Source: Candidatus Bipolaricaulota bacterium | GTDB lineage: Bacteria > Bipolaricaulota > Bipolaricaulia > UBA7950 > UBA9294 | Assembly: GCA_028277345.1 (NCBI GenBank) | Contig: JANQGM010000020.1 | Coordinates: forward strand, 62,001 to 126,000 | Direction: 5' to 3' | Length of the DNA stretch: 64,000 nt | In this document: positions 1 to 64,000 of the stretch, one piece after another | Layout of the letters: every line of letters starts with the position of its first letter | How positions within the stretch are numbered: the stretch's first letter is position 1 | Translations under genes and position numbers: made by a program | Notes under the pieces: model-generated | Told to the model about the DNA's origin: nothing | Databases searched by the model: none | What the model saw: the letters and a program-made list of their open reading frames with translations, nothing else

Positions 1-161
1 ATCTCATCACCCTCTTGGACCTTCGTTACGCGATTCTCGCCGTTCTTGTCGTTCGCGAAGTACATCTCCGCGTCCGACGCCCAAACCACGAGAACCGAAG
101 CAGCGATGAACAAGACAGTCATGAGTGCGGCTACTGTCCATCTAGCTTTCACGATTCCCAT
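1..161 (-). CDS. N-terminal part of a secreted protein (truncated by window edge), in operon with exosortase locus
   Basis: Minus-strand reading from ATG at 161: MGIVKARWTVAALMTVLFIAASVLVVWASDAEMYFANDKNGENRVTKVQEGDEI...; signal-peptide-like start; overlaps the stop of the upstream gene (149). Not in the ORF track because it runs off the window. Confidence 0.6.
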   Translation of the reverse strand, partial: MGIVKARWTVAALMTVLFIAASVLVVWASDAEMYFANDKNGENRVTKVQEGDE

Positions 162-808
162 CCTTTTCTTGCAACTGCGTGAAACAACGCGCGGCCTCGT
201 CGGCGAGGCGCACGATCATGCACTTCCACAGAACGCAATCCGCGTAGCGTCGCGGCCCACGTCCGTGCCGTAAAGGCGACCCAAAGCACCAACGGTGCCG
301 CCTCCCAAAGCACGCGAACCAGCCACTGAACCACGGTCAGCATTCGCGCCACAAACGGCCCGACGTCCGTCAAACCGATGGCGGCATACGACAACTGAAC
401 CGAAATCACCAAATAACTCACATGAATGAAAAACAGCAGGACCACGCTCAGGCCCAACCGCGTGATTCGTTTGATCCATCCCAACCCCGGCGTCGCTGCG
501 AATAAGGCCACCAGAGGAATCAGCGCGAAATAGGTATAGCGATCGAACCACGTGAACGGCTTGATAGCGCCCTCTCCGATGATTCGATACACCCACAGTT
601 CGCCACTCTGGGCGTCAAGCACCGACACATCGGGCGATTCCACGATATGAAAGCCCACGCGCGCCACGACCGTCACCAGCTTCGTATACGTCGGCACAAT
701 CAGCGGCCATGCCAACGCAAGCACGATGAGCACAACGACGAAGATGCCGAGGAATCGAAGCAACAACGAAATCAGTGGACTCAGAGCCCTAGCTCGTTCG
801 CGGCGCAT
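149..808 (-). CDS. Multi-pass membrane protein adjacent to exosortase (possible exosortase H-associated membrane protein)
   Basis: ORF 149..850 with a likely start at M (808); several hydrophobic segments; overlaps the end of the exosortase-like gene. Confidence 0.55.
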   Translation of the reverse strand: MRRERARALSPLISLLLRFLGIFVVVLIVLALAWPLIVPTYTKLVTVVARVGFHIVESPDVSVLDAQSGELWVYRIIGEGAIKPFTWFDRYTYFALIPLVALFAATPGLGWIKRITRLGLSVVLLFFIHVSYLVISVQLSYAAIGLTDVGPFVARMLTVVQWLVRVLWEAAPLVLWVAFTARTWAATLRGLRSVEVHDRAPRRRGRALFHAVARKGWES

Positions 809-1295
809 GCGCCCACCTCCCCGCCCACAGCAGCCACAAGACCACGGCAATCACAATGAGCAGCGACTGCCAGATCAGCTGGTGGGCCGAATCGATGAAA
901 CCCGGCCAATGCACGCCAATGAAGAACAGGCTGACCAACCGGATGATGTTGACGATGAAGATGCCGCCAATGCCGATGGCCGCCCCAATCAGCTTGGCCG
1001 TCCATCGCGCCGGAAACGCCATCACCGCAATCAGGAACAATCCCGTTGTGAACAAGCCTGTACAGGCCGTGACCACTGAGATTCCGAAGATGCTCGACTG
1101 CACCGTCGTGCCCTGCACCACCGTGTCCTGGCCGAACAGGTTGAGAAGGACCGACGAGATGTGCGCCAGCGCACCACGAATCGCGATCATGACCGGCTCG
1201 CTGTTTGCCGCCAACAGCAAAACAGCCAGCACGCCAACCGCGCTCGCGGCAGCGGGAATCCAGGGTTGTAGAACGAACCTTCGGCGAGACGACAT
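789..1295 (-). CDS. xrtH: Exosortase/archaeosortase family protein (exosortase H-like)
   Basis: Multi-pass membrane protein with exosortase catalytic signature: Cys in TACTGL, Arg in NIIRL, His in DSAHQ; next to an IPTL-CTERM-type protein. Confidence 0.8.
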   Translation of the reverse strand: MSSRRRFVLQPWIPAAASAVGVLAVLLLAANSEPVMIAIRGALAHISSVLLNLFGQDTVVQGTTVQSSIFGISVVTACTGLFTTGLFLIAVMAFPARWTAKLIGAAIGIGGIFIVNIIRLVSLFFIGVHWPGFIDSAHQLIWQSLLIVIAVVLWLLWAGRWAHAPRTS

Positions 1296-1304
1296 CGCGC
1301 CTCC

Positions 1305-2336
1305 CTAGGCCCGCGCCATTTTGCGGCGTCGAATCCAATGCCACGCGTACGACAGGGCAAACAGACAGCTAGCCACAATCATGCCCCACTCAGACAGCGT
1401 TGGTGCATCGATGGTTCCCGACAGCGGCAAGGGTCCGACCGGTTCGTCAATGGTGAGACACGTCGGATCGTCCTCATCGCCCGTTGTCGGGTCGTCGGTT
1501 GGCGTGGATGAATCATTGGTTCCATTGTTGTCGGAATCCCAATGGACGTAGCCCTGGTTGCAAACCTGATCGCCCACCTCGAGATCGTCATCCATCTCGA
1601 CGCGGTAGGTGATCGTGACCGATCCGCCCGAGGGAATGCTGCCATCCCAGACAATGGTGTCGCCGTCGAGCGCGGCAGTTCCCGAGGTTTCCGTGATCTG
1701 TCCCGTTGGGCTAACGCCGGCAGGAAGCAGATCCGTGAACTCGTGCCCCGGATTGTCTTCCAAATCCGAGCATCCGTAGTTCCAGATCGTCACTTCATAT
1801 CGAATCGTATCGCCGGGCTCCACGGTGCCGCCGTCGGTATCGACCGCCAGCTTCTCGACCTCAACGTACGGCGCATTCGGTCGAATCAGCAGGTCGGTTT
1901 CGATGGTCAGGCAGTTGTTGCTCTCATTGAGTTCGAGCACATCCGACCCCGTATCCACACAGACCAGCACATCGTGCTCGCCCGATGGCGCGGAGTCCGT
2001 GTCCCACTCGAACGTGAGCACCGTGAACTCGCATCCCGGCAAGCCGTCGACGGTTTGGGTTCCGATGAGGTGAGCCATGTCATCGTAGTACACGCTCACA
2101 TCGAAGGTCCCAGCATCGCCGCAGCTCAAGTTATCAACAGTCACCGTGATCGTGATGATGTCGCCTTGGCACACATCACCCGTCGTCCTTTGAATCGAGA
2201 TCCCGCCGTCAGCGAGGCCCTCGGTTCCATCCGCTGGTAGCCACAGGTCAGGCAGCTTAGTGCAGTCTTCCTCAGCCAGCACCACCCACGGAAGAAGCGC
2301 GATGGCCAGCGCAATCGACAGAATCTTCCCCATCAT
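1305..2336 (-). CDS. Secreted CARDB/DUF11-type surface protein with IPTL-CTERM-like sorting signal
   Basis: Signal peptide MMGKILSIALAIALLPWVVLA; CARDB-like and DUF11-like repeats; C-terminus APTLSEWGMIVASCLFALSYAWHWIRRRKMARA (IPTLxxWG motif, TM, Arg/Lys cluster). Confidence 0.82.
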   Translation of the reverse strand: MMGKILSIALAIALLPWVVLAEEDCTKLPDLWLPADGTEGLADGGISIQRTTGDVCQGDIITITVTVDNLSCGDAGTFDVSVYYDDMAHLIGTQTVDGLPGCEFTVLTFEWDTDSAPSGEHDVLVCVDTGSDVLELNESNNCLTIETDLLIRPNAPYVEVEKLAVDTDGGTVEPGDTIRYEVTIWNYGCSDLEDNPGHEFTDLLPAGVSPTGQITETSGTAALDGDTIVWDGSIPSGGSVTITYRVEMDDDLEVGDQVCNQGYVHWDSDNNGTNDSSTPTDDPTTGDEDDPTCLTIDEPVGPLPLSGTIDAPTLSEWGMIVASCLFALSYAWHWIRRRKMARA

Positions 2337-2661
2337 GCTCAAACCTCGGAGTCGATCGATCAATCGCACCACTTCCTTCCCCCAGCTTGGACATTCCAAG
2401 CCAAGTGCAATACCTCTGCGAGGCATTACCAAACATTGTTATGGGGATCACGTTCGAAGGCCGGGGAAAGGGGTGATTTGGGATGTACTATAGATCACAT
2501 TCGGGTGTGCACTCGGTGCCGTGCGAGTGTGACGAATGTCACGTTTATCGGCCTATAGAAAGCCGGCCCTTTCAACTTGCGGTCAGACTGGAGCGGCAAT
2601 CTATTAACACAAGTGCAAATGCACTTGTTCGTCGCCTATGGAATGAGCGATACTCAAACCC

Positions 2662-3195
2662 ATGAGCAAGGCATTCTTGTTTGTGGACGAAGCTAACCTC
2701 TATATAGCGGCCAGGAATAAGGGCTGGAAGATTGATTGGGTGCGCTTTCTCTCTCACGTCAATACACAGTTTGACATTGCGGAAGCGTTCCTTTACGAAG
2801 GAGAACCTACAGAGTCCAGCATTCGAATCGGACGGCCCACAGCCACGGATATTGAAATCGCTGGAGAGAAGAAGCGAAAAACCAAGTACTTCGAGAAGCT
2901 TCGTAACGCTGGGTATACCGTCAGACATAAACCAGTCTCAACAATCAACGGGCGCAATAAATGCAATTTCGATGTTGAGATAGCGGTTGATTCAATTGAT
3001 CGACTGAATGACTACGATACATGTGTGTTGGCGAGCGGGGATGGCGACTTCATACGCTTAGTCAAGTATCTGCGAGGGAAGGGCAAAGAGATACACATTA
3101 TTGGACCAAAGAAATCCAGCAAGGAACTCAAAAAAGAAGCTCGCGGGAACTTCAAATCAATCCGAGGGATGAGATCCCATATAAAGAAAAGCTAG
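2662..3195 (+). CDS. NYN domain (LabA/DUF88, PIN-like) protein
   Basis: FLFVDEANLYIAAR start, KCNFDVEIAVDSI and CVLASGDGDFIRLVKYLRGKGKEIHIIG motifs typical of NYN domains. Confidence 0.8.
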   Translation: MSKAFLFVDEANLYIAARNKGWKIDWVRFLSHVNTQFDIAEAFLYEGEPTESSIRIGRPTATDIEIAGEKKRKTKYFEKLRNAGYTVRHKPVSTINGRNKCNFDVEIAVDSIDRLNDYDTCVLASGDGDFIRLVKYLRGKGKEIHIIGPKKSSKELKKEARGNFKSIRGMRSHIKKS

Positions 3196-3298
3196 GCCCA
3201 GCTCAAGGCCGGGCCCAATCACCCTGCACTTCGGACTTACGGGCTTCATTTGTGCCTCATACTATAGACCAATCTATAGAAATGTCAAGGGGTTTACA

Positions 3299-3453
3299 TC
3301 ACCTGCCAGCACCACCGCTGACCTTCTTTGGCTTGTCCCAGTACGGACTCTTGCACTTCGGGCATACCCTGGGTGTCTCTACCTTGTTCCGAGGCACCCA
3401 CTCATGCCCACATCGTTCAAGTCTTTGAGGTTAGATCTTTCTTTGGGGGGCAT
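3299..3453 (-). pseudogene. Possible frameshifted small zinc-ribbon protein gene
   Basis: Minus frame reads MPPKERSNLKDL then, one frame over, RCGHEWVPRNKVETPRVCPKCKSPYWDKPKKVSGGAGR*, with CxxH...CPKC zinc-ribbon spacing. Confidence 0.45.
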
Positions 3454-3717
3454 CTTTGGAATCAGATCTTCATTCTTGAATTGGCTATCGGTGCCCATTG
3501 AAGATCACTTGTGCAGAATGTTGCGGTATCCTCCAGATGCTGCTCTTTGCGTCCTCCGCGATCTCCGCGGTAAGGCTTTTCACGTTGCTCCGTTGTCTGC
3601 TGGAACGGAGACGCTCGTCCGGGCGATTTCCACGCATCTCTCCGATACTCGCGGAGACCTACCTCTAAATCCGGGTACACCTTAGAGATGGCCACTTCTC
3701 GTTCCGCGGAGGGACTT

Positions 3718-5058
3718 ATGAAGACGATGATCGGCGTTCTCTGCCTGGCACTGGTCCTCACATCCGTTTCGACCTTGGCCCAAAGTCAAGACGATGTTCG
3801 CGATCTCTTCGTTCGCACTGTGGATGGAGAGGAACAGCCGTGGCTGCCCCTCATCTTTGAGCGGGCGGATCTGACCTACAACAACGTGCTCGATCTCAAG
3901 TCGCACATGTTGGAATTCGCTATCGACGCGAGCTTTACCGACGACAAGGAACTTCAAGCGCATCGATTACTAGTGGTTGAAGAGATCGATGCCAATGAAC
4001 TCAAAATCGACACGCTTGATCTCATCGTTGATTTCATCTGGGCCACCATCCGTCTTGAATCCAACTTCACGGACGACGGCGAGTTAGCCACCCATCAAGC
4101 CGACGTTATTGCGGAAGTCGATACCAACGAGGATAAACTGGACATCGTCGATAGCGTCGTCGACGACATTTGGGCCACCATCAGTTTGGAGTCCAACTTC
4201 ACAGACGATGCCGAGTTGGCGTTCCATGAAGCCGCCGTCATCGCACAAATCGATGCCAATGAAGCCAAGATTGATACCGTTGATGGCATCGTCGATGACA
4301 TCTGGGCCACCATCAGCTTGGAATCCAACTTCACGGATGACACAGAGTTGGCGGTTCACGAAGCCGCCGTCATTGCCCAAGTTGACGCCAATGAAGCCAA
4401 GATTGATACCGTTGATAGTATCGTCGATGACATCTGGGCCACCATCAGCCTGGAGTCCAACTTCACCGACGATGCCGAGTTGGCGATTCACGAAGCCGCC
4501 GTCATCGCACAAATCGATGCCAATGAAGCCAAGATCGATATCGTCGATGGCGTGGTTGATACCATCTTGACAACCATCAGTCTGGAGTCCAATTTCACGG
4601 ATGACACGGAGCTGAGTATCCACGAAGCGGCCGTGATCGCCCAAATCGATGCCAACGAAACAAAGATTGACACCGTCGATGGGATCGTTGACAATATCTG
4701 GAGCACGGTCAATCTCGAGACCAATTTCACCAGCGATCTTGAGCTGTCTTCTCACGAAAGCGCCGTGATTGCCCAGATTGATGCCAACGAAACCAAGTTG
4801 GACACCATCGATACGGTCGTGGACAGCATTCTGACCGCGGTGGACGCCGAGATTACAGCCATTGAAGCCCGCTTGGATGATGGAACCCGGTTCACCAACG
4901 ACACCGAGCGTACAGCCACGGAAACCAATCTCACAGCAGAGATCGATGCCAATGAGACGAAACTCGACACCCTCCTTGCCGCCGTCGCCACGATCGAAGG
5001 CAAGATCGATGCACTGCAGATTGATATCGATGCCATCAAGACACACCTCGGCATCTAA
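3718..5058 (+). CDS. Secreted repeat protein (about 44-aa tandem repeats, coiled-coil-like)
   Basis: SD GGAGGG before ATG 3718; signal peptide MKTMIGVLCLALVLTSVSTLAQ; tandem units ...SLESNFTDDxELxxHEAAVIAQIDANEAKIDTVDGIVDDIWATI... Confidence 0.75.
   Translation: MKTMIGVLCLALVLTSVSTLAQSQDDVRDLFVRTVDGEEQPWLPLIFERADLTYNNVLDLKSHMLEFAIDASFTDDKELQAHRLLVVEEIDANELKIDTLDLIVDFIWATIRLESNFTDDGELATHQADVIAEVDTNEDKLDIVDSVVDDIWATISLESNFTDDAELAFHEAAVIAQIDANEAKIDTVDGIVDDIWATISLESNFTDDTELAVHEAAVIAQVDANEAKIDTVDSIVDDIWATISLESNFTDDAELAIHEAAVIAQIDANEAKIDIVDGVVDTILTTISLESNFTDDTELSIHEAAVIAQIDANETKIDTVDGIVDNIWSTVNLETNFTSDLELSSHESAVIAQIDANETKLDTIDTVVDSILTAVDAEITAIEARLDDGTRFTNDTERTATETNLTAEIDANETKLDTLLAAVATIEGKIDALQIDIDAIKTHLGI
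4062..4890 (+). repeat. In-frame 132-bp tandem repeats inside the secreted repeat protein gene
   Basis: The CAACTTCAC motif starts at 4062, 4194 and 4326 (132 bp period), with more diverged copies downstream. Confidence 0.85.
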
Positions 5059-5148
5059 GTTAAGGACTAAGTTTACGCGTTCGCCTTGATCGCTGATCGT
5101 GGTCAGGGTTCGACTTGACGCACGCCCCATGAGCGTTGCTGAAGCTGT

Positions 5149-6384
5149 CTACGCGAGCTTGTTTTGTTCGATGTTCACGAGCGGACGCACGAAGAATCCG
5201 ATGATGGCAATCAGGATGCAAATGATTCCGGTGACCTGGTACCAAAAGGCGACACCCAGCCATTCGCTCACAGGACCCGCAAGCGCCAATCCGATCGGCG
5301 TGGACAACGCGGACAAGCTCCCGAAGGTCGCGAAGAACCGCCCCTGCATTTCCGGAGGAACCGTTGACTGGATGATCGCTGAAAACGGGGAATTGGCGAT
5401 CGAGCGCATCACGCCTGACAGCAGCTGTCCTCCCAGCACGAGCCAGAAGGCGTTCACCGGTGCGATTCCAATCAGGAACATTCCCGCGCCCATTCCCACG
5501 ATGCCGATCAGGATCGTCACGATCTTTCGGCGGAATCCTCCCCACACGCTGAGCAGAAGACCTCCCGCAATAATGCCCGCACCCATGATGGCTTGGAGCC
5601 ATCCAAGTTCCGTGGCCCCCTTCCCAAAATGCTCGAAAACAAGCAGCGGCATCAACGTCCGTGCCGGCATCACGAAGATTCTCATGATGAGCAAGGTACA
5701 CAGGAGCGCCAGCAGGCCTTTCCATCTAAGAATGTAGGAAAAACCGGCTCTGGTGCCAGACCAAACCGAACGGATGGTCACCGGATCTTTCGACGTCTTC
5801 TCCGGCTGCGGAATCGTCAGAAGGCATAGAGGCAAGATCGCGAGCAGCGCCGTTCCGACATCGATCAACATGACGCCGTGCAACGGAAGCAACGCCAGTG
5901 CCAACGCACCCAACGGAGGCCCCATGATGTCATTCACGCCCCGCATACTCATGTTCAAGCCACTGATCCGCGTCAGGTGCTGTTTCGGCACCATCAGCGT
6001 CGTCGACGCAAGCATGGCAGGCGAATGAAAGAGGCCGCCCAGTGCTCGACCGATCATAATCAGATAGACATGCCAAATCTCCAGGGCATCCGTCCAAAAG
6101 AGGTAGGCCAGCCAAAGCGAAAGCAGAGCAATGAAGCCGTCTGAGATCAGGATCACGAGCCGCCGATTCCATCGATCAACCAGAGATCCGACAAACGGAC
6201 TAAGCAGGATCGCCGGGACAAGAACAACCATGGATGCCGTTGTAAGAACGATGGCGGAGCCCGTCGTTTCCGTCAGCCACCAGATCAGGGCAAACGAACC
6301 AATCGTGCTTCCAAGCAAGGAAAGCCGCTGCCCCGTCCATATCGTGAAAAAACGGATCGTCCAATGCCTTGAAGCTTCCCCCAT
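5149..6384 (-). CDS. MFS transporter (MFS_3/EntS or macrolide-efflux like)
   Basis: 12-TM-like 411 aa; N-terminal FFTIWTGQRLSLLGSTIGSFALIWWLTETTGSA; SLVDRWNRR loop. Confidence 0.85.
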   Translation of the reverse strand: MGEASRHWTIRFFTIWTGQRLSLLGSTIGSFALIWWLTETTGSAIVLTTASMVVLVPAILLSPFVGSLVDRWNRRLVILISDGFIALLSLWLAYLFWTDALEIWHVYLIMIGRALGGLFHSPAMLASTTLMVPKQHLTRISGLNMSMRGVNDIMGPPLGALALALLPLHGVMLIDVGTALLAILPLCLLTIPQPEKTSKDPVTIRSVWSGTRAGFSYILRWKGLLALLCTLLIMRIFVMPARTLMPLLVFEHFGKGATELGWLQAIMGAGIIAGGLLLSVWGGFRRKIVTILIGIVGMGAGMFLIGIAPVNAFWLVLGGQLLSGVMRSIANSPFSAIIQSTVPPEMQGRFFATFGSLSALSTPIGLALAGPVSEWLGVAFWYQVTGIICILIAIIGFFVRPLVNIEQNKLA

Positions 6385-6459
6385 CTTGTCCCCCCCGGTC
6401 TCATTGTCCTAATTGTTACCGATTCTCTCTGGGTCCCTGCTCGCGCTTGCCGTTGGCCT

Positions 6460-7314
6460 TCAGTTCATGACCAACTCACCCAGCTTTTCGGTCCGCGTGC
6501 GCGTCAGCGCGCAGATGTCGTAGCCCGCATCGACCAAATCGGCGATCATGCGTGCGCCCACGTAGTAACTGACACCATTTGAGTAAAAGCGCTCCAGCAT
6601 CGCTCGATCCGCCGGGCAATCCCAGTGTGCGAGAACGTCCGCCTGCATCTCAGTTTCCTTGGCAACGGCTTCGGCGGGGTCCCCCAGAGCGGGCGAGCAT
6701 TCGGCGATGCGGTGGGGGGTCAGCGGCTGACCCAGCAGCACAAGCGGGAACACTGTGGCCAGTCCTTCGGAGAGCGTGAATTCGCCCACTGTCAGTTGAT
6801 TTACAGTGTAGGACGAGTCGTCGATGTCACGATAAAAGCGCTGAACGCGGTAGAGATGGTTGTACTCGTGCGCCACTAAACCTTCGAGGGATTCAAGGCA
6901 CTTCGCTCGCTCCAGTCCCAAGTACAGATACGGCTCCTTGGCAGGCAGGGCCATTCCGTTGGCATGCCCAAAGCCGACAAGAAGGTAGACGGGAAACGGC
7001 TGATCCGACGGAAGAAGCGTCATGGCGTGGCGGATGGCATCCCTCACTTTTTGGACCCCATCCGCATCAACAAAGGCACGGGCGTTCGCCAACGCGGCCG
7101 CCCAATCCATGGCTTCGACATACGGCCTGAGGCCGTCAACGTCATGTTGATAGACAACATCGAGCATCGGCTGGAAGGCACCTCTGTACGTCTCGAAGTA
7201 GCCGCTTTTCCATGTCTCCCACTTCCCACGGCGCTCCGATTCCACGAGACAGGCTTCAAAGTCGTCGACGCCAAGGATGAGAGATGGATCGACCGGCTCA
7301 ATGATATGGATCAT
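6460..7314 (-). CDS. DUF2268-type predicted Zn-dependent protease
   Basis: HEYNH (HExxH) motif in LEGLVAHEYNHLYRVQRF; overall DUF2268-like layout. Confidence 0.7.
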   Translation of the reverse strand: MIHIIEPVDPSLILGVDDFEACLVESERRGKWETWKSGYFETYRGAFQPMLDVVYQHDVDGLRPYVEAMDWAAALANARAFVDADGVQKVRDAIRHAMTLLPSDQPFPVYLLVGFGHANGMALPAKEPYLYLGLERAKCLESLEGLVAHEYNHLYRVQRFYRDIDDSSYTVNQLTVGEFTLSEGLATVFPLVLLGQPLTPHRIAECSPALGDPAEAVAKETEMQADVLAHWDCPADRAMLERFYSNGVSYYVGARMIADLVDAGYDICALTRTRTEKLGELVMN

Positions 7315-7441
7315 GGTTTTCTATTGTATTCTCTGTTTTTTAATTCATCAAGCCCCCTTTGCCGTCTTTTTGGCGATACACTTGTCTCTGCAGCGCTGAA
7401 TGGCTGCAGATTTTTTACATCGAAAAGTGAGGGATAAAGAG

Positions 7442-8125
7442 ATGGCTCATCGAGCCGCTGTCGAGGATATGGAAGCGAATCATCATGTCTGCTGGATGCT
7501 CGACCTGCCCGGATGTTTCAGTTCGGCAAGGACCCAGGATGAGGCTGTCGCGCTCGCTCCGGCTCGGATCGCCGAGTTCGTGCGTTGGATAGGAGAGCAT
7601 GATCCATCAGCATCGCTCCCGGATCCTCCGTTTGACGTCGACCTCGTCGAGACCTTCGATGCCTTCCCTTGCGGTGCCGATCCCGAATACCTGGTGAACG
7701 CGTTCTTTGAGGACGACCGGCGTCCCCTGACTACAGTCGATATCAAGCAAGGGCTACGGACACTGGAGTGGTCGAGACGCGATTTGTGGGCTGTCATCGA
7801 GCCGCTCTCCTCGCATGATCTCGATAGGGTCATCGATGGAGAACGCCGAGGAAGTATCTCGGGAATTCTCGACCACCTGTGTCGCGCCGAGAACTGGTAT
7901 CTCGGCCAACTCGGCCTCGAAACGAACTGGGCGCGCCTTCCCGATGACCTTCACGACAAGCTTGCACAGCTACGAGCGCATACTCGAAGGCAACTCGCAC
8001 GGCTGGCGAACGATTTTCGAATCACCGAAAGCTGCGAGGAGACGTGGTCAGCGCGCAAGATTCTGAGACGCACGCTTTGGCATGAACTTGCCCACACCGA
8101 GCAGATTCGGAGACTGACAACGTAA
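7442..8125 (+). CDS. HicB-like N-terminus fused to DinB-like domain
   Basis: CWMLDLPGCFSSARTQDEAVALAPARIAEFVRWI resembles HicB; C-terminal half ISGILDHLCRAENWYL...LWHELAHTEQIRRL resembles DinB/DUF664 helical bundle. Confidence 0.6.
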   Translation: MAHRAAVEDMEANHHVCWMLDLPGCFSSARTQDEAVALAPARIAEFVRWIGEHDPSASLPDPPFDVDLVETFDAFPCGADPEYLVNAFFEDDRRPLTTVDIKQGLRTLEWSRRDLWAVIEPLSSHDLDRVIDGERRGSISGILDHLCRAENWYLGQLGLETNWARLPDDLHDKLAQLRAHTRRQLARLANDFRITESCEETWSARKILRRTLWHELAHTEQIRRLTT

Positions 8126-8361
8126 GCCAATCCTTCAAGAGAGAACGTGTATGGAGATTCAATGAATTGCATTCGCTTGCTGAATGCAGTTGGAGTCCTG
8201 TTCTGCATTTGAGAACCTAGATGAAACGACTCAACAACACGTGATCTTGAGACAGGGACCATGACGCAGTAGAGTCTCATCGGCCAGTCAACAAGCTGGC
8301 CAGCAGCCGTCTCATTCGCTCAATCCAGTTGCTTTTTCCCAACAACCTAGAAGGAGGTTCG

Positions 8362-8949
8362 ATGCCCCATCTCAAACGTTACGTCGGTACAAAATGCTAT
8401 CTGGCAATCCCGATTCCCGAGGATGCCGAGAAGTGGAGGTTTTGGGATAACAACCTCGACCTCGTGCTTCCAGCGTCCGGTAGCGGCTATCGCACGCCTG
8501 TAACATCCATCTATACAACCGGCTCCATTCCCCAAGATATTCCCCAACACTTCTTCTCAATCATCGATCGAGAGGCTGATCTAGCCATCGGCTGGTGCAA
8601 GATCGATCGCATTCATCCGCTCAACCGGCGCGGCGACATCTCCATCCTCATCGGAGAGCCCGGATATCGAGGCCGAGGCTACGGGCAGGATGCCCTCCAT
8701 TTGCTGCTTGATGTGGCCTTCAATCTGGCCAACCTCGAAAGTGTCGAACTGCATGTCTTCGCCTTCAATGAGCATGCCATTGAGTGCTACAAACGGGTTG
8801 GCTTCCAGGAGGTGGGGCGACTCCGAAACGCTCGGATCATCGCTGGAGATAAGCATGATGTGGTGATTATGGATATCCTTTCTTCGGAATTCGATTCGTC
8901 AAATTCCAACATCCGCATGGCTGTGGAGAAGAAAGGCAGGCCTACGTAG
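8362..8949 (+). CDS. GNAT family N-acetyltransferase
   Basis: SD AAGGAGG; ISILIGEPGYRGRGYGQDALHLLLDVAFNLANLESVELHVFAFNEHAIECYKRVGFQEVGRLR. Confidence 0.88.
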   Translation: MPHLKRYVGTKCYLAIPIPEDAEKWRFWDNNLDLVLPASGSGYRTPVTSIYTTGSIPQDIPQHFFSIIDREADLAIGWCKIDRIHPLNRRGDISILIGEPGYRGRGYGQDALHLLLDVAFNLANLESVELHVFAFNEHAIECYKRVGFQEVGRLRNARIIAGDKHDVVIMDILSSEFDSSNSNIRMAVEKKGRPT

Positions 8950-8967
8950 CGAAGTGAGGAAAAAGAG

Positions 8968-9762
8968 ATGTTTAACATCTATCAAGTCGATGCGTTTGCA
9001 GAGATGGCGTTCTCAGGAAATCCTGCTGGCGTCTGCATCTTGGACAAGCCCATGAGCGAGGCTTGGATGCAATCAGTCGCCATGGAGATGAACCTCTCGG
9101 AAACGGCATTCCCCGTTCGCCGTGACGATGGCGAGTTCGATCTGCGATGGTTTACGTCCGCCGTTGAGGTCGATTTGTGCGGGCACGCCACCTTGGCGAC
9201 CACGCACATTCTCTATGAGACCGGTGTGTTGAAGCAGGGCGATGTGGCTCGCTATCACACCCGAAGTGGAGCCCTCCAGGCGAGACAGGTTAATGGCCTC
9301 ATCGAGCTCGATTTCCCAGCTACACCGCCTGCAGATTGCGAAAACCCAGAGCAGATTCTGCGTGCGCTGGGGTTGGATTCCGCCCTCTACGTCGGACGTC
9401 CACGCTTCGACTATCTTGTCGAGGTTAAGTCCGCCAACGTCGTACGTGAGCTCGCTCCAGACTTTGCCGCACTCAAGGCGTTCGGCGTTCGCGGCGTCAT
9501 CGTTACCGCAATATCGAACCTTTCCGATGACGACTTTATCTCCCGCTTTTTCGCCCCCGGCGCCGGCATCGACGAAGACCCCGTCACAGGATCCGCACAC
9601 TGCGCGCTCACTCCCTACTGGGCGAAAAGGCTGGGCAAGGACAAGCTACGCGCCTATCAAGCGTCCAAACGTGGAGGACGGATTCTCTGCACGCTGGAAG
9701 GCGATCGTGTGAAGCTGGCTGGAAAGGCCGTTACGGTCTTGAAAGGCGAGCTTCTTCTTTAA
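8968..9762 (+). CDS. PhzF family isomerase
   Basis: IYQVDAFAEMAFSGNPAGVCIL...MNLSETAFPVRR...DLRWFTSAVEVDLCGHATLATTHIL; DEDPVTGSAHCAL. Confidence 0.92.
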   Translation: MFNIYQVDAFAEMAFSGNPAGVCILDKPMSEAWMQSVAMEMNLSETAFPVRRDDGEFDLRWFTSAVEVDLCGHATLATTHILYETGVLKQGDVARYHTRSGALQARQVNGLIELDFPATPPADCENPEQILRALGLDSALYVGRPRFDYLVEVKSANVVRELAPDFAALKAFGVRGVIVTAISNLSDDDFISRFFAPGAGIDEDPVTGSAHCALTPYWAKRLGKDKLRAYQASKRGGRILCTLEGDRVKLAGKAVTVLKGELLL

Positions 9763-9863
9763 CATCGGTCCTGATCGTATTTTTCATGGGTTCACCCTTT
9801 ATTATACGTCGTATTGTTCATTGCTATTGGGTATAAGAATGAGCAAACGGGAATGATATTGAC

Positions 9864-10829
9864 ATGATCTTTATCGATCAGCTCCGCAAAGACTTCGTGA
9901 TCGGGTGGCCGCATCGCCGCATCATTCGTGCGGTTCGGGGACTTACGTTCGAGATACATCCCGGCGAAATCTTCGGTTTGCTCGGCCCCAACGGCGCCGG
10001 GAAAACAACCACCATCAAGCTCATTTGCGGCCTGCTGCACCCTTCCGGCGGATCGATCGCCATCAACAATGTCCTATGTACACGTCGCCATCCCCAACGC
10101 AAGCTCCTGGGCGCTGTTCTCGAAGGGAACAGGAATGTCTACTGGAATCTGAGCGTTTGGGAAAACCTCATGTATTTCGCCCGGACAAGAGGAGTGTCCT
10201 CCCGTGTGGCCAAAGAACGTGCGGAAAACCTCCTTAATACCTTCACTCTGCTCGAGAAACGAAGAGATAGCGTTGGCAGTTTGTCTCGCGGCATGCAACA
10301 GAAGCTCGCCTTGTGCTGCGCCATGCTTCCGAACCCACCCATACTACTTGTCGATGAACCCACCCTGGGCTTGGATCTCTTGGCCGCGCAAACCATCCGC
10401 ACGCAACTCCGATCTTTAGCCGCGAACGATCGAAAAACCATCCTCCTGACAACCCACGATATGCAACTGGCGTCGGACATTTGCGATCGAATTGGCATCA
10501 TGCGAACGGGAGAACTCGTTCGGCTAGGACCCGTCGAAGACTATCGCACGACCTTCAATCAGGTCGAGACGTCTTTCTATCTTGAGAGTGAGCCGGGTCC
10601 ACCTCTACTCCAAGACTTGGAGCCCCTGGGAACACGATATATCGAAAACCCGTCCGGATCCCCACCATTCGAACTCACACTTGTCTCTCACGGAAGCCTC
10701 AGCACACACCATCTTGAAGAGATCGGCAAGACGCTTCGCCGCCACGAGATCGCGCTTCGGGGAATACGAACGCATGAAGCCACGCTGGAGCAAGCGTTCC
10801 TGAAACTCATTGGCGAGGACCGCCCATGA
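9864..10829 (+). CDS. ABC transporter ATP-binding protein
   Basis: Walker A GPNGAGKTT; signature LSRGMQQ; Walker B ILLVDEPTLGLD. Confidence 0.93.
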   Translation: MIFIDQLRKDFVIGWPHRRIIRAVRGLTFEIHPGEIFGLLGPNGAGKTTTIKLICGLLHPSGGSIAINNVLCTRRHPQRKLLGAVLEGNRNVYWNLSVWENLMYFARTRGVSSRVAKERAENLLNTFTLLEKRRDSVGSLSRGMQQKLALCCAMLPNPPILLVDEPTLGLDLLAAQTIRTQLRSLAANDRKTILLTTHDMQLASDICDRIGIMRTGELVRLGPVEDYRTTFNQVETSFYLESEPGPPLLQDLEPLGTRYIENPSGSPPFELTLVSHGSLSTHHLEEIGKTLRRHEIALRGIRTHEATLEQAFLKLIGEDRP

Positions 10830-11623
10830 AGGCCTTCTTCGTTCAGTATGCCGCGGAATTGCGCCGAAGGGTTTGGCTGCTCAAACGGTATTTCCTGGGA
10901 GGGATTGCCGATCTCTTCACGCTTTATCTCATTTTCGTGGGCATCTACTTCAGTATGCGAAGCCTTGTTCGAACGGTATCTCCCGAGGAGTTACGCATAT
11001 TGGCGTCTTCCCAAGTCATCGGTTTCGTCGCCTTCTATTTCGCATCCATGGTGCTGAGCTCGATCAACAATCAAATTCGGCAAGAAGCCGATCAGGGAAC
11101 GTTGGAACAACTCTTCATTGCTTCCAGAGGATTCCTCGGGATTATCGTGTGCCGGCTTCTTGCAACCTTCACTGTCGATCTGATTCGAGCCGTTCCGCTG
11201 TTCTTGCTGCTTTCATTGACCACTCAGCAGTTCGTCTCTTTCTCACCCATGCTGTTTCTCGTCTTTGCCCTCGTGCTGATTGGCGTCTATGGCTTCTCAT
11301 TGCTATTGGGAGGTCTGGCCTTGCTCTTCAAGCGAACGGGACAGCTACCCTTCCTGTTCCAGGTGCTGTTTCTGGGGTTTGGATTCGCATCGTTGTCACA
11401 GCTTCCAAATGAGGTCGAATCCCTGCTTTCCGCGTTGCCGTTCGCACGTGGGGTCACACTGCTCAAAGGCCTAGCCAGCGAAACGATGCCCGGCTTTAGC
11501 CTTACGTCTCCGGAGTTGCTGCTCCTTATGGCAAATGCCGTTGGGTATGCGACGATCGGCTCGCTGTTCTTTCTCTATGCAGAGCGGTTGGCAAAACGAA
11601 AAGGCCTATTGGGACGTTACTGA
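10826..11623 (+). CDS. ABC transporter permease (ABC-2 type)
   Basis: Overlaps the ATPase gene by 4 bp; six hydrophobic segments. Confidence 0.8.
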   Translation: MKAFFVQYAAELRRRVWLLKRYFLGGIADLFTLYLIFVGIYFSMRSLVRTVSPEELRILASSQVIGFVAFYFASMVLSSINNQIRQEADQGTLEQLFIASRGFLGIIVCRLLATFTVDLIRAVPLFLLLSLTTQQFVSFSPMLFLVFALVLIGVYGFSLLLGGLALLFKRTGQLPFLFQVLFLGFGFASLSQLPNEVESLLSALPFARGVTLLKGLASETMPGFSLTSPELLLLMANAVGYATIGSLFFLYAERLAKRKGLLGRY

Positions 11624-11651
11624 ATTCGGAACTCCCTCAACCTGATCCCAA

Positions 11652-13016
11652 TCACGCGGTCGATAGCCACGCTCTCGCCTCAGATACCGCCTGCTTACAG
11701 AGGGCTTCGGCAAGGCCGACGTAGTTGGCGGGTTCCAGCGCTTTGATCCGTGCGACAAGCGGCTCGGGGAGCTCCAGCCCATCGACCCAAGCCTGCACGG
11801 CATCCAGTGTCATCGCCCGTCCACGCGTCAGCGACTTGAGCAGCGCGTACGGATCCTCGACCCCTTCCCGGCGGAGCATCGTCTGAATCGCTTCAGCGAG
11901 CACTTCCGGATGGGCGTCGATGGCGGCGCGCGCCGCATCACGATCGATATCGATGCGATCGAGCCCCTTCATCGTCTGCTGCAGTGCGAGGTAGGAGTGC
12001 GCCAGCGCTACACCGACATTGCGAATGACGGTCGATCCGGACAGGTCCCGCTGCATGCGCGACTGAGCCAGCTTTTGCGCCAGTGCAGGCAAGAGCGCGT
12101 TGGCAATGGTGATATTGCCTTCGCTGTTCTCGAAGCGAATCGGATTGACCTTATGCGGCATCGTGGACGATCCCACTTCACTGCTCACCGTTTTTTGGAT
12201 GATCTCGCCGTGCGAGATGTACTGCCAGAGGTCGAGATCGAGATCCTGCACGATGGTGTTGATCCGAGACGTCAGTGCAAGATACTCGGCCAATCCATCG
12301 CCAGGCTCGACCTGCGTCGTACACGGCGACCAGGCGAGATCAAGGTCCTCTACAAACCGTTGCGAGAAGGCGATCCAATCGTGCTCAGACGCGGCGATGG
12401 CGAACGCTGCATAGGTCCCCGTCGCTCCATTCAGCTTTCCGGCGAAGGTCTGCTCGGCCAGCTGTTTGGCTTGCCTCAAGAGGCGAGACAGAAAGACGGC
12501 CATCTCCTTGCCGGCCGTGGTCGGACTGGCGTGTTGTCCGTGCGTTCGCGCGGGGAACGGGATGGCGCTCCAAGCTTCGGCGAGATCCGCCAGCTTGGCA
12601 ATAAGCCGCTTGAGCTGAGGCCGTTGGTGCTCGTCACGATAGCGCTTGAAGATCCGAGCATAGGCAAGGTTGTTTACATCCGCGGAGGTCAGAGCGAAGT
12701 GGATGCGCTCTGGCTGGGAGAGATTCAAGCGCTCTCTGAGAAAGAGCTCGCACGCCTTCACATCGTGTACGACATCGGCTTCGATGGCCTTGATGCGATG
12801 GTAGTCTGCCTGACCAAACGCTCTGAAGAGCTCCTCAATTCGAGATTGCTCATCCGCAGACAACGGATCGAAGATTCGAAGCCGATCAACTGCCGTGAGA
12901 TACCGCAACTCAACTCGACAGCGTTCTCGCGCCAGTGCGATCTCTGAGAAACACTCGCCCAAGGGAGCGAGCATCTCTGCATAGCGACCATCCAACGGTG
13001 ATATCTCGTGCCGCAC
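11652..13016 (-). CDS. purB: Adenylosuccinate lyase
   Basis: SSTMPHKVNPIRFENSEGN fumarase/ASL signature; RTHGQHASPTTAGKEMA; starts ISPLDGRYAE. Confidence 0.93.
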   Translation of the reverse strand: MRHEISPLDGRYAEMLAPLGECFSEIALARERCRVELRYLTAVDRLRIFDPLSADEQSRIEELFRAFGQADYHRIKAIEADVVHDVKACELFLRERLNLSQPERIHFALTSADVNNLAYARIFKRYRDEHQRPQLKRLIAKLADLAEAWSAIPFPARTHGQHASPTTAGKEMAVFLSRLLRQAKQLAEQTFAGKLNGATGTYAAFAIAASEHDWIAFSQRFVEDLDLAWSPCTTQVEPGDGLAEYLALTSRINTIVQDLDLDLWQYISHGEIIQKTVSSEVGSSTMPHKVNPIRFENSEGNITIANALLPALAQKLAQSRMQRDLSGSTVIRNVGVALAHSYLALQQTMKGLDRIDIDRDAARAAIDAHPEVLAEAIQTMLRREGVEDPYALLKSLTRGRAMTLDAVQAWVDGLELPEPLVARIKALEPANYVGLAEALCKQAVSEARAWLSTA

Positions 13017-13122
13017 GTCACACCCTCCGTCTCCGTTTTGGCCACAGGTACAACAAATGCTACGTAAGCCTGAAGCCCACGTAGCATAGCAGATCTTCTC
13101 GTCGCTTGCCTTCGTGTAGGCG

Positions 13123-13947
13123 CTATGCCTGCTGAGGGGTGCGGCGAAGGAAGACGATCCATTTCAGCCCAGCCACGAACACAACCCCACCGATGATGTT
13201 GCCCAAAATCACGGGAATCAGATTGCGAACGACCATTCCGCCTACGTTCAAGAAAGGAGAAGCTTCGACCGCGACGTGTCCCTTGAGGATGATGCCCATG
13301 GGAATGAAGAACAGGTTGGCGATGCAGTGCTCGAATCCGCCCGTCACAAAGGCCATCACGGGAAACACGCAGCACAACACTTTTCCAGGGACCGTCTGCG
13401 CGGAGGTCGCCAACCAGACGGCGAGACAAACGAGCCAGTTGCACAGGATGCCTCGGAAGAGTGCCTCCACAAAGCTCAAGTTCACCTTGGCATTGGCAAT
13501 CCCAACCGCAGAGATGCCCAGCGCGCCGTCGCCCAACTTCCACAGTCCGCTTCCGATAATTAACCCGACGACGAGCAGGGATCCGAGCAAATTGGCGAAG
13601 AGCACGATTCCCCAGTTTCGGAACAGACCCGCATAGCTCGCCTTTCGCTCAAAAACGGAGAGAACGAGAAGGATGTTCCCCGTGAACAACTCCGCGCGGG
13701 TCAGCACGATGAAGATCAGGCCGACACTGAACGCAATGCCGGTAATCATGCGAGAGAGACCAATGCCGACAAACAGATGGGCATCCATCGCCAGCGTCGT
13801 TGCCAACTCCGCGCCAAAGGCGACATAGGCGCCACCCAGGAGTCCAAGAATCAGCAAATGGTGTGCCCGTTTTCGAATCTTCTCAACCCCGGATGTAGAG
13901 GCTATACCCCTGGCAACAATATCGGGACTAATCGCATCATGCTCCAT
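13123..13947 (-). CDS. Formate/nitrite transporter family protein (FocA/NirC)
   Basis: MEHDAIS start after SD GAGGGG; RKRAHHLLILGLLGGAYVAFGAELA; ELFTGN; CNWLVCLAVWLA. Confidence 0.88.
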   Translation of the reverse strand: MEHDAISPDIVARGIASTSGVEKIRKRAHHLLILGLLGGAYVAFGAELATTLAMDAHLFVGIGLSRMITGIAFSVGLIFIVLTRAELFTGNILLVLSVFERKASYAGLFRNWGIVLFANLLGSLLVVGLIIGSGLWKLGDGALGISAVGIANAKVNLSFVEALFRGILCNWLVCLAVWLATSAQTVPGKVLCCVFPVMAFVTGGFEHCIANLFFIPMGIILKGHVAVEASPFLNVGGMVVRNLIPVILGNIIGGVVFVAGLKWIVFLRRTPQQA

Positions 13948-13982
13948 GTCACTATTCCCCTCGATTGGTGAGTTTGTGTGTG

Positions 13983-15473
13983 TTAGATACTCCAGCTGGA
14001 CAGGGAGTCTCGATCTCCACCGAACTGTAGGATGTCGTGCACCTGCCCCTCTCGAATTGAAAGACCTGAGACAAGTTCGAGTTCGGCTCGCTCGTGGAGT
14101 TGCTCGATTGATTGGCATCCGCACGAGGCCATGGCCGCCTTAATCTTGCTCAGGAACTGGGGCAGATTATCCCGCAATTTACCGACGTATTCCACAAATC
14201 CCTCGACACCTTCGAGGAAAGAGGATTGACTGTAGCGAGCAGGACTCCACTCGCGTGCTCGCGCCGATCCCTCGCCCCAATACGGCTTCATCGTGCGGCC
14301 GTTGATCTGGAGCTTGGAGGTCGGGGATTCATCCATGCGGGCGAAGTATCGGCCCATCATGACGGCGTCAGCTCCCAAGGCAAGCGCGATGACCGCATCC
14401 TTCGAGTTGACGATGCCGCCATCCGCAATGACCGGCAAATAGGCTCCCGTTTTGTCGGCGTAGCGATCACGGGCCTCCACAACATCGATGATCGCGGAGG
14501 CGAGCCCACGCCCAGTTCCCTTCTGTTCTTGCGTGATGCAGATCGATCCGCCGCCCATGCCAACCTTCACCGCACCTGCGCCGGATTCGGCCAAATAGGC
14601 GAATCCATCGCCTGTAATGATGTTGCCTCCAATGACTGGCAGCGCGGGGAAGCGATCCCGAACCCACTCAATGGCCGCTCGCTGATAGGAAGAGAACCCA
14701 TCCGAAGAATCGATGCTGATAACGTCAACGCCCGCCTCAACGAGAGCGGGAACGCGTTCCGCATAGTCGTGGGTGTTCACGGCGGCCGTTGCCAACAGGC
14801 GCTTATTGTCATCGACAATCTGATCGGGATTGTCGAGGTGATCCTCGATGTCCTTGCGAAAGACCAGTGAAAGCAGCCGGTCGTCGCCATCGACGATGGG
14901 GAGCACGGCGCGATGACCGTCAATGAGCAGCGCGTTGGCCCGCTCCAAATCCGTCACATTGACGCCGACATCCAGCTGCGCGCGAGGGACCATCCGCTCC
15001 GACACGGGGAGTTCGGCATGCGCCAACGCCGAGTAATCCCGGCGCGTGATCAAGCCAAGCAGATGCCCCGCCTCATCGACCACAGGGAAGGTCGAGAATC
15101 CGGCCTCTCGCCGCAGGACTTCGAGATCACGAATCGTCATATCGGAAGAGATCGTCCGAGGTTCGACGAACCCCGCCTTATGCGACTTGATGCGGGCGAC
15201 CATCTGAGCTTGGGACTCCATGGATTGGGAGCAGAACACGACGGCGGCCCCGCCCTGTTTGGCCAACGCAATCGCGAGCTTCGGACCCGACACGGCCTGC
15301 ATCGCCGCCGCCAAGACTGGCGCGTGCAGCTTGAGGGCCTCGCCGTTCTCGCAACGTACGAGTGGCGTCGTCAGGGAGATGGTGTCCATCGATGACTCCG
15401 GGGATGTCAATCCGGGAAGGAGCCGAAACTCCATGAGCGTTCGAGAGGGTTTCCAGTGGATGTTGCCAGACAT
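13983..15473 (-). CDS. guaB: IMP dehydrogenase
   Basis: CBS-domain region; VKVGMGGGSICITQEQKGTGRG; DGGIVNSKDAVIALALGADAVMMGRYFA. Confidence 0.9.
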   Translation of the reverse strand: MSGNIHWKPSRTLMEFRLLPGLTSPESSMDTISLTTPLVRCENGEALKLHAPVLAAAMQAVSGPKLAIALAKQGGAAVVFCSQSMESQAQMVARIKSHKAGFVEPRTISSDMTIRDLEVLRREAGFSTFPVVDEAGHLLGLITRRDYSALAHAELPVSERMVPRAQLDVGVNVTDLERANALLIDGHRAVLPIVDGDDRLLSLVFRKDIEDHLDNPDQIVDDNKRLLATAAVNTHDYAERVPALVEAGVDVISIDSSDGFSSYQRAAIEWVRDRFPALPVIGGNIITGDGFAYLAESGAGAVKVGMGGGSICITQEQKGTGRGLASAIIDVVEARDRYADKTGAYLPVIADGGIVNSKDAVIALALGADAVMMGRYFARMDESPTSKLQINGRTMKPYWGEGSARAREWSPARYSQSSFLEGVEGFVEYVGKLRDNLPQFLSKIKAAMASCGCQSIEQLHERAELELVSGLSIREGQVHDILQFGGDRDSLSSWSI

Positions 15474-15606
15474 CGCGCCTCCTGTGATCGTGGGCCTTCC
15501 TCTTTGTACAGCCCGTGGAAGTGAGGATCAAGCGCCAGGCCGGGGACAATGGTGATGCCGACGCGATGCCCGTAGAATGGCCGTTCGCCGAGGAGGATTA
15601 CGAGGG

Positions 15607-15972
15607 ATGAAACAGGTATTGGCTGTCGCTGCCGGAGGCGCCGTGGGCAGCGTTTTGCGCTATTTGATTTCTCGACTCTCGTTCACAACCGCGTTTCCGT
15701 GGAGCACGCTCATCGTCAACCTCGCTGGGAGCTTCATCCTCGGCCTCTTCTTGGCTGTGGCGGGTGGACGTATCACCCTGTCGCTGGAGTCGAAAGCGTT
15801 CATCTCCGTCGGCCTGCTCGGCGGATTTACGACCTTTTCGACGTTCACCCAGCAGACGATCTCGCTCTGGCAGGCCGATCGATTCGCTTTGGCCGGATGG
15901 AACGTCGCACTCAACCTCATCGTGGGGCTGTTCGCCGCTTGGCTCGGCTGGCGGGTGGGACGGATGGTCTAG
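15607..15972 (+). CDS. crcB: Fluoride exporter CrcB/FluC
   Basis: GGAVGSVLRYLIS; PWSTLIVNLAGSFILGLFLA; GLLGGFTTFSTFTQQTISL. Confidence 0.93.
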   Translation: MKQVLAVAAGGAVGSVLRYLISRLSFTTAFPWSTLIVNLAGSFILGLFLAVAGGRITLSLESKAFISVGLLGGFTTFSTFTQQTISLWQADRFALAGWNVALNLIVGLFAAWLGWRVGRMV

Positions 15973-16102
15973 CTTCGGGCGAGAGCCCTTCCCCGCATTC
16001 ACCCAACAGCTTGCGGCACGAAGAACCATGTAGCGCATGAACCCGAAGGCTCCATTCTCCGAGTTTCAGTATCTCTTCACACCCTTCGCGTCTTTCATGG
16101 CA

Positions 16103-16138
16103 AAGAAAAACGGCGGTTGCGTGATCGCAACCGCCGCT
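16103..16138 (-). terminator. Rho-independent terminator for the hydrogenase operon
   Basis: Perfect stem CGGCGGTTGC-GTGATC-GCAACCGCCG (16111-16136) followed on the minus strand by TTTTT. Confidence 0.85.
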
Positions 16139-16160
16139 TCAGGTTTCCATCTACCGTGGT

Positions 16161-17708
16161 CTAGTTGACGAGTGCCTCGAATTCCACTCGGAAATGCTTG
16201 AGCGCGCTCGTAATCGGCAGGATCACCGACTGTCCTAGCGGACACAGCGACATCGCCTGCATGGTCGTCGAGATCTCCACCAGCTTGTCGAAGTCGCGGA
16301 GTTCACCCTCACCGCTGCGGATCTTAGTCATGATCGTCTTCAAGGCAGTGGTTCCCGCACGACAAGGCACGCACTGTCCGCACGATTCGTGTTTGAAGAA
16401 CGTGAGAATGCCATCGAGCATCTCAACGATTGAGGCATCTTCGCTGAAGACGAGCACGGCGCCCGATCCCAATACAGCCGAAAGCTCTTGCAAACCGTCG
16501 AAATCCATCGGCTTGTCGAGGCAATCCGGACAGACGAAGGCCCCGGCGGCTCCGCCGATCAGCGCGCCTTTGAAAGCCTTGCCGTCCTTCATCCCGCCGC
16601 CGTACGTGTCGATGATTGTCTTCAAACAGGTACCCATTTCGGCTTCCGCGAGCCCCGGCTTCTCGACGTTTCCCAGGATCGTATAGACCTTGGTTCCCGG
16701 ACAGGTCTTCGTGCCGAACGACCGGAACCAGTCGGCACCGTTGAGCAGGATCGGCGGCACGTTGGCCAGGGTTTCCACGTTGTTGACGACGGTCGGCTTC
16801 GACCAGAACCCGACAGCTCCCGGATAGGGAGGTTTCAATCGCGGATAGCCTCGTTTGCCTTCCATCGACTCGATGAGCGAGGTTTCTTCGCCGCACACAT
16901 AGGCGCCCGCGCCTTTCTTGATCTCGATGTCAAAGGAGAAGTCGGATTCGAAGATGTTCTGCCCAAGGAGACCGGCCTCGTGCGCGGCATCGATGGCTGT
17001 CTGGAGCCGCTCGATGGAAAGCGCGTATTCGCCGCGGACGTAAATGTAGCCCTTGTTCGCATTGACGGCGTATCCGGCGATCATCATGCCTTCGATCAAC
17101 CGATGCGGATCACCTTCCAGAATCAGGCGATCCTTGAATGTGCCCGGTTCGCCTTCATCCGCGTTGCAAACGATGTAAACCTGCTCGTCCTTCGCGGTGA
17201 ATGACCACTTCAAGCCCGTCGGAAAGCCAGCGCCTCCTCTGCCCCGCAGCCCCGATGCCTTCACGATGTCGATCACTGCGGCCGGGGAGATGTGCTCTTC
17301 GACGATTTTAGCCATGGCGCTGTAGGCGCCGACGGCGATCGCTTCTTCCAAGCTATCGGGATCGATCAAGCCGCAATTCTTGAGGACGACGCGCTCGGAT
17401 CCCACATCAGCGGCCATGGGCAGGTGCAGCACAAGACGCTTGACCGGCCGCCCCTTAAGGAGGTGCTCGGAAACGATCTCACGAACATCGGCGGCCGCGA
17501 CATTGCCATAGGCCACGCGATCGGGATGCACGACCAAGGTCACGCCCTGTCCGGTGAATCCCGTGTCGCCGGTTTCGATGACTTCAAACTCGGCATCAAG
17601 ATCATGGGCGGTCAGCGCTTCACGCAAGGCGGTTTCCACATCCCGCGCACCAGCCAGCAGGGCCTCATCGTTGATTCCTAAGAGTATGTGACCTCTAGCC
17701 AGTCGCAT
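16161..17708 (-). CDS. NuoF/HoxF-like NADH-binding flavoprotein (second copy; N-terminal 2Fe-2S ligands missing)
   Basis: LRGRGGAGFPTGLKWSF, NADEGEPGTFKDR, ESCGQCVPCRAGT...SLCPLG; no C-terminal ferredoxin domain. Confidence 0.9.
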   Translation of the reverse strand: MRLARGHILLGINDEALLAGARDVETALREALTAHDLDAEFEVIETGDTGFTGQGVTLVVHPDRVAYGNVAAADVREIVSEHLLKGRPVKRLVLHLPMAADVGSERVVLKNCGLIDPDSLEEAIAVGAYSAMAKIVEEHISPAAVIDIVKASGLRGRGGAGFPTGLKWSFTAKDEQVYIVCNADEGEPGTFKDRLILEGDPHRLIEGMMIAGYAVNANKGYIYVRGEYALSIERLQTAIDAAHEAGLLGQNIFESDFSFDIEIKKGAGAYVCGEETSLIESMEGKRGYPRLKPPYPGAVGFWSKPTVVNNVETLANVPPILLNGADWFRSFGTKTCPGTKVYTILGNVEKPGLAEAEMGTCLKTIIDTYGGGMKDGKAFKGALIGGAAGAFVCPDCLDKPMDFDGLQELSAVLGSGAVLVFSEDASIVEMLDGILTFFKHESCGQCVPCRAGTTALKTIMTKIRSGEGELRDFDKLVEISTTMQAMSLCPLGQSVILPITSALKHFRVEFEALVN

Positions 17709-18156
17709 CGTCCCTCCTCACGGCCTCGATGGCTTCCACCACGCGCGCTTTGGTCAAGTTTCCATGGACCTCTTCATCGATCATCATGGCGGGAGCGACG
17801 CCACAGACTCCAAGGCAGCTGGACACCTCCAGCGTAAACGCCTCATCCTCGGTGGTCTCGCCCAGCTTGACGTTCAAGTGCTCGGAGAGCAGCTCAAGCA
17901 AGGACTCCGCTCCAAGCAGCTGGCAGGGCGGCGATTCGCAAAGGCGGATGATGTGTCGTCCGCGCGGTTTCAGGCTGTACATCGAGTAGAACGTTGCCGT
18001 ACTCACGACCTCAGATACGGGAATCGAAAGGTAGTCGGCAACCGCCTCCAACGCGTCCGCGGTCAAGTAGTTCTTCGGTTCGGCATCTTGGAGGTCATGC
18101 AACATCTCCAGCATGTTCTCAGTTGATGCCGGGTATCGTTCCAGCAGTTCCTTCAC
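17695..18156 (-). CDS. NuoE/HoxE-like 2Fe-2S subunit (second copy)
   Basis: LCESPPCQLLGAE...SSCLGVCGVAPAMMIDEEVHGNLT; thioredoxin-like 2Fe-2S ferredoxin. Confidence 0.9.
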   Translation of the reverse strand: MKELLERYPASTENMLEMLHDLQDAEPKNYLTADALEAVADYLSIPVSEVVSTATFYSMYSLKPRGRHIIRLCESPPCQLLGAESLLELLSEHLNVKLGETTEDEAFTLEVSSCLGVCGVAPAMMIDEEVHGNLTKARVVEAIEAVRRDDATG

Positions 18157-18608
18157 GCTTCCTCCTCATTCGTCACTAATACGGGCTCAGGCGCCTGATT
18201 TAGCCAGGTTTCGATCCGGGCCAAGGCCTCGGGAACCCATGCGCGCGTTCGATCGCTCAGCGCATCCCCCAACTCAAACGACGTCGCGGGAATGGCAAGC
18301 AGCCATGTCTCGGGAACCGAACCCGCGATGAGCTCGCACCATCCCAACATGGCGGCCGGCGTGCACGCATGCCCGATCCCCCGATGCGGGGCAGGGAGCA
18401 CGCGTTCCACATCGAGTTCGGTCCGATTGAGCGCGGCGTCAACGAAGAGCACGCGCTCGGCTCGCTGCATCGTCTCGGCCAGTTCAGGAACCAATTGATG
18501 AACCGTCATCGTTTCGACACCGAGCCGCGCGGGCACGGCATCGACCACCGTGGGGCCGATGCCGTCATCGCCTCGCAGGGCATTCCCGATCCCAATGATG
18601 AGGTTCAT
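18153..18608 (-). CDS. Hydrogenase maturation endopeptidase
   Basis: MNLIIGIGNALRGDDGIGPTVVDAV motif; next to the hydrogenase large subunit gene. Confidence 0.9.
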   Translation of the reverse strand: MNLIIGIGNALRGDDGIGPTVVDAVPARLGVETMTVHQLVPELAETMQRAERVLFVDAALNRTELDVERVLPAPHRGIGHACTPAAMLGWCELIAGSVPETWLLAIPATSFELGDALSDRTRAWVPEALARIETWLNQAPEPVLVTNEEEA

Positions 18609-18609
18609 G

Positions 18610-20028
<1,419 letters not shown>

Positions 20029-20037
20029 GTTTTCTCC

Positions 20038-20574
20038 CTAGCCGAACTTCAGATCCTCGCCCACGAGCTCCGGCTCTTTGCCATCCAGCAAGGCGAGAAT
20101 GGCCTTGGCAATCACGCCAGCGGGCGGCGGACAGCCGTGCAGGAAATACTCCACCGGCACGACCTCATGGACGGGGCGGACACGATCCAGCAAATGCGGA
20201 ACCACATCGTAGGGCAGCTCGCCGTTGGTCGTCGTGCCCTTGCCATAGATATCCTCAATCAGCTTGTCGGTCGGAATGCCGTTGCGCAGTCCGGGGACGT
20301 TGCCCGTAACCGCGCAGTCGCCGAACGAAATGAGGATCTTGGACTTCTCGCGCGCTTCCTTGACGAGATGCAGATGCTCTTCATTGGCCACCGCCCCTTC
20401 GATCAGCGTCACGTCGACTCCACCTTCGGGAAAGACCTTGAGATCGGTGATTGGACTGTTGCACAGTTCGATCTTGCCCGCGAGTTCGATGAGCACCTCG
20501 TCGATGTCGAGAAGAGACATGTGACAGCCGGCACAGCCGCTGAACCACAGGGTGGAGATTTTAACCTTACTCAT
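20038..20574 (-). CDS. hoxY: [NiFe] hydrogenase small subunit (HoxY/HydS-like)
   Basis: WFSGCAGCHMSLLD; SFGDCAVTGNVPG; EYFLHGCPPPA; short 178 aa form. Confidence 0.92.
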   Translation of the reverse strand: MSKVKISTLWFSGCAGCHMSLLDIDEVLIELAGKIELCNSPITDLKVFPEGGVDVTLIEGAVANEEHLHLVKEAREKSKILISFGDCAVTGNVPGLRNGIPTDKLIEDIYGKGTTTNGELPYDVVPHLLDRVRPVHEVVPVEYFLHGCPPPAGVIAKAILALLDGKEPELVGEDLKFG

Positions 20575-21265
20575 GGTCTCTCCTTTCGGTCAGGCGAGCG
20601 ACGAGATCGGAGTCCTTGCGCATCTCGGCATTGGACGCACCCTTGAGCACAATGGCGCCGGTCGGACAAACCTCCACGCACTTGCCGCAGCTGGTGCACG
20701 ACTCCGCTTCGCCCCAATCCGCAGCGAGATCCGTGATCACACGCGCTGAGGATCCGCGTTCCGCGAACCCCCATGTGTGTGCGCCCTCGACCTCGGCGCA
20801 CGTACGCACGCACCGGCCGCACAACACACAGCGATCCCGATCGATCAAGAACCAAGGATGTGTCGCATCGATTCGGTTGCGCGGGTAGGAATACGGCACG
20901 GTAACGGAGTGCATCTCCAGCTCGCACGCCAGATCCTGCAGTTCGCACCCTCCGCTTGACGCGCAGAAGGAACACACATGGTTGCCCTCGGCAAACAGCA
21001 GTTCCAGAATCATTCGCCGATGCACCTTGATCGTGTCGGTCTGCGTCTTGATATCCGCGCCATCCACTGCTTGGGTTGTGCAGGATGGTACGAGCTGTCC
21101 TGCCACCTCGACGATACACAAGCGGCATGCGCCCACATCCGACAGTCCCTCAAGATGACACAGCGTTGGGATGCGTATCCCATTCGCTTCCGCCACCTCA
21201 AGGATCGACTGGCCAGGCGCTGCTGTGATCGTTCGTCCGTCGATCGTCAGCGTGATCGTTTCCAC
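20567..21265 (-). CDS. hoxU: HoxU/HydA-like diaphorase Fe-S subunit
   Basis: GTG start after GGTGGAGG; 2Fe-2S PTLCHLEGLSDVGACRLCIVEV...PSCTT; His-ligated cluster HVCSFCASSGGCELQDLA; 4Fe-4S CVLCGRCVRTC and CTSCGKCVEVCP. Confidence 0.9.
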   Translation of the reverse strand: METITLTIDGRTITAAPGQSILEVAEANGIRIPTLCHLEGLSDVGACRLCIVEVAGQLVPSCTTQAVDGADIKTQTDTIKVHRRMILELLFAEGNHVCSFCASSGGCELQDLACELEMHSVTVPYSYPRNRIDATHPWFLIDRDRCVLCGRCVRTCAEVEGAHTWGFAERGSSARVITDLAADWGEAESCTSCGKCVEVCPTGAIVLKGASNAEMRKDSDLVARLTERRDHE

Positions 21266-21266
21266 G

Positions 21267-23093
21267 TCATCCCTCCACCTCGTTCTGTTTTTTCTTTCCG
21301 GACTCAATTCGGACCGCATCAAACGGGCAGACATCGAAACAACGCCCGCATTGGATACAGACCGACTCATGGATCGTGTAGGGCGGCTCGCCGGGAGTCC
21401 CTTCGATGGCCTCCACCGGGCAAGCCTTGCGACAAAGGTCGCAGGCTTTGCACGCTGCACGATCGATCTCATATCGAATCAATGCCTTGCATCGCTTGGC
21501 TGAGCAGGTCGCCGTTTGGACATGCTCCTCGTACTCCTCCCTGAAGTGCTTCATCGTCGAGAGCACCGGGCTGGGTGCCGCTTGCCCCAATCCGCAAAGC
21601 GAGGTCGAGCGAATGGTGTCTGCAAGCATTTGGAGTTGCTCCAAGTCACCCAACGTGCCGCGACCGTCCGTGATCCGTTCGAGGATCGAAAGCATCGTTC
21701 GCGTCCCCACGCGGCACGGAACGCACTTGCCGCAGGATTCATCGCAGCTGAATTCGAGGAAGTACTTGGCAATGCCGACCATGCAATCGTCTTCGTCCAA
21801 GACGATGACACCGCCGGAACCCATGAAGGCTCCAAGTTCCTTGAGCGACTCGTAGTCAATTGGGGTATCGATGTGCTGCGCAGGGATGCATCCTCCAGAC
21901 GGTCCGCCCGTTTGAACGGCCTTGAGCGCCTTCCCGTCAGGAATGCCGCCGCCGATCTCATCGATGAGCTCGCGCAACGTCGTTCCCATTGGAACTTCCA
22001 CGATACCTGTATTGGTGATCTTCCCGGATAGGGCAAAGACCTTGGTCCCGGGGCTCGATTCCGTGCCAATCGACCGGAACCAGTCTGCGCCGCGGAGCAC
22101 GATATGCCGGATATTGCCCCATGTCTCCACGTTGTTGATCAGCGTCGGCTGGCCGAACACGCCTCGGTCCGAGGGGTAAGGAGGCCGGGTTCTGGGCATC
22201 CCGCGCTGTCCCTCGATGGAGGCGATCAATGCCGTTTCTTCTCCGCAGACGAAGGCTCCAGCGCCGATGCGGATCTCGACATCGAATGCGAAGCCCGTCT
22301 CCAGGATGTCTTCGCCGAGAAGGCCGCTCGCTCGCGCTTGATCGATGGCAATCTCCAACCGTCTGATGGCGAGTGGGTATTCCGCGCGCACGTAGATGAA
22401 TCCCTTCGCAGCGCCGATCGCATAGGCCGCGATCGTCATTCCTTCGATCACAGCATGCGGGTCGCCCTCCAACAAGGCGCGATCCATGAAGGCGCCGGGA
22501 TCTCCTTCATCGCCATTGCAGACGATGTATTTCTCGTCGCCTTCGGCGCGGGCCGCCAGCTGCCACTTGAGCCCGGTGGGGAATCCTGCGCCGCCGCGCC
22601 CTCGCAGCTTGGAGTCGAGCACGATTTGAATGAGTTCTTCCGGCTGACGCTCTGTCAATGCCAGCCCCAGGGCCTCGTATCCGCCGGTGGCAATGTACTC
22701 CTGGAGATCCTCGGGATCGATCGTCCCGCAGTTCGAAAGAACAACCTTTTCCTGCCGTTCGAAGAACGCAACTTGCTTTTTCTCCTCCGCAATGCGGCGC
22801 GCGGCCGGATCTTCCCAAAGCAAGCGTTGAACCGGGCGCCCCTTCAGGAAGTGTTCCTCCACAATCTCGTTGGCGTCATCCGGGGTTACGCGGATGTAAA
22901 GCGCGCCTTCCGGGTAAACGAGAAGGATCGGACCCAGCTCACAGGGTCCCATGCAGCCGGTCTCGACCAACCGAACCTCAGTGGACAGCCCATGGGCTTC
23001 GATGGCGGATTGAAGGGCATCCCGAACGTCGGCGGTGTGATTGGAGACGCAGGCTGCGCCCGAACAGACCAAGACATCCAAACGATGAGGCAT
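21267..23093 (-). CDS. NuoF/HydB/HndC-like NAD(P)H-binding flavoprotein with N-terminal 2Fe-2S and C-terminal 2x4Fe-4S domains
   Basis: VCSGAAC...GCMGPC; GRGGAGFPTG; NGDEGDPGAFMDR; CGKCVPCRVGT; C-terminal CKACDLCRKACP...CIQCGRCFDVCP. Confidence 0.93.
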   Translation of the reverse strand: MPHRLDVLVCSGAACVSNHTADVRDALQSAIEAHGLSTEVRLVETGCMGPCELGPILLVYPEGALYIRVTPDDANEIVEEHFLKGRPVQRLLWEDPAARRIAEEKKQVAFFERQEKVVLSNCGTIDPEDLQEYIATGGYEALGLALTERQPEELIQIVLDSKLRGRGGAGFPTGLKWQLAARAEGDEKYIVCNGDEGDPGAFMDRALLEGDPHAVIEGMTIAAYAIGAAKGFIYVRAEYPLAIRRLEIAIDQARASGLLGEDILETGFAFDVEIRIGAGAFVCGEETALIASIEGQRGMPRTRPPYPSDRGVFGQPTLINNVETWGNIRHIVLRGADWFRSIGTESSPGTKVFALSGKITNTGIVEVPMGTTLRELIDEIGGGIPDGKALKAVQTGGPSGGCIPAQHIDTPIDYESLKELGAFMGSGGVIVLDEDDCMVGIAKYFLEFSCDESCGKCVPCRVGTRTMLSILERITDGRGTLGDLEQLQMLADTIRSTSLCGLGQAAPSPVLSTMKHFREEYEEHVQTATCSAKRCKALIRYEIDRAACKACDLCRKACPVEAIEGTPGEPPYTIHESVCIQCGRCFDVCPFDAVRIESGKKKQNEVEG

Positions 23094-23455
23094 TAGTCTC
23101 TCACTTCAATGACGTACTCGCTGACCGGACTTCCGTTCACAATGTGCTCCGCGACAACGCGGCGCGCTTTGTCATCGGTCATCTCTCCGTAAACAACCAC
23201 AGGCTCGTTCTTGATGTGGAGTTCGACGATCGGTTCGGAGGAAGCCAGTCCTCGTCCCCCTGTTTGCGTAACGATCGTATCTGCAAGATCGCGCTTGCCG
23301 ATCTCGTCGAGGAAGGCGGACATCACATTGCGCGCTCCTGCGGCAATTCCGCTCGTTCCCATGCCAATGACAACGTTCACGCGGGCATCTCCTCGCCGAA
23401 GCGAAATGTCCTTCTCCGCTCGTTCCCGGATCTTACGGAGATCCTCTAGCTTCAT
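23093..23455 (-). CDS. HndB-like thioredoxin-fold (2Fe-2S ferredoxin-like) subunit
   Basis: MKLEDLRKIRERAEKDISLRRGDARVNVVIGMGTSGIAAGARNVM; typical HndB position between NuoE- and NuoF-like genes. Confidence 0.8.
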   Translation of the reverse strand: MKLEDLRKIRERAEKDISLRRGDARVNVVIGMGTSGIAAGARNVMSAFLDEIGKRDLADTIVTQTGGRGLASSEPIVELHIKNEPVVVYGEMTDDKARRVVAEHIVNGSPVSEYVIEVRD

Positions 23456-23997
23456 TCCTTCCTCCTAGCCAGCCGCTCCCCGATGTAGTCCTGAAGAAAC
23501 CGGATCACCTCAGGGTCGCTTAGTGGCACTGAGCCAAGCCATTCGGCCAGTGCGTCCGTATCCAAATTCAATACTTGATCCCGACAGCAATACGTAATGC
23601 TAACATGTCGCGCTTCACCCGTCACGAGCATGCTTAGAAACGTGGAAGCGAGGTCCCCAAGCGGAGGAACGTCGACATGACTTTGTCGAAACGTGGCCGT
23701 GACCGTCGTCCCACGCCCGGGTTCGCTGACAATGGAGAAGGCGCCGTCGCAATGCTCCGCGGCGAACCGCAGAAGCGGAATACCCAGGCCGATGCTGTCC
23801 TCGCTCTTGCTGGAGTAGTAGCCGCGGCGAACGGCTTCCATATGCTCGGCGCTCATGCCCTTCCCATCGTCTTCCACGGATAGCGACAACTGATCGCGTT
23901 GCTCATCGCACTCAAGACGAACACGGATCGAGTTCGCGCCCGCGCTGAGCGCGTTTTGAAAGAGATCCTGCAAATGGAGATCGATCGACTCAAGCAT
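23452..23997 (-). CDS. HATPase-domain (GHKL) ATP-binding protein
   Basis: LFQNALSAGANSI; VEDDGKGMSAEHM; SIGLGIPLLRFAAEHCDGAFSIVSEPGRGTTVTATF. Start chosen at M (23997). Confidence 0.82.
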   Translation of the reverse strand: MLESIDLHLQDLFQNALSAGANSIRVRLECDEQRDQLSLSVEDDGKGMSAEHMEAVRRGYYSSKSEDSIGLGIPLLRFAAEHCDGAFSIVSEPGRGTTVTATFRQSHVDVPPLGDLASTFLSMLVTGEARHVSITYCCRDQVLNLDTDALAEWLGSVPLSDPEVIRFLQDYIGERLARRKE

Positions 23998-24457
23998 TCC
24001 TGTAAAGGTCGAGTGTCGCTTCAACTTTCTTTCGATCGAGCTTTCCGTAAACGTCTTCGTCGATCATCATGACCGGCGCCAGACCACAGGCGCCGATGCA
24101 CCGCACGTCTTGCAACGTGAATCGGCCGTCTTCTGAGGTTTCCCCAGGCAAGATGCCCAGCGCCTCCTGGATCATGTCCACGATGCGCTCCGCACCCTTG
24201 ACGTGGCAGGCCGTCCCTGTGCAAATGCTGATCATGTGTTCCCCGCGAGGTTCGGTTCGGAAGAAACTGTAGAAAGACACCACGCCATGGACCGTCGATC
24301 GAGGAATCTCCAGTCGATCCGCAATGCGAAGCTGCACGTCCGCAGGCAAATACCCGTAGACCTCTTGGGCACGATGCAAAACCTGCACCAAGGGGCCGGG
24401 CGCATCCGAGTAGTCCTTCAGTATCCGGTTCAATCGATTCAGCTTCTCGTCAACCAC
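23990..24457 (-). CDS. NuoE/HydC/HndA-like 2Fe-2S subunit
   Basis: SICTGTACHVKGAERI...VRCIGACGLAPVMMIDEDVYGKL. Confidence 0.92.
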   Translation of the reverse strand: MVDEKLNRLNRILKDYSDAPGPLVQVLHRAQEVYGYLPADVQLRIADRLEIPRSTVHGVVSFYSFFRTEPRGEHMISICTGTACHVKGAERIVDMIQEALGILPGETSEDGRFTLQDVRCIGACGLAPVMMIDEDVYGKLDRKKVEATLDLYRNA

Positions 24458-24475
24458 AGAGCCCTCCTCCTTTGA

Positions 24476-25198
24476 TCATTCGCACTGGCAACGTGCGAAT
24501 CGGCCAGCTTCACCCCGTGCTGCGCGCTCCAGTTCCACGATCGACACAGACTCCATGCGAAAGTGGGTGCGTGCCGCACCAATGTCTTCAGGATAATGCG
24601 CATCAGAGCTACACATCCGAGTCATCTCGCGGAGCGTCGGCGGTAAGTCTGCATCGGATTCCACCAACTGGCAAGCCGTATCCTCGGGAAACATGCCAAG
24701 CTGCGCGAGCACGCCATAGGCCGCGCGATCGATGTGGGCGGGCACGGGAAGTCCGCCGAAACGTCGAATGCACGCCAAGGTTTCGCTGAAGGAGAGATCA
24801 AGGGAATTCACCAGCAGCTTGGGTTCTGTTCGAAGAATCGTTCCGTCCAGCGACACCACGACCTGGTCTCCGAAAGCATCCGGAACGTTCGGCACGTCCG
24901 GCAACAGGGGATAAATCGCCTCGGCGCACGACAGACAGTCCGTTGCCCGGTCGAAGTACGCTAGCACGTGCACTTCCTCCCTCGTTTGCAATTCCATGCC
25001 ATAGAGGAAATCCAGGCCGGCGGCTGCGGCGGCGTGACTGACGACCTCCACCATGGCGGCGGTATTGTGATCGGTGACGGCTAGGAGGTCAACTCCGCGA
25101 TCGATCGCGGATTGGATGATCGCACGAGGCGACATTCGGAGACTTCCACACGGTGATAGGCAGGTATGAATATGAAGGTCCGCGGAGAACGTCCTCAC
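24476..25198 (-). CDS. PHP domain-containing protein
   Basis: FSADLHIHTCLSPCGS; DLLAVTDHNTAAM; CSSDAHYPEDIG. Confidence 0.88.
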   Translation of the reverse strand: MRTFSADLHIHTCLSPCGSLRMSPRAIIQSAIDRGVDLLAVTDHNTAAMVEVVSHAAAAAGLDFLYGMELQTREEVHVLAYFDRATDCLSCAEAIYPLLPDVPNVPDAFGDQVVVSLDGTILRTEPKLLVNSLDLSFSETLACIRRFGGLPVPAHIDRAAYGVLAQLGMFPEDTACQLVESDADLPPTLREMTRMCSSDAHYPEDIGAARTHFRMESVSIVELERAARGEAGRFARCQCE

Positions 25199-25539
25199 GG
25201 AGCCTCCGTGTGAAGGAGTTTGTGCAGGCGCCCCGCCAGTTCGAACGCAGATGCAGGAGAAACATAGAGCGCGATTCCGGCATTTCTAGCGCGCTCGATT
25301 ACGGGCGCTTCGGGGCGCATGCCTTCCGCAAAGACGATGCAGCCAAGACCGGCCACCTGCGCGACAGCGACGACATTCTCGTGGCGCTGAATCGTGATCC
25401 AAAGGCTGTTCGACTTTGCGGACGCGAGCACATGGGAAAGCAAATCCCCGACATAGCCCGTTTCGATCTCGTGCGTCGCATCCTGTGAATCCACAAGCCG
25501 TTCCAAGTCCATGCGACGCGCAAGTTCATGAAGAATCAT
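25195..25539 (-). CDS. DRTGG-like domain protein
   Basis: ETGYVGDLLSHVLASAKSNSLWITIQRHENVVAVAQVAGLGCIVFAEGMRPEAPVIERARNAGIALYVSPASAFELAGRL. Confidence 0.7.
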   Translation of the reverse strand: MILHELARRMDLERLVDSQDATHEIETGYVGDLLSHVLASAKSNSLWITIQRHENVVAVAQVAGLGCIVFAEGMRPEAPVIERARNAGIALYVSPASAFELAGRLHKLLHTEAP

Positions 25540-25990
25540 CCGTCCTCCTCTTCACCCAACAGCTAATGGTCGTCCCCTCGTCCAAGCGGGAATGGATTTC
25601 GAATCGATCCGCGTTCTTCTCCATGTTATGAAGACCCATGCCCGCGCCAAATCCCAGATCCGTCGCCCAGGCCGGGGCTGTCGAATAGCCGGGCGTGAGG
25701 GCAAGATCGACATCCTCGATTCCAGGACCGAAATCCTGAACTGTGATCTCGATGTACTCGGAGTCCACGCAAACCCTGATCGTTCCGCCAGAGTCCGAAT
25801 AGACGATAAGGTTCATCTCCCCCTCGAAGGCGATGATGCCGGCGCGTCTTGCCACCGGTTCGGAGAGGCCGAATTGTTTGAGCGCAGCCTTAATTTGAGA
25901 CGAGGCCATGCCGCCATGCTCAACGTCTCCAGCGCGAACGTCAAACTCTATACAGAGGGCTTCTTCTCTGGCATAGGCCGATCCTTGCAC
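25526..25990 (-). CDS. Anti-sigma-factor-like/serine kinase-type HATPase protein
   Basis: ASSQIKAALKQFGLSEPVARRAGIIAFEGEMNLIVYSDSGG...VQDFGPGIEDVDLAL...GFGAGMGLHNMEKNADRFEIHSRLDEGTTI. Start uncertain (GTG at 25990 or M at 26023). Confidence 0.75.
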   Translation of the reverse strand: MQGSAYAREEALCIEFDVRAGDVEHGGMASSQIKAALKQFGLSEPVARRAGIIAFEGEMNLIVYSDSGGTIRVCVDSEYIEITVQDFGPGIEDVDLALTPGYSTAPAWATDLGFGAGMGLHNMEKNADRFEIHSRLDEGTTISCWVKRRTDDSS

Positions 25991-26349
25991 GGCTTCACCC
26001 CGTTTTCGTACATCAGTCCGCAAATCTCGAACATCGCTTTCTTGGTTGTGATAATCGGAATTCCGAGCCGTAACGCATATTCCAGCACCGCATCCGACGG
26101 TTGCTTCCCTCGGACAAAGATGATGGCGACAATGTTTAGAATCTCGGCAACGCGAATCACTTGAGGACTTGTCGTACCTGTAATAAGCGTCGTTTGCTCG
26201 TCCGTGAGTGCGAGCACATCGGACAGCAAGTCGGCGGCATAGGCGCGATCCATGAAGACGTCTTCTTTGGCGTCAACCAGCAATCGCCCCTCGGTCAATT
26301 TCAACAGTTCCGGTAGTCTCATGACAGTCCCTTCAAACCTGCGTGTCAA
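25948..26349 (-). CDS. DRTGG domain-containing protein
   Basis: DRAYAADLLSDVLALTDEQTTLITGTTSPQVIRVAEILNIVAIIFVRGKQPSDAVLEYALRLGIPIITTKKAMFEICGLMY. Confidence 0.75.
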   Translation of the reverse strand: MTRRFEGTVMRLPELLKLTEGRLLVDAKEDVFMDRAYAADLLSDVLALTDEQTTLITGTTSPQVIRVAEILNIVAIIFVRGKQPSDAVLEYALRLGIPIITTKKAMFEICGLMYENGVKPCKDRPMPEKKPSV

Positions 26350-26497
26350 GGCTCAAGTCCGCTTCACAGCAAGGCTTGTTCATTGAATCGCCGTATTCTA
26401 TCGGCACTTCTCAGGGATGCAATGTTCGATCCAGTGACATCTGTCCGCGATGGACCGGCTCGGAAGCAGTGACGCCAGAGGCAGGGGTCAGCCAACG

Positions 26498-27229
26498 TCA
26501 GGACGTCGGAACATTCGATTCAAGCCCACGCCCCTTCTGACGGCGAGCGGCCATGGTAAGTTCGGCAATCGTGGGCTCGTTGAATGTAATGTCCGTTACA
26601 CGCTGCCCGATGCCCTCGAGGGTGTGGGCATCGGAGGTTCTTAGGATACTGGCGCCCCTGCAGAGTTCGGGGGTGCAGGCCTCGCGCACCTCTACGAGCG
26701 GAAGGTCTAACCCTTCGGGCAGGCGGCCCAGTTGAGATTTGACGCTGAACATGTTGCGATCGACATGCGCGGGCACGGGGAACCCGCCCCGCTCCCGGAT
26801 CCGCTGGACAGCTTCCTCGAAGTTCAGACGCAATCCGTTCACAAGGAATCGCTCTTCGATGCGGATCAAACGCCCTTCCGCATCGACAAGCCGCTGGTCC
26901 GACAAGCCATAGGGATCGTGCGTCGAATGGGGCAGCAAGCCATAAACCTCTTCAGAGAACGCAAGGCATCGCGCCTCGTCGTCGAAGTACGCCAGCACAT
27001 GGACGCCTTCATACGTCTGAAGCTCTAGTCCGTAGAGATAGGCCAATCCATGCGCCCGCGCGACCTCGGCCATCACCGGCGACATCAGCGCGGTGTTGTG
27101 GTCGGTCACGGCAATCAGATCCAGGCCCTTGGCCAACGCCGCCTCGACGATCGCCTTCGGCGTCATCTCCGGCCGGCCACAGGGAGACAGGCAGGAGTGA
27201 ATATGCAGATCAGCTCGATACGTCTTCAA
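26498..27229 (-). CDS. PHP domain-containing protein (paralogue of 24476..25198)
   Basis: YRADLHIHSCLSPCGRPEMTPKAIVEAAL; LIAVTDHNTALM; LRTSDAHTLEGIG. Confidence 0.88.
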   Translation of the reverse strand: MKTYRADLHIHSCLSPCGRPEMTPKAIVEAALAKGLDLIAVTDHNTALMSPVMAEVARAHGLAYLYGLELQTYEGVHVLAYFDDEARCLAFSEEVYGLLPHSTHDPYGLSDQRLVDAEGRLIRIEERFLVNGLRLNFEEAVQRIRERGGFPVPAHVDRNMFSVKSQLGRLPEGLDLPLVEVREACTPELCRGASILRTSDAHTLEGIGQRVTDITFNEPTIAELTMAARRQKGRGLESNVPTS

Positions 27230-27241
27230 AGCGCCCAGGCC

Positions 27242-28477
27242 CTAGGACCCAAACTTGGGCGCCCAGTTGCAATACCCGAGCAACATGGGAAGAACCCGGC
27301 CGCTGAATCGCCCTAACCCGCCTTGCCCCGCGACGCGAATGCCGATCGTCGTTCCGGAGTCGCGCGGAATGTTGGGACCGACAAAGAGAACGGGGACAGG
27401 GTCGACGGTGTGGTCGCCATAGTCGATGGGGGTGCAATGATCGCCTGTGAAGGCCAAATGGGTGCTGTCCCAATCAACCCGCTCAATCAGGGTCTTGAAC
27501 AGTTCCGTATCCATGCGCTCGATAAAGGCTTTCTTGGCCTCGGCATCTTGATCGTGTCCCGCGTTGTCGGTGCCCTTCAGATGGCAGAAGACGTAGTCAT
27601 ACGTCTTCAGTGCGTTGAGCACGGCCTCCGCCTTGGCGACGATATCGGTATCCAGGCCGCCGGTCGCGCCTTCGACCGGAATGTAGGTCATGCCGCATGC
27701 TTCGGCCACGCCCCGGTAGAGCGCGCCTCCCGCGATCACCGCTCCGCGAACGCCGTAAATCGACTCAATGGAGGGCAGGTCAGGACAGTCTGCGGCGCCC
27801 CGAAGAAGGAGCACGTTGGCGGGCAGTTTCCCCTCGGAAATCCGCTTTTGATTCAGTGGATGTTCTACAAGAAGCTCATACGATTGCTGCGTAATCTGAT
27901 TCACCAGATCGGCCGTCTTCTGCGCGCCAGGCACATCCGCTGTCGGAGCGGAGGGATGCAACAGCTCTCCGATAACGTGCGGATCCGTTTCGCTGATGAA
28001 ACGCGACAACCCCTCGCCACGAATCCTCAAGGCACCGCGATGCTGCGTACTGGCCAGGAAGTCAATCTCAGTGCCGGGAATGGACAATCCGCGCAGGGCA
28101 GCTTCGAGGTCCTTCTGCCCCTCGTTGATGCGTCCGGCTCGGCGATCGAGCAACCGAAGCCCATCATCCGACGTTTCCACGGATCCGAAGTTCGCTCGGA
28201 AACAGATGTCGCCGGCCTTTACATCCATGCCGATGCCCAGACATTCGAACACGCCACGGCCGGTGTAGACCTCGTAAGGATCGTATCCCATCAGCGAGAG
28301 GTGGGCGGTATCGCTTCCGGGACGAACGCCTGGGCCGATGGGGTCCACCAATCCAGATGAACCGCGGGTTGCCAGTGCGTCCAAATAGGGCGTGTCCGCG
28401 GCCTCCAAACACGTCTTGCCGTCGATGTCGGACGGTCGGCCGCCCAGTCCGTCTGCAATGATAAAGATACCCTTCAT
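27242..28477 (-). CDS. apgM: 2,3-bisphosphoglycerate-independent phosphoglycerate mutase, archaeal type
   Basis: [67 protein letters not shown]. Confidence 0.9.
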
Positions 28478-28691
28478 TCGATCTCCTCCCTGTGTTGGCG
28501 GTGCTACAGTATCGAACCGACCACGCAGTGTCAACGCTGGACCCTAGGGGATTCCCCTGGCCCTCCTATGTTTCCGCCAAGCCACGCGAGCCGTCCGTTT
28601 GCGAAGCCATCTGCGGCGCGCCTCTTGACCGATCCGGGTCTTCCGTATACCTTCGCCCCCGAGCACAACGCTCAATCAAGGAGGGCGCTTC

Positions 28692-29858
28692 ATGAGAGTT
28701 CATGAGTATCAGGCGAAGCAACTGTTCGCCGACTACGGGATCCCCGTCGCCGCTTCGGCACCTGCGACATCCGTCGACGAGGCCGTTGCCGCAGCTTCCG
28801 AACTGGGATTCCCTGTCGTCGTCAAGGCCCAGATTCATGCCGGCGGGCGCGGCAAGGGAGGCGGCATTCAGCTGGCCGAGGACGCGACGGATGTCCGCGA
28901 GGCCGCCGCCCGAATCCTCGGCATGACGCTGGTCACGCCGCAGACCGGCCCTGAGGGCCGTGTTGTCCGAACCGTCTTGATCGAATCCGCATCCGACATC
29001 GCGCAGGAGCTGTATCTGGGGATGACCATCGACCGTGCCAATCGCGCCATCACCATCATGGCCTCCCGCGCAGGGGGCGTGGACATCGAGGAAACGGCCC
29101 GGACGAACCCTGACGCGATCCTCAAGGAGACCATCGATCCCCTCCTTGAACTGCGCCCTTTCCAGGCCTTTCGCCTCGCGTGCCGTCTTGGCCTACCGAC
29201 GAAAACGGCGCGCGGCGTCTCCAAATTCATCCAATCGCTCTACAAGCTGTTCCGTGAGAAGGACTGCGTTCTGGCTGAGATCAACCCGTTGGCCATCACA
29301 GCTGACGGCGCGCCCATCGCCATCGACGCTAAGCTCAACCTCGATGACAATGGGCTGTTTCGTCATCCCGAACTGGTCGAACTGCGGGATCTGAATGAAG
29401 AAGATCCTCTTGAAGTGGAAGCCACGGCTGTCAACCTCAACTACATCAAGCTTGAAGGCAATGTCGGCTGCCTCGTGAACGGAGCCGGCTTGGCCATGGC
29501 GACCATGGACCTCATCAAGCACGTCGGCGCCTCTCCCGCCAACTTCTTGGATGTCGGAGGCGGGGCGACGGCAGAGATGATCGAAAAGGGCGTTCATATT
29601 TTGATCGATGATCCGGATGTGAAGGCCGTGTTCATCAACATTTTCGGCGGGATCTTACGTTGCGATGTGTTGGCCGAAGGCGTCGTGGCCGCGGCCAAGA
29701 AGCTCGATGTGAAGGTTCCGGTGATCGTCCGGCTGGAAGGTACGAACGTCGAAGCCGGCCGGCAGATTCTTCAGGAGTCCGGCTTGAGCTTCCGGAGCGC
29801 CGTCGATCTTCGTGAAGCGGCAACCCTGGTTGCCGAAGCCGTAAAGGAGGCGTCGTGA
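28692..29858 (+). CDS. sucC: Succinyl-CoA synthetase (ADP-forming) beta subunit
   Basis: [59 protein letters not shown]. Confidence 0.96.
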
Positions 29859-30721
29859 GCATCCTCATTGGTAGCGATACCCGAGTTCTCGTTCAAGGCA
29901 TCACGGGCAATGAAGGCCGGTTTCATACGCAGCAGATGCTGGACTACGGCACCCACATCGTCGCCGGCGTCACGCCGGGCAAGGGCGGACAAGATGTCGA
30001 GGGCATTCCCGTCTTCGACACCGTCTCCGAGGCGGTTAACGCCACGGGCGCCAATGCATCGATCATTTTCGTGCCTCCCGCATTCTCGGCCGACGCCATC
30101 CTCGAAGCCGCCGACGCCGGCGTGGCGCTCGTCGTGTGCTTGACTGAGGGAATTCCCGTCAACGAGATGCTGGCGATCTGGAAGCACCTTGACTGTCTTG
30201 GCACCCATCTCATCGGCCCCAACACGCCCGGCCTCATCAGCCCCGGAACCTGCAAGCTCGGCGTCATGGCCGGCTATATCCATCAGCCCGGCCCCGTCGG
30301 CATCCTCTCCCGATCGGGCACACTCACCTATGAGGTCGTCCATCAGCTGACATCGCTGGGAATCGGCCAATCGACGTGCGTAGGCATTGGAGGCGATCAG
30401 ATCATCGGATTGTCGTTCTCCGAGCTCTTGCCCATGTTCCAGGCCGATCCAGATACCAAGGGCATCATTCTGATCGGCGAAATCGGCGGCTCGGCGGAAG
30501 AAGAGGCCGCAGAACTGATCGCTCGCGACGTCACCAAACCCGTTGTCGCCTTCATCGCGGGACAGACCGCGCCTCCCGGACGGCGGATGGGGCATGCCGG
30601 CGCCATCATCTCCGGAGGCTCGGGGACTGCGGCGGCGAAGATTGAGGCGCTTGAACGTGCGGGCGTCAAGGTGGCGGCCAGCCCGGCCGATGTGGGTGCA
30701 CTGATGGCCGACATCCTCTAG
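29855..30721 (+). CDS. sucD: Succinyl-CoA synthetase alpha subunit
   Basis: [64 protein letters not shown]. Confidence 0.96.
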
Positions 30722-30845
30722 AAGCAGATATTCTCATTTATCGAGACTAGGCGCGGGGACAATTGTCCCTCCCGGTGGACAATGCTAGGGGAGTTGTTCT
30801 AGACTACCCCGAGCTGAATCCACTCATAAGGAGGGTTCCCACATA

Positions 30846-31415
30846 GTGGGAACACCGCGTATGAGAGCAGAGGTACGCTTCGCAGGATTTGGAGGTCAGG
30901 GAATCATCTCAGCGGGCAAGATCGCCGGTCGGGCAGCCTCGATCTACGGCGGGAAGCAAGCTGTGATGATGCAATCTTATGGGCCGGAGGCACGCGGCGG
31001 CGCTTGTAATGCCGACCTCGTGGTTTCCGATGCCGTCATCGGCTACCCACAACTCAGTCAACCCAGCATTCTCGTCATCATGTCTCAAGAAGCCTATGAG
31101 AAATATGGCCAGAATATCGACCACGATGGCACCATGATCGTTGACCAAGATCTGGTCGATTTCGAGGAAATGCCGCCTTCGGTTTCCAAGGTCTATACCG
31201 TGCCGGCAACCCGCCTCGCCGATGAACTTGGCCGAAAGATCGTTGCCAACGTTGTCATGCTCGGCGCCTTGGCCGCCATCACGGAAATCGTCTCACGCGA
31301 TGCCATGCTTGACGCCATTCTTAATTCGGTTCCTCCGCGCACCAAGGACCTCAACGAGCGCGCCTTCGTGACCGGCTACGAAAAAGGAAAGGAGGCGCTG
31401 GGTGAGCACACCTAG
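30846..31415 (+). CDS. korC: 2-oxoacid:ferredoxin oxidoreductase gamma subunit
   Basis: VRFAGFGGQGIISAGKIAGRAASIYGGKQAVMMQSYGPEARGGACNADLVVSD. Confidence 0.9.
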   Translation: MGTPRMRAEVRFAGFGGQGIISAGKIAGRAASIYGGKQAVMMQSYGPEARGGACNADLVVSDAVIGYPQLSQPSILVIMSQEAYEKYGQNIDHDGTMIVDQDLVDFEEMPPSVSKVYTVPATRLADELGRKIVANVVMLGALAAITEIVSRDAMLDAILNSVPPRTKDLNERAFVTGYEKGKEALGEHT

Positions 31416-33360
31416 AATCGGCGTCTTCGTCTGTCATTGTGGACTCAATATCGAACGAACCGTCGACACAGCCCGCGTTGCCGATGCGCTGCGCGAGATG
31501 TCCGGCGTGGCCTATGTCTCAAACTACGACTACATGTGCTCGGATCCGGGACAGCAGCTCGTCTCGGAAGCCATTCGCGACCACCGGCTGACCGGCGTTG
31601 TCATCGCGGCCTGTTCGCCGGCCATGCACGAGCCGACGTTCCGGCGGGCGGCCGAGGATGCGGGCATGAACCCGTACCTGGTCGAGATGGCCAATATCCG
31701 AGAACACTGCAGTTGGGTGCATCTCGATCGCGAGCAAGCCACCGCCAAGGCGATCAGGATCGTTCGCACGATGGTCGAGAAGGTGAAGGGCAACCATCCC
31801 CTCGACCCGGTGAAGATCGACCATGTGGACAAGTGCTTGGTCATCGGCGCCGGCATTACGGGCATCCAAGCGGCGCTCGATGTGGCCGAAGCCGGCTATC
31901 AAGTGCTCCTCGTCGAAAAGGAGCCGTCGATCGGCGGACACATGGCGCAGTTGTCGGAGACCTTTCCGACCCTGGACTGCTCACAGTGCATCCTGACGCC
32001 GAAAATGGTGGAAGCCTCGCGTCATCCGAATATCGAGCTGCTCACCTACAGCGAAGTGCTCGACGTCTCCGGCTATGTCGGCAACTACAACGTCACCATT
32101 CGCAAGAATCCCACGTACGTGGACGCCGAGAAATGCAACCTCTGCGGAGATTGCGAGAAGGTGTGCCCGGAGTCCGTGCCCAGTGAGTTCGAGCGAGGAC
32201 TGACGGAACGCAAAGCCATCTTCATCCCCTTCCAGCAGGCCGTGCCCTCTTCGTACACCTTGGATGAAGGGTCATGTCTGGGATTGCATCCTCTGCGCTG
32301 CAGCGAATGCGCCAAGGTCTGCGAAGTGGGCGCCATCGACTTCGATATGCAGCCCGAGATCCTGGAGGAAGAGGTCGCCGCCATCATCGTGGCGACAGGA
32401 TTCGACCTCTACCCCGTGCTGAATCTCGGGGAATATGGCGCCGGCGACATTCCGGATGTCGTCGATGGGCTGCAGTTCGAGCGGATGCTGTCCGCGTCCG
32501 GCCCAACCGGCGGACACGTCCGCCGCCCCTCGGATGGCAAGGTGCCTGAGCGCGTCGTCTTCGTGCAATGTGCAGGATCGCGAGACCCGGAAAATCACAA
32601 TTCGTACTGCTCGAAAATCTGCTGCATGTACACGGCAAAGCACGCGCTGCTCTACCGCCATGCCGTCCCCGATGCCGAAGCCGTCGTCTTCTACATTGAC
32701 GTTCGCGCCGGAGGCAAGGGGTACGAGGAGTTCATCCAGAACGCGACGGAGCACGAACAGATCCGCTACTTGCGCGGCAAGGTCGCCAAGATCTATCAAG
32801 ACGGCGACAAGGTCATGCTCTGGGGCGTCGATACGCTGTCCGGCCAGAAGGTGGAGATCGAGGCCGATCTCGTCGTCTTGGCCATGTCGATGGATCCTCA
32901 TCCCAGCACGGAAGCGCTGACCAAGATCCTCAAGATCAGCTGCGGGGGTGAAGGCTTCCTTAAAGAAGCACACCCCAAGCTGCGGCCGGTCGAATCGCTG
33001 ACAGCCGGGATCTATGTCGCGGGCGCCGGACAAGGCCCCAAGGACATTCCCGAATCCGTCGCTCAGGGAAGCGGCGCGGCCGCCAAGGCCATCGCCTTGC
33101 TTTCTCAAGACAAGCTCTCGCATTCCCCCGAAACCGCCTTTATCGATGAGACGATTTGCGGAGGATGCGGCGTGTGCGTGGGCATGTGCCCGTACACGGC
33201 GCTGTCGCTCACGGCATCCGGCGTTGCGGAGTGCAATGAGGTGCTCTGCGAGGGCTGCGGCACCTGCGTGTCGTCCTGCCCCACCGGCGCGGCGCAGATG
33301 AAGAATCAAACCGATTTCCAACTCCGAGAAATGATCGAGGTGGCACTCGCAGATGGATAA
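31402..33360 (+). CDS. hdrA: Heterodisulfide reductase subunit A-like (FAD, multiple 4Fe-4S)
   Basis: VGVFVCHCGLNI-type start; VIGAGITGIQAALDVAEAGYQVLLVEKEPSIGGHMAQLSETFPTLDCSQCILTPKM; CNLCGDCEKVCP; C-terminal CGGCGVCVGMCP...CEGCGTCVSSCP. Confidence 0.95.
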   Translation: MSTPRIGVFVCHCGLNIERTVDTARVADALREMSGVAYVSNYDYMCSDPGQQLVSEAIRDHRLTGVVIAACSPAMHEPTFRRAAEDAGMNPYLVEMANIREHCSWVHLDREQATAKAIRIVRTMVEKVKGNHPLDPVKIDHVDKCLVIGAGITGIQAALDVAEAGYQVLLVEKEPSIGGHMAQLSETFPTLDCSQCILTPKMVEASRHPNIELLTYSEVLDVSGYVGNYNVTIRKNPTYVDAEKCNLCGDCEKVCPESVPSEFERGLTERKAIFIPFQQAVPSSYTLDEGSCLGLHPLRCSECAKVCEVGAIDFDMQPEILEEEVAAIIVATGFDLYPVLNLGEYGAGDIPDVVDGLQFERMLSASGPTGGHVRRPSDGKVPERVVFVQCAGSRDPENHNSYCSKICCMYTAKHALLYRHAVPDAEAVVFYIDVRAGGKGYEEFIQNATEHEQIRYLRGKVAKIYQDGDKVMLWGVDTLSGQKVEIEADLVVLAMSMDPHPSTEALTKILKISCGGEGFLKEAHPKLRPVESLTAGIYVAGAGQGPKDIPESVAQGSGAAAKAIALLSQDKLSHSPETAFIDETICGGCGVCVGMCPYTALSLTASGVAECNEVLCEGCGTCVSSCPTGAAQMKNQTDFQLREMIEVALADG

Positions 33361-33796
33361 CAAACACGAAGCTCACGAACCCCGCATCGTCGCTTTCCTA
33401 TGCCGATGGTGCTCGTATGCGGGTGCAGACCTGGCCGGCGTCAGCCGCCTAACCTATCCGCCCAATGTCGTTCCCATGCGCGTAAACTGCTCGGGGCGCG
33501 TCGACGCGGACATGGTGCTCTCCGCCCTAGAGAAGGGCGCGGACGGCGTGCTGATCGGCGGATGCCATCCAGGAGACTGTCACTACGTCTCCGGAAACTA
33601 CAAGACGCGCCGGCGGATTGCCCTGCTCAAGCAAGCACTGTCCGAAGTCGGACTCGATCCACGCCGCGTTCATCTCGAATGGATCAGCGCATCCGAAGGC
33701 ATCAAGTTCCAGGAGACGATGACGTCCTATACCGAACTCATCCGCGAATTGGGACCGAGTCCGGTGCGCGCGACCAAGGAGGCCGTCCATGGCTAA
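33353..33796 (+). CDS. mvhD: MvhD-like [2Fe-2S] electron-transfer subunit
   Basis: IVAFLCRWCSYAGADLAG; GGCHPGDCHYVSGNYKTRRRIALLKQ. Confidence 0.93.
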   Translation: MDNKHEAHEPRIVAFLCRWCSYAGADLAGVSRLTYPPNVVPMRVNCSGRVDADMVLSALEKGADGVLIGGCHPGDCHYVSGNYKTRRRIALLKQALSEVGLDPRRVHLEWISASEGIKFQETMTSYTELIRELGPSPVRATKEAVHG

Positions 33797-34757
33797 GGCG
33801 AAGATCGGCATCTACTGGGCCGCCGCCTGCGGTGGCTGCGACTGCGCCTTGCTCGAGGTCGATGAACAGATCCTCGACGTCGTGGCTGCAGCCGATATCT
33901 TGCTCTGGCCCTGCGCCGCAGATCCCAAGTACAAGGATCTGCGCGAGTACAAGAACGGCGAAATCGACATCGTGCTGTTCAACGGCGCCATCCGGACGGA
34001 AGAGAATCGCGAACTGGCCCGCTTGATCCGCGAGAAGACGAAGTATCTCGTGGCCTTCGGCTCCTGCGCGCAATCGGGCGGCGTCATCGGCCTGGCAAAT
34101 CAATCGTCGAAAGAGGAGATCTTCAGCACGGTTTTCGGCGATACGAAGCATTGGCCGCAACAGAACTCCGTGGCCGATGGCTACGAGCTGGAGTTGCCGG
34201 AATTTTTGCCGAAGCTGACACACCTCGCCGATGTGGTTGAGGTGGATTACGTCGTGCCGGGATGCCCTCCGCCGAAGGAGGTCGTCTCCGAGCTGTTTAC
34301 GGCGCTGGTCGATGGCAACTTGCCTCAAACCGGCACCGTTTTCGCGTCGTCAAAGAACCTCTGCGAAGAGTGCTCGCGCGAACGCGAACAGAAGAAGATC
34401 ACTCAGATCCTTCGCCCGCACGAACACGAACCCGATCCGGAGAAATGCCTGCTCGATCAGGGGTTCATGTGCATGGGACCGGCCACGCGCGGGGGATGCC
34501 TCGCCGTCTGTCCGGCCGCCAACATGCCGTGCACCGGGTGTGCGGGCCCGACCGCCAATGTTCGCGATCAAGGCGCCGCCATGTTGAATACGGTCGCGTC
34601 GCTGATCGGAACCGGCGAAGAGGGTGAAGACCAACTGGAAGCCGAAGACGCCATCCTGGCGCAATTCGATGATATCGTCGGCACGTTCTATCGATTCGGT
34701 TCGGCGACGTCGATCTTCAAGGAAAGGTATCATGAGCAAAACAGTCCAGCACGTTAG
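33789..34757 (+). CDS. mvhG: [NiFe] hydrogenase small subunit (MvhG-like, group 3)
   Basis: YWAAACGGCDCALLEVDE; FGSCAQSGGVIG; PGCPPPKEVV; CEECSRERE; CMGPATRGGC. Confidence 0.92.
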   Translation: MAKAKIGIYWAAACGGCDCALLEVDEQILDVVAAADILLWPCAADPKYKDLREYKNGEIDIVLFNGAIRTEENRELARLIREKTKYLVAFGSCAQSGGVIGLANQSSKEEIFSTVFGDTKHWPQQNSVADGYELELPEFLPKLTHLADVVEVDYVVPGCPPPKEVVSELFTALVDGNLPQTGTVFASSKNLCEECSREREQKKITQILRPHEHEPDPEKCLLDQGFMCMGPATRGGCLAVCPAANMPCTGCAGPTANVRDQGAAMLNTVASLIGTGEEGEDQLEAEDAILAQFDDIVGTFYRFGSATSIFKERYHEQNSPAR

Positions 34758-36198
34758 CATCGATCCGATCACGCGTCTTGAGGGACACGGCCGCATCGAA
34801 CTGTTCCTGGACGACGACGGCAATCTCGCCGATGCCTTCTTCCAGATTCCCGAGTTGCGCGGGTTTGAGCAGTTTTGCGTGGGACGCCAGGGCGAGGATA
34901 TGCCCCAGATCACCGAGCGAATCTGCGGTGTCTGCCCGGAGGCGCACCACTATGCGTCGACCAAGACGCTCGACGACTGCTACAATGCGCCGCCGACGCC
35001 CCGGGCCAAGGCGCTGAGGGAACTGCTCTACAACGCCTACATCTTCTCCGACCATCTGCTGCACTTCTATTACCTCGGCGGACCCGATTTTCTCGTCGGA
35101 CCGTATGCCCCGCCGCAGGAACGCAATATCGTTGGCGTGATCGGCAAGGTCGGATTGGAGCTGGGCAAGGAAGTCATCAAACATCGTTCCTATGGCCAGA
35201 AGATCATTGAGATCATCGGCGGCCGCCCCATCCACCCGGTGACCGGGATTCCTGGCGGTCAGTCCAAGGGCATTACCGAGGACGAGCAGAATGAGATCCG
35301 CACGATGGCGGCCTCATGCCTGGAGTTCGCTCAAGCGACACTGGGCGTATTCAACGACGTTCTTCTCAAGGACGATACCTACAAACGGTTCATCTCCGAG
35401 AACGCCCACATGATGCCGACCTATTACATGGGCCTCGTCGATGAGGAAGGATCGATCAACTACTACGATGGCGATGTCCGCATCGTCGGGCCGGATGGCT
35501 CCGAATTCGCCCAAGTTCCAGGCTCGGAAACCCTGAGCCTTATTGATGAGCGCACGGAACCCTGGACGTACGTCAAGATCCCTTATCTCAAGGACGTGGG
35601 ATGGAAGGGCTTCGTCTCGGGGCCGGATTCCGGCGTGTACCGTGTGGGTCCGTTGGCGCGGCTCAACGTCTGCAAGCAAATCGGCACACCGTTGGCACAG
35701 AAACAGTATGAGGCCTTCCTCGAGTACTTCGGCGGAGGCCCTGTTCATGCCACGTTCGCCTACCATTGGGCGCGGCTCATTGAGATGCTCTCGGCGGCCG
35801 AACGCGTTGCTGCACTGGTCGAGCACCCCGACCTCATGACGGGTCCGTTGCGCACGCCGTTGGGTGCGCCGAGCGAGGGCGTCGGGGTCATCGAAGCCGC
35901 CCGCGGCGTACTCCTTCACCACTACGATCTCGATGACCGCGGACGCATCAACTCCGCGAATCTGATCGTCGCCACCACACACAATGTGGCCGGCATCTCC
36001 ATGTCCATCAAGGACATGGCGACGGCGGTCGTGGAGAACGGTGTCGTCGACGACGGCATCCTCAATCTCGTGGAGATGAGCTTCCGCAACTACGATCCTT
36101 GCTTGGCTTGCGCGACCCATGCCCTGCCCGGCCAGATGCCGTTGCTCGTTCAGGTTCACGATGCGCAAGGCTCCGTTTGCCAAAGGATCGAGCGATGA
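34732..36198 (+). CDS. mvhA: [NiFe] hydrogenase large subunit (MvhA-like, group 3)
   Basis: ISIDPITRLEGHGRI-type start; RICGVCPEAHHYAS and DPCLACATHALPGQMPLLV motifs. Confidence 0.93.
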   Translation: MSKTVQHVSIDPITRLEGHGRIELFLDDDGNLADAFFQIPELRGFEQFCVGRQGEDMPQITERICGVCPEAHHYASTKTLDDCYNAPPTPRAKALRELLYNAYIFSDHLLHFYYLGGPDFLVGPYAPPQERNIVGVIGKVGLELGKEVIKHRSYGQKIIEIIGGRPIHPVTGIPGGQSKGITEDEQNEIRTMAASCLEFAQATLGVFNDVLLKDDTYKRFISENAHMMPTYYMGLVDEEGSINYYDGDVRIVGPDGSEFAQVPGSETLSLIDERTEPWTYVKIPYLKDVGWKGFVSGPDSGVYRVGPLARLNVCKQIGTPLAQKQYEAFLEYFGGGPVHATFAYHWARLIEMLSAAERVAALVEHPDLMTGPLRTPLGAPSEGVGVIEAARGVLLHHYDLDDRGRINSANLIVATTHNVAGISMSIKDMATAVVENGVVDDGILNLVEMSFRNYDPCLACATHALPGQMPLLVQVHDAQGSVCQRIER

Positions 36199-36656
36199 GG
36201 CAACTCATCATCGGATGGGGCAATCCCATCGCTGGAGACGACGGCATCGGACCTCGCGCCGCGGAGTTGGCGGCCGAACGCGTCCCAGCTCACGTTGACG
36301 TTCGATCGTGCTCCCACGCCGGTCTCCGGCTGGTCGAGCTAATGCGCGGCTACGATCGCGTCCTGATCGCGGATGTTCGAATCGACGATGGGGATGCGAA
36401 GCTTCGAAAAGAGATCCTTCGCCCACACGATGAGGAGGCCTCTTTGCCGACGCGGCACGATGGAACGCTCCGCGAAGCGCTCAATGCCTTTCGCACGCTT
36501 CGCGATCCCGAACTTCCCGATGAGATCGTTCTTTTCAGTACACCGATCGCGGCTCCGACGACATGGAATGCTGCATTGTCTCAAGGTGGCGAGGCCGCGG
36601 CGGAACGATTGGCCGACGCTGTGATTCGAGAATTGGAGGTGACGGCCGTTGTCTAA
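36195..36656 (+). CDS. Hydrogenase maturation endopeptidase
   Basis: MRQLIIGWGNPIAGDDGIGPRAAELAAE; ATGA overlap with mvhA. Confidence 0.9.
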   Translation: MRQLIIGWGNPIAGDDGIGPRAAELAAERVPAHVDVRSCSHAGLRLVELMRGYDRVLIADVRIDDGDAKLRKEILRPHDEEASLPTRHDGTLREALNAFRTLRDPELPDEIVLFSTPIAAPTTWNAALSQGGEAAAERLADAVIRELEVTAVV

Positions 36657-37047
36657 GACGAAAGCCGTTTCAGCGGAGAACTTGCGCGCTCGCGTTGAGG
36701 AGCTGTCCGGAGAGAACGTCTTCGCCTGCTATCAATGCGGCATGTGCGCCGCCGGGTGTCCGCTGGCCGATGAGATGGATCGACTGCCAAGCCAGGTCAT
36801 CCGCGACTTGCAACTGGAGGACATCACGCTGCTCGACTCCAACGCGCCGTGGGTCTGCGCCAGTTGCCTCGCTTGCGAGGTTCGATGTCCCAAGGGCGTT
36901 GACTTGGCCAAGTTGATGGAGGCGCTTCGCCAGCTTCACCTTCGCAAGGAGCTGGACCACATGTCGATCGATGACATGAGCCACGACGAGATCAGGAAGC
37001 TGCCGCAAATTGCGTTGGTGGCGAGCTTCCGAAAGAAGACGGGATAG
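36649..37047 (+). CDS. hdrC: Heterodisulfide reductase subunit C-like
   Basis: CYQCGMCAAGCPLADEMD...CASCLACEVRCPKGVDLAKLMEALR. Confidence 0.93.
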   Translation: MSKTKAVSAENLRARVEELSGENVFACYQCGMCAAGCPLADEMDRLPSQVIRDLQLEDITLLDSNAPWVCASCLACEVRCPKGVDLAKLMEALRQLHLRKELDHMSIDDMSHDEIRKLPQIALVASFRKKTG

Positions 37048-37050
37048 CCG

Positions 37051-37932
37051 ATGAAGACCATTCCCTACTTCCCGGGCTGCAGCCTGAAGGATACAGCGAC
37101 ACCGTTCGAAACCTCGGCCCAGTTCGTCATGGAGAAGCTCGGACTTGCCCTCGCCGAATTGGATCGTTGGAATTGCTGCGGCACGGTGTCGTCGCTCACG
37201 TCGGACGATCTCATGCACCATCTCGCGGCAGTCCGAAACTTCGTTCGCGTTCAAGATCTCGGCGAAACCGAGTTGGTCGCCCTGTGCGCCATGTGCTACA
37301 ACACGCTTGCGCGGACCGCGCAGCGGGTCAACGGCGATGACGCCGATCGCGACAAGATCAACCAATTCATGGATCGTGAATCCGATTACGTCGGGGACGT
37401 CAAGATCGTGCACCTCCTCCAGGTGCTTCGGGATCGAATCGGCTGGGAGACCTTGGCCGAGCACAGCACCGTCAATTTGAACGGCCTCAATGTCGCCTGC
37501 TATTACGGCTGCACACTGGTTCGTCCCAAGAGCGTCGGCATCGACGACGCGGAGAATCCGACCTTGATGGACGATGCATTGGAGGCCGTCGGCGCCACGC
37601 CTCGCGCCTTCCCCTTTGCCACCGAGTGCTGCGGCACCTACCAAGTTGTCGATCGCCGAGACTTATCCATTGAGCATTCGTTCCGGATCCTGCAATCGGC
37701 AGCGCGAACGGGCGCGGACGTCATTGCCACCGCATGCCCTCTCTGCCAGCACAACCTGCAGGAAGCTCAGCGCGAGCTTTCCGGCATGGAAAACATCCGA
37801 GATCTTGAGATCGTGTACTTCACGGAGCTGCTCGGCGCAGCCCTGGGCATGGATCCCACAGCATTGCCGGAACGAATCACTCAATCGCTTCAAACGACCG
37901 CCGCGGCGCAAGCCGACCAGGGAGGCAATTAG
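37051..37932 (+). CDS. hdrB: Heterodisulfide reductase subunit B-like (two CCG domains)
   Basis: FPGCSLKD...WNCCGTV...CAMC and ACYYGCTLVRP...ECCGTY...CPLC. Confidence 0.94.
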   Translation: MKTIPYFPGCSLKDTATPFETSAQFVMEKLGLALAELDRWNCCGTVSSLTSDDLMHHLAAVRNFVRVQDLGETELVALCAMCYNTLARTAQRVNGDDADRDKINQFMDRESDYVGDVKIVHLLQVLRDRIGWETLAEHSTVNLNGLNVACYYGCTLVRPKSVGIDDAENPTLMDDALEAVGATPRAFPFATECCGTYQVVDRRDLSIEHSFRILQSAARTGADVIATACPLCQHNLQEAQRELSGMENIRDLEIVYFTELLGAALGMDPTALPERITQSLQTTAAAQADQGGN

Positions 37933-37933
37933 C

Positions 37934-38629
37934 ATGACCGAAGAGAAGCTGACACAGATATTCGTCATGGGCAAGGCGTACGATGTGCCGGCCGGTATCA
38001 CGATTATGGATGCCATGGAGTACGCCGGCTATCGCTTCGTGCGCGGAGCGGGGTGCCGTTCCGGGTTCTGCGGCGCCTGTGGTACCGTGTACCGCAAGGA
38101 CGGCGACTACCGCCTCGAATTCGCACTGGCGTGCCAGGAGATGGTGGAAGAGGGCATGCACCTCACGCAGATCCCCTTCACACCCGCCCCGCGTTCGGAC
38201 TATCAGCTGAACGAACTCGACGCCGCCGAAAACGTGCTGTTGCAACACTACCCGGCGATCGCCCGTTGCGTCTCGTGCAATACGTGCACCAAGGCGTGTC
38301 CCCAAGACATTGAAGTCATGGACTATGTCCAAGCGGCGTTGCGCGGCGACCTCAAGCGGGTGGCCGAGCTGTCGTTCGACTGCATCCAATGCGGCTTGTG
38401 CGCCATGCGCTGTCCCGCCGACATCAAGCACTACCACCTCTCCCAGATGGCCAGGCGGCTGTACTCGGTGACGGAATCGCCCGAGCCCGCGCATCTGACC
38501 GCGCGAATGGCTGAGCTGGGCGATGGCGCCTACGATGCCGAACTCGATGAGATGATGTCCATGACCCTCGATCAACTAAAGCAACGCTACGCAGAGCGCG
38601 TCATTGAGAAGGAAGGGGAGGCACTGTGA
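37934..38629 (+). CDS. FrdB/SdhB/TfrB-like iron-sulfur protein (2Fe-2S plus two 4Fe-4S motifs)
   Basis: GCRSGFCGACG...LAC; CVSCNTCTKACP; CIQCGLCAMRCPADIKHY. The ORF track start (37574) is extended; ATG at 37934 preceded by GGAGG. Confidence 0.85.
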   Translation: MTEEKLTQIFVMGKAYDVPAGITIMDAMEYAGYRFVRGAGCRSGFCGACGTVYRKDGDYRLEFALACQEMVEEGMHLTQIPFTPAPRSDYQLNELDAAENVLLQHYPAIARCVSCNTCTKACPQDIEVMDYVQAALRGDLKRVAELSFDCIQCGLCAMRCPADIKHYHLSQMARRLYSVTESPEPAHLTARMAELGDGAYDAELDEMMSMTLDQLKQRYAERVIEKEGEAL

Positions 38630-40296
38630 GCCAGGCAACCGCGGGAGGACTGAAGGGCGGATATCCCGATTACATGCGGGAATCCATCGCCAAGGTCGAG
38701 GCAACGCGTGCGCAGCGCTTGAAGGACGGGTCTCCCAAGGCCATGACGGCCGACCAGCGCGAAGAGGTGCTTCAAGCGTGGCATCCCGATTACAAGGCAG
38801 ACAAGAAGCGGGCACTCAGTGTCGGCCCCTCCAAGGGCGAATTGATGCCGCACGAAGTGGCCGACCTGTTCGAGGCCTATCCGGTCATCGATCCGAAAGT
38901 CATTGACCTGTCATCGCCCGATATCGAGACCCAAGTCTTGATCCTCGGCGGCGGCGGAGCGGCGTCCGTCGCGGCGCTGTTCGCGCATGAAGAGGGCATT
39001 CCCGCCGAAGACATCCTCATGATCACGAAGCTCCGCCACGGCGACTGCAACTCGGTGATGGCCCAGGGAGGCATCCAGGCGGCCGATCGCGCGCCCGATT
39101 CTCCCGCCATTCACTATCTGGACGTGCTGGGCGGCGGACACTACACCAACAACCCGGACCTCGTGAAGGCGCTCGTCAACGACGGCCCGTTGATGATCGA
39201 TTGGCACGAGAAGCTGGGCGCACTCTACGACAAGGTGGACGGCGAGTACTTGGAAGCCCATGGCGGAGGAACCTCTCGGATGCGCATGCATTCGGCCAAG
39301 GACTACACGGGCATGGAACTGATGCGCGTCATTCGCGATGAAGTCCGCAATGTCGGCATCCCTGTGATCGAATTCGTCCCGGCCGTCGAGCTGCTTCTGG
39401 ATGAAGGTGGCCGCGCCGCCGGCGCCCTTCTCTACAACCTGGAGACCGAGGAATACATCGTCGTCAAGGCAAATGCCACCGTGCTCGCGACCGGCGGGTT
39501 CGGACGCCTCCATATTCAGGGCTTTCCGACCACCAATCATTACGGGGCCACCGCCGACGGCCTGATCATGGCCTATCGGGCCGGCGTCCGCGTCATCGAC
39601 ATGGATTCGGTCCAGTATCACCCCACCGGCGTCGCCTATCCGGCCGCCATCCTCGGGCAACTGGCCACCGAGAAGCTGCGCAATCAAGGCGCTGAGCCCG
39701 TCAATATCGAGGGCGAATCCTTCGTCTATCCGCTGGAACCCCGCGATGTCGAGGCCGCCGCCATCATTCGCGAGTGCTACGGTCACGAGAAGGGGATCAC
39801 GACACCGTCCGGTATTCGCGGCGTGTGGCTCGATACCCCGATGATCGACGCCATTCATGGTAAGGGAACCTTGAAGAGCCGACTGGCTGCCATGTGGATG
39901 ATGTGGAGCCGCCATGGCATCGACATCACCGTCGATCCGGCCCTCGTCTTCCCCACCCTGCACTATCAGAACGGGGGCGTCGAGATCGATGCCAACGGAT
40001 GTACGGCGGTTCCCGGACTGTTCGCCGGCGGAGAAGTCGCAGGCGGCGTCCATGGGAAGAACCGATTGATGGGCAACTCACTGCTCGATTACAACGTGTT
40101 CGGCCGGCGCGCGGGCATCGCCGCCGCCCACTGGGCGAAGGCAAACGCCGCCAAGGCGCCGACGCTCAAACACATTGATGCATTCACGGACGATCTCACC
40201 TCGGCAGGCATCGAACCCAGCCGCAAGGCGCCGATGATCCTGCCCAATTACCGTCGAGAAGAGGTTCTGGATCGACGGCTTGAGATCCTGACGTAG
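38626..40296 (+). CDS. Fumarate reductase/succinate dehydrogenase-type flavoprotein
   Basis: ILGGGGAASVAALFA; NSVMAQGGIQAA; YHPTGVAYPA; VHGKNRLMGNSLLDYNVFGRRAG. Confidence 0.92.
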   Translation: MSQATAGGLKGGYPDYMRESIAKVEATRAQRLKDGSPKAMTADQREEVLQAWHPDYKADKKRALSVGPSKGELMPHEVADLFEAYPVIDPKVIDLSSPDIETQVLILGGGGAASVAALFAHEEGIPAEDILMITKLRHGDCNSVMAQGGIQAADRAPDSPAIHYLDVLGGGHYTNNPDLVKALVNDGPLMIDWHEKLGALYDKVDGEYLEAHGGGTSRMRMHSAKDYTGMELMRVIRDEVRNVGIPVIEFVPAVELLLDEGGRAAGALLYNLETEEYIVVKANATVLATGGFGRLHIQGFPTTNHYGATADGLIMAYRAGVRVIDMDSVQYHPTGVAYPAAILGQLATEKLRNQGAEPVNIEGESFVYPLEPRDVEAAAIIRECYGHEKGITTPSGIRGVWLDTPMIDAIHGKGTLKSRLAAMWMMWSRHGIDITVDPALVFPTLHYQNGGVEIDANGCTAVPGLFAGGEVAGGVHGKNRLMGNSLLDYNVFGRRAGIAAAHWAKANAAKAPTLKHIDAFTDDLTSAGIEPSRKAPMILPNYRREEVLDRRLEILT

Positions 40297-40304
40297 GAGG
40301 CGTG

Positions 40305-40598
40305 ATGGCAACCGTAGTCACGAAACGGTGGAAGACGAAACACGGGTACCTCTACATCCAGGAGGATGAGTGCAAGGGCTGCAACTTCTGCATCGAGTTC
40401 TGTCCCAAGAAGGTGTTGGAACGCTCCGAGCAGTTCAATGCCAAGGGCTACTACCCGCCCGTTGTCACGGATGCAGAGGGATGCGTCAACTGCACGTTCT
40501 GCGAACTCATCTGTCCAGATTTCGCCATCTGGAGCGAGAAGACAGAAGAGTCCGACGGCGCAGACGAATCCGAAACCAAGGACGTGAGCCATGGGTAA
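40305..40598 (+). CDS. korD: 2-oxoacid:ferredoxin oxidoreductase delta (ferredoxin) subunit
   Basis: CKGCNFCIEFCPKKVLERS...CVNCTFCELICPDFAI. Confidence 0.9.
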   Translation: MATVVTKRWKTKHGYLYIQEDECKGCNFCIEFCPKKVLERSEQFNAKGYYPPVVTDAEGCVNCTFCELICPDFAIWSEKTEESDGADESETKDVSHG

Positions 40599-41748
40599 AC
40601 GAATCCTCGAAGGCACCCACTTCATGAACGGCGACGAGGCCTGCGCAGAAGGCGCCGTGGCCGCTGGGTGCAACCTATTCGCCGGCTATCCGATCACACC
40701 TCAGTCCGAGATTGCCGAGCGGATCTCCGTTCGTCTTCCGCAAGTCGGCGGCGTCTTCATTCAGATGGAAGATGAAATCTCGTCCATGGCCGCCGTTCTT
40801 GGAGGCGCCTGGGCGGGCGAAAAGTCGATGACGGCGACATCCGGTCCCGGATTCTCGCTGATGATGGAAAACCTCGGCTTGGGACTGATGACCGAGACGC
40901 CCTGCGTACTCATCAACATTCAACGTGGCGGCCCGAGCACCGGACTTCCCACGCTCGTTGGGCAGGCGGACATGATGCAGGCGCGCTGGGGATCGCACGG
41001 CGACTACGGCATCATCGCACTGGCGCCGTCCTCTCCTCAGGAATCGTTCGAGCTGACCATCGAAGCCTTCAACCTCTCGGAGACCTATCGCTTGCCCGTG
41101 CTCGTCATGTCGGACGAAGTTGTCGGCCACATGTACGAACGCGTCGACATCGATCCGGACAAGATTCATACCGTGGAGCGCAAGAAGCCGAATCTGCCGC
41201 CGGGTGAATTCTTGCTGTACAAGGCGGACGAGAACCTCGTCCCCATGGGCATGCCGGCGTTTGGCGACGGCTACAAGGTGCACGTTACCGGTCTGACGCA
41301 CGACGAACGCGGCTATCCGATCATCAATGCCGAGACGCAGCAAGAAAACGTCGTTCGCATCAAGGACAAGATCTACAAGAACATCGACGACATCACTCAC
41401 ATCGAGGAAACGGCCATGGAGGATGCTGAGGTTGTTATCGTCACCTACGGCATCTCCGCTCGAACCTCATTGGGCGCGCTCAATCTGGCCCGCGACAAGG
41501 GCCTGAAGGTGGGCATGCTCAGGCTGGTCACGGTCTGGCCGTTCCCCGAATCCATCATCAAGGACCTCGCCAAGAACGTGGCTGGGTTTGTGGTGCCGGA
41601 GATCAACCTTGGACAGATCGTCCAGGAAGTCGAGCGCGCCGTGTGTGGCGAAGCGCATGTGAAGTCCGTCCCGCATCCGGGAGGGGAAATTCACGATCCG
41701 CGCGTCATTCTCAGCGCCATTGAGGAGGTCTTGGCTCATGCCAACTAA
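40591..41748 (+). CDS. korA: 2-oxoglutarate (2-oxoacid):ferredoxin oxidoreductase alpha subunit
   Basis: FMNGDEACAEGAVAAGCNLFAGYPITPQSEIAE; IQMEDEISSMAAVLGGAWAGEKSMTATSGPGFSLMMENLG. Confidence 0.94.
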   Translation: MGKRILEGTHFMNGDEACAEGAVAAGCNLFAGYPITPQSEIAERISVRLPQVGGVFIQMEDEISSMAAVLGGAWAGEKSMTATSGPGFSLMMENLGLGLMTETPCVLINIQRGGPSTGLPTLVGQADMMQARWGSHGDYGIIALAPSSPQESFELTIEAFNLSETYRLPVLVMSDEVVGHMYERVDIDPDKIHTVERKKPNLPPGEFLLYKADENLVPMGMPAFGDGYKVHVTGLTHDERGYPIINAETQQENVVRIKDKIYKNIDDITHIEETAMEDAEVVIVTYGISARTSLGALNLARDKGLKVGMLRLVTVWPFPESIIKDLAKNVAGFVVPEINLGQIVQEVERAVCGEAHVKSVPHPGGEIHDPRVILSAIEEVLAHAN

Positions 41749-42619
41749 ATCCAAAGCGTTGCCAACGCCCGAGGTTTTCGACGATGTACGGCATCCCATG
41801 GAGAAGTTCCTCCGCATGGATCGCCTGCCCCATATCTGGTGCTCCGGGTGTGGGCTCGGGACAACGCTGTCCTGTTTCACCTATGCGCTCGACGAACTGG
41901 AGCTTACGGACGCCGACGTCGGCGTCGTCTCCGGCATCGGGTGCACGGGCCGAGCCGCCGGCTATCTGAACCTCGACTCGTACCACACGACCCACGGTCG
42001 CGCCATTGCCTTTGCCACCGGTCTTGCCGTCGCGAAACCGGACAAGAAGGTCGTCGTAATCTCGGGGGATGGCGATCTGTTCGCCATTGGAGGCAATCAC
42101 TTCATCCATGCCGCTCGACGCAACGTCAACATGACCGTCCTTTGCGTCAATAACTTCAACTACGGGATGACGGGCGGTCAATTCGGGCCGACAACGCCGA
42201 TCGGACAACGCGGAACCACGGCCCCCTACGGCAACTTCGAAAACCCGTTCAACCTGCCCTACCTGGCCGCATCGAGCGGCGCCGTGTACGTGGCCCGATG
42301 GACGAGCCTCGACGCACGCCGCGTCAAAGAGGCGATGATCGAAGCCCTCCAACGTCCCGGCTTCTCGTTCGTCGAGATCGTATCGCCCTGTCCCACCAAC
42401 TACGGACGGCGGAACCGCATCGGCGACGGCCTGGACGAGTTGCGCTACTACCAGGAAAAGACGGTCATCAAGCACGGCTCCGATCCTAAGTACGCGGATT
42501 TGGGACCCGGCAAGGAAATCGCCGTCGGCTGTTTTGTCGACCAGCCTCGTCCGACGTATCTTGATCTCTACAACGAACTGGTCGTCGAGAAGAACAAGTT
42601 CGAAAAGCCGTCCGCCTAG
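41738..42619 (+). CDS. korB: 2-oxoglutarate (2-oxoacid):ferredoxin oxidoreductase beta subunit (TPP)
   Basis: HIWCSGCGLGTTLSCF; SGDGDLFAIGGNHFIHAARRNVNMTVLCVNNFNYGMTGGQFGPTTP. Confidence 0.94.
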   Translation: MPTKSKALPTPEVFDDVRHPMEKFLRMDRLPHIWCSGCGLGTTLSCFTYALDELELTDADVGVVSGIGCTGRAAGYLNLDSYHTTHGRAIAFATGLAVAKPDKKVVVISGDGDLFAIGGNHFIHAARRNVNMTVLCVNNFNYGMTGGQFGPTTPIGQRGTTAPYGNFENPFNLPYLAASSGAVYVARWTSLDARRVKEAMIEALQRPGFSFVEIVSPCPTNYGRRNRIGDGLDELRYYQEKTVIKHGSDPKYADLGPGKEIAVGCFVDQPRPTYLDLYNELVVEKNKFEKPSA

Positions 42620-42632
42620 GACAAGGAGTCAC

Positions 42633-43499
42633 ATGAGTTCGATGATGATTGGTGCGGCGCTCGTCGCCGCCTTGAAACGCGCGGCCACCGTCCTTCCGGA
42701 CGATGTCGTCGTCGCGCTGAAGGCCGCCCGCCAGCGGGAGACGTCGGACATGGGCGCGGCCCAGCTCGACGCCATCCTGGAGAACGTCAACGTCGCCCGC
42801 GAAGGTGCCATCCCGATGTGCCAAGACACCGGCATTCAGACCTTCTTCGTGAAGGCGGGCGTAAACAGCCCCCATCTCAAGGAGTTGCGTTCGTGGATCG
42901 AAACCGCCGTCATCGACGCGACGGCAGCGATTCCCCTGCGTCCGAATACCGTCGACCCGTTCTCCGGAAAGAACCCGGGGGATAATTCGGGGCGCTTCAT
43001 GCCCTTCATCAACTGGGAACTCGTCGATGGAGATGATGTCGAGATCTCCGTTCTGCCCAAGGGTGGAGGCTCCGAGAACATGTCGACCCTCAAGATGCTG
43101 CCTCCCGGCGTTGGATTGAAGGGAATCAAGAAGGCGGTCGTCGAGCACATTGTCTCGTGCCAAGGCAAGCCATGCCCTCCCACCATTGTCGGCGTGGGCA
43201 TCGGCGGCGGCGCGGATATCGCCCTCAAATTGGGCAAGAAGGCCGTGCTACGCCCCATCGGTTCCCATCACGAAACGCCTGAAGCCGCTGCCATGGAGCA
43301 AGAGATGCTTGAGCTCGTCAATGCCACCGGCGTCGGTCCCATGGGCGTCGGCGGCGCCACCACATGCCTCGCCGTTCACATCGAGTACGCGCATCGTCAT
43401 CCGGCGTCGCTGCCGCTTGGCATTCTCGTGCAGTGTTGGGCCGACCGCCGGGCCAGCGTACGGCTGAAGGCCGACGGAACCGCGGAGGTGATCGCCTGA
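42633..43499 (+). CDS. Fumarate hydratase alpha subunit (class I, two-subunit)
   Basis: PMCQDTGIQTFFVKAG; GKNPGDNSGRFMPF; PKGGGSENMSTLKMLPPG; GVGIGGGADIALKLGKKA. Confidence 0.93.
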   Translation: MSSMMIGAALVAALKRAATVLPDDVVVALKAARQRETSDMGAAQLDAILENVNVAREGAIPMCQDTGIQTFFVKAGVNSPHLKELRSWIETAVIDATAAIPLRPNTVDPFSGKNPGDNSGRFMPFINWELVDGDDVEISVLPKGGGSENMSTLKMLPPGVGLKGIKKAVVEHIVSCQGKPCPPTIVGVGIGGGADIALKLGKKAVLRPIGSHHETPEAAAMEQEMLELVNATGVGPMGVGGATTCLAVHIEYAHRHPASLPLGILVQCWADRRASVRLKADGTAEVIA

Positions 43500-44101
43500 T
43501 GCGACGCGACATTACACTTCCCGTCACTGAGTCCGACGCCCGCGAGTGGCGCGTCGGAGACATCCTTTTCTTGACAGGCACCATTTTCACGGCCCGCGAT
43601 GAAGCCCATCTCCTGATGATGGAGAAGCAGGAATCCGGCGAAGGCATTCCCTTCGATCCGTCGACCATGGCCCTGTTTCATTGCGGTCCCGTCGTCAGTC
43701 CGGAGGGTGACGGATGGAAGGTCATTGCCGCCGGTCCCACGACCTCCATCCGCATGGAGATCTTCGAGGACAAATACCTTGAGATGTTCCGCCCTCCCAT
43801 CATCATCGGGAAGGGTGGCATGGCGGATCGGACCCAGGCAGCTCTGGAATCGGTCGGCGCCGTGTACACGCACTATACGGGCGGAGCCGGAGCGTTAGCG
43901 GCCAAGCGCATCGAAGCCGTCGAAGGCGTGGAGTGGTTGGAGGAACTGGGCATGCCCGAGGCCGCCTGGTTCTTCAAGGTAGCTGATTTCGGTCCCTTGC
44001 TGGTCACCATGGATTCAGCCGGGGGCAATCTCTATAAGGATCTCGAACCCACGATCGCGGAGAACGTGAAGTCTGTGCTGGCGCGCATTGACGCCGGCTA
44101 G
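43499..44101 (+). CDS. Fumarate hydratase beta subunit (class I)
   Basis: GDILFLTGTIFTARDEAHLLM; HCGPVVSP; AGPTTSIRMEIFEDKYLEMFRPPIIIGKGGM. Confidence 0.93.
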   Translation: MRRDITLPVTESDAREWRVGDILFLTGTIFTARDEAHLLMMEKQESGEGIPFDPSTMALFHCGPVVSPEGDGWKVIAAGPTTSIRMEIFEDKYLEMFRPPIIIGKGGMADRTQAALESVGAVYTHYTGGAGALAAKRIEAVEGVEWLEELGMPEAAWFFKVADFGPLLVTMDSAGGNLYKDLEPTIAENVKSVLARIDAG

Positions 44102-44130
44102 ACACCGCCTCCCGTTCCAAAGGAGAACGC

Positions 44131-45501
44131 ATGGTATCGGACGAACATCTATCGGTAGAAGAACGGATTGCGCGCGCCAAGGTCCCGGGAAAGAAGGCCC
44201 CGGGGATGCACGCGTTCTATCGAGGCAAAGTGGAAACGACGCTGAAGTGCTCCATCAACAGCTTCGATGATTTCGGTATTTGGTACACGCCCGGTGTGGC
44301 CACGCCCTGTCGCGAGATTCATGCCGATCCCGCCAAGGCCTTCGAGTACACCAACAAAGCCAACGCCATCGCCGTTGTTTCGGACGGCTCGCGCGTGTTG
44401 GGATTGGGCAACATCGGCCCCATGGCCGGTCTGCCGGTGATGGAGGGCAAGTCGCTGCTGTTCAAGTATCTCGGCGGCGTTGGCGCCTTCCCCATCGTTC
44501 TCGATACCCAGGATCCGGATGAGATCATTCAAGCCGTCAAGTGGATGGCCCCCGGCTTCGGCGGCATCAACCTTGAGGACTTTGCCAATCCGAAGTGCTT
44601 CTACATTCTCGACCGGCTTCGAGAAGAGCTCGATATCCCGGTATGGCATGACGACCAGCAAGGAACCGCGTCCATCACCTTGGCTGGCGTGATCAACGCC
44701 GTGAAGCTTGTCGGCAAGGATCTGGACAAGGTGACCTACTCGGTCATCGGATCCGGCGCCGCCAATATCGCCTTCGTACGCATCCTGATCCGCGCCGGCG
44801 TACCCGCCGGGAACATCATCCTGGTCGATTCCAAGGGCATTCTCCATCCGGGACGAGAGGATCTGGAAGCCGACAAGGCGAACAACCCCTACAAATGGCA
44901 ATACGCCGTCGAGACCAATGCCGAGGGTCGAACCGGAGGCATGGCGGAAGCGATTGCCAACACGGACGTGCTCATCGCCGCCTCCAAACCCGGTCCGGAC
45001 ACGATCAAGAAGGAATGGCTGACCGCCATGAACAAGGATGCCATTGCATTCGTCATGGCCAATCCGATCCCCGAAATCTGGCCTTGGGAAGCCAAGGAAG
45101 CGGGCGTACGCGTCGTCGGAACCGGCCGATCCGATTTTGCCAACCAGATCAACAACTCGATCGGGTTCCCCGGCATCTTCCGCGGGACGCTCGACGTGTT
45201 CGCCAAGACCATCACGGATGAGATGGCCATTGCCGCCGCCTACTCGATCGCCAAGACCGCGGAAGCCAAGGGGCTTCACGAGGAATACATCGTTCCCACC
45301 ATGCTGGAGACCGATGTGTTCATCAACGAGGCCGTCGATGTGGGAATGAAGGCCATCGAGCAGGGCATTGCGCGTCGAATTCTGACGGAAGACCAGCTTC
45401 GCGCCGAAGCCGAAGCCAAGATCCTCCATGCCCAAGCGGAAACCAAAACCCTCATGGACGCCGGCATCATCGCCGCGGCGCCAGACATCAAGATCGACTG
45501 A
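44131..45501 (+). CDS. NAD(P)-dependent malic enzyme
   Basis: WYTPGVATPCREI; DGSRVLGLGNIGPMAGLPVMEGKSLLFKYLGGV; HDDQQGTASITLAGVINAVKL; MANPIPEIWPWEAKEAG. Confidence 0.94.
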   Translation: MVSDEHLSVEERIARAKVPGKKAPGMHAFYRGKVETTLKCSINSFDDFGIWYTPGVATPCREIHADPAKAFEYTNKANAIAVVSDGSRVLGLGNIGPMAGLPVMEGKSLLFKYLGGVGAFPIVLDTQDPDEIIQAVKWMAPGFGGINLEDFANPKCFYILDRLREELDIPVWHDDQQGTASITLAGVINAVKLVGKDLDKVTYSVIGSGAANIAFVRILIRAGVPAGNIILVDSKGILHPGREDLEADKANNPYKWQYAVETNAEGRTGGMAEAIANTDVLIAASKPGPDTIKKEWLTAMNKDAIAFVMANPIPEIWPWEAKEAGVRVVGTGRSDFANQINNSIGFPGIFRGTLDVFAKTITDEMAIAAAYSIAKTAEAKGLHEEYIVPTMLETDVFINEAVDVGMKAIEQGIARRILTEDQLRAEAEAKILHAQAETKTLMDAGIIAAAPDIKID

Positions 45502-45521
45502 ACACAGTCAGTCTCACACGG

Positions 45522-45556
45522 AAAAACGGCCCGGCAATTGCGCGGGCCGTTTTTCT
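45522..45556 (+). terminator. Rho-independent terminator after malic enzyme gene
   Basis: AAAAACGGCCCG-gcaattgcg-CGGGCCGTTTTTC, perfect stem plus T-tract. Confidence 0.92.
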
Positions 45557-45576
45557 TTGATTTCCTGTTACTCCGC

Positions 45577-45903
45577 CTAGTCCGTGTTTCCACGAACCCG
45601 CACAGCCGTACCGAAGGCAAGGATCTCGGCGGCGCCGGACATGGTCTGGGACGTCGTGAAACGCACACCGACGATGGCATTGGCGCCCAAGCTTTCGGCT
45701 TGCCGCATCATGCGCTCGATCGCTTGGTCTCTCGCTTGTCCCAGCATCACCGTATAGTCCTTGATCTCGCCGCCCACAATCGTTCGCAACCCCGCCATGA
45801 TGTCGCGGCCGATGTGCCGTGCCCGAATGGTGTTGCCTCGCACCAATCCCAAGGTCGCTTCAACCGGCTTGCCAGCGATCTCATTCGTCGTGACCAGAAT
45901 CAT
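45577..45903 (-). CDS. YbjQ/UPF0145 heavy-metal-binding domain protein
   Basis: MILVTTNEIAGKPVEATLGLVRGNTIRARHIGRDIMAGLRTIVGGEIKDYT...ANAIVGVRFTTSQ. Confidence 0.9.
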   Translation of the reverse strand: MILVTTNEIAGKPVEATLGLVRGNTIRARHIGRDIMAGLRTIVGGEIKDYTVMLGQARDQAIERMMRQAESLGANAIVGVRFTTSQTMSGAAEILAFGTAVRVRGNTD

Positions 45904-46099
45904 GTTTCTCCTCTCTTCGCCGTTCCGCAATCAGTCCCCCCAGCGTCAGCAGAACACCGCCCACAGCCACGAGGATCAGCACCTTGAAGAACGTGCTCAA
46001 CGCTGAGCTCAGGAGCACAAGTATGATCAGCCGGTAGCCAACGTATCCCGCGAATACCGCTCCGGCAGCCAGCATCACCCCGTATCCGATCTTGAGCAT
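45881..46099 (-). CDS. Small membrane protein
   Basis: 72 aa with two hydrophobic segments; overlaps the start of the UPF0145 gene. Confidence 0.55.
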   Translation of the reverse strand: MLKIGYGVMLAAGAVFAGYVGYRLIILVLLSSALSTFFKVLILVAVGGVLLTLGGLIAERRREEKHDSGHDE

Positions 46100-46281
46100 T
46101 CGGCTCCTTTCTTCGTTTCGTATCCCTATTATAGGTAGTTCACCCTATCAAAATGACATTCACGTCACAACTCGCGAAAAGTCTCTCAACTTCAGTAGCC
46201 GGTCATGCGATATACAGCTCATTGCCCATCTCAATAGATTGCTATAGGATCATCTATCGTCGTTAGTTGACTGGAGGGACT

Positions 46282-47295
46282 GTGTACACACGAAAGGTAC
46301 AGAAAACGGGGGGATCGACTTACTTCGTGACCTTGCCCAAACAATGGGCTGAAGGCGCCGGGATTACAACAGGATCGGAGGTTGATCTCATTCCCAACGA
46401 TTCGGGCGCGCTGCTTGTCGTTCCGGGCAGCGTGGCCTCGGCCAATCGGTGTACGATCGAGTTGCAGGAATGGGACTTCGATCGGCTCCAACGGGAGGTC
46501 ATCGCCCGCTACATCGCCGGATTTGACGTCATCTCCGTTCGTGGGGAGCGCATCCGGCCGGAACAACGGCGCATGGTTCGTGAGATTTCCCAGCGCCTGG
46601 TGGGCTTGGAGATCTTCGAGGAAACTCAGCAACTGATCGTGCTGCACTCCCTCGTGAACATCAAGGATTTTCCCGTCCACAAGACAGTCGGCCGCGTCTT
46701 CGATATCACGCAAGCGATGCTGAGCGATGCCGTGTCCGCGTTTTGCGATCACGATCAAGAGCTCGCTCATGATGTCATGGAGCGCGATCGCGATATTGAT
46801 CGCCTCGTTCTCCTCGTCGCCCGCCAGTTCAACCTTCTGCTTCGGGATCTGATGACGGAAGAGGATTGTGCGCTTTCAAGGCCTCAGTTCTTGCATTATC
46901 ACGAGGTGGCCGATCAATTGGAGCGAGTGGCCGATCATGCCGCCAAGATTTCCGAGGCCGCTCTCGCGCTGGACGTCCCCGTTCAAGAGGAAGTCTCCAA
47001 AGAGATCCGCGCCCGCTTCAAAGATTCGCAGGATATCTTGATCCAAGCCGTTCGTTCATTCGTGGACCAAGATACCGACCTCGCCAATCGCGTGCTGGAA
47101 CTCAAGGAAAAGGAAGGTCAACTCTTCGCCATTACCCGCCGGATGGCGTCGGAGAAACAGCCGGAGGCGGCGTCCTCCATCAGTATTGCGCTGGACAGCT
47201 TGCTCCGCATTGCCGAGTACGGCTTCAACATCGCCGAGAATGCCCTCGATGCGCCCATCTCCAGCAGTCTTCGTGGAGGGCGGGAAAACGCGTAG
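46282..47295 (+). CDS. AbrB-domain PhoU-family regulator
   Basis: GTG start after CTGGAGGG; VYTRKVQKTGGSTYFVTLPKQWAEGAGITTGSEVDLIP (AbrB) followed by two PhoU-like helical repeats. Confidence 0.85.
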   Translation: MYTRKVQKTGGSTYFVTLPKQWAEGAGITTGSEVDLIPNDSGALLVVPGSVASANRCTIELQEWDFDRLQREVIARYIAGFDVISVRGERIRPEQRRMVREISQRLVGLEIFEETQQLIVLHSLVNIKDFPVHKTVGRVFDITQAMLSDAVSAFCDHDQELAHDVMERDRDIDRLVLLVARQFNLLLRDLMTEEDCALSRPQFLHYHEVADQLERVADHAAKISEAALALDVPVQEEVSKEIRARFKDSQDILIQAVRSFVDQDTDLANRVLELKEKEGQLFAITRRMASEKQPEAASSISIALDSLLRIAEYGFNIAENALDAPISSSLRGGRENA

Positions 47296-47391
47296 CCGGG
47301 CACAAGGGCGCGAACGAAAACAGGGGCACTGTGCTTTAGCGCCATCGGGGTACCGCCCCATTCGCGCAACCCAAGCCGTACGGTTCCGAGG

Positions 47392-48252
47392 CTAGCCGAA
47401 TCGCCCCTGCAGGTAGTCGCCGACCTCTTGCGATTCAGGGTCTTCGAACACCTCGCGCGTCGCGCCGAATTCGGCAAGATGCCCTCCCGCCAAGAAGACG
47501 GCCACATGATCGCTGACTCGGGCCGCTTGTTGGAGATTGTGCGTCACGATAATGACGGTGAGCGCCTCGGCCAGTTCTCGCGTCGTCCGCTCGATGCAGT
47601 CGCTGGCCTTGGGGTCGAGCGCTGAGCACGGCTCATCCATCAGGAGGATCTTGGGCGAAACGGCTAAGGCACGGGCGATACAAAGCCGTTGCTGCTGTCC
47701 GCCTGACAGCGAGAAGGCGCTTTCTTTCAATCGATCCTTGACTTCATCCCAAAGCGCGGCCCGGCGGAGCGCATCCTCGGCGATCGCCATGAGCTTCTTC
47801 TTGTTTCGAAGCCCATGAATGCGGGGACCATAGGCAATGTTGTCGAAGATGGATTTCGGGAACGGATTCGGCCGCTGAAAGACCATTCCGATCTTGTGCC
47901 TCAGCACAACCGGATCGGTCTTGAGGAGGTTTTCGCCCTCGAACAGGATCGTCCCGCTGGCCTTGGCGCCGGGAACCACTTCGTACATTCGGTTCAGCGT
48001 GCGAAGAAACGTGCTCTTGCCGCAGCCGGAGGGCCCCATGACGGCGGTGACACCATCCCTGGGGATGGTGATGGTGACGTTTTGCAGCGCGCGCACCTTC
48101 GAGTAGGTGAAGTCGAGGTCCTCCACATCGATGATCGTCTCACCGTAGAATTTCCGCTTGACCCAATCGCGCGTACTGGCCATGCCATCCTCGACAGAGT
48201 CCTTTCGAGAGGGCGCCTCGATTCCATGTTTTTCCCTCGCCTCAATTACCAT
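47392..48252 (-). CDS. pstB: Phosphate ABC transporter ATP-binding protein
   Basis: [47 protein letters not shown]. Confidence 0.95.
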
Positions 48253-49139
48253 GCTTTCTTCCTCCTCACACGCGTGCGCCAGATGATGGCCGTCAGATTG
48301 AGCAGTGTGACGACCGCCATGAGTACGAAGACCGTTCCGAACTGAATCGATTTGGTCTCGTTGTAGAAATTGCTGATTTGAACAAGCCCATAGAGGTGAT
48401 AGGGCAAGGTCGACACCCGCTCGAACAGGGATGTCGGATAGGGCTGAGTCAGCAAGAAGGCCGTTGCCGTGAACATGATGGGCGCCGTTTCACCGATCGC
48501 GCGGGCCATGCCGAGCACCGAACCTGTCAGGATCCCGGGCAAGGCGGTCGGGAGAACGACCGTTCGAATCATGGTCCATCGCGTGGCGCCCAAGGAGAGA
48601 GATCCCTCCCGGAACGTTCGCGGAACCGCACGCAGGGCCTCCTCAGAAGCTCGAATGAGAATGGGCAGCGTCAGCATGGCCAAGGTGCACATTCCTGACA
48701 GCAACGACACGCCGAACCCGAGCGCATAGACGAACAAACCCAGACCGACCAGCCCGAAGACGATGGAAGGCACGCCAGCCAGCGTATTGACGGTGACACG
48801 AATGGCGCGCAACCACCACCCCTTCCAGGCGTACTCCGACAACCAAATCGCGGCCCCAAGAGCAAATGGGATGGCCACAATCAATGATCCCGCCGTGAGA
48901 TATACGGAGCCGATGATCATCGGCGCGATGCCACCTTCTTGCGCCATGTTGCGGGGCGCCGTAGTCAGAAACTCCCACGAGATCGCGGACGCGCCTTGCC
49001 GAATGATCCAATACAGGATGAAGGCCAGGAAGAAGAACCCAAACAGCGAGGCGACGCCCAATAGACTGAATGCGATCCACTGCGTCATTGAGCGCTTCGT
49101 GATGCCGTCCTGTAAGTTCTCGAGGGAGCGATCCGTCAT
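48246..49139 (-). CDS. pstA: Phosphate ABC transporter permease PstA
   Basis: [22 protein letters not shown]-like region; [23 protein letters not shown]. Confidence 0.93.
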
Positions 49140-49140
49140 G

Positions 49141-50127
49141 CTAGCCACCCTTCAGTCCCTGACGCTTTAGAAGCCGTCCGTGGAACCATTCCGCGGTCCA
49201 GTTCATGATCAAGGTAATCAGCAACAGAAGGGCTCCCATGGCAAACAGCGAATGAAAATGGGCGGAGCCGCGAACGGATTCCTGCATATCCAAGGCGATG
49301 GCCGATGTAATGGGGCGAAGCGGCCGCAGGATGTTCCACGTCAAGAACGGCGCATTGCCGGCCACGAAAAGGACGGCCATCGTTTCCCCAACCGCTCGTC
49401 CCATGCCGAGGATAACGGCGCCAATAATCCCTGAAGATGCAGAAGGGATGATGGTTCGCCAGATCGTTTGCCACCGGGTTGCTCCCAACGCTAGGGAGGC
49501 CTCGCGATAGGTGTTGGGAACAGCATGCAGCGCATCCTCCGCCAAGCTTGAAATGGTCGGCAGCGCCATGATGCTCAAGATGAGAGCCGCCGTCAGCCCG
49601 TTGCTTCCACTGACGACATCGAGATGAACGCGAACGAAGGGTGCGATGATGATCAATCCGAAGAAGCCGTAGACAATGGAAGGAACGGCCGCCAACAACT
49701 CGAGCACGGTCTTGAAGACATCCTTTAGCCACCGAGGCCCGACCTCGCCGACAAAGACAGCGGCACTCAAGCCAAAGGGAATCGCCAGCACCATCGCCCC
49801 GAGCGTCACCACCGTTGTGGCCACGATCATGGGCAATGTTCCGAAGAATTCCTCCCGATCGCTCTCCGGCCGCCACGTAGACGTGAACAAGTCGCCCAGT
49901 CTCGTATCGGTGAAGTGCTCGCCCCATTTGCTGGTGGTCCCCTGCTCTTCCGGGACCAGCCGCATCTTGTCGAGGAACGGGACAGCTTCCGCGAAAATGA
50001 AATAGATGATGGTGCCCAACGTCAGCAACGAGACGAGGGCAAGGGCGAAAAACACGTAACGATCGACATTCCGATGTTTCATCCGGATCTTGAGATTCGG
50101 TTTTCCGTCTACTTTGGTGTGTCCCAC
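49141..50127 (-). CDS. pstC: Phosphate ABC transporter permease PstC
   Basis: LLAAVPSIVYGFFGLIII; GAVILGMGRAVGETMAVLFVAGNAP. Confidence 0.93.
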   Translation of the reverse strand: MGHTKVDGKPNLKIRMKHRNVDRYVFFALALVSLLTLGTIIYFIFAEAVPFLDKMRLVPEEQGTTSKWGEHFTDTRLGDLFTSTWRPESDREEFFGTLPMIVATTVVTLGAMVLAIPFGLSAAVFVGEVGPRWLKDVFKTVLELLAAVPSIVYGFFGLIIIAPFVRVHLDVVSGSNGLTAALILSIMALPTISSLAEDALHAVPNTYREASLALGATRWQTIWRTIIPSASSGIIGAVILGMGRAVGETMAVLFVAGNAPFLTWNILRPLRPITSAIALDMQESVRGSAHFHSLFAMGALLLLITLIMNWTAEWFHGRLLKRQGLKGG

Positions 50128-50241
50128 GCCATGCCTCCAGATTCAACTTTAGAGAGAATGCCGTCGCTATAAAAAACTATTGATAGTATAAATATTCTCC
50201 AATAAATATCAAAACCAACCCAGTCCTTAGAGCGGATAGGA

Positions 50242-50267
50242 CTGACCGGGCGGCGAGGCCCGGTCAG
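50242..50267 (-). promoter_or_regulatory. Strong intergenic hairpin between pstS and pstC
   Basis: CTGACCGGGC-ggcgag-GCCCGGTCAG, 10-bp perfect stem, no T-tract. Confidence 0.6.
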
Positions 50268-50372
50268 CGGATCTAGTGGCTCTTTGCTGCGTTGCCAGCC
50301 CCTTTGAGTCGCGGACTTAAAGGGCGACTGCGGAGTCATCTGATGACAGACGAATCCGCAGCCGATCCGTAC

Positions 50373-50480
50373 CTAGAGCCGCAAGACACCATCGAACACG
50401 ACTCCCACCCAAAGGGCGCCCAGCGACATCACCAAAGCGAGAAGAACCCACCCAGCCTGCACCAGTGCCTCTTTGTTCAT
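50373..50480 (-). CDS. 35-aa single-TM peptide between pstS and pstC
   Basis: SD GGAGG then ATG: MNKEALVQAGWVLLALVMSLGALWVGVVFDGVLRL*. Confidence 0.5.
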   Translation of the reverse strand: MNKEALVQAGWVLLALVMSLGALWVGVVFDGVLRL

Positions 50481-50566
50481 CGCCGTCAAACCTCCTTGTT
50501 GTCGGATGAGAGGGCAACCCCTCAGACGAATCCGAGGGGCTGGTCGAGAGGGGGGCGTTCGTCGGC

Positions 50567-51403
50567 TTAGTCCGAGAGCACACCCTCGCAGGAGCATTCG
50601 CAGGGCCATACCGGCAGGAACTTCACCTTCTGCGTCGCGCAAGCGCCGACGAGGCCCATGAAGGCGTCCACGACTGCGGCGGTGTCCCCTGTTGGCACAC
50701 CATTCGTGGAGATGAACAGGGCGCGGCCGATCGGATAGGTCGAGGCATCAAGCTCAATGCCATTGACCGTGATGATCTTTACACCGTCCAGGAAAGCGAG
50801 GCCGACGTAGCCAATGGCGTTTGTGTTATTGGCGACGAGTTCCTGCATCGTCGGGTTTCCGGAGACAACGTTCACGTTCGTGCCCGTGTAGTCTTCGCCG
50901 TTCAAGACGAGGTCCTGCCAAACGCCGAAGGTCCCCGACGACGTGTCGCGGGAACCGAAGAGAATCTGTTCATCGTTGCCGCCGAGCTGGCTCCAGTTGG
51001 TAATCGTCCCCATGAAGATACCGTAGAGCTCGTCGAGGGAGATGTCGTCAATCGGGTTGGACTCGTGAACGGCGACGGCAATCTTGTCGCGGGCAATGGT
51101 ATAGATGACCGGGAAGACGCCGCTCTCGACCGCCCGACCGAACTCAGACGTCTTCATCTGGCGCGAGTGCATGGCGATGTCGGCTTCGCCGTTGATCAGC
51201 GCAGCGATTCCATCCCCTGAACCGGTGGCGCTGACCACGACGTTGATGGCGGAGTTGTTGACGAGGAACCAGTTCTGGATTTCCTGGGCAATCGGACCCA
51301 CCGTGGTCGAGCCATTGATCGTGACTTGACCGTCACCCCATGCAGCCACTCCAAACAAAGACAGCGCCAGCAAGCCTACGAGCATCAGTTGAACCTTCTT
51401 CAC
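50567..51403 (-). CDS. pstS: Phosphate-binding protein PstS
   Basis: Signal peptide; INGSTTVGPIAQEIQNWF; GSGDGIAALINGEADIAMHSRQMK; GSRDTSSGTFGVWQDLVL. Start GTG 51403 or 51412. Confidence 0.93.
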   Translation of the reverse strand: MKKVQLMLVGLLALSLFGVAAWGDGQVTINGSTTVGPIAQEIQNWFLVNNSAINVVVSATGSGDGIAALINGEADIAMHSRQMKTSEFGRAVESGVFPVIYTIARDKIAVAVHESNPIDDISLDELYGIFMGTITNWSQLGGNDEQILFGSRDTSSGTFGVWQDLVLNGEDYTGTNVNVVSGNPTMQELVANNTNAIGYVGLAFLDGVKIITVNGIELDASTYPIGRALFISTNGVPTGDTAAVVDAFMGLVGACATQKVKFLPVWPCECSCEGVLSD

Positions 51404-51710
51404 GTGTACCACTCTCCTGAAGCATATGTATTTAATGATCGAACTATATAGTTATCTCGATTAATATGCAAATCTCGCCAATAACTCATTCGTTGGGCAT
51501 TCTGTCCATGACGTGTTCGATTCACGCTTCCCCCATCCTGTTCGAGAATGGAGAAATGCCTGATTGGAACAGAACTTTCTGAATTAAACAGAGAATAGGA
51601 CGATCGCTCGAGACATTGGGGATAATTCGAAATCGGACGCCTGTCCCAAGCTATCCATTTGTCACGCACCAACTCCACTTGTATGCTGGGACGCTGAAAG
51701 GATGTGGCCC

Positions 51711-52142
51711 ATGAGTAAATCGCTAGCTGATATCAAGGCTGAGGTCTGGTCCCACTTCCAGCTCAAACAACGCGTTTACCTCGCAACGGCTGAGGGAGAC
51801 CAACCTCGCGTTCGCCCGGTAACGCTGTTGGACTTGGAAGAGAAGTTCTGGATCGCCACCAGTCCCCGTAGCGCCAAAGCCCGTCAGATTCTGCGGAACC
51901 CCAATATCGAGTTCTGCTATCCATTGACAGCAAGCTGCGGTAATGGCTACATCCGTGTGAGCGGCATCGCGTCCGTCGTTCGGGATGCCGATATCATCGA
52001 GCGCATCGGCAATCAGATCCCTTTTCTGACCGAACACTGGACAGGAACGCAGGACCCGAACTTCTGCTTGATCCGAATTACGCGTGTCGAGATCGAGTAC
52101 ATGGAACCCGGAAACATGGAGGCGCACACCTTCATCGTTTAG
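51711..52142 (+). CDS. Pyridoxamine 5'-phosphate oxidase-family protein
   Basis: LKQRVYLATAEGDQPRVRPVTLLDLEEKFWIATSPRSAKARQILRNPNIEFCYPL. Confidence 0.85.
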   Translation: MSKSLADIKAEVWSHFQLKQRVYLATAEGDQPRVRPVTLLDLEEKFWIATSPRSAKARQILRNPNIEFCYPLTASCGNGYIRVSGIASVVRDADIIERIGNQIPFLTEHWTGTQDPNFCLIRITRVEIEYMEPGNMEAHTFIV

Positions 52143-52365
52143 GCGGCCTAAGGAATTGACGTTCGATCTTCCTCCAGAGATCTGTCAGACTGCTTGGCAA
52201 CTCGCCATGGAACCGTTACACTGTGGACAACTATCCCTTTGATCAAGCGGAAGGCGGCGGGCCTCCTGGGGAAAGACACCGACGGAACGATGCAGAGGCC
52301 CTCGCACTTTTGCTTCATCGCCACGTCAGCAGACACACGTCCGTTGTCATCCACGCCGATCGCGG

Positions 52366-52540
52366 TATAATCCTTTTGAAATGAAGACGACAACGCATTG
52401 GCCTCTTTCTTATCGCACGATTGTCGGCCGCGATGCGCTTTGCGTCTTCCAAATGATCGTCGGGCAGACGGCGCGCAACTAGTTCAAACGCAACCGCCAG
52501 ATGTCCGACAAGAGAACGCAGGCTTCGGCCTGCTTTTTGT
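52366..52540 (+). ncRNA. Candidate structured non-coding RNA with consensus -10 and terminator
   Basis: TTGTCA (52344)-16 bp-TATAAT (52366); paired segments GAAGACG/CGTCTTC and GTCGGGCA/TGTCCGAC; terminator GCAGGC-TTCG-GCCTGC-TTTTT. Confidence 0.4.
52514..52540 (+). terminator. Rho-independent terminator
   Basis: GCAGGC TTCG GCCTGC TTTTT (52518-52538). Confidence 0.8.
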
Positions 52541-52590
52541 TTGCGTATCACCTGATGCGCGCGAGCATAAGAACCCAGGAGGTGAGCAGC

Positions 52591-52779
52591 ATGGCACCAA
52601 CGAAGACCACTGACCGAAAGCAAATCCGAAAGCAGATCGAACTCCGTTTCGACATGGGGCGCACGCCGCCCCCGTGGAGACGATTCGTCATTGCCGGCGC
52701 CACCATCTGCCATTCGATCCAGGTCCTAGCCCGTGCCAATCCCTCAGCGAAAGGAGAAGACAAACATGACAGCACCTAA
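52591..52779 (+). CDS. Small hypothetical protein (62 aa)
   Basis: SD AGGAGGTG 7-9 nt before ATG 52591; overlaps the next small ORF. Confidence 0.5.
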   Translation: MAPTKTTDRKQIRKQIELRFDMGRTPPPWRRFVIAGATICHSIQVLARANPSAKGEDKHDST

Positions 52780-53071
52780 CAACGAACGCTGGATTCAAGT
52801 CGTTGTCCCATCCACCAATGCCGCCGAAACTGAGGCGCGCAGGACGGACGTTTGCCTTCCTACGCATGCCGACCTGAGGGATCTCCTGGAAGCATTGAAA
52901 CAAGAATCGACGCCGATCTATGAGGAAGTCCGAAAGCGCGTGCTTCGCCTTTCCGGAGATGTTCTTGCCTACGGAACCGATCCGGCGGGTCTTGCCCAGC
53001 TACGCGAGCAACTCAAACGCGGAGGGCCGATCGTGATCCCTGATCCATCGTCCTCGGAACTTCCGACCTAA
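52766..53071 (+). CDS. Small hypothetical protein (101 aa)
   Basis: SD AAAGGAGA before ATG 52766; followed by a terminator-like hairpin. Confidence 0.6.
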   Translation: MTAPNNERWIQVVVPSTNAAETEARRTDVCLPTHADLRDLLEALKQESTPIYEEVRKRVLRLSGDVLAYGTDPAGLAQLREQLKRGGPIVIPDPSSSELPT

Positions 53072-53095
53072 AGCTTTAGTCACCCGCCTTGTTGT

Positions 53096-53130
53096 CGCGC
53101 GCCCTCGATCCTCAGGATCGGGGGCGCGTC
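53096..53130 (+). terminator. Terminator-like hairpin
   Basis: CGCGCCCtCGATCCT-c-AGGATCGgGGGCGCG followed by tcgttt. Confidence 0.6.
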
Positions 53131-53143
53131 GTTTCATTGAAGC

Positions 53144-53608
53144 CTAGCTTCCCGTCGATCGTTTGCCGGTCATCGACTGAACGTCCAGGCGCAAGACCAG
53201 CGTGTTGGCCGACACACGTTCTGGAAGCTCAACCTCTCGATCCGTGTACTGCCCGATCAACGCAGCAATGGCCTTCAGCTTCTCCTCATCATCTTCGACA
53301 AGGGAAAGGCCGCCAAAGCCGACCACAGATACGTACCGCACCGACCACCCACACGCCATATCATTGGGGATCATTTCGACATTCGCTTCGATCTGGAAAC
53401 AGGCGTTGGGGTTGGCGCGCATGAGTTCCAACTTCGTTCCCTCGGCAGCACAATGGAAGTAGAGGGCTTCCCCCACGACGCCGTAATTGAGGGGGATCAC
53501 ATACGGCCACCCCTCACTGCATAAACCGAGGTGGCAGATCTCAGCGGAACGAACGATCTCCCAGATTTCTTCCCGATCGGTGATTTCGCGGTCGTCTCGT
53601 CGCATGGA
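53144..53608 (-). CDS. NimA-like pyridoxamine 5'-phosphate oxidase-family protein
   Basis: MRRDDREITDREEIWEIVRSAEICHLGLCSEGWPYVIPLNYGVVGEALYFHCAAEGTKLELMRANPNACFQIE. Confidence 0.9.
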   Translation of the reverse strand, partial: SMRRDDREITDREEIWEIVRSAEICHLGLCSEGWPYVIPLNYGVVGEALYFHCAAEGTKLELMRANPNACFQIEANVEMIPNDMACGWSVRYVSVVGFGGLSLVEDDEEKLKAIAALIGQYTDREVELPERVSANTLVLRLDVQSMTGKRSTGS

Positions 53609-53637
53609 GCACAGCCATGCCGGAAGCTGATGGTGTG

Positions 53638-53982
53638 TCATACGTCCGCCCGCAATCCATCCAAGGTCGCCTTGGCGTCAGGAACGACATCGAAGAATTT
53701 CGCCAGCTTGTCGCACACATAGTCGGTGCACTCCGCGCAGGTGCCGAGCCCCTTCTCGATACCGCACGCTCGAATTTCGCACTCCGCGCAGCGGGACATC
53801 CAAGGGCCGGTGGCCGAGTGGCAACTCATGCAGGCGCAATCTTCCGCCGTTAGTGTCGCCCCGTATTCCTCGCTCCACGTCATCGCCAACGCCTCGAGCG
53901 CCTTCGAGTCTCCTTCGCGGGTTACTTGATAGGCCGGGCAGGATGCACAGTCCAGTCCGCACGTTGCAATCAACCTTTCCAT
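53638..53982 (-). CDS. DUF3795 domain-containing protein (Cys-rich)
   Basis: LIATCGLDCASCPAYQVTRE...CACMSCHSATGPWMSRCAECEIRACGIEKGLGTCAECTDYVCDKLAKF. Confidence 0.85.
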   Translation of the reverse strand: MERLIATCGLDCASCPAYQVTREGDSKALEALAMTWSEEYGATLTAEDCACMSCHSATGPWMSRCAECEIRACGIEKGLGTCAECTDYVCDKLAKFFDVVPDAKATLDGLRADV

Positions 53983-54280
53983 CTCCGCCTCCTCGCGTAC
54001 CTCAGTTTGAGTTCAAGTGTACGCGTTAGATCAGCCTGAGTCTCAGCCGGCAAAACCTTCACGGCCGCGGTAGTGTGCAGCCAGTTCGAGGCGACGATAC
54101 GAAGCGACGGCATCTGAACGCCGAACGTCTCTCCCAGTCCTGGGATGAAGCAAGACACGTCTTCGATGTTCTCGCGGCTTCCGAGGTCCTGCAAGCAGGA
54201 GCGCAGGGCCTGTGTACCCTGAAAATCCCCCCCAGCGTCACGGCCTGGCGTACACGTTCACGCAATGGCTCAGCGTCCAT
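53970..54280 (-). pseudogene. Hypothetical ORF split by a frameshift at a G7 homopolymer
   Basis: Two overlapping frames (54059..54280 and 53970..54194) join into one about 100-aa protein if the 54227-54233 tract had 8 G (minus strand). Confidence 0.5.
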
Positions 54281-54384
54281 GCATCCTCCTCGAATCGCGT
54301 TGACTTTTCCTAACGCCGCCCTTCGCGAGCGCTATACTCTAGAATCCACTCGGCGTAGCGTCAACGGACCGTAAAAGGGGAAAC

Positions 54385-55794
54385 ATGCGATACGAATACG
54401 ATGTCGGTGTTATCGGATTGGGCCCGGCCGGAATGGCTGTCTCTGTCATGGCCTCCCACATGGGATTGCGCGTTTTCGCCGTCGAGCGGCGCGCCTTGGG
54501 CGGCGAGTGCATGAACGTCGGCTGCATTCCAAGCAAATCTCTCCTGAAGATGGCCCACCTGCGCCACGGATTCACACGCGCCTCTGACTTCGCACTGTCC
54601 AATGTCGCCAAGCTCCCTGATCCCGTCGACCCCTTTGAAACCATCAAGCGCCATATTCGCTTCATCAACGAGCGAAAAACGACCAAGATGTTCGAGAAGG
54701 TCGACCTCAAGCTCGGTGAAGGCTCCGCATCGTTCATCAATCCACACACCGTCCGAGTTGGCAACCAAAACTATACAGCCAAGCGCTTTTTCATTTGTAC
54801 GGGCACGCAACCGGCGATTCCGCCCATCTCAGGATTGGATTCCGTCGATATCCTGACGAACGAGACGATCTTCAACTTGGAGGCCGTTCCTGAGAGTCTT
54901 GCCATCATCGGAGGCGGTGCCATCGGGTGCGAGATGGCGCAAGCCTTCCGAAGGCTGGGAACCCGCGTCACTATCCTGCATCTCGATCAACATCTCTTGC
55001 CGCACGGCGACTGGGATGCCGGGAAAACGCTGGAAGACGTCTTTGCCGGCGAAGGCATCGCCGTCTACAACGGACGCGGCATTCGCTCCGTCGCCTCCGA
55101 AAGCGGCGGCATCGTCATTCAAACGGATCACAACGAAACATTCCGCGCTGAGAAGTTGCTGGTTGCCGCCGGGCGCTGCTTCGATTTCAAAGAACTTCAA
55201 CTGGAAAACGCGGGTGTTGATTTCTCAGATGTGGGCATCCGTGTTGATTCACAACTTCGCACCACCCAGCGCTCGATCTACGCGCCTGGGGATTGCAACG
55301 GGAACTTCCTTTTCTCGCACGCAGCCATGCACCAAGGCATGCTCGCGCTCATGAATGCGATCGCCCCTTGGCCGGTCAAATTCGACTTCGCCAAATACGT
55401 GGTCCCGTGGACCGTGTTCACCGATCCGCCGGTCGCCCACGTCGGCTGGCTGGAACGCGAACTCAAGAATGCGGATATCCCCTATGAAGTCCATGAGGAG
55501 AAGTATGAGGATTACGGTGCCGCCATCGCCGAAGGACATCCCATCGGCTCCGTTCGCGCCTATGTCAGCAAAACCGGACGGATTTACGGCGTTCGCATCA
55601 TCGGAGACGGCGCGGGAGAAATGATCAACGAGTGGGGATTGGCCATTCAAAACAAGCTTCGTCTGCACAAGATCATGTTCCTTCAGCACGCATTCCCTGC
55701 CATGTCTTTCTTGACCAAACGGGTCTCCGAACGCTGGATGATGAAGCGAATGGAAAGCCCATTCCTCAAATCCATCGTACGGTGGCTCTTCTAG
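54385..55794 (+). CDS. Dihydrolipoamide dehydrogenase/mercuric reductase-family flavoprotein
   Basis: GLGPAGMAVSVMASHMGLRVFAVERRALGGECMNVGCIPSKSLLK; IIGGGAIGCEMAQAFRRLGTRVT; IYAPGDCNG. Confidence 0.9.
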   Translation: MRYEYDVGVIGLGPAGMAVSVMASHMGLRVFAVERRALGGECMNVGCIPSKSLLKMAHLRHGFTRASDFALSNVAKLPDPVDPFETIKRHIRFINERKTTKMFEKVDLKLGEGSASFINPHTVRVGNQNYTAKRFFICTGTQPAIPPISGLDSVDILTNETIFNLEAVPESLAIIGGGAIGCEMAQAFRRLGTRVTILHLDQHLLPHGDWDAGKTLEDVFAGEGIAVYNGRGIRSVASESGGIVIQTDHNETFRAEKLLVAAGRCFDFKELQLENAGVDFSDVGIRVDSQLRTTQRSIYAPGDCNGNFLFSHAAMHQGMLALMNAIAPWPVKFDFAKYVVPWTVFTDPPVAHVGWLERELKNADIPYEVHEEKYEDYGAAIAEGHPIGSVRAYVSKTGRIYGVRIIGDGAGEMINEWGLAIQNKLRLHKIMFLQHAFPAMSFLTKRVSERWMMKRMESPFLKSIVRWLF

Positions 55795-56011
55795 TTCTAC
55801 GCTCAAGCCGGCATGAAGGCGTCTTCAGCGAGCAGGTTGTGCAACGCACAATGCGCGGGTATGCTTGGGCAGTCCGCTTTATATGCAATCTTGAGCGGCC
55901 AGAAGACAACGATACTCAGGAGTGATGCGCAGGTGATTGAAACCGCGCAATCACTCAGCTATCATTCCCAAGTTGTTTACGGGTTTTGATTTCAGGAGGT
56001 GTGTATTCTTC

Positions 56012-56449
56012 GTGGATCAGGGAAATCGAAGACTACCTAAGAGAGTAAATGGGGCGATTCATGCCATCGGTCGGCGCAAGGCGGCCACTGCTCGCGTGTA
56101 CATGTCCGAAGGAAATGGAACGCTCACGATCAACGGGCGCCCCGCGGAAGAGTACTTCGCTCCTTTCTTGAACGTGGTTGAATATCTTGAGAAAAGCTTG
56201 AAGCTGCCGTTCTACACCACTGGGACGGTCGGGAAATACGATGTCAAGGCGCGCGTTCGTGGCGGTGGCTACACCGGACAGCTGGAAGCCGTTCAGCTGG
56301 GTATCGCACGCGCACTGCTTGGCGTCACAGAAGAGTACAAGACGCCGCTTCGCCAGGCGGGATTGCTCACGCGAGACGCACGAGAGGTCGAGCGAAAGAA
56401 GATCAATCGCCGCAAGGCACGCAAGAGCGAGCAGTACTCCAAGCGCTAG
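56012..56449 (+). CDS. rpsI: 30S ribosomal protein S9
   Basis: [32 protein letters not shown]...[21 protein letters not shown]...[31 protein letters not shown] start probable. Confidence 0.95.
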
Positions 56450-56463
56450 CCAACGGAGGATTC

Positions 56464-56679
56464 ATGAAAACGGGAATTCATCCAGAGCTGAAGAAAGCCA
56501 AAGTCCATTGCGGTTGCGGACACGTCTTCGAAACGATGTCAACCGTGGAAGAAATGCGTGTGGATATTTGCTCCAAGTGTCATCCGTTCTATACGGGTGA
56601 AGAGCGCTTCGTCGACACCGAAGGCCGCGTTGAGCGCTTCAATCGCAAGTACGCGCAAGAGGCGAACGCAGACTCGTGA
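56464..56679 (+). CDS. rpmE: 50S ribosomal protein L31 (zinc-type)
   Basis: [63 protein letters not shown]. Confidence 0.95.
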
Positions 56680-57581
56680 AGCCGGTTATCGGCGGACAAG
56701 CTGTTATCGAAGGTGTGATGATGCAGAACGGCGACCGTATCGCGGTCGCCGTTCGTCGTCAATCGGATGGAGAGATCCTCGTCCGCCCGATTCCCTCACG
56801 CCTGCGATTCGTGAAACTCGGCAAGATCCCTTTCTTGCGCGGGTTGTTTCGCTTGGTCGACATGATGTCGCTTGGCCTACGCGCCCTGAACCTATCGACC
56901 CAGCTTGCCTATCCTGAAGACGAGCAAATGAGCAAAGGCGGAACCTTCATCACGTTCGCCATTGCCATCGCCATTGCGGTCGGCGCCTTCGTCGTACTGC
57001 CGCTGTACCTAACGAACACCATTCCCGGACTCCGGCTGGGGAGCTCGATTGTCTTCAACCTCGTTGAAGGCCTAATCCGGCTGAGCTTCTTCTTCGCTTA
57101 CCTTCTCGTCATCTCCCGGTTGAAGGACATCCATCGCGTATTCCAATACCACGGGGCCGAGCACAAGGTCGTTTATGCCTATGAATCCGACGAGGACCTC
57201 ACGGTCGAGAATGCGCGCCGGCATACGACGCTGCATCCTCGCTGTGGAACCGCCTTTCTGATGACGGTTTTCGTCATTGCCATTCTCATCTTCTCTCTGG
57301 CCGGAAACCCCACCTTGTGGGTCAAGGTCTTGTCGCGACTGCTGCTGCTTCCCGTCGTCGCCGGTGTCTCGTACGAGGCCCTGCGATTCTCGGGACGAAA
57401 CTACGATCGCTGGTGGGTGCGCGCCCTGGCTCAACCCGGATTGTGGCTTCAAAAGTTGACGACGGCCGAGCCGGATGATGACATGATCGAAGTCGCCATC
57501 GCCTCCATGAAACAGGTTCTCGGAGTGGATGAATCCCTCAAAGTGGATGCTGAACCCGAGTCCCTCGTCGAACCGACGTAG
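56676..57581 (+). CDS. DUF1385 domain-containing membrane protein
   Basis: [53 protein letters not shown]. Confidence 0.93.
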
Positions 57582-57605
57582 GTAGCTCGCGCGTCGATTC
57601 CCCCG

Positions 57606-58631
57606 CTACTCCGCTGTGTTCCCCAACCCCAATGACGGCTGAGGCCGAAGGGAAAGGGGATGGCTCTCTCCCATCTGCAGATGCCGGAATGCGCCCACCG
57701 CAGCAATCATGGCTGCGTTGTCCGTGCAAAGCGACAGCGGAGGGAACGAGACCTGAATGCCACGCTCGCCGCCTTCTTCGGCGAGGGCACGCCGTAGATG
57801 TGAATTGGCGGCGACGCCACCCGTGATCACCAGCCGCTTTCGATGAAAACGTCGAGCCGCTTCGATGGATTTCTTCGTGAGGATCTCGACCACACTGGCC
57901 AGTACGGAGGCCGCAATGTCCTCTTGGCGTTCGCGCGGATTCTTCTTCAGGTGATAGACCACCGCCGTTTTGAGACCCGAAAAGCTGAAATCGAATCCCG
58001 GCGAACCGATCATAGGGCGCGGGAAGCGGACGGTCTTGGGATCGCCGATCTCAGCAAGGCGGTCGATTTCGGCGCCTGCCGGATAGCCAATCCCCATCAT
58101 CTTGCCGATCTTGTCCAACGCTTCACCTGCTGCATCGTCCACCGTCATCCCCACGAGCTGATATCGCCCATAGACGGGAACATCGATGAGCGAGGTGTGC
58201 CCTCCGGAGACCACCAGCGCCATGAAGGGAGGCTCCGCGTCGGGCTCGCTGATTCGATGGGCGAAGATGTGCCCTTCCAGATGATTGACGCCGATGAAGG
58301 GAACGTCCAGGCCTCTGGCCAGGCCCTTGCCGTGCGTTAATCCGACGAGCAAGGGTCCGACCAACCCGGGGCCATAGGTCGCCGCGATCAGCGAAATCTC
58401 GGATAGCGGAACACCGATCGAAGCGCACGTTTCAGCCACGAGATAGGGCAGCTTGACGACATGATTGCGAGAGGCCACTTCGGGAACGACGCCCCCGTAC
58501 GTCGCATGCAGGTCGACTTGGGAGTACACGGAATTGGCCAACAGCTCGGCTTCCCCACGCAGCACGGCGACCGATGTTTCATCGCACGAGGTTTCGATGC
58601 CCAGCGTTAAGAAAGTGTCGGATGCGCTCAT
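57606..58631 (-). CDS. tsaD: tRNA N6-adenosine threonylcarbamoyltransferase
   Basis: LGIETSCDETSVAVL; TYGPGLVGPLLVGLTHGKGLA; GVNHLEGHIFAHR; FMALVVSGGHTSL. Confidence 0.95.
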   Translation of the reverse strand: MSASDTFLTLGIETSCDETSVAVLRGEAELLANSVYSQVDLHATYGGVVPEVASRNHVVKLPYLVAETCASIGVPLSEISLIAATYGPGLVGPLLVGLTHGKGLARGLDVPFIGVNHLEGHIFAHRISEPDAEPPFMALVVSGGHTSLIDVPVYGRYQLVGMTVDDAAGEALDKIGKMMGIGYPAGAEIDRLAEIGDPKTVRFPRPMIGSPGFDFSFSGLKTAVVYHLKKNPRERQEDIAASVLASVVEILTKKSIEAARRFHRKRLVITGGVAANSHLRRALAEEGGERGIQVSFPPLSLCTDNAAMIAAVGAFRHLQMGESHPLSLRPQPSLGLGNTAE

Positions 58632-59179
58632 TGGATGTACTCCGGTTTCAACACGCCGATATAGGGGAGGTTGCGATACAGTTCCGCGTAGTCCATGCCA
58701 TAGCCAACGATGAACTCATCCTGTTCGAGTGCGAATCCCGCGTAGTCGATCTCGGTTTCAACTTCGCGCCGCGCCACCTTGTCCACCAAAGTGCACACGC
58801 GAAACGATGCCGGCTTGCGTGCCGCGAAACTGCGGCGCAGGTATTCGATCGTATATCCGGTGTCGATAATGTCTTCGACCAACAGAACGTCGCGGCCTTC
58901 AAGCGGCTCTTCAAGATCCTTGACGAGCCGGACGGCTCCGGGCGCCGTTCCATTGCCATAGGAGGACACGCTGATCAAGTCGTATTCCACGGGAATCGGC
59001 ATTTGACGGGAGAGATCCGTCAAGAAAACAAGGGCGCCTCGCATGACGCCGACCAAGAGCAACGGACGGCTCTCGGGATCCGCGCTCAATCCCTTCTCAG
59101 CATAGTCGCTCGTGATCTGCTGCGCCATGGCGGCCACACGATCGCGGATGGCATCCTCGGGATACAAGATCTTCGACAT
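58628..59179 (-). CDS. hpt: Hypoxanthine phosphoribosyltransferase
   Basis: MSKILYPEDAIRDRV; LVGVMRGALVFLTDLSRQM; VLLVEDIIDTGYTIEYL; YGMDYAELYRNLPYIGVL. Confidence 0.93.
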   Translation of the reverse strand: MSKILYPEDAIRDRVAAMAQQITSDYAEKGLSADPESRPLLLVGVMRGALVFLTDLSRQMPIPVEYDLISVSSYGNGTAPGAVRLVKDLEEPLEGRDVLLVEDIIDTGYTIEYLRRSFAARKPASFRVCTLVDKVARREVETEIDYAGFALEQDEFIVGYGMDYAELYRNLPYIGVLKPEYIQ

Positions 59180-59406
59180 TCGCTGTTCAAATCCAATCAA
59201 GCCCATGGTTCCTCCGGATTGTGGGTGCTGCCGCGTGAAATCTGCCCGGCCCCGCTACGTTACAGCAATCGGCCGCCTCGGCAAAATCACGAACCCGTCT
59301 TGCCGCCTCCATGAAGCAACATGCCAACCGCCCGGCGGCCGTTGGCACGCCAAGTGTAAGCGAGTGGGAAACCGACCTCAACCGGAAAAGGCGCGGTTCT
59401 TACCGG

Positions 59407-61911
59407 CTATACGGCGGTATCCGGGCGAAGCCGCCGCCGCTGCCGACGCAATCGATTGGCGTTGGTCACGACGTTGATTGACGAGAACGCCATCGCGGCC
59501 TCGGCGATCAGCGGATGCAACAGTCCGAGCATGGCAAAGGGAATCGCGAAGACGTTATAGAAGAAGGCCCAGAACAGGTTCTGTCGAATCTTCCGGAACG
59601 TGGCTCGAGACAAGAGAACGGCGCGCACAACCGCCGACAGATCGCCGGAGACGATCGTTACGTCCGCCGCCTCAATGGCCACATCGGTTCCCGTTCCAAC
59701 GGCCAGCCCGACATCCGCCGCCTTCAGCGCTGGAGCGTCGTTGATGCCGTCGCCAACCATTATCACGCGCTTGCCGTCCACTTGCAGTCGCTGGATGGCC
59801 GCAAGCTTCTCGCCGGGCCGCACGTCGGCGATCACGTCATCGATTCCCACACTGGCGGCCACCGCCTCAGCCGTCGTTCGGCTGTCGCCCGTGAGCATGA
59901 CGGTTCGCAACCCCAGTCCATGAAGCGTTGAGATGGCATCCTTTGCATTCGCCTTCACACGGTCGGCGATCGCGATCAAGCCGACCAACCGCCTGTCAAT
60001 GGCCACGCCAACGACGGTTTTCGCTTGAGCGGACAACTGCTCCCAATCCGCCAGAAAACCATCCGTTGAGACTCCCGACTCCTCAAACCATGCCGAGGTT
60101 CCTGCGAGAACGTTCTTCTCCTCGACGCGGCCGCGCACCCCTTTCCCCGGAAGCGCCTCGAAGCCTTCGACCGCCGCGTAGGAGAGTTCACGCGAGAGAC
60201 CTTCATCCACAATTGCCGATCCGATGGGATGTTCGGATCCGGATTCCAGGCTTCCCGCGATTCTGAGAAGTTCATCCTCCGACTGGCCACCCGAGATGCG
60301 GATATCGGTCACTCCCGGTTTCCCTTCGGTAAGGGTACCCGTTTTGTCGAAGACGATCGTTTTCGCTTCGCGGATCGTCTGAATCGCTTCTCCGGATCGG
60401 TAGAGAATACCAAGCTCGCTTCCCACCCCCGTTCCCACCATCAGAGCGGTCGGGGTTGCCAGGCCAAGTGCACACGGACAGGCGATAACAAGCACGGCAA
60501 TCGCCGCGTAGAGCGCTCGTGACAGCGGGCTCAACCCCTCTGTGATCCAAGGAAGGTAGCGGTCCGCCCAGTTGAAGACGTCGCCCAAAGGTCCGGGAGC
60601 AAGCATCCAAGCCACGAAAGTAAGCGCGGCAAGCCCCAAAATGATGGGCACGAAGACTCGCGTCACACGATCCGCAAAGGCTTGGATCGGCACCTTCGTC
60701 ATCTGAACGTTCTCCATCATTCGAACGATCTGCGAGAGAAACGTGCTTTCTCCGATCTCTGTCGCACGCACGTGCAGCAAGCCGCGCCCGTTAATCGTCG
60801 CTCCGATCACCTCATCATCAACCGTTCGAAGCACAGGGACGGATTCGCCCGTCACTAGAGACTCATCGACGTAGCTTTCGCCGCTGACGACGAGGCCATC
60901 CGTCGGAATCTTTTCTCCCGGACGCACAACCATGACATCGCCAACGGCAAGCTGCTGGACCGGGATCTCGACTTCGCGCGACGCACGGAGAACACGCGCT
61001 GTCTTGGCGCCCAGCGTCAGCAATCGATGAATCGCACGCGATGCGCGCCCCTTGGCCGTCGCTTCAATCCACCGCCCTGTCAGATGGATGGCCAAAATCA
61101 TGGCTGAGACCCCAGCATAGTTGAAGATCGCCGGCAGCCAACCGACGATCCCAAGCACAGCGAGAATCCCGGTGACAAAGGAAACCGAGACACCAAGAGC
61201 GATGAGGGTATCCATGTTCGGCGATCGATGGACCAAAGCACGGAACCCGATCTGCAACGTTTCCCCTCCAACCAGAACCAAGGGGAAGGCGGCCAAACCT
61301 GTCATGACGAGGTGGAATCCAAGCACGGATGGCCACATGAGATCAAAGAACATCTCAGGGATCATCCATCCCATAATGGGAAGCGCGAAGGCCCACGCCC
61401 AACGCATCTTCCTCGCCGCTTCGCGAAGGTGCGCTTCATCACGTTTCACCACATCGCTCCCGCTCGGCTCTCGGCTCGTTTCCTCAACCGACTGCGCGCC
61501 GAATCCCGCCGCTTCGACAGCCGCGATCAGATCGGCCGTCTCGACGGCGTTGCTTAGCACCACGTGAGCGCGATTCATGGGAAGGTTGACGGTAGCCGAC
61601 TCAACGCCGTGAACCTCCGATAAGGCGCGCTCGACCGACTGCGCGCAACCTGCACAGGTCATGCCGGTGATCGTCAGTTGCACGCGCCGTGTCGACGTTG
61701 GAGCCGATGCTTCGAACCCAGCGGCGTGAACGGCCTCGGCGAGCGCCTCGATCGTCGTGGTCCCGTCGTGATCGACAACCGCCACCTCACCCAGGAGATT
61801 GACGCTGGCCGACTGCACGCCATCCACACCCTTCAACGCGCGCTCAACCGATTGAGCGCACGAGGCGCAGTGCATGCCCTCAATTCGCAACTCCTCATGA
61901 TGTGAACTCAT
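59407..61911 (-). CDS. copA: Copper-translocating P-type ATPase with two N-terminal HMA domains
   Basis: Two GMxCxxC domains (GMHCASC, GMTCAGC); [41 protein letters not shown]. Confidence 0.95.
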
Positions 61912-61946
61912 AAACACTCCTCCGCCCTCGCCAGATGCCTGCCGAT

Positions 61947-61964
61947 GTTAAACTGGAGTTTAAC
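61947..61964. promoter_or_regulatory. Perfect palindrome upstream of copA (operator candidate)
   Basis: GTTAAACT-GG-AGTTTAAC, 36 bp upstream of copA ATG. Confidence 0.6.
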
Positions 61965-62104
61965 GTACAGTTTAGAGGATCTCTTGTTAGGACTGTGAAG
62001 GAGGGGCAAAGAAGAAGCGGGACCATGCACCCGGCTTGACCCCGCTCTTCCGAAAAACGCGCCTCCGGCGGATTGCACCACAGGAGTATTCTACAGGATT
62101 TTGA

Positions 62105-62194
62105 CTAGCAATGTCCTCCACACCACCAGCCTGAAAACGAAAAGATCCAGAACGCCCAAAAGAACGATACAAGTAGCCAACCTGTAATACACAT
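62105..62194 (-). CDS. 29-aa membrane peptide with Cys/His-rich C-terminus, upstream of copA
   Basis: SD GGAGGTGGG then ATG: MCITGWLLVSFFWAFWIFSFSGWWCGGHC*. Confidence 0.45.
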   Translation of the reverse strand: MCITGWLLVSFFWAFWIFSFSGWWCGGHC

Positions 62195-62277
62195 CACACC
62201 CACCTCCGAACGATGTACCCCCGAGGTGAGCTTTGGTTTCAATTTCGCGGGAGTTGGAACGCATTGGGCATTCCTGC

Positions 62278-63447
62278 CTATCGCCGATGAATTACGCGTC
62301 CCAACAACGGCGTCGAAACATCGATCGCGCCTTCCGGACACAGCTCCTGGCAGCAATAGCAGCGAATGCAACGATCGTAATCGTGCACCGGCGGATGCTC
62401 TCGCCCTGAGCCTCGAAACTCAACGGCCTTGGGCGCGACGGGACAAACGGAAACACACGTCCCACACATCGTGCATTTCGAATGAATCACGTAGGGTTTG
62501 GGGACGACGAATCGACGTGCCAGCCGACTGGGCCGCCCCGGTTCTTCGGTGGTAGGCAGCGGATTGCGGTTGACCTCAAACGACGATTGAACCAGCGGCT
62601 CGATCGGATCTCCAATGAGCTCGAACCCGTCTCCACACCCGAGGCCATACTCGATCCCGTAGTGAATGGGAAGCACCAGCGAGGGATCAAGACTGACCAA
62701 GCGACATACCGTCGCATCGAGCGCCACCGCATCGCTGGAGAACAGCAACACATTCATGGGGCGAGGGGTTCCGTTCTGCGGACCGTTCCCCTCCATCGCA
62801 ACGATCCCATCCATGATGTAAAGGCGCGGTTTCAGGAAACGGTTGAGGTCGACCAGCATTTGTGAGAACAGCCGCGCCATCGGCAATCTCGCATGAAACT
62901 CCGCTTTCAGCGGACCGGGCACGCACCCGAACTGATTCTTGATGGCGCCGGTCAGCCGTGTGAGCCCATGAGACTTCATTTTGGGGAGAGAAACGATGCC
63001 ATCGGCGCTCAGCACGCCACGCGCGATCGTGAACTGCTTGTTCTGTATGCCTTCGGGAAACAAGACCGCCTCACCATTGACGAAATCCACCAACTCAAGC
63101 GAAAGCGCGTTGGCGATCTCGTGCAGACCGGCGCGCTGGGCCGCTGTGTGCGGCTTGCCAAAACCGGGCGAATCGCCATACGACACCACGGCTCCCGCGC
63201 TCAAGAATTCCGATGCCACGGCCGAAAACACGGATGGATGTGTGGTCACCGCGCGCTCGGGCGCCCGGCCGGTGAGCAGGTTTGGCTTCAACAGGATGTG
63301 CTCGCCTGGCGCCACGAATCGCGACAACCCGCCGATCAGTTCAATACCGCGTTGGACCGCCTCTCGAACAGCATCCGCATCGTAGGAGTCACAACGTACA
63401 AGCGCGACCGTCGATGTTCTGGCGTTTGGCAAGTCGCGTACTGTCAT
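62278..63447 (-). CDS. DUF362 domain protein with C-terminal 2x[4Fe-4S] ferredoxin domain
   Basis: ILLKPNLLTGRAPERAVTTHPSVFSA; LPKMKSHGLTRLTGAIKNQFG; CTMCGTCVSVCP...CIRCYCCQELCPEGAI. Confidence 0.9.
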   Translation of the reverse strand: MTVRDLPNARTSTVALVRCDSYDADAVREAVQRGIELIGGLSRFVAPGEHILLKPNLLTGRAPERAVTTHPSVFSAVASEFLSAGAVVSYGDSPGFGKPHTAAQRAGLHEIANALSLELVDFVNGEAVLFPEGIQNKQFTIARGVLSADGIVSLPKMKSHGLTRLTGAIKNQFGCVPGPLKAEFHARLPMARLFSQMLVDLNRFLKPRLYIMDGIVAMEGNGPQNGTPRPMNVLLFSSDAVALDATVCRLVSLDPSLVLPIHYGIEYGLGCGDGFELIGDPIEPLVQSSFEVNRNPLPTTEEPGRPSRLARRFVVPKPYVIHSKCTMCGTCVSVCPVAPKAVEFRGSGREHPPVHDYDRCIRCYCCQELCPEGAIDVSTPLLGRVIHRR

Positions 63448-63614
63448 CGTGCCTCCCTCCTCAGTGTAGCTGAGAACGCCGGACGAAGGAACACCCGGAA
63501 CCTGTCAAACCACTTGGCAGATCCCGCTTCCTGCCTTAAGATGGGGCGAACAAGGTCGGAAGGCCTGTTTTGCTTTTCTGGCCTTGTACCGCAACCGTTC
63601 AGAGAGGATTCATC

Positions 63615-64000
63615 GTGCTTGGGAATTTCGAGTACACAAGAATTCGATCGATCGACGAAGGCTGCCGCGCCTTAGCCGACGCCAAAGAAGCGGGCGCCGT
63701 ACTGGCCGGGGGAACCGATCTGCTCGTTGAGATCCGAAACGGGCTCAAATCTCCGAAACTCCTCGTTGACTGCAAAGCACTGGACGATTTGCACGTGCTT
63801 GACACGTCACCCGAGAAGACCACGATAGGCGCCTCCGTGACGTTGAACCGGCTCATTGAGAACCGCACGTTCCGCGGACACTATCCCGCGCTGGCGGACG
63901 CCTTGGAATCGATCGGAACGTATCAACTGCGCAATCGCGCCACCGTCTCCGGCAATATCTGCAACGGATCGCCGGCAGCGGATTCCGCTCCCGTCCTGCT
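63615..64000 (+). CDS. CoxM/CutM-type FAD-binding subunit of molybdopterin dehydrogenase (truncated at window end)
   Basis: GTG start: [56 protein letters not shown]...[30 protein letters not shown]. Confidence 0.88.
   Translation, partial: [128 protein letters not shown]

Follow-up and report, generated by a model that had tools for sequence, protein, structure and literature searches.

A predicted cytoplasmic fumarate reductase encoded with Hdr and [NiFe] hydrogenase genes in Bipolaricaulota and its relatives

We describe an operon in a Bipolaricaulota MAG (2.76 Mb, 89.6 % complete) in which a FrdA/FrdB pair lies among genes for HdrABC, MvhADG and a 2-oxoacid:ferredoxin oxidoreductase (Kor), and we favour, with some reserve, the reading that the products form a cytoplasmic Mvh–HdrABC–FrdAB complex, which would bifurcate electrons from H2 to ferredoxin and fumarate. 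Complex formation, bifurcation and the use of H2 are what we infer from gene content and gene order. Since Hdr-linked fumarate reductases were proposed earlier (for Pseudoclostridium thermosuccinogenes, tubeworm symbionts and Celaenobacter), the operon is a distinct and widespread variant of these systems and not a new category.

The operon in the window

Within the window (the whole stretch of 64 000 nt that was analysed), the genes run contiguously on the forward strand in the order sucC–sucD–korC–hdrA–mvhD–mvhG–mvhA–protease–hdrC–hdrB–frdB–frdA–korA–korB–fumA–fumB–mae. Succinyl-CoA synthetase is encoded by sucC (beta, 28692–29858; 543.7 bits) and sucD (alpha, 29855–30721; assigned from sequence and synteny), and korC (30846–31415), for the gamma subunit of Kor, is recognized by sequence and conserved position. 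There follow hdrA (31402–33360; HdrA2-type, 807 bits), whose product has FAD and ferredoxin domains and is the presumed bifurcating flavoprotein, mvhD (33353–33796; MvhD/FlpD electron-transfer subunit, 179.7 bits), mvhG (33789–34757; hydrogenase small subunit, Oxidored_q6), mvhA (34732–36198; large subunit of an MvhA/VhuA-type [NiFe] hydrogenase, in which both ligand motifs, RICGVC and DPCLAC, are present) and a hydrogenase maturation protease gene (36195–36656; TIGR00072, 66 bits; start codon chosen within the ORF 36099–36656). HdrC (36649–37047) carries two 4Fe-4S motifs, CYQCGMCAAGC and CASCLACEVRC, and HdrB (37051–37932) has two CCG domains, in which both non-cubane cluster motifs are complete (C10, C42, C43, C79, C82 and C154, C193, C194, C229, C232) and invariant in 23 homologues. 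HdrB, HdrC and MvhA thus retain their cofactor motifs, and HdrA, HdrB, HdrC and MvhD/G/A match their own families. Downstream of frdBA lie korA (40591–41748; 2-oxoacid:acceptor oxidoreductase alpha, NF006412, 557.6 bits), korB (beta, 41720–42619; sequence and synteny), the class I fumarase genes fumA (alpha, 42633–43499; TIGR00722, 352 bits; start codon chosen within the ORF 42534–43499) and fumB (beta, 43499–44101; sequence and synteny; start codon chosen within the ORF 43364–44101), and a malic enzyme gene, mae (44131–45501), whose best match, NF009501 at 305.7 bits, is below the cut-off. The first-pass annotation had taken frdBA wired to hdrCB as the unit; this was right as far as it went but too short, the meaningful unit adding hdrA, mvhDGA and kor.

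Elsewhere in the window, on the reverse strand, a second hydrogenase-like cluster (16161–23093) comprises two Nuo51/NADH_4Fe-4S proteins and a NiFeSe_Hases large subunit, and is possibly an NAD-linked or bifurcating [NiFe] hydrogenase; the same strand encodes a DUF362 protein with a 4Fe-4S domain (62278–63447).

The FrdB and FrdA subunits

FrdB (231 aa; 37934–38629, forward strand, overlapping frdA by 4 nt) consists of a 2Fe-2S ferredoxin domain with the plant-type motif CRSGFCGAC...C67 and, in the region that Pfam assigns to 4Fe-4S dicluster domains, two CxxCxxCxxxCP motifs, CVSCNTCTKACP (residues 112–123) and CIQCGLCAMRCP (residues 150–161). That FrdB combines a 2Fe-2S site with two canonical 4Fe-4S motifs had been claimed from the first reading, and the claim holds with exact coordinates, all 12 cysteines being invariant in 36 of 36 aligned homologues. 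Alignment with Escherichia coli FrdB and SdhB shows that the second motif is still spaced C-x5-C-x3-CP, like the 3Fe-4S site. The additional Cys153 falls on a Val in FrdB (CTFVGYC) and an Ile in SdhB (CHSIMNC) and so supplies a fourth ligand at the third cluster; the three-cysteine 3Fe-4S site of classical complex II is therefore not what FrdB has, the fourth cysteine, C153, being present in 36/36. The valine of E. coli FrdB is Val207 of the literature numbering, and its exchange for Cys turns the 3Fe-4S cluster into a low-potential 4Fe-4S cluster. The predicted structure of FrdB, modelled without cofactors, is of moderate quality (pLDDT 79, pTM 0.56); a sequence search of the PDB returned ferredoxin-type matches only, and Foldseek with this moderate model domain-level matches only. 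Stop codons that seem to lie within FrdB of some relatives were attributed to overrun of the match, as frdB directly adjoins frdA there.

FrdA (556 aa; 38626–40296, forward strand, GTG start) is a flavoprotein in which Pfam finds FAD_binding_2 only, with no match to Succ_DH_flav_C, the C-terminal domain of SdhA. The alignment puts Asn142 (CNSV) where E. coli SdhA/FrdA have the covalent His (SHTV), as had been noticed at first sight, and Asn occupies this position in 81 of 81 family members, so the covalent His typical of classical complex II is absent throughout the alignment. Loss of active-site residues had been named beforehand as grounds for abandoning a fumarate reductase assignment and was not seen: the catalytic His, Glu and Arg are intact, the equivalents H332, E349, R352, H446 and R480 being conserved among family members (at H332, 80 His and one undetermined residue) as in complex II. 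Considering that the 12 cysteines persist in 36 homologues, the Asn in 81/81 and the catalytic residues throughout, we regard these features of FrdB and FrdA as real and not due to chance. The family has, in addition, its own invariant residues (W193, H222, H305 and K478, the last within GKNRL, which reads GANRL in all reference proteins) and a conserved N-terminal extension of ~100 aa (residues 1–100), which is predicted to be ordered (pLDDT ~90 from residue 11 on) and has no Pfam match and no credible PDB match. By inspection, no twin-Arg (Tat) motif is present at the FrdA N terminus. The AlphaFold model of FrdA (pLDDT 79.9, pTM 0.83) finds its best structural match in E. coli QFR (1kf6; E 5e-29, TM ~0.6).

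Complex II variants without covalent FAD still reduce fumarate but no longer oxidize succinate (PMC5773532), and the 8-methylmenaquinol:fumarate reductase (MFR) of Wolinella, which has Ala at the FAD slot and a ten-Cys HdrB-like subunit, reduces fumarate only (PMC2680327). By analogy with these mutants and with the Wolinella enzyme, FrdAB would be better suited to fumarate reduction, in keeping with the initial suggestion.

Family placement and conservation of gene order

In a quick maximum-likelihood tree of 35 family rows with E. coli SdhA, FrdA and NadB, archaeal NadB-like and TfrA-like sequences and the host paralogues, the 35 FrdA rows form one side of a fully supported branch with a long stem, so that FrdA is a clade of its own, separate from the references used (SdhA/FrdA, NadB and TfrA-like); the tree has SH-aLRT support only and long reference branches, and TfrA is represented in it not by a genuine Methanothermobacter protein but by one TfrA-like sequence (L121; 668 bits, below the TfrA cut-off). 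The phylum-mates of the Methanofastidiosum genome are mostly genomes with NadB-like matches. The expectation that FrdA would fall with Frd/Tfr rather than NadB is borne out in part, as it does stand apart from NadB, with no clustering with aspartate oxidase, but it stands equally apart from classical Frd/Sdh and from the TfrA-like reference. For FrdA, every NCBIfam model stays below its cut-off, the best being TfrA (303 vs 718 bits); the corresponding scores are 250 vs 452.75 bits for FrdA with nadB, 33.9 vs 385 bits for FrdB with TfrB, and 162 vs 1100 and 129 vs 500 bits for the MFR models SdhA and SdhE. Two identities were considered and rejected: NadB, given the score of its model and the separate clade, and classical complex II, given the Asn at the flavin slot, the separate clade and models below cut-off.

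Gene order was compared in the best 80 of 383 FrdA-relative stretches of the species-genome collection, picked by FrdA similarity alone; these loci span Bipolaricaulota, Thermoplasmatota, Chloroflexota, archaeal lineages that NCBI places in Methanobacteriota, and others. Among these best 80 of 383, frdB adjoins frdA in 70/71 loci, hdrB lies upstream of frdA within 6.5 kb in 59/66 (of the seven loci with no hdrB so near, three have hdrCB slightly farther upstream) and hdrC upstream in 57/64; within the fetched flanks of the 50 well-flanked loci, hdrA and mvhD are present in 46, kor in 35 and mvhA/mvhG in 32, the last pair being absent from about one third. A single-contig genome (G038) of the same class as the host has the complete series of genes from korC to that for malic enzyme. 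frdAB thus shares one operon with hdrABC and an electron-input module, the arrangement that characterizes the proposed Hdr-linked bifurcating fumarate reductases, and the early proposal that FrdAB is wired to HdrC/HdrB carriers gains support from a gene order conserved in two domains of life.

The mvhA slot of two relatives (L027:6686–7990 and L033:about 6722–7990) holds MvhA-like proteins (28–29 % identity) in which neither NiFe ligand motif survives; in the L027 protein Pfam finds no hydrogenase match either. The adjacent MvhG retains 14 cysteines. These would be catalytically dead hydrogenase large subunits kept in an Hdr–Frd operon, which recalls NuoD of complex I. H2 cannot be the universal donor, given that about one third of the loci have no MvhA/G and that the MvhA of two relatives lacks NiFe ligands, and the loci without MvhA/G imply that the electron donor is exchangeable. 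At two such loci (L103:5117–9169 and L073:15386–16513) a second HdrA-like or an FrhB/FdhB-like protein is encoded near mvhD, which suggests other electron inputs. In Ca. Mnemosynella (L034:14190–16136), a protein with a CCG domain, similar to TfrB in its C-terminal half (316 bits), is encoded beside frdA–hdrA, which suggests an alternative HdrB-like partner.

The operon contains no SdhC/D-like membrane anchor gene, as the first-pass annotation had stated, and genome-wide the only anchor model used, Sdh_cyt (PF01127), has no match in the 89.6 % complete host MAG at E≤0.1 (the control matched 11/14 genomes). Three other SdhA-like proteins of the host (G000:C14:49511–61109 and C8:36281–37528; L119, L120) all lack the catalytic His/Arg, have 2Fe-2S SdhB-like neighbours and read ARSG/ARCG at the flavin slot, and the host SdhB-like ORFs (PF13085) contain the 2Fe-2S part only in the aligned frame. 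Given these paralogues, the 2Fe-2S-only ORFs and the missing Sdh_cyt anchor, the FrdAB of the window is the only catalytically complete Frd/Sdh found in the host. CdhC of the Wood–Ljungdahl pathway was not found in the host genome, nor was a gene for coenzyme M synthesis of the ComA type in 30 Bipolaricaulota relatives; in the search for ATP citrate lyase the control matched nowhere.

Proposed mechanism and its bearing

We suggest that FrdAB may function as a cytoplasmic fumarate reductase with non-covalent FAD, fed by HdrABC–MvhADG rather than by quinol. MvhA would oxidize H2, and MvhG/MvhD would relay the electrons to the FAD of HdrA, where they would bifurcate, one branch reducing ferredoxin and the other passing through HdrC, HdrB, FrdB (4Fe-4S, 4Fe-4S, 2Fe-2S) and FrdA to fumarate, which would take the place of CoM-S-S-CoB as high-potential acceptor (net: 2 H2 + fumarate + Fd(ox) → succinate + Fd(red)2− + 2 H+). 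SucCD could then convert succinate to succinyl-CoA and the ferredoxin pair drive KorABC to 2-oxoglutarate. Since one turnover would yield one succinate and one reduced ferredoxin pair, both consecutive reductions to 2-oxoglutarate would be paid for, and the gene set probably allows cells to power two consecutive steps of carbon metabolism simultaneously with hydrogen. The direction towards fumarate reduction is likewise inferred: ΔG calculated from textbook potentials lies between −70 and −85 kJ/mol for standard H2 and between −24 and −40 kJ/mol for 1 Pa H2, which favours forward and disfavours reverse operation, and the behaviour of non-covalent complex II variants and of Wolinella MFR favours the same direction.

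The bifurcating reading has to be weighed against others, the best of which we still hold to be unlikely: HdrCB–FrdBA may be a separate thiol:fumarate reductase that oxidizes a small dithiol at the non-cubane clusters of HdrB, the disulfide being recycled by Mvh–HdrA. A disulfide substrate is possible because HdrB keeps both of these clusters (both CCG motifs), TfrA is the HMM closest to FrdA, and the methanogen enzyme operates in this way, Heim et al. having reportedly found in 1998 that it oxidizes thiols and reduces fumarate. Yet FrdA and FrdB score far under the TfrA and TfrB cut-offs, ComA was absent from the 30 Bipolaricaulota genomes, and at most loci a complete HdrA–MvhD input for HdrCB lies in the same operon. 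The frequency of that input (HdrA and MvhD accompany frdA in 46/50 well-flanked loci), with the need of Kor in the same operon for low-potential ferredoxin, also makes rather improbable a linear, non-bifurcating soluble enzyme fed by NADH or ferredoxin in the style of Hydrogenobacter FrdABCDE, with Mvh/HdrA serving another acceptor, even if several loci without MvhA/G mean that other donors exist. Quite improbable is a confurcating reverse reaction, in which a syntrophic fermentative cell would oxidize succinate and Kor-reduced ferredoxin to make H2; the stoichiometric match to Kor would hold in reverse too, and a host without CdhC may be fermentative, but the Asn at the flavin slot predicts that succinate oxidation is lost (PMC5773532) and the reaction would be 24 to 40 kJ/mol uphill even at 1 Pa H2. 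That FrdA has another unsaturated acid as its substrate, or resembles aspartate oxidase, for which its family-specific invariant residues and the 250 bits of the NadB HMM might speak, is scarcely credible beside neighbours that are fumarase, SucCD, Kor and malic enzyme, an FrdB partner and a clade separate from NadB.

Compared with known systems, the bifurcating complex proposed here would share its logic with methanogen HdrABC–MvhADG (PDB 5odc), of which HdrA, HdrB, HdrC, MvhD, MvhG and MvhA all have homologues in the operon; the difference is the acceptor, presumably fumarate via the added FrdB/FrdA, in a host that shows no ComA. A Flx–Hdr–fumarate reductase was proposed for P. thermosuccinogenes (as relayed by PMC7282089, citing 10.20944/preprints201912.0288.v1) and Flx–Hdr–TfrAB–KorABCD, with Kor interspersed, for tubeworm symbionts (PMC6315080). 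Both place a fumarate reductase in an operon with a bifurcating Hdr complex, the symbionts also with Kor, and both have NADH input (FlxABCD) in place of the [NiFe] hydrogenase, the likeness being one of description. In gene content, the Mvh–Hdr–TFR–OGOR cluster of Ca. Celaenobacter (Cloacimonadota; PMC8542988) is similar, uniting Mvh, Hdr, fumarate reductase, OGOR, fumarase and succinyl-CoA synthetase, whereas heterodisulfide is kept there as the acceptor in place of the fumarate proposed here. MFR (SdhABE) of Wolinella/Campylobacter likewise has non-covalent FAD and a ten-Cys HdrB-like subunit (PMC2680327), traits that recur here in the missing His and in HdrB, but it is Tat-exported, membrane-attached and quinol-linked, and the scores with its HMMs are far below their cut-offs. 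Methanogen TfrAB is soluble and combines FrdB-like and HdrB-like functions, but TfrB is one fused chain, whereas hdrB and frdB are separate genes here with no such fusion, FrdA and FrdB are well below the TfrA/TfrB cut-offs, and the N-terminal extension of FrdA falls outside the TfrA match. The methanogen thiol:fumarate reductase carries a 2Fe-2S and two 4Fe-4S clusters. The features first singled out are real but less exceptional than was implied, non-covalent FAD with an HdrB-like partner being known from MFR and the cluster set from methanogen TFR. We found no biochemical proof of an Hdr-linked fumarate reductase in the open-access literature.

HdrABC–MvhADG genes occur widely among organisms that are not known to produce CoM-S-S-CoB. 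Papers on Mvh–Hdr in Bipolaricaulota draw no link to fumarate (PMC6092417, PMC11287216), one of them, a recent MAG paper, assigning heterodisulfide as the acceptor (PMC11287216) and the other reporting no annotated SDH/FRD in an Acetothermia genome (PMC6092417). The conserved hdrCB–frdBA unit offers fumarate as a testable Hdr acceptor. Finally, we put at about even the chance that the soluble FrdA clade, recognizable by its invariant Asn and its N-terminal extension, provides Mvh–HdrABC with a standard module for the high-potential acceptor in many anaerobes of both domains, coupling H2-driven fumarate reduction 1:1 with the ferredoxin of 2-oxoglutarate synthase and explaining what Hdr would reduce where CoM and CoB are lacking. 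If the proposal is true, H2 would meet the cost of two steps in succession on the reductive branch to 2-oxoglutarate, and would do so in matching stoichiometry. This would have a bearing on the carbon metabolism of anaerobes that live on little energy and on how the reductive TCA cycle developed early on.
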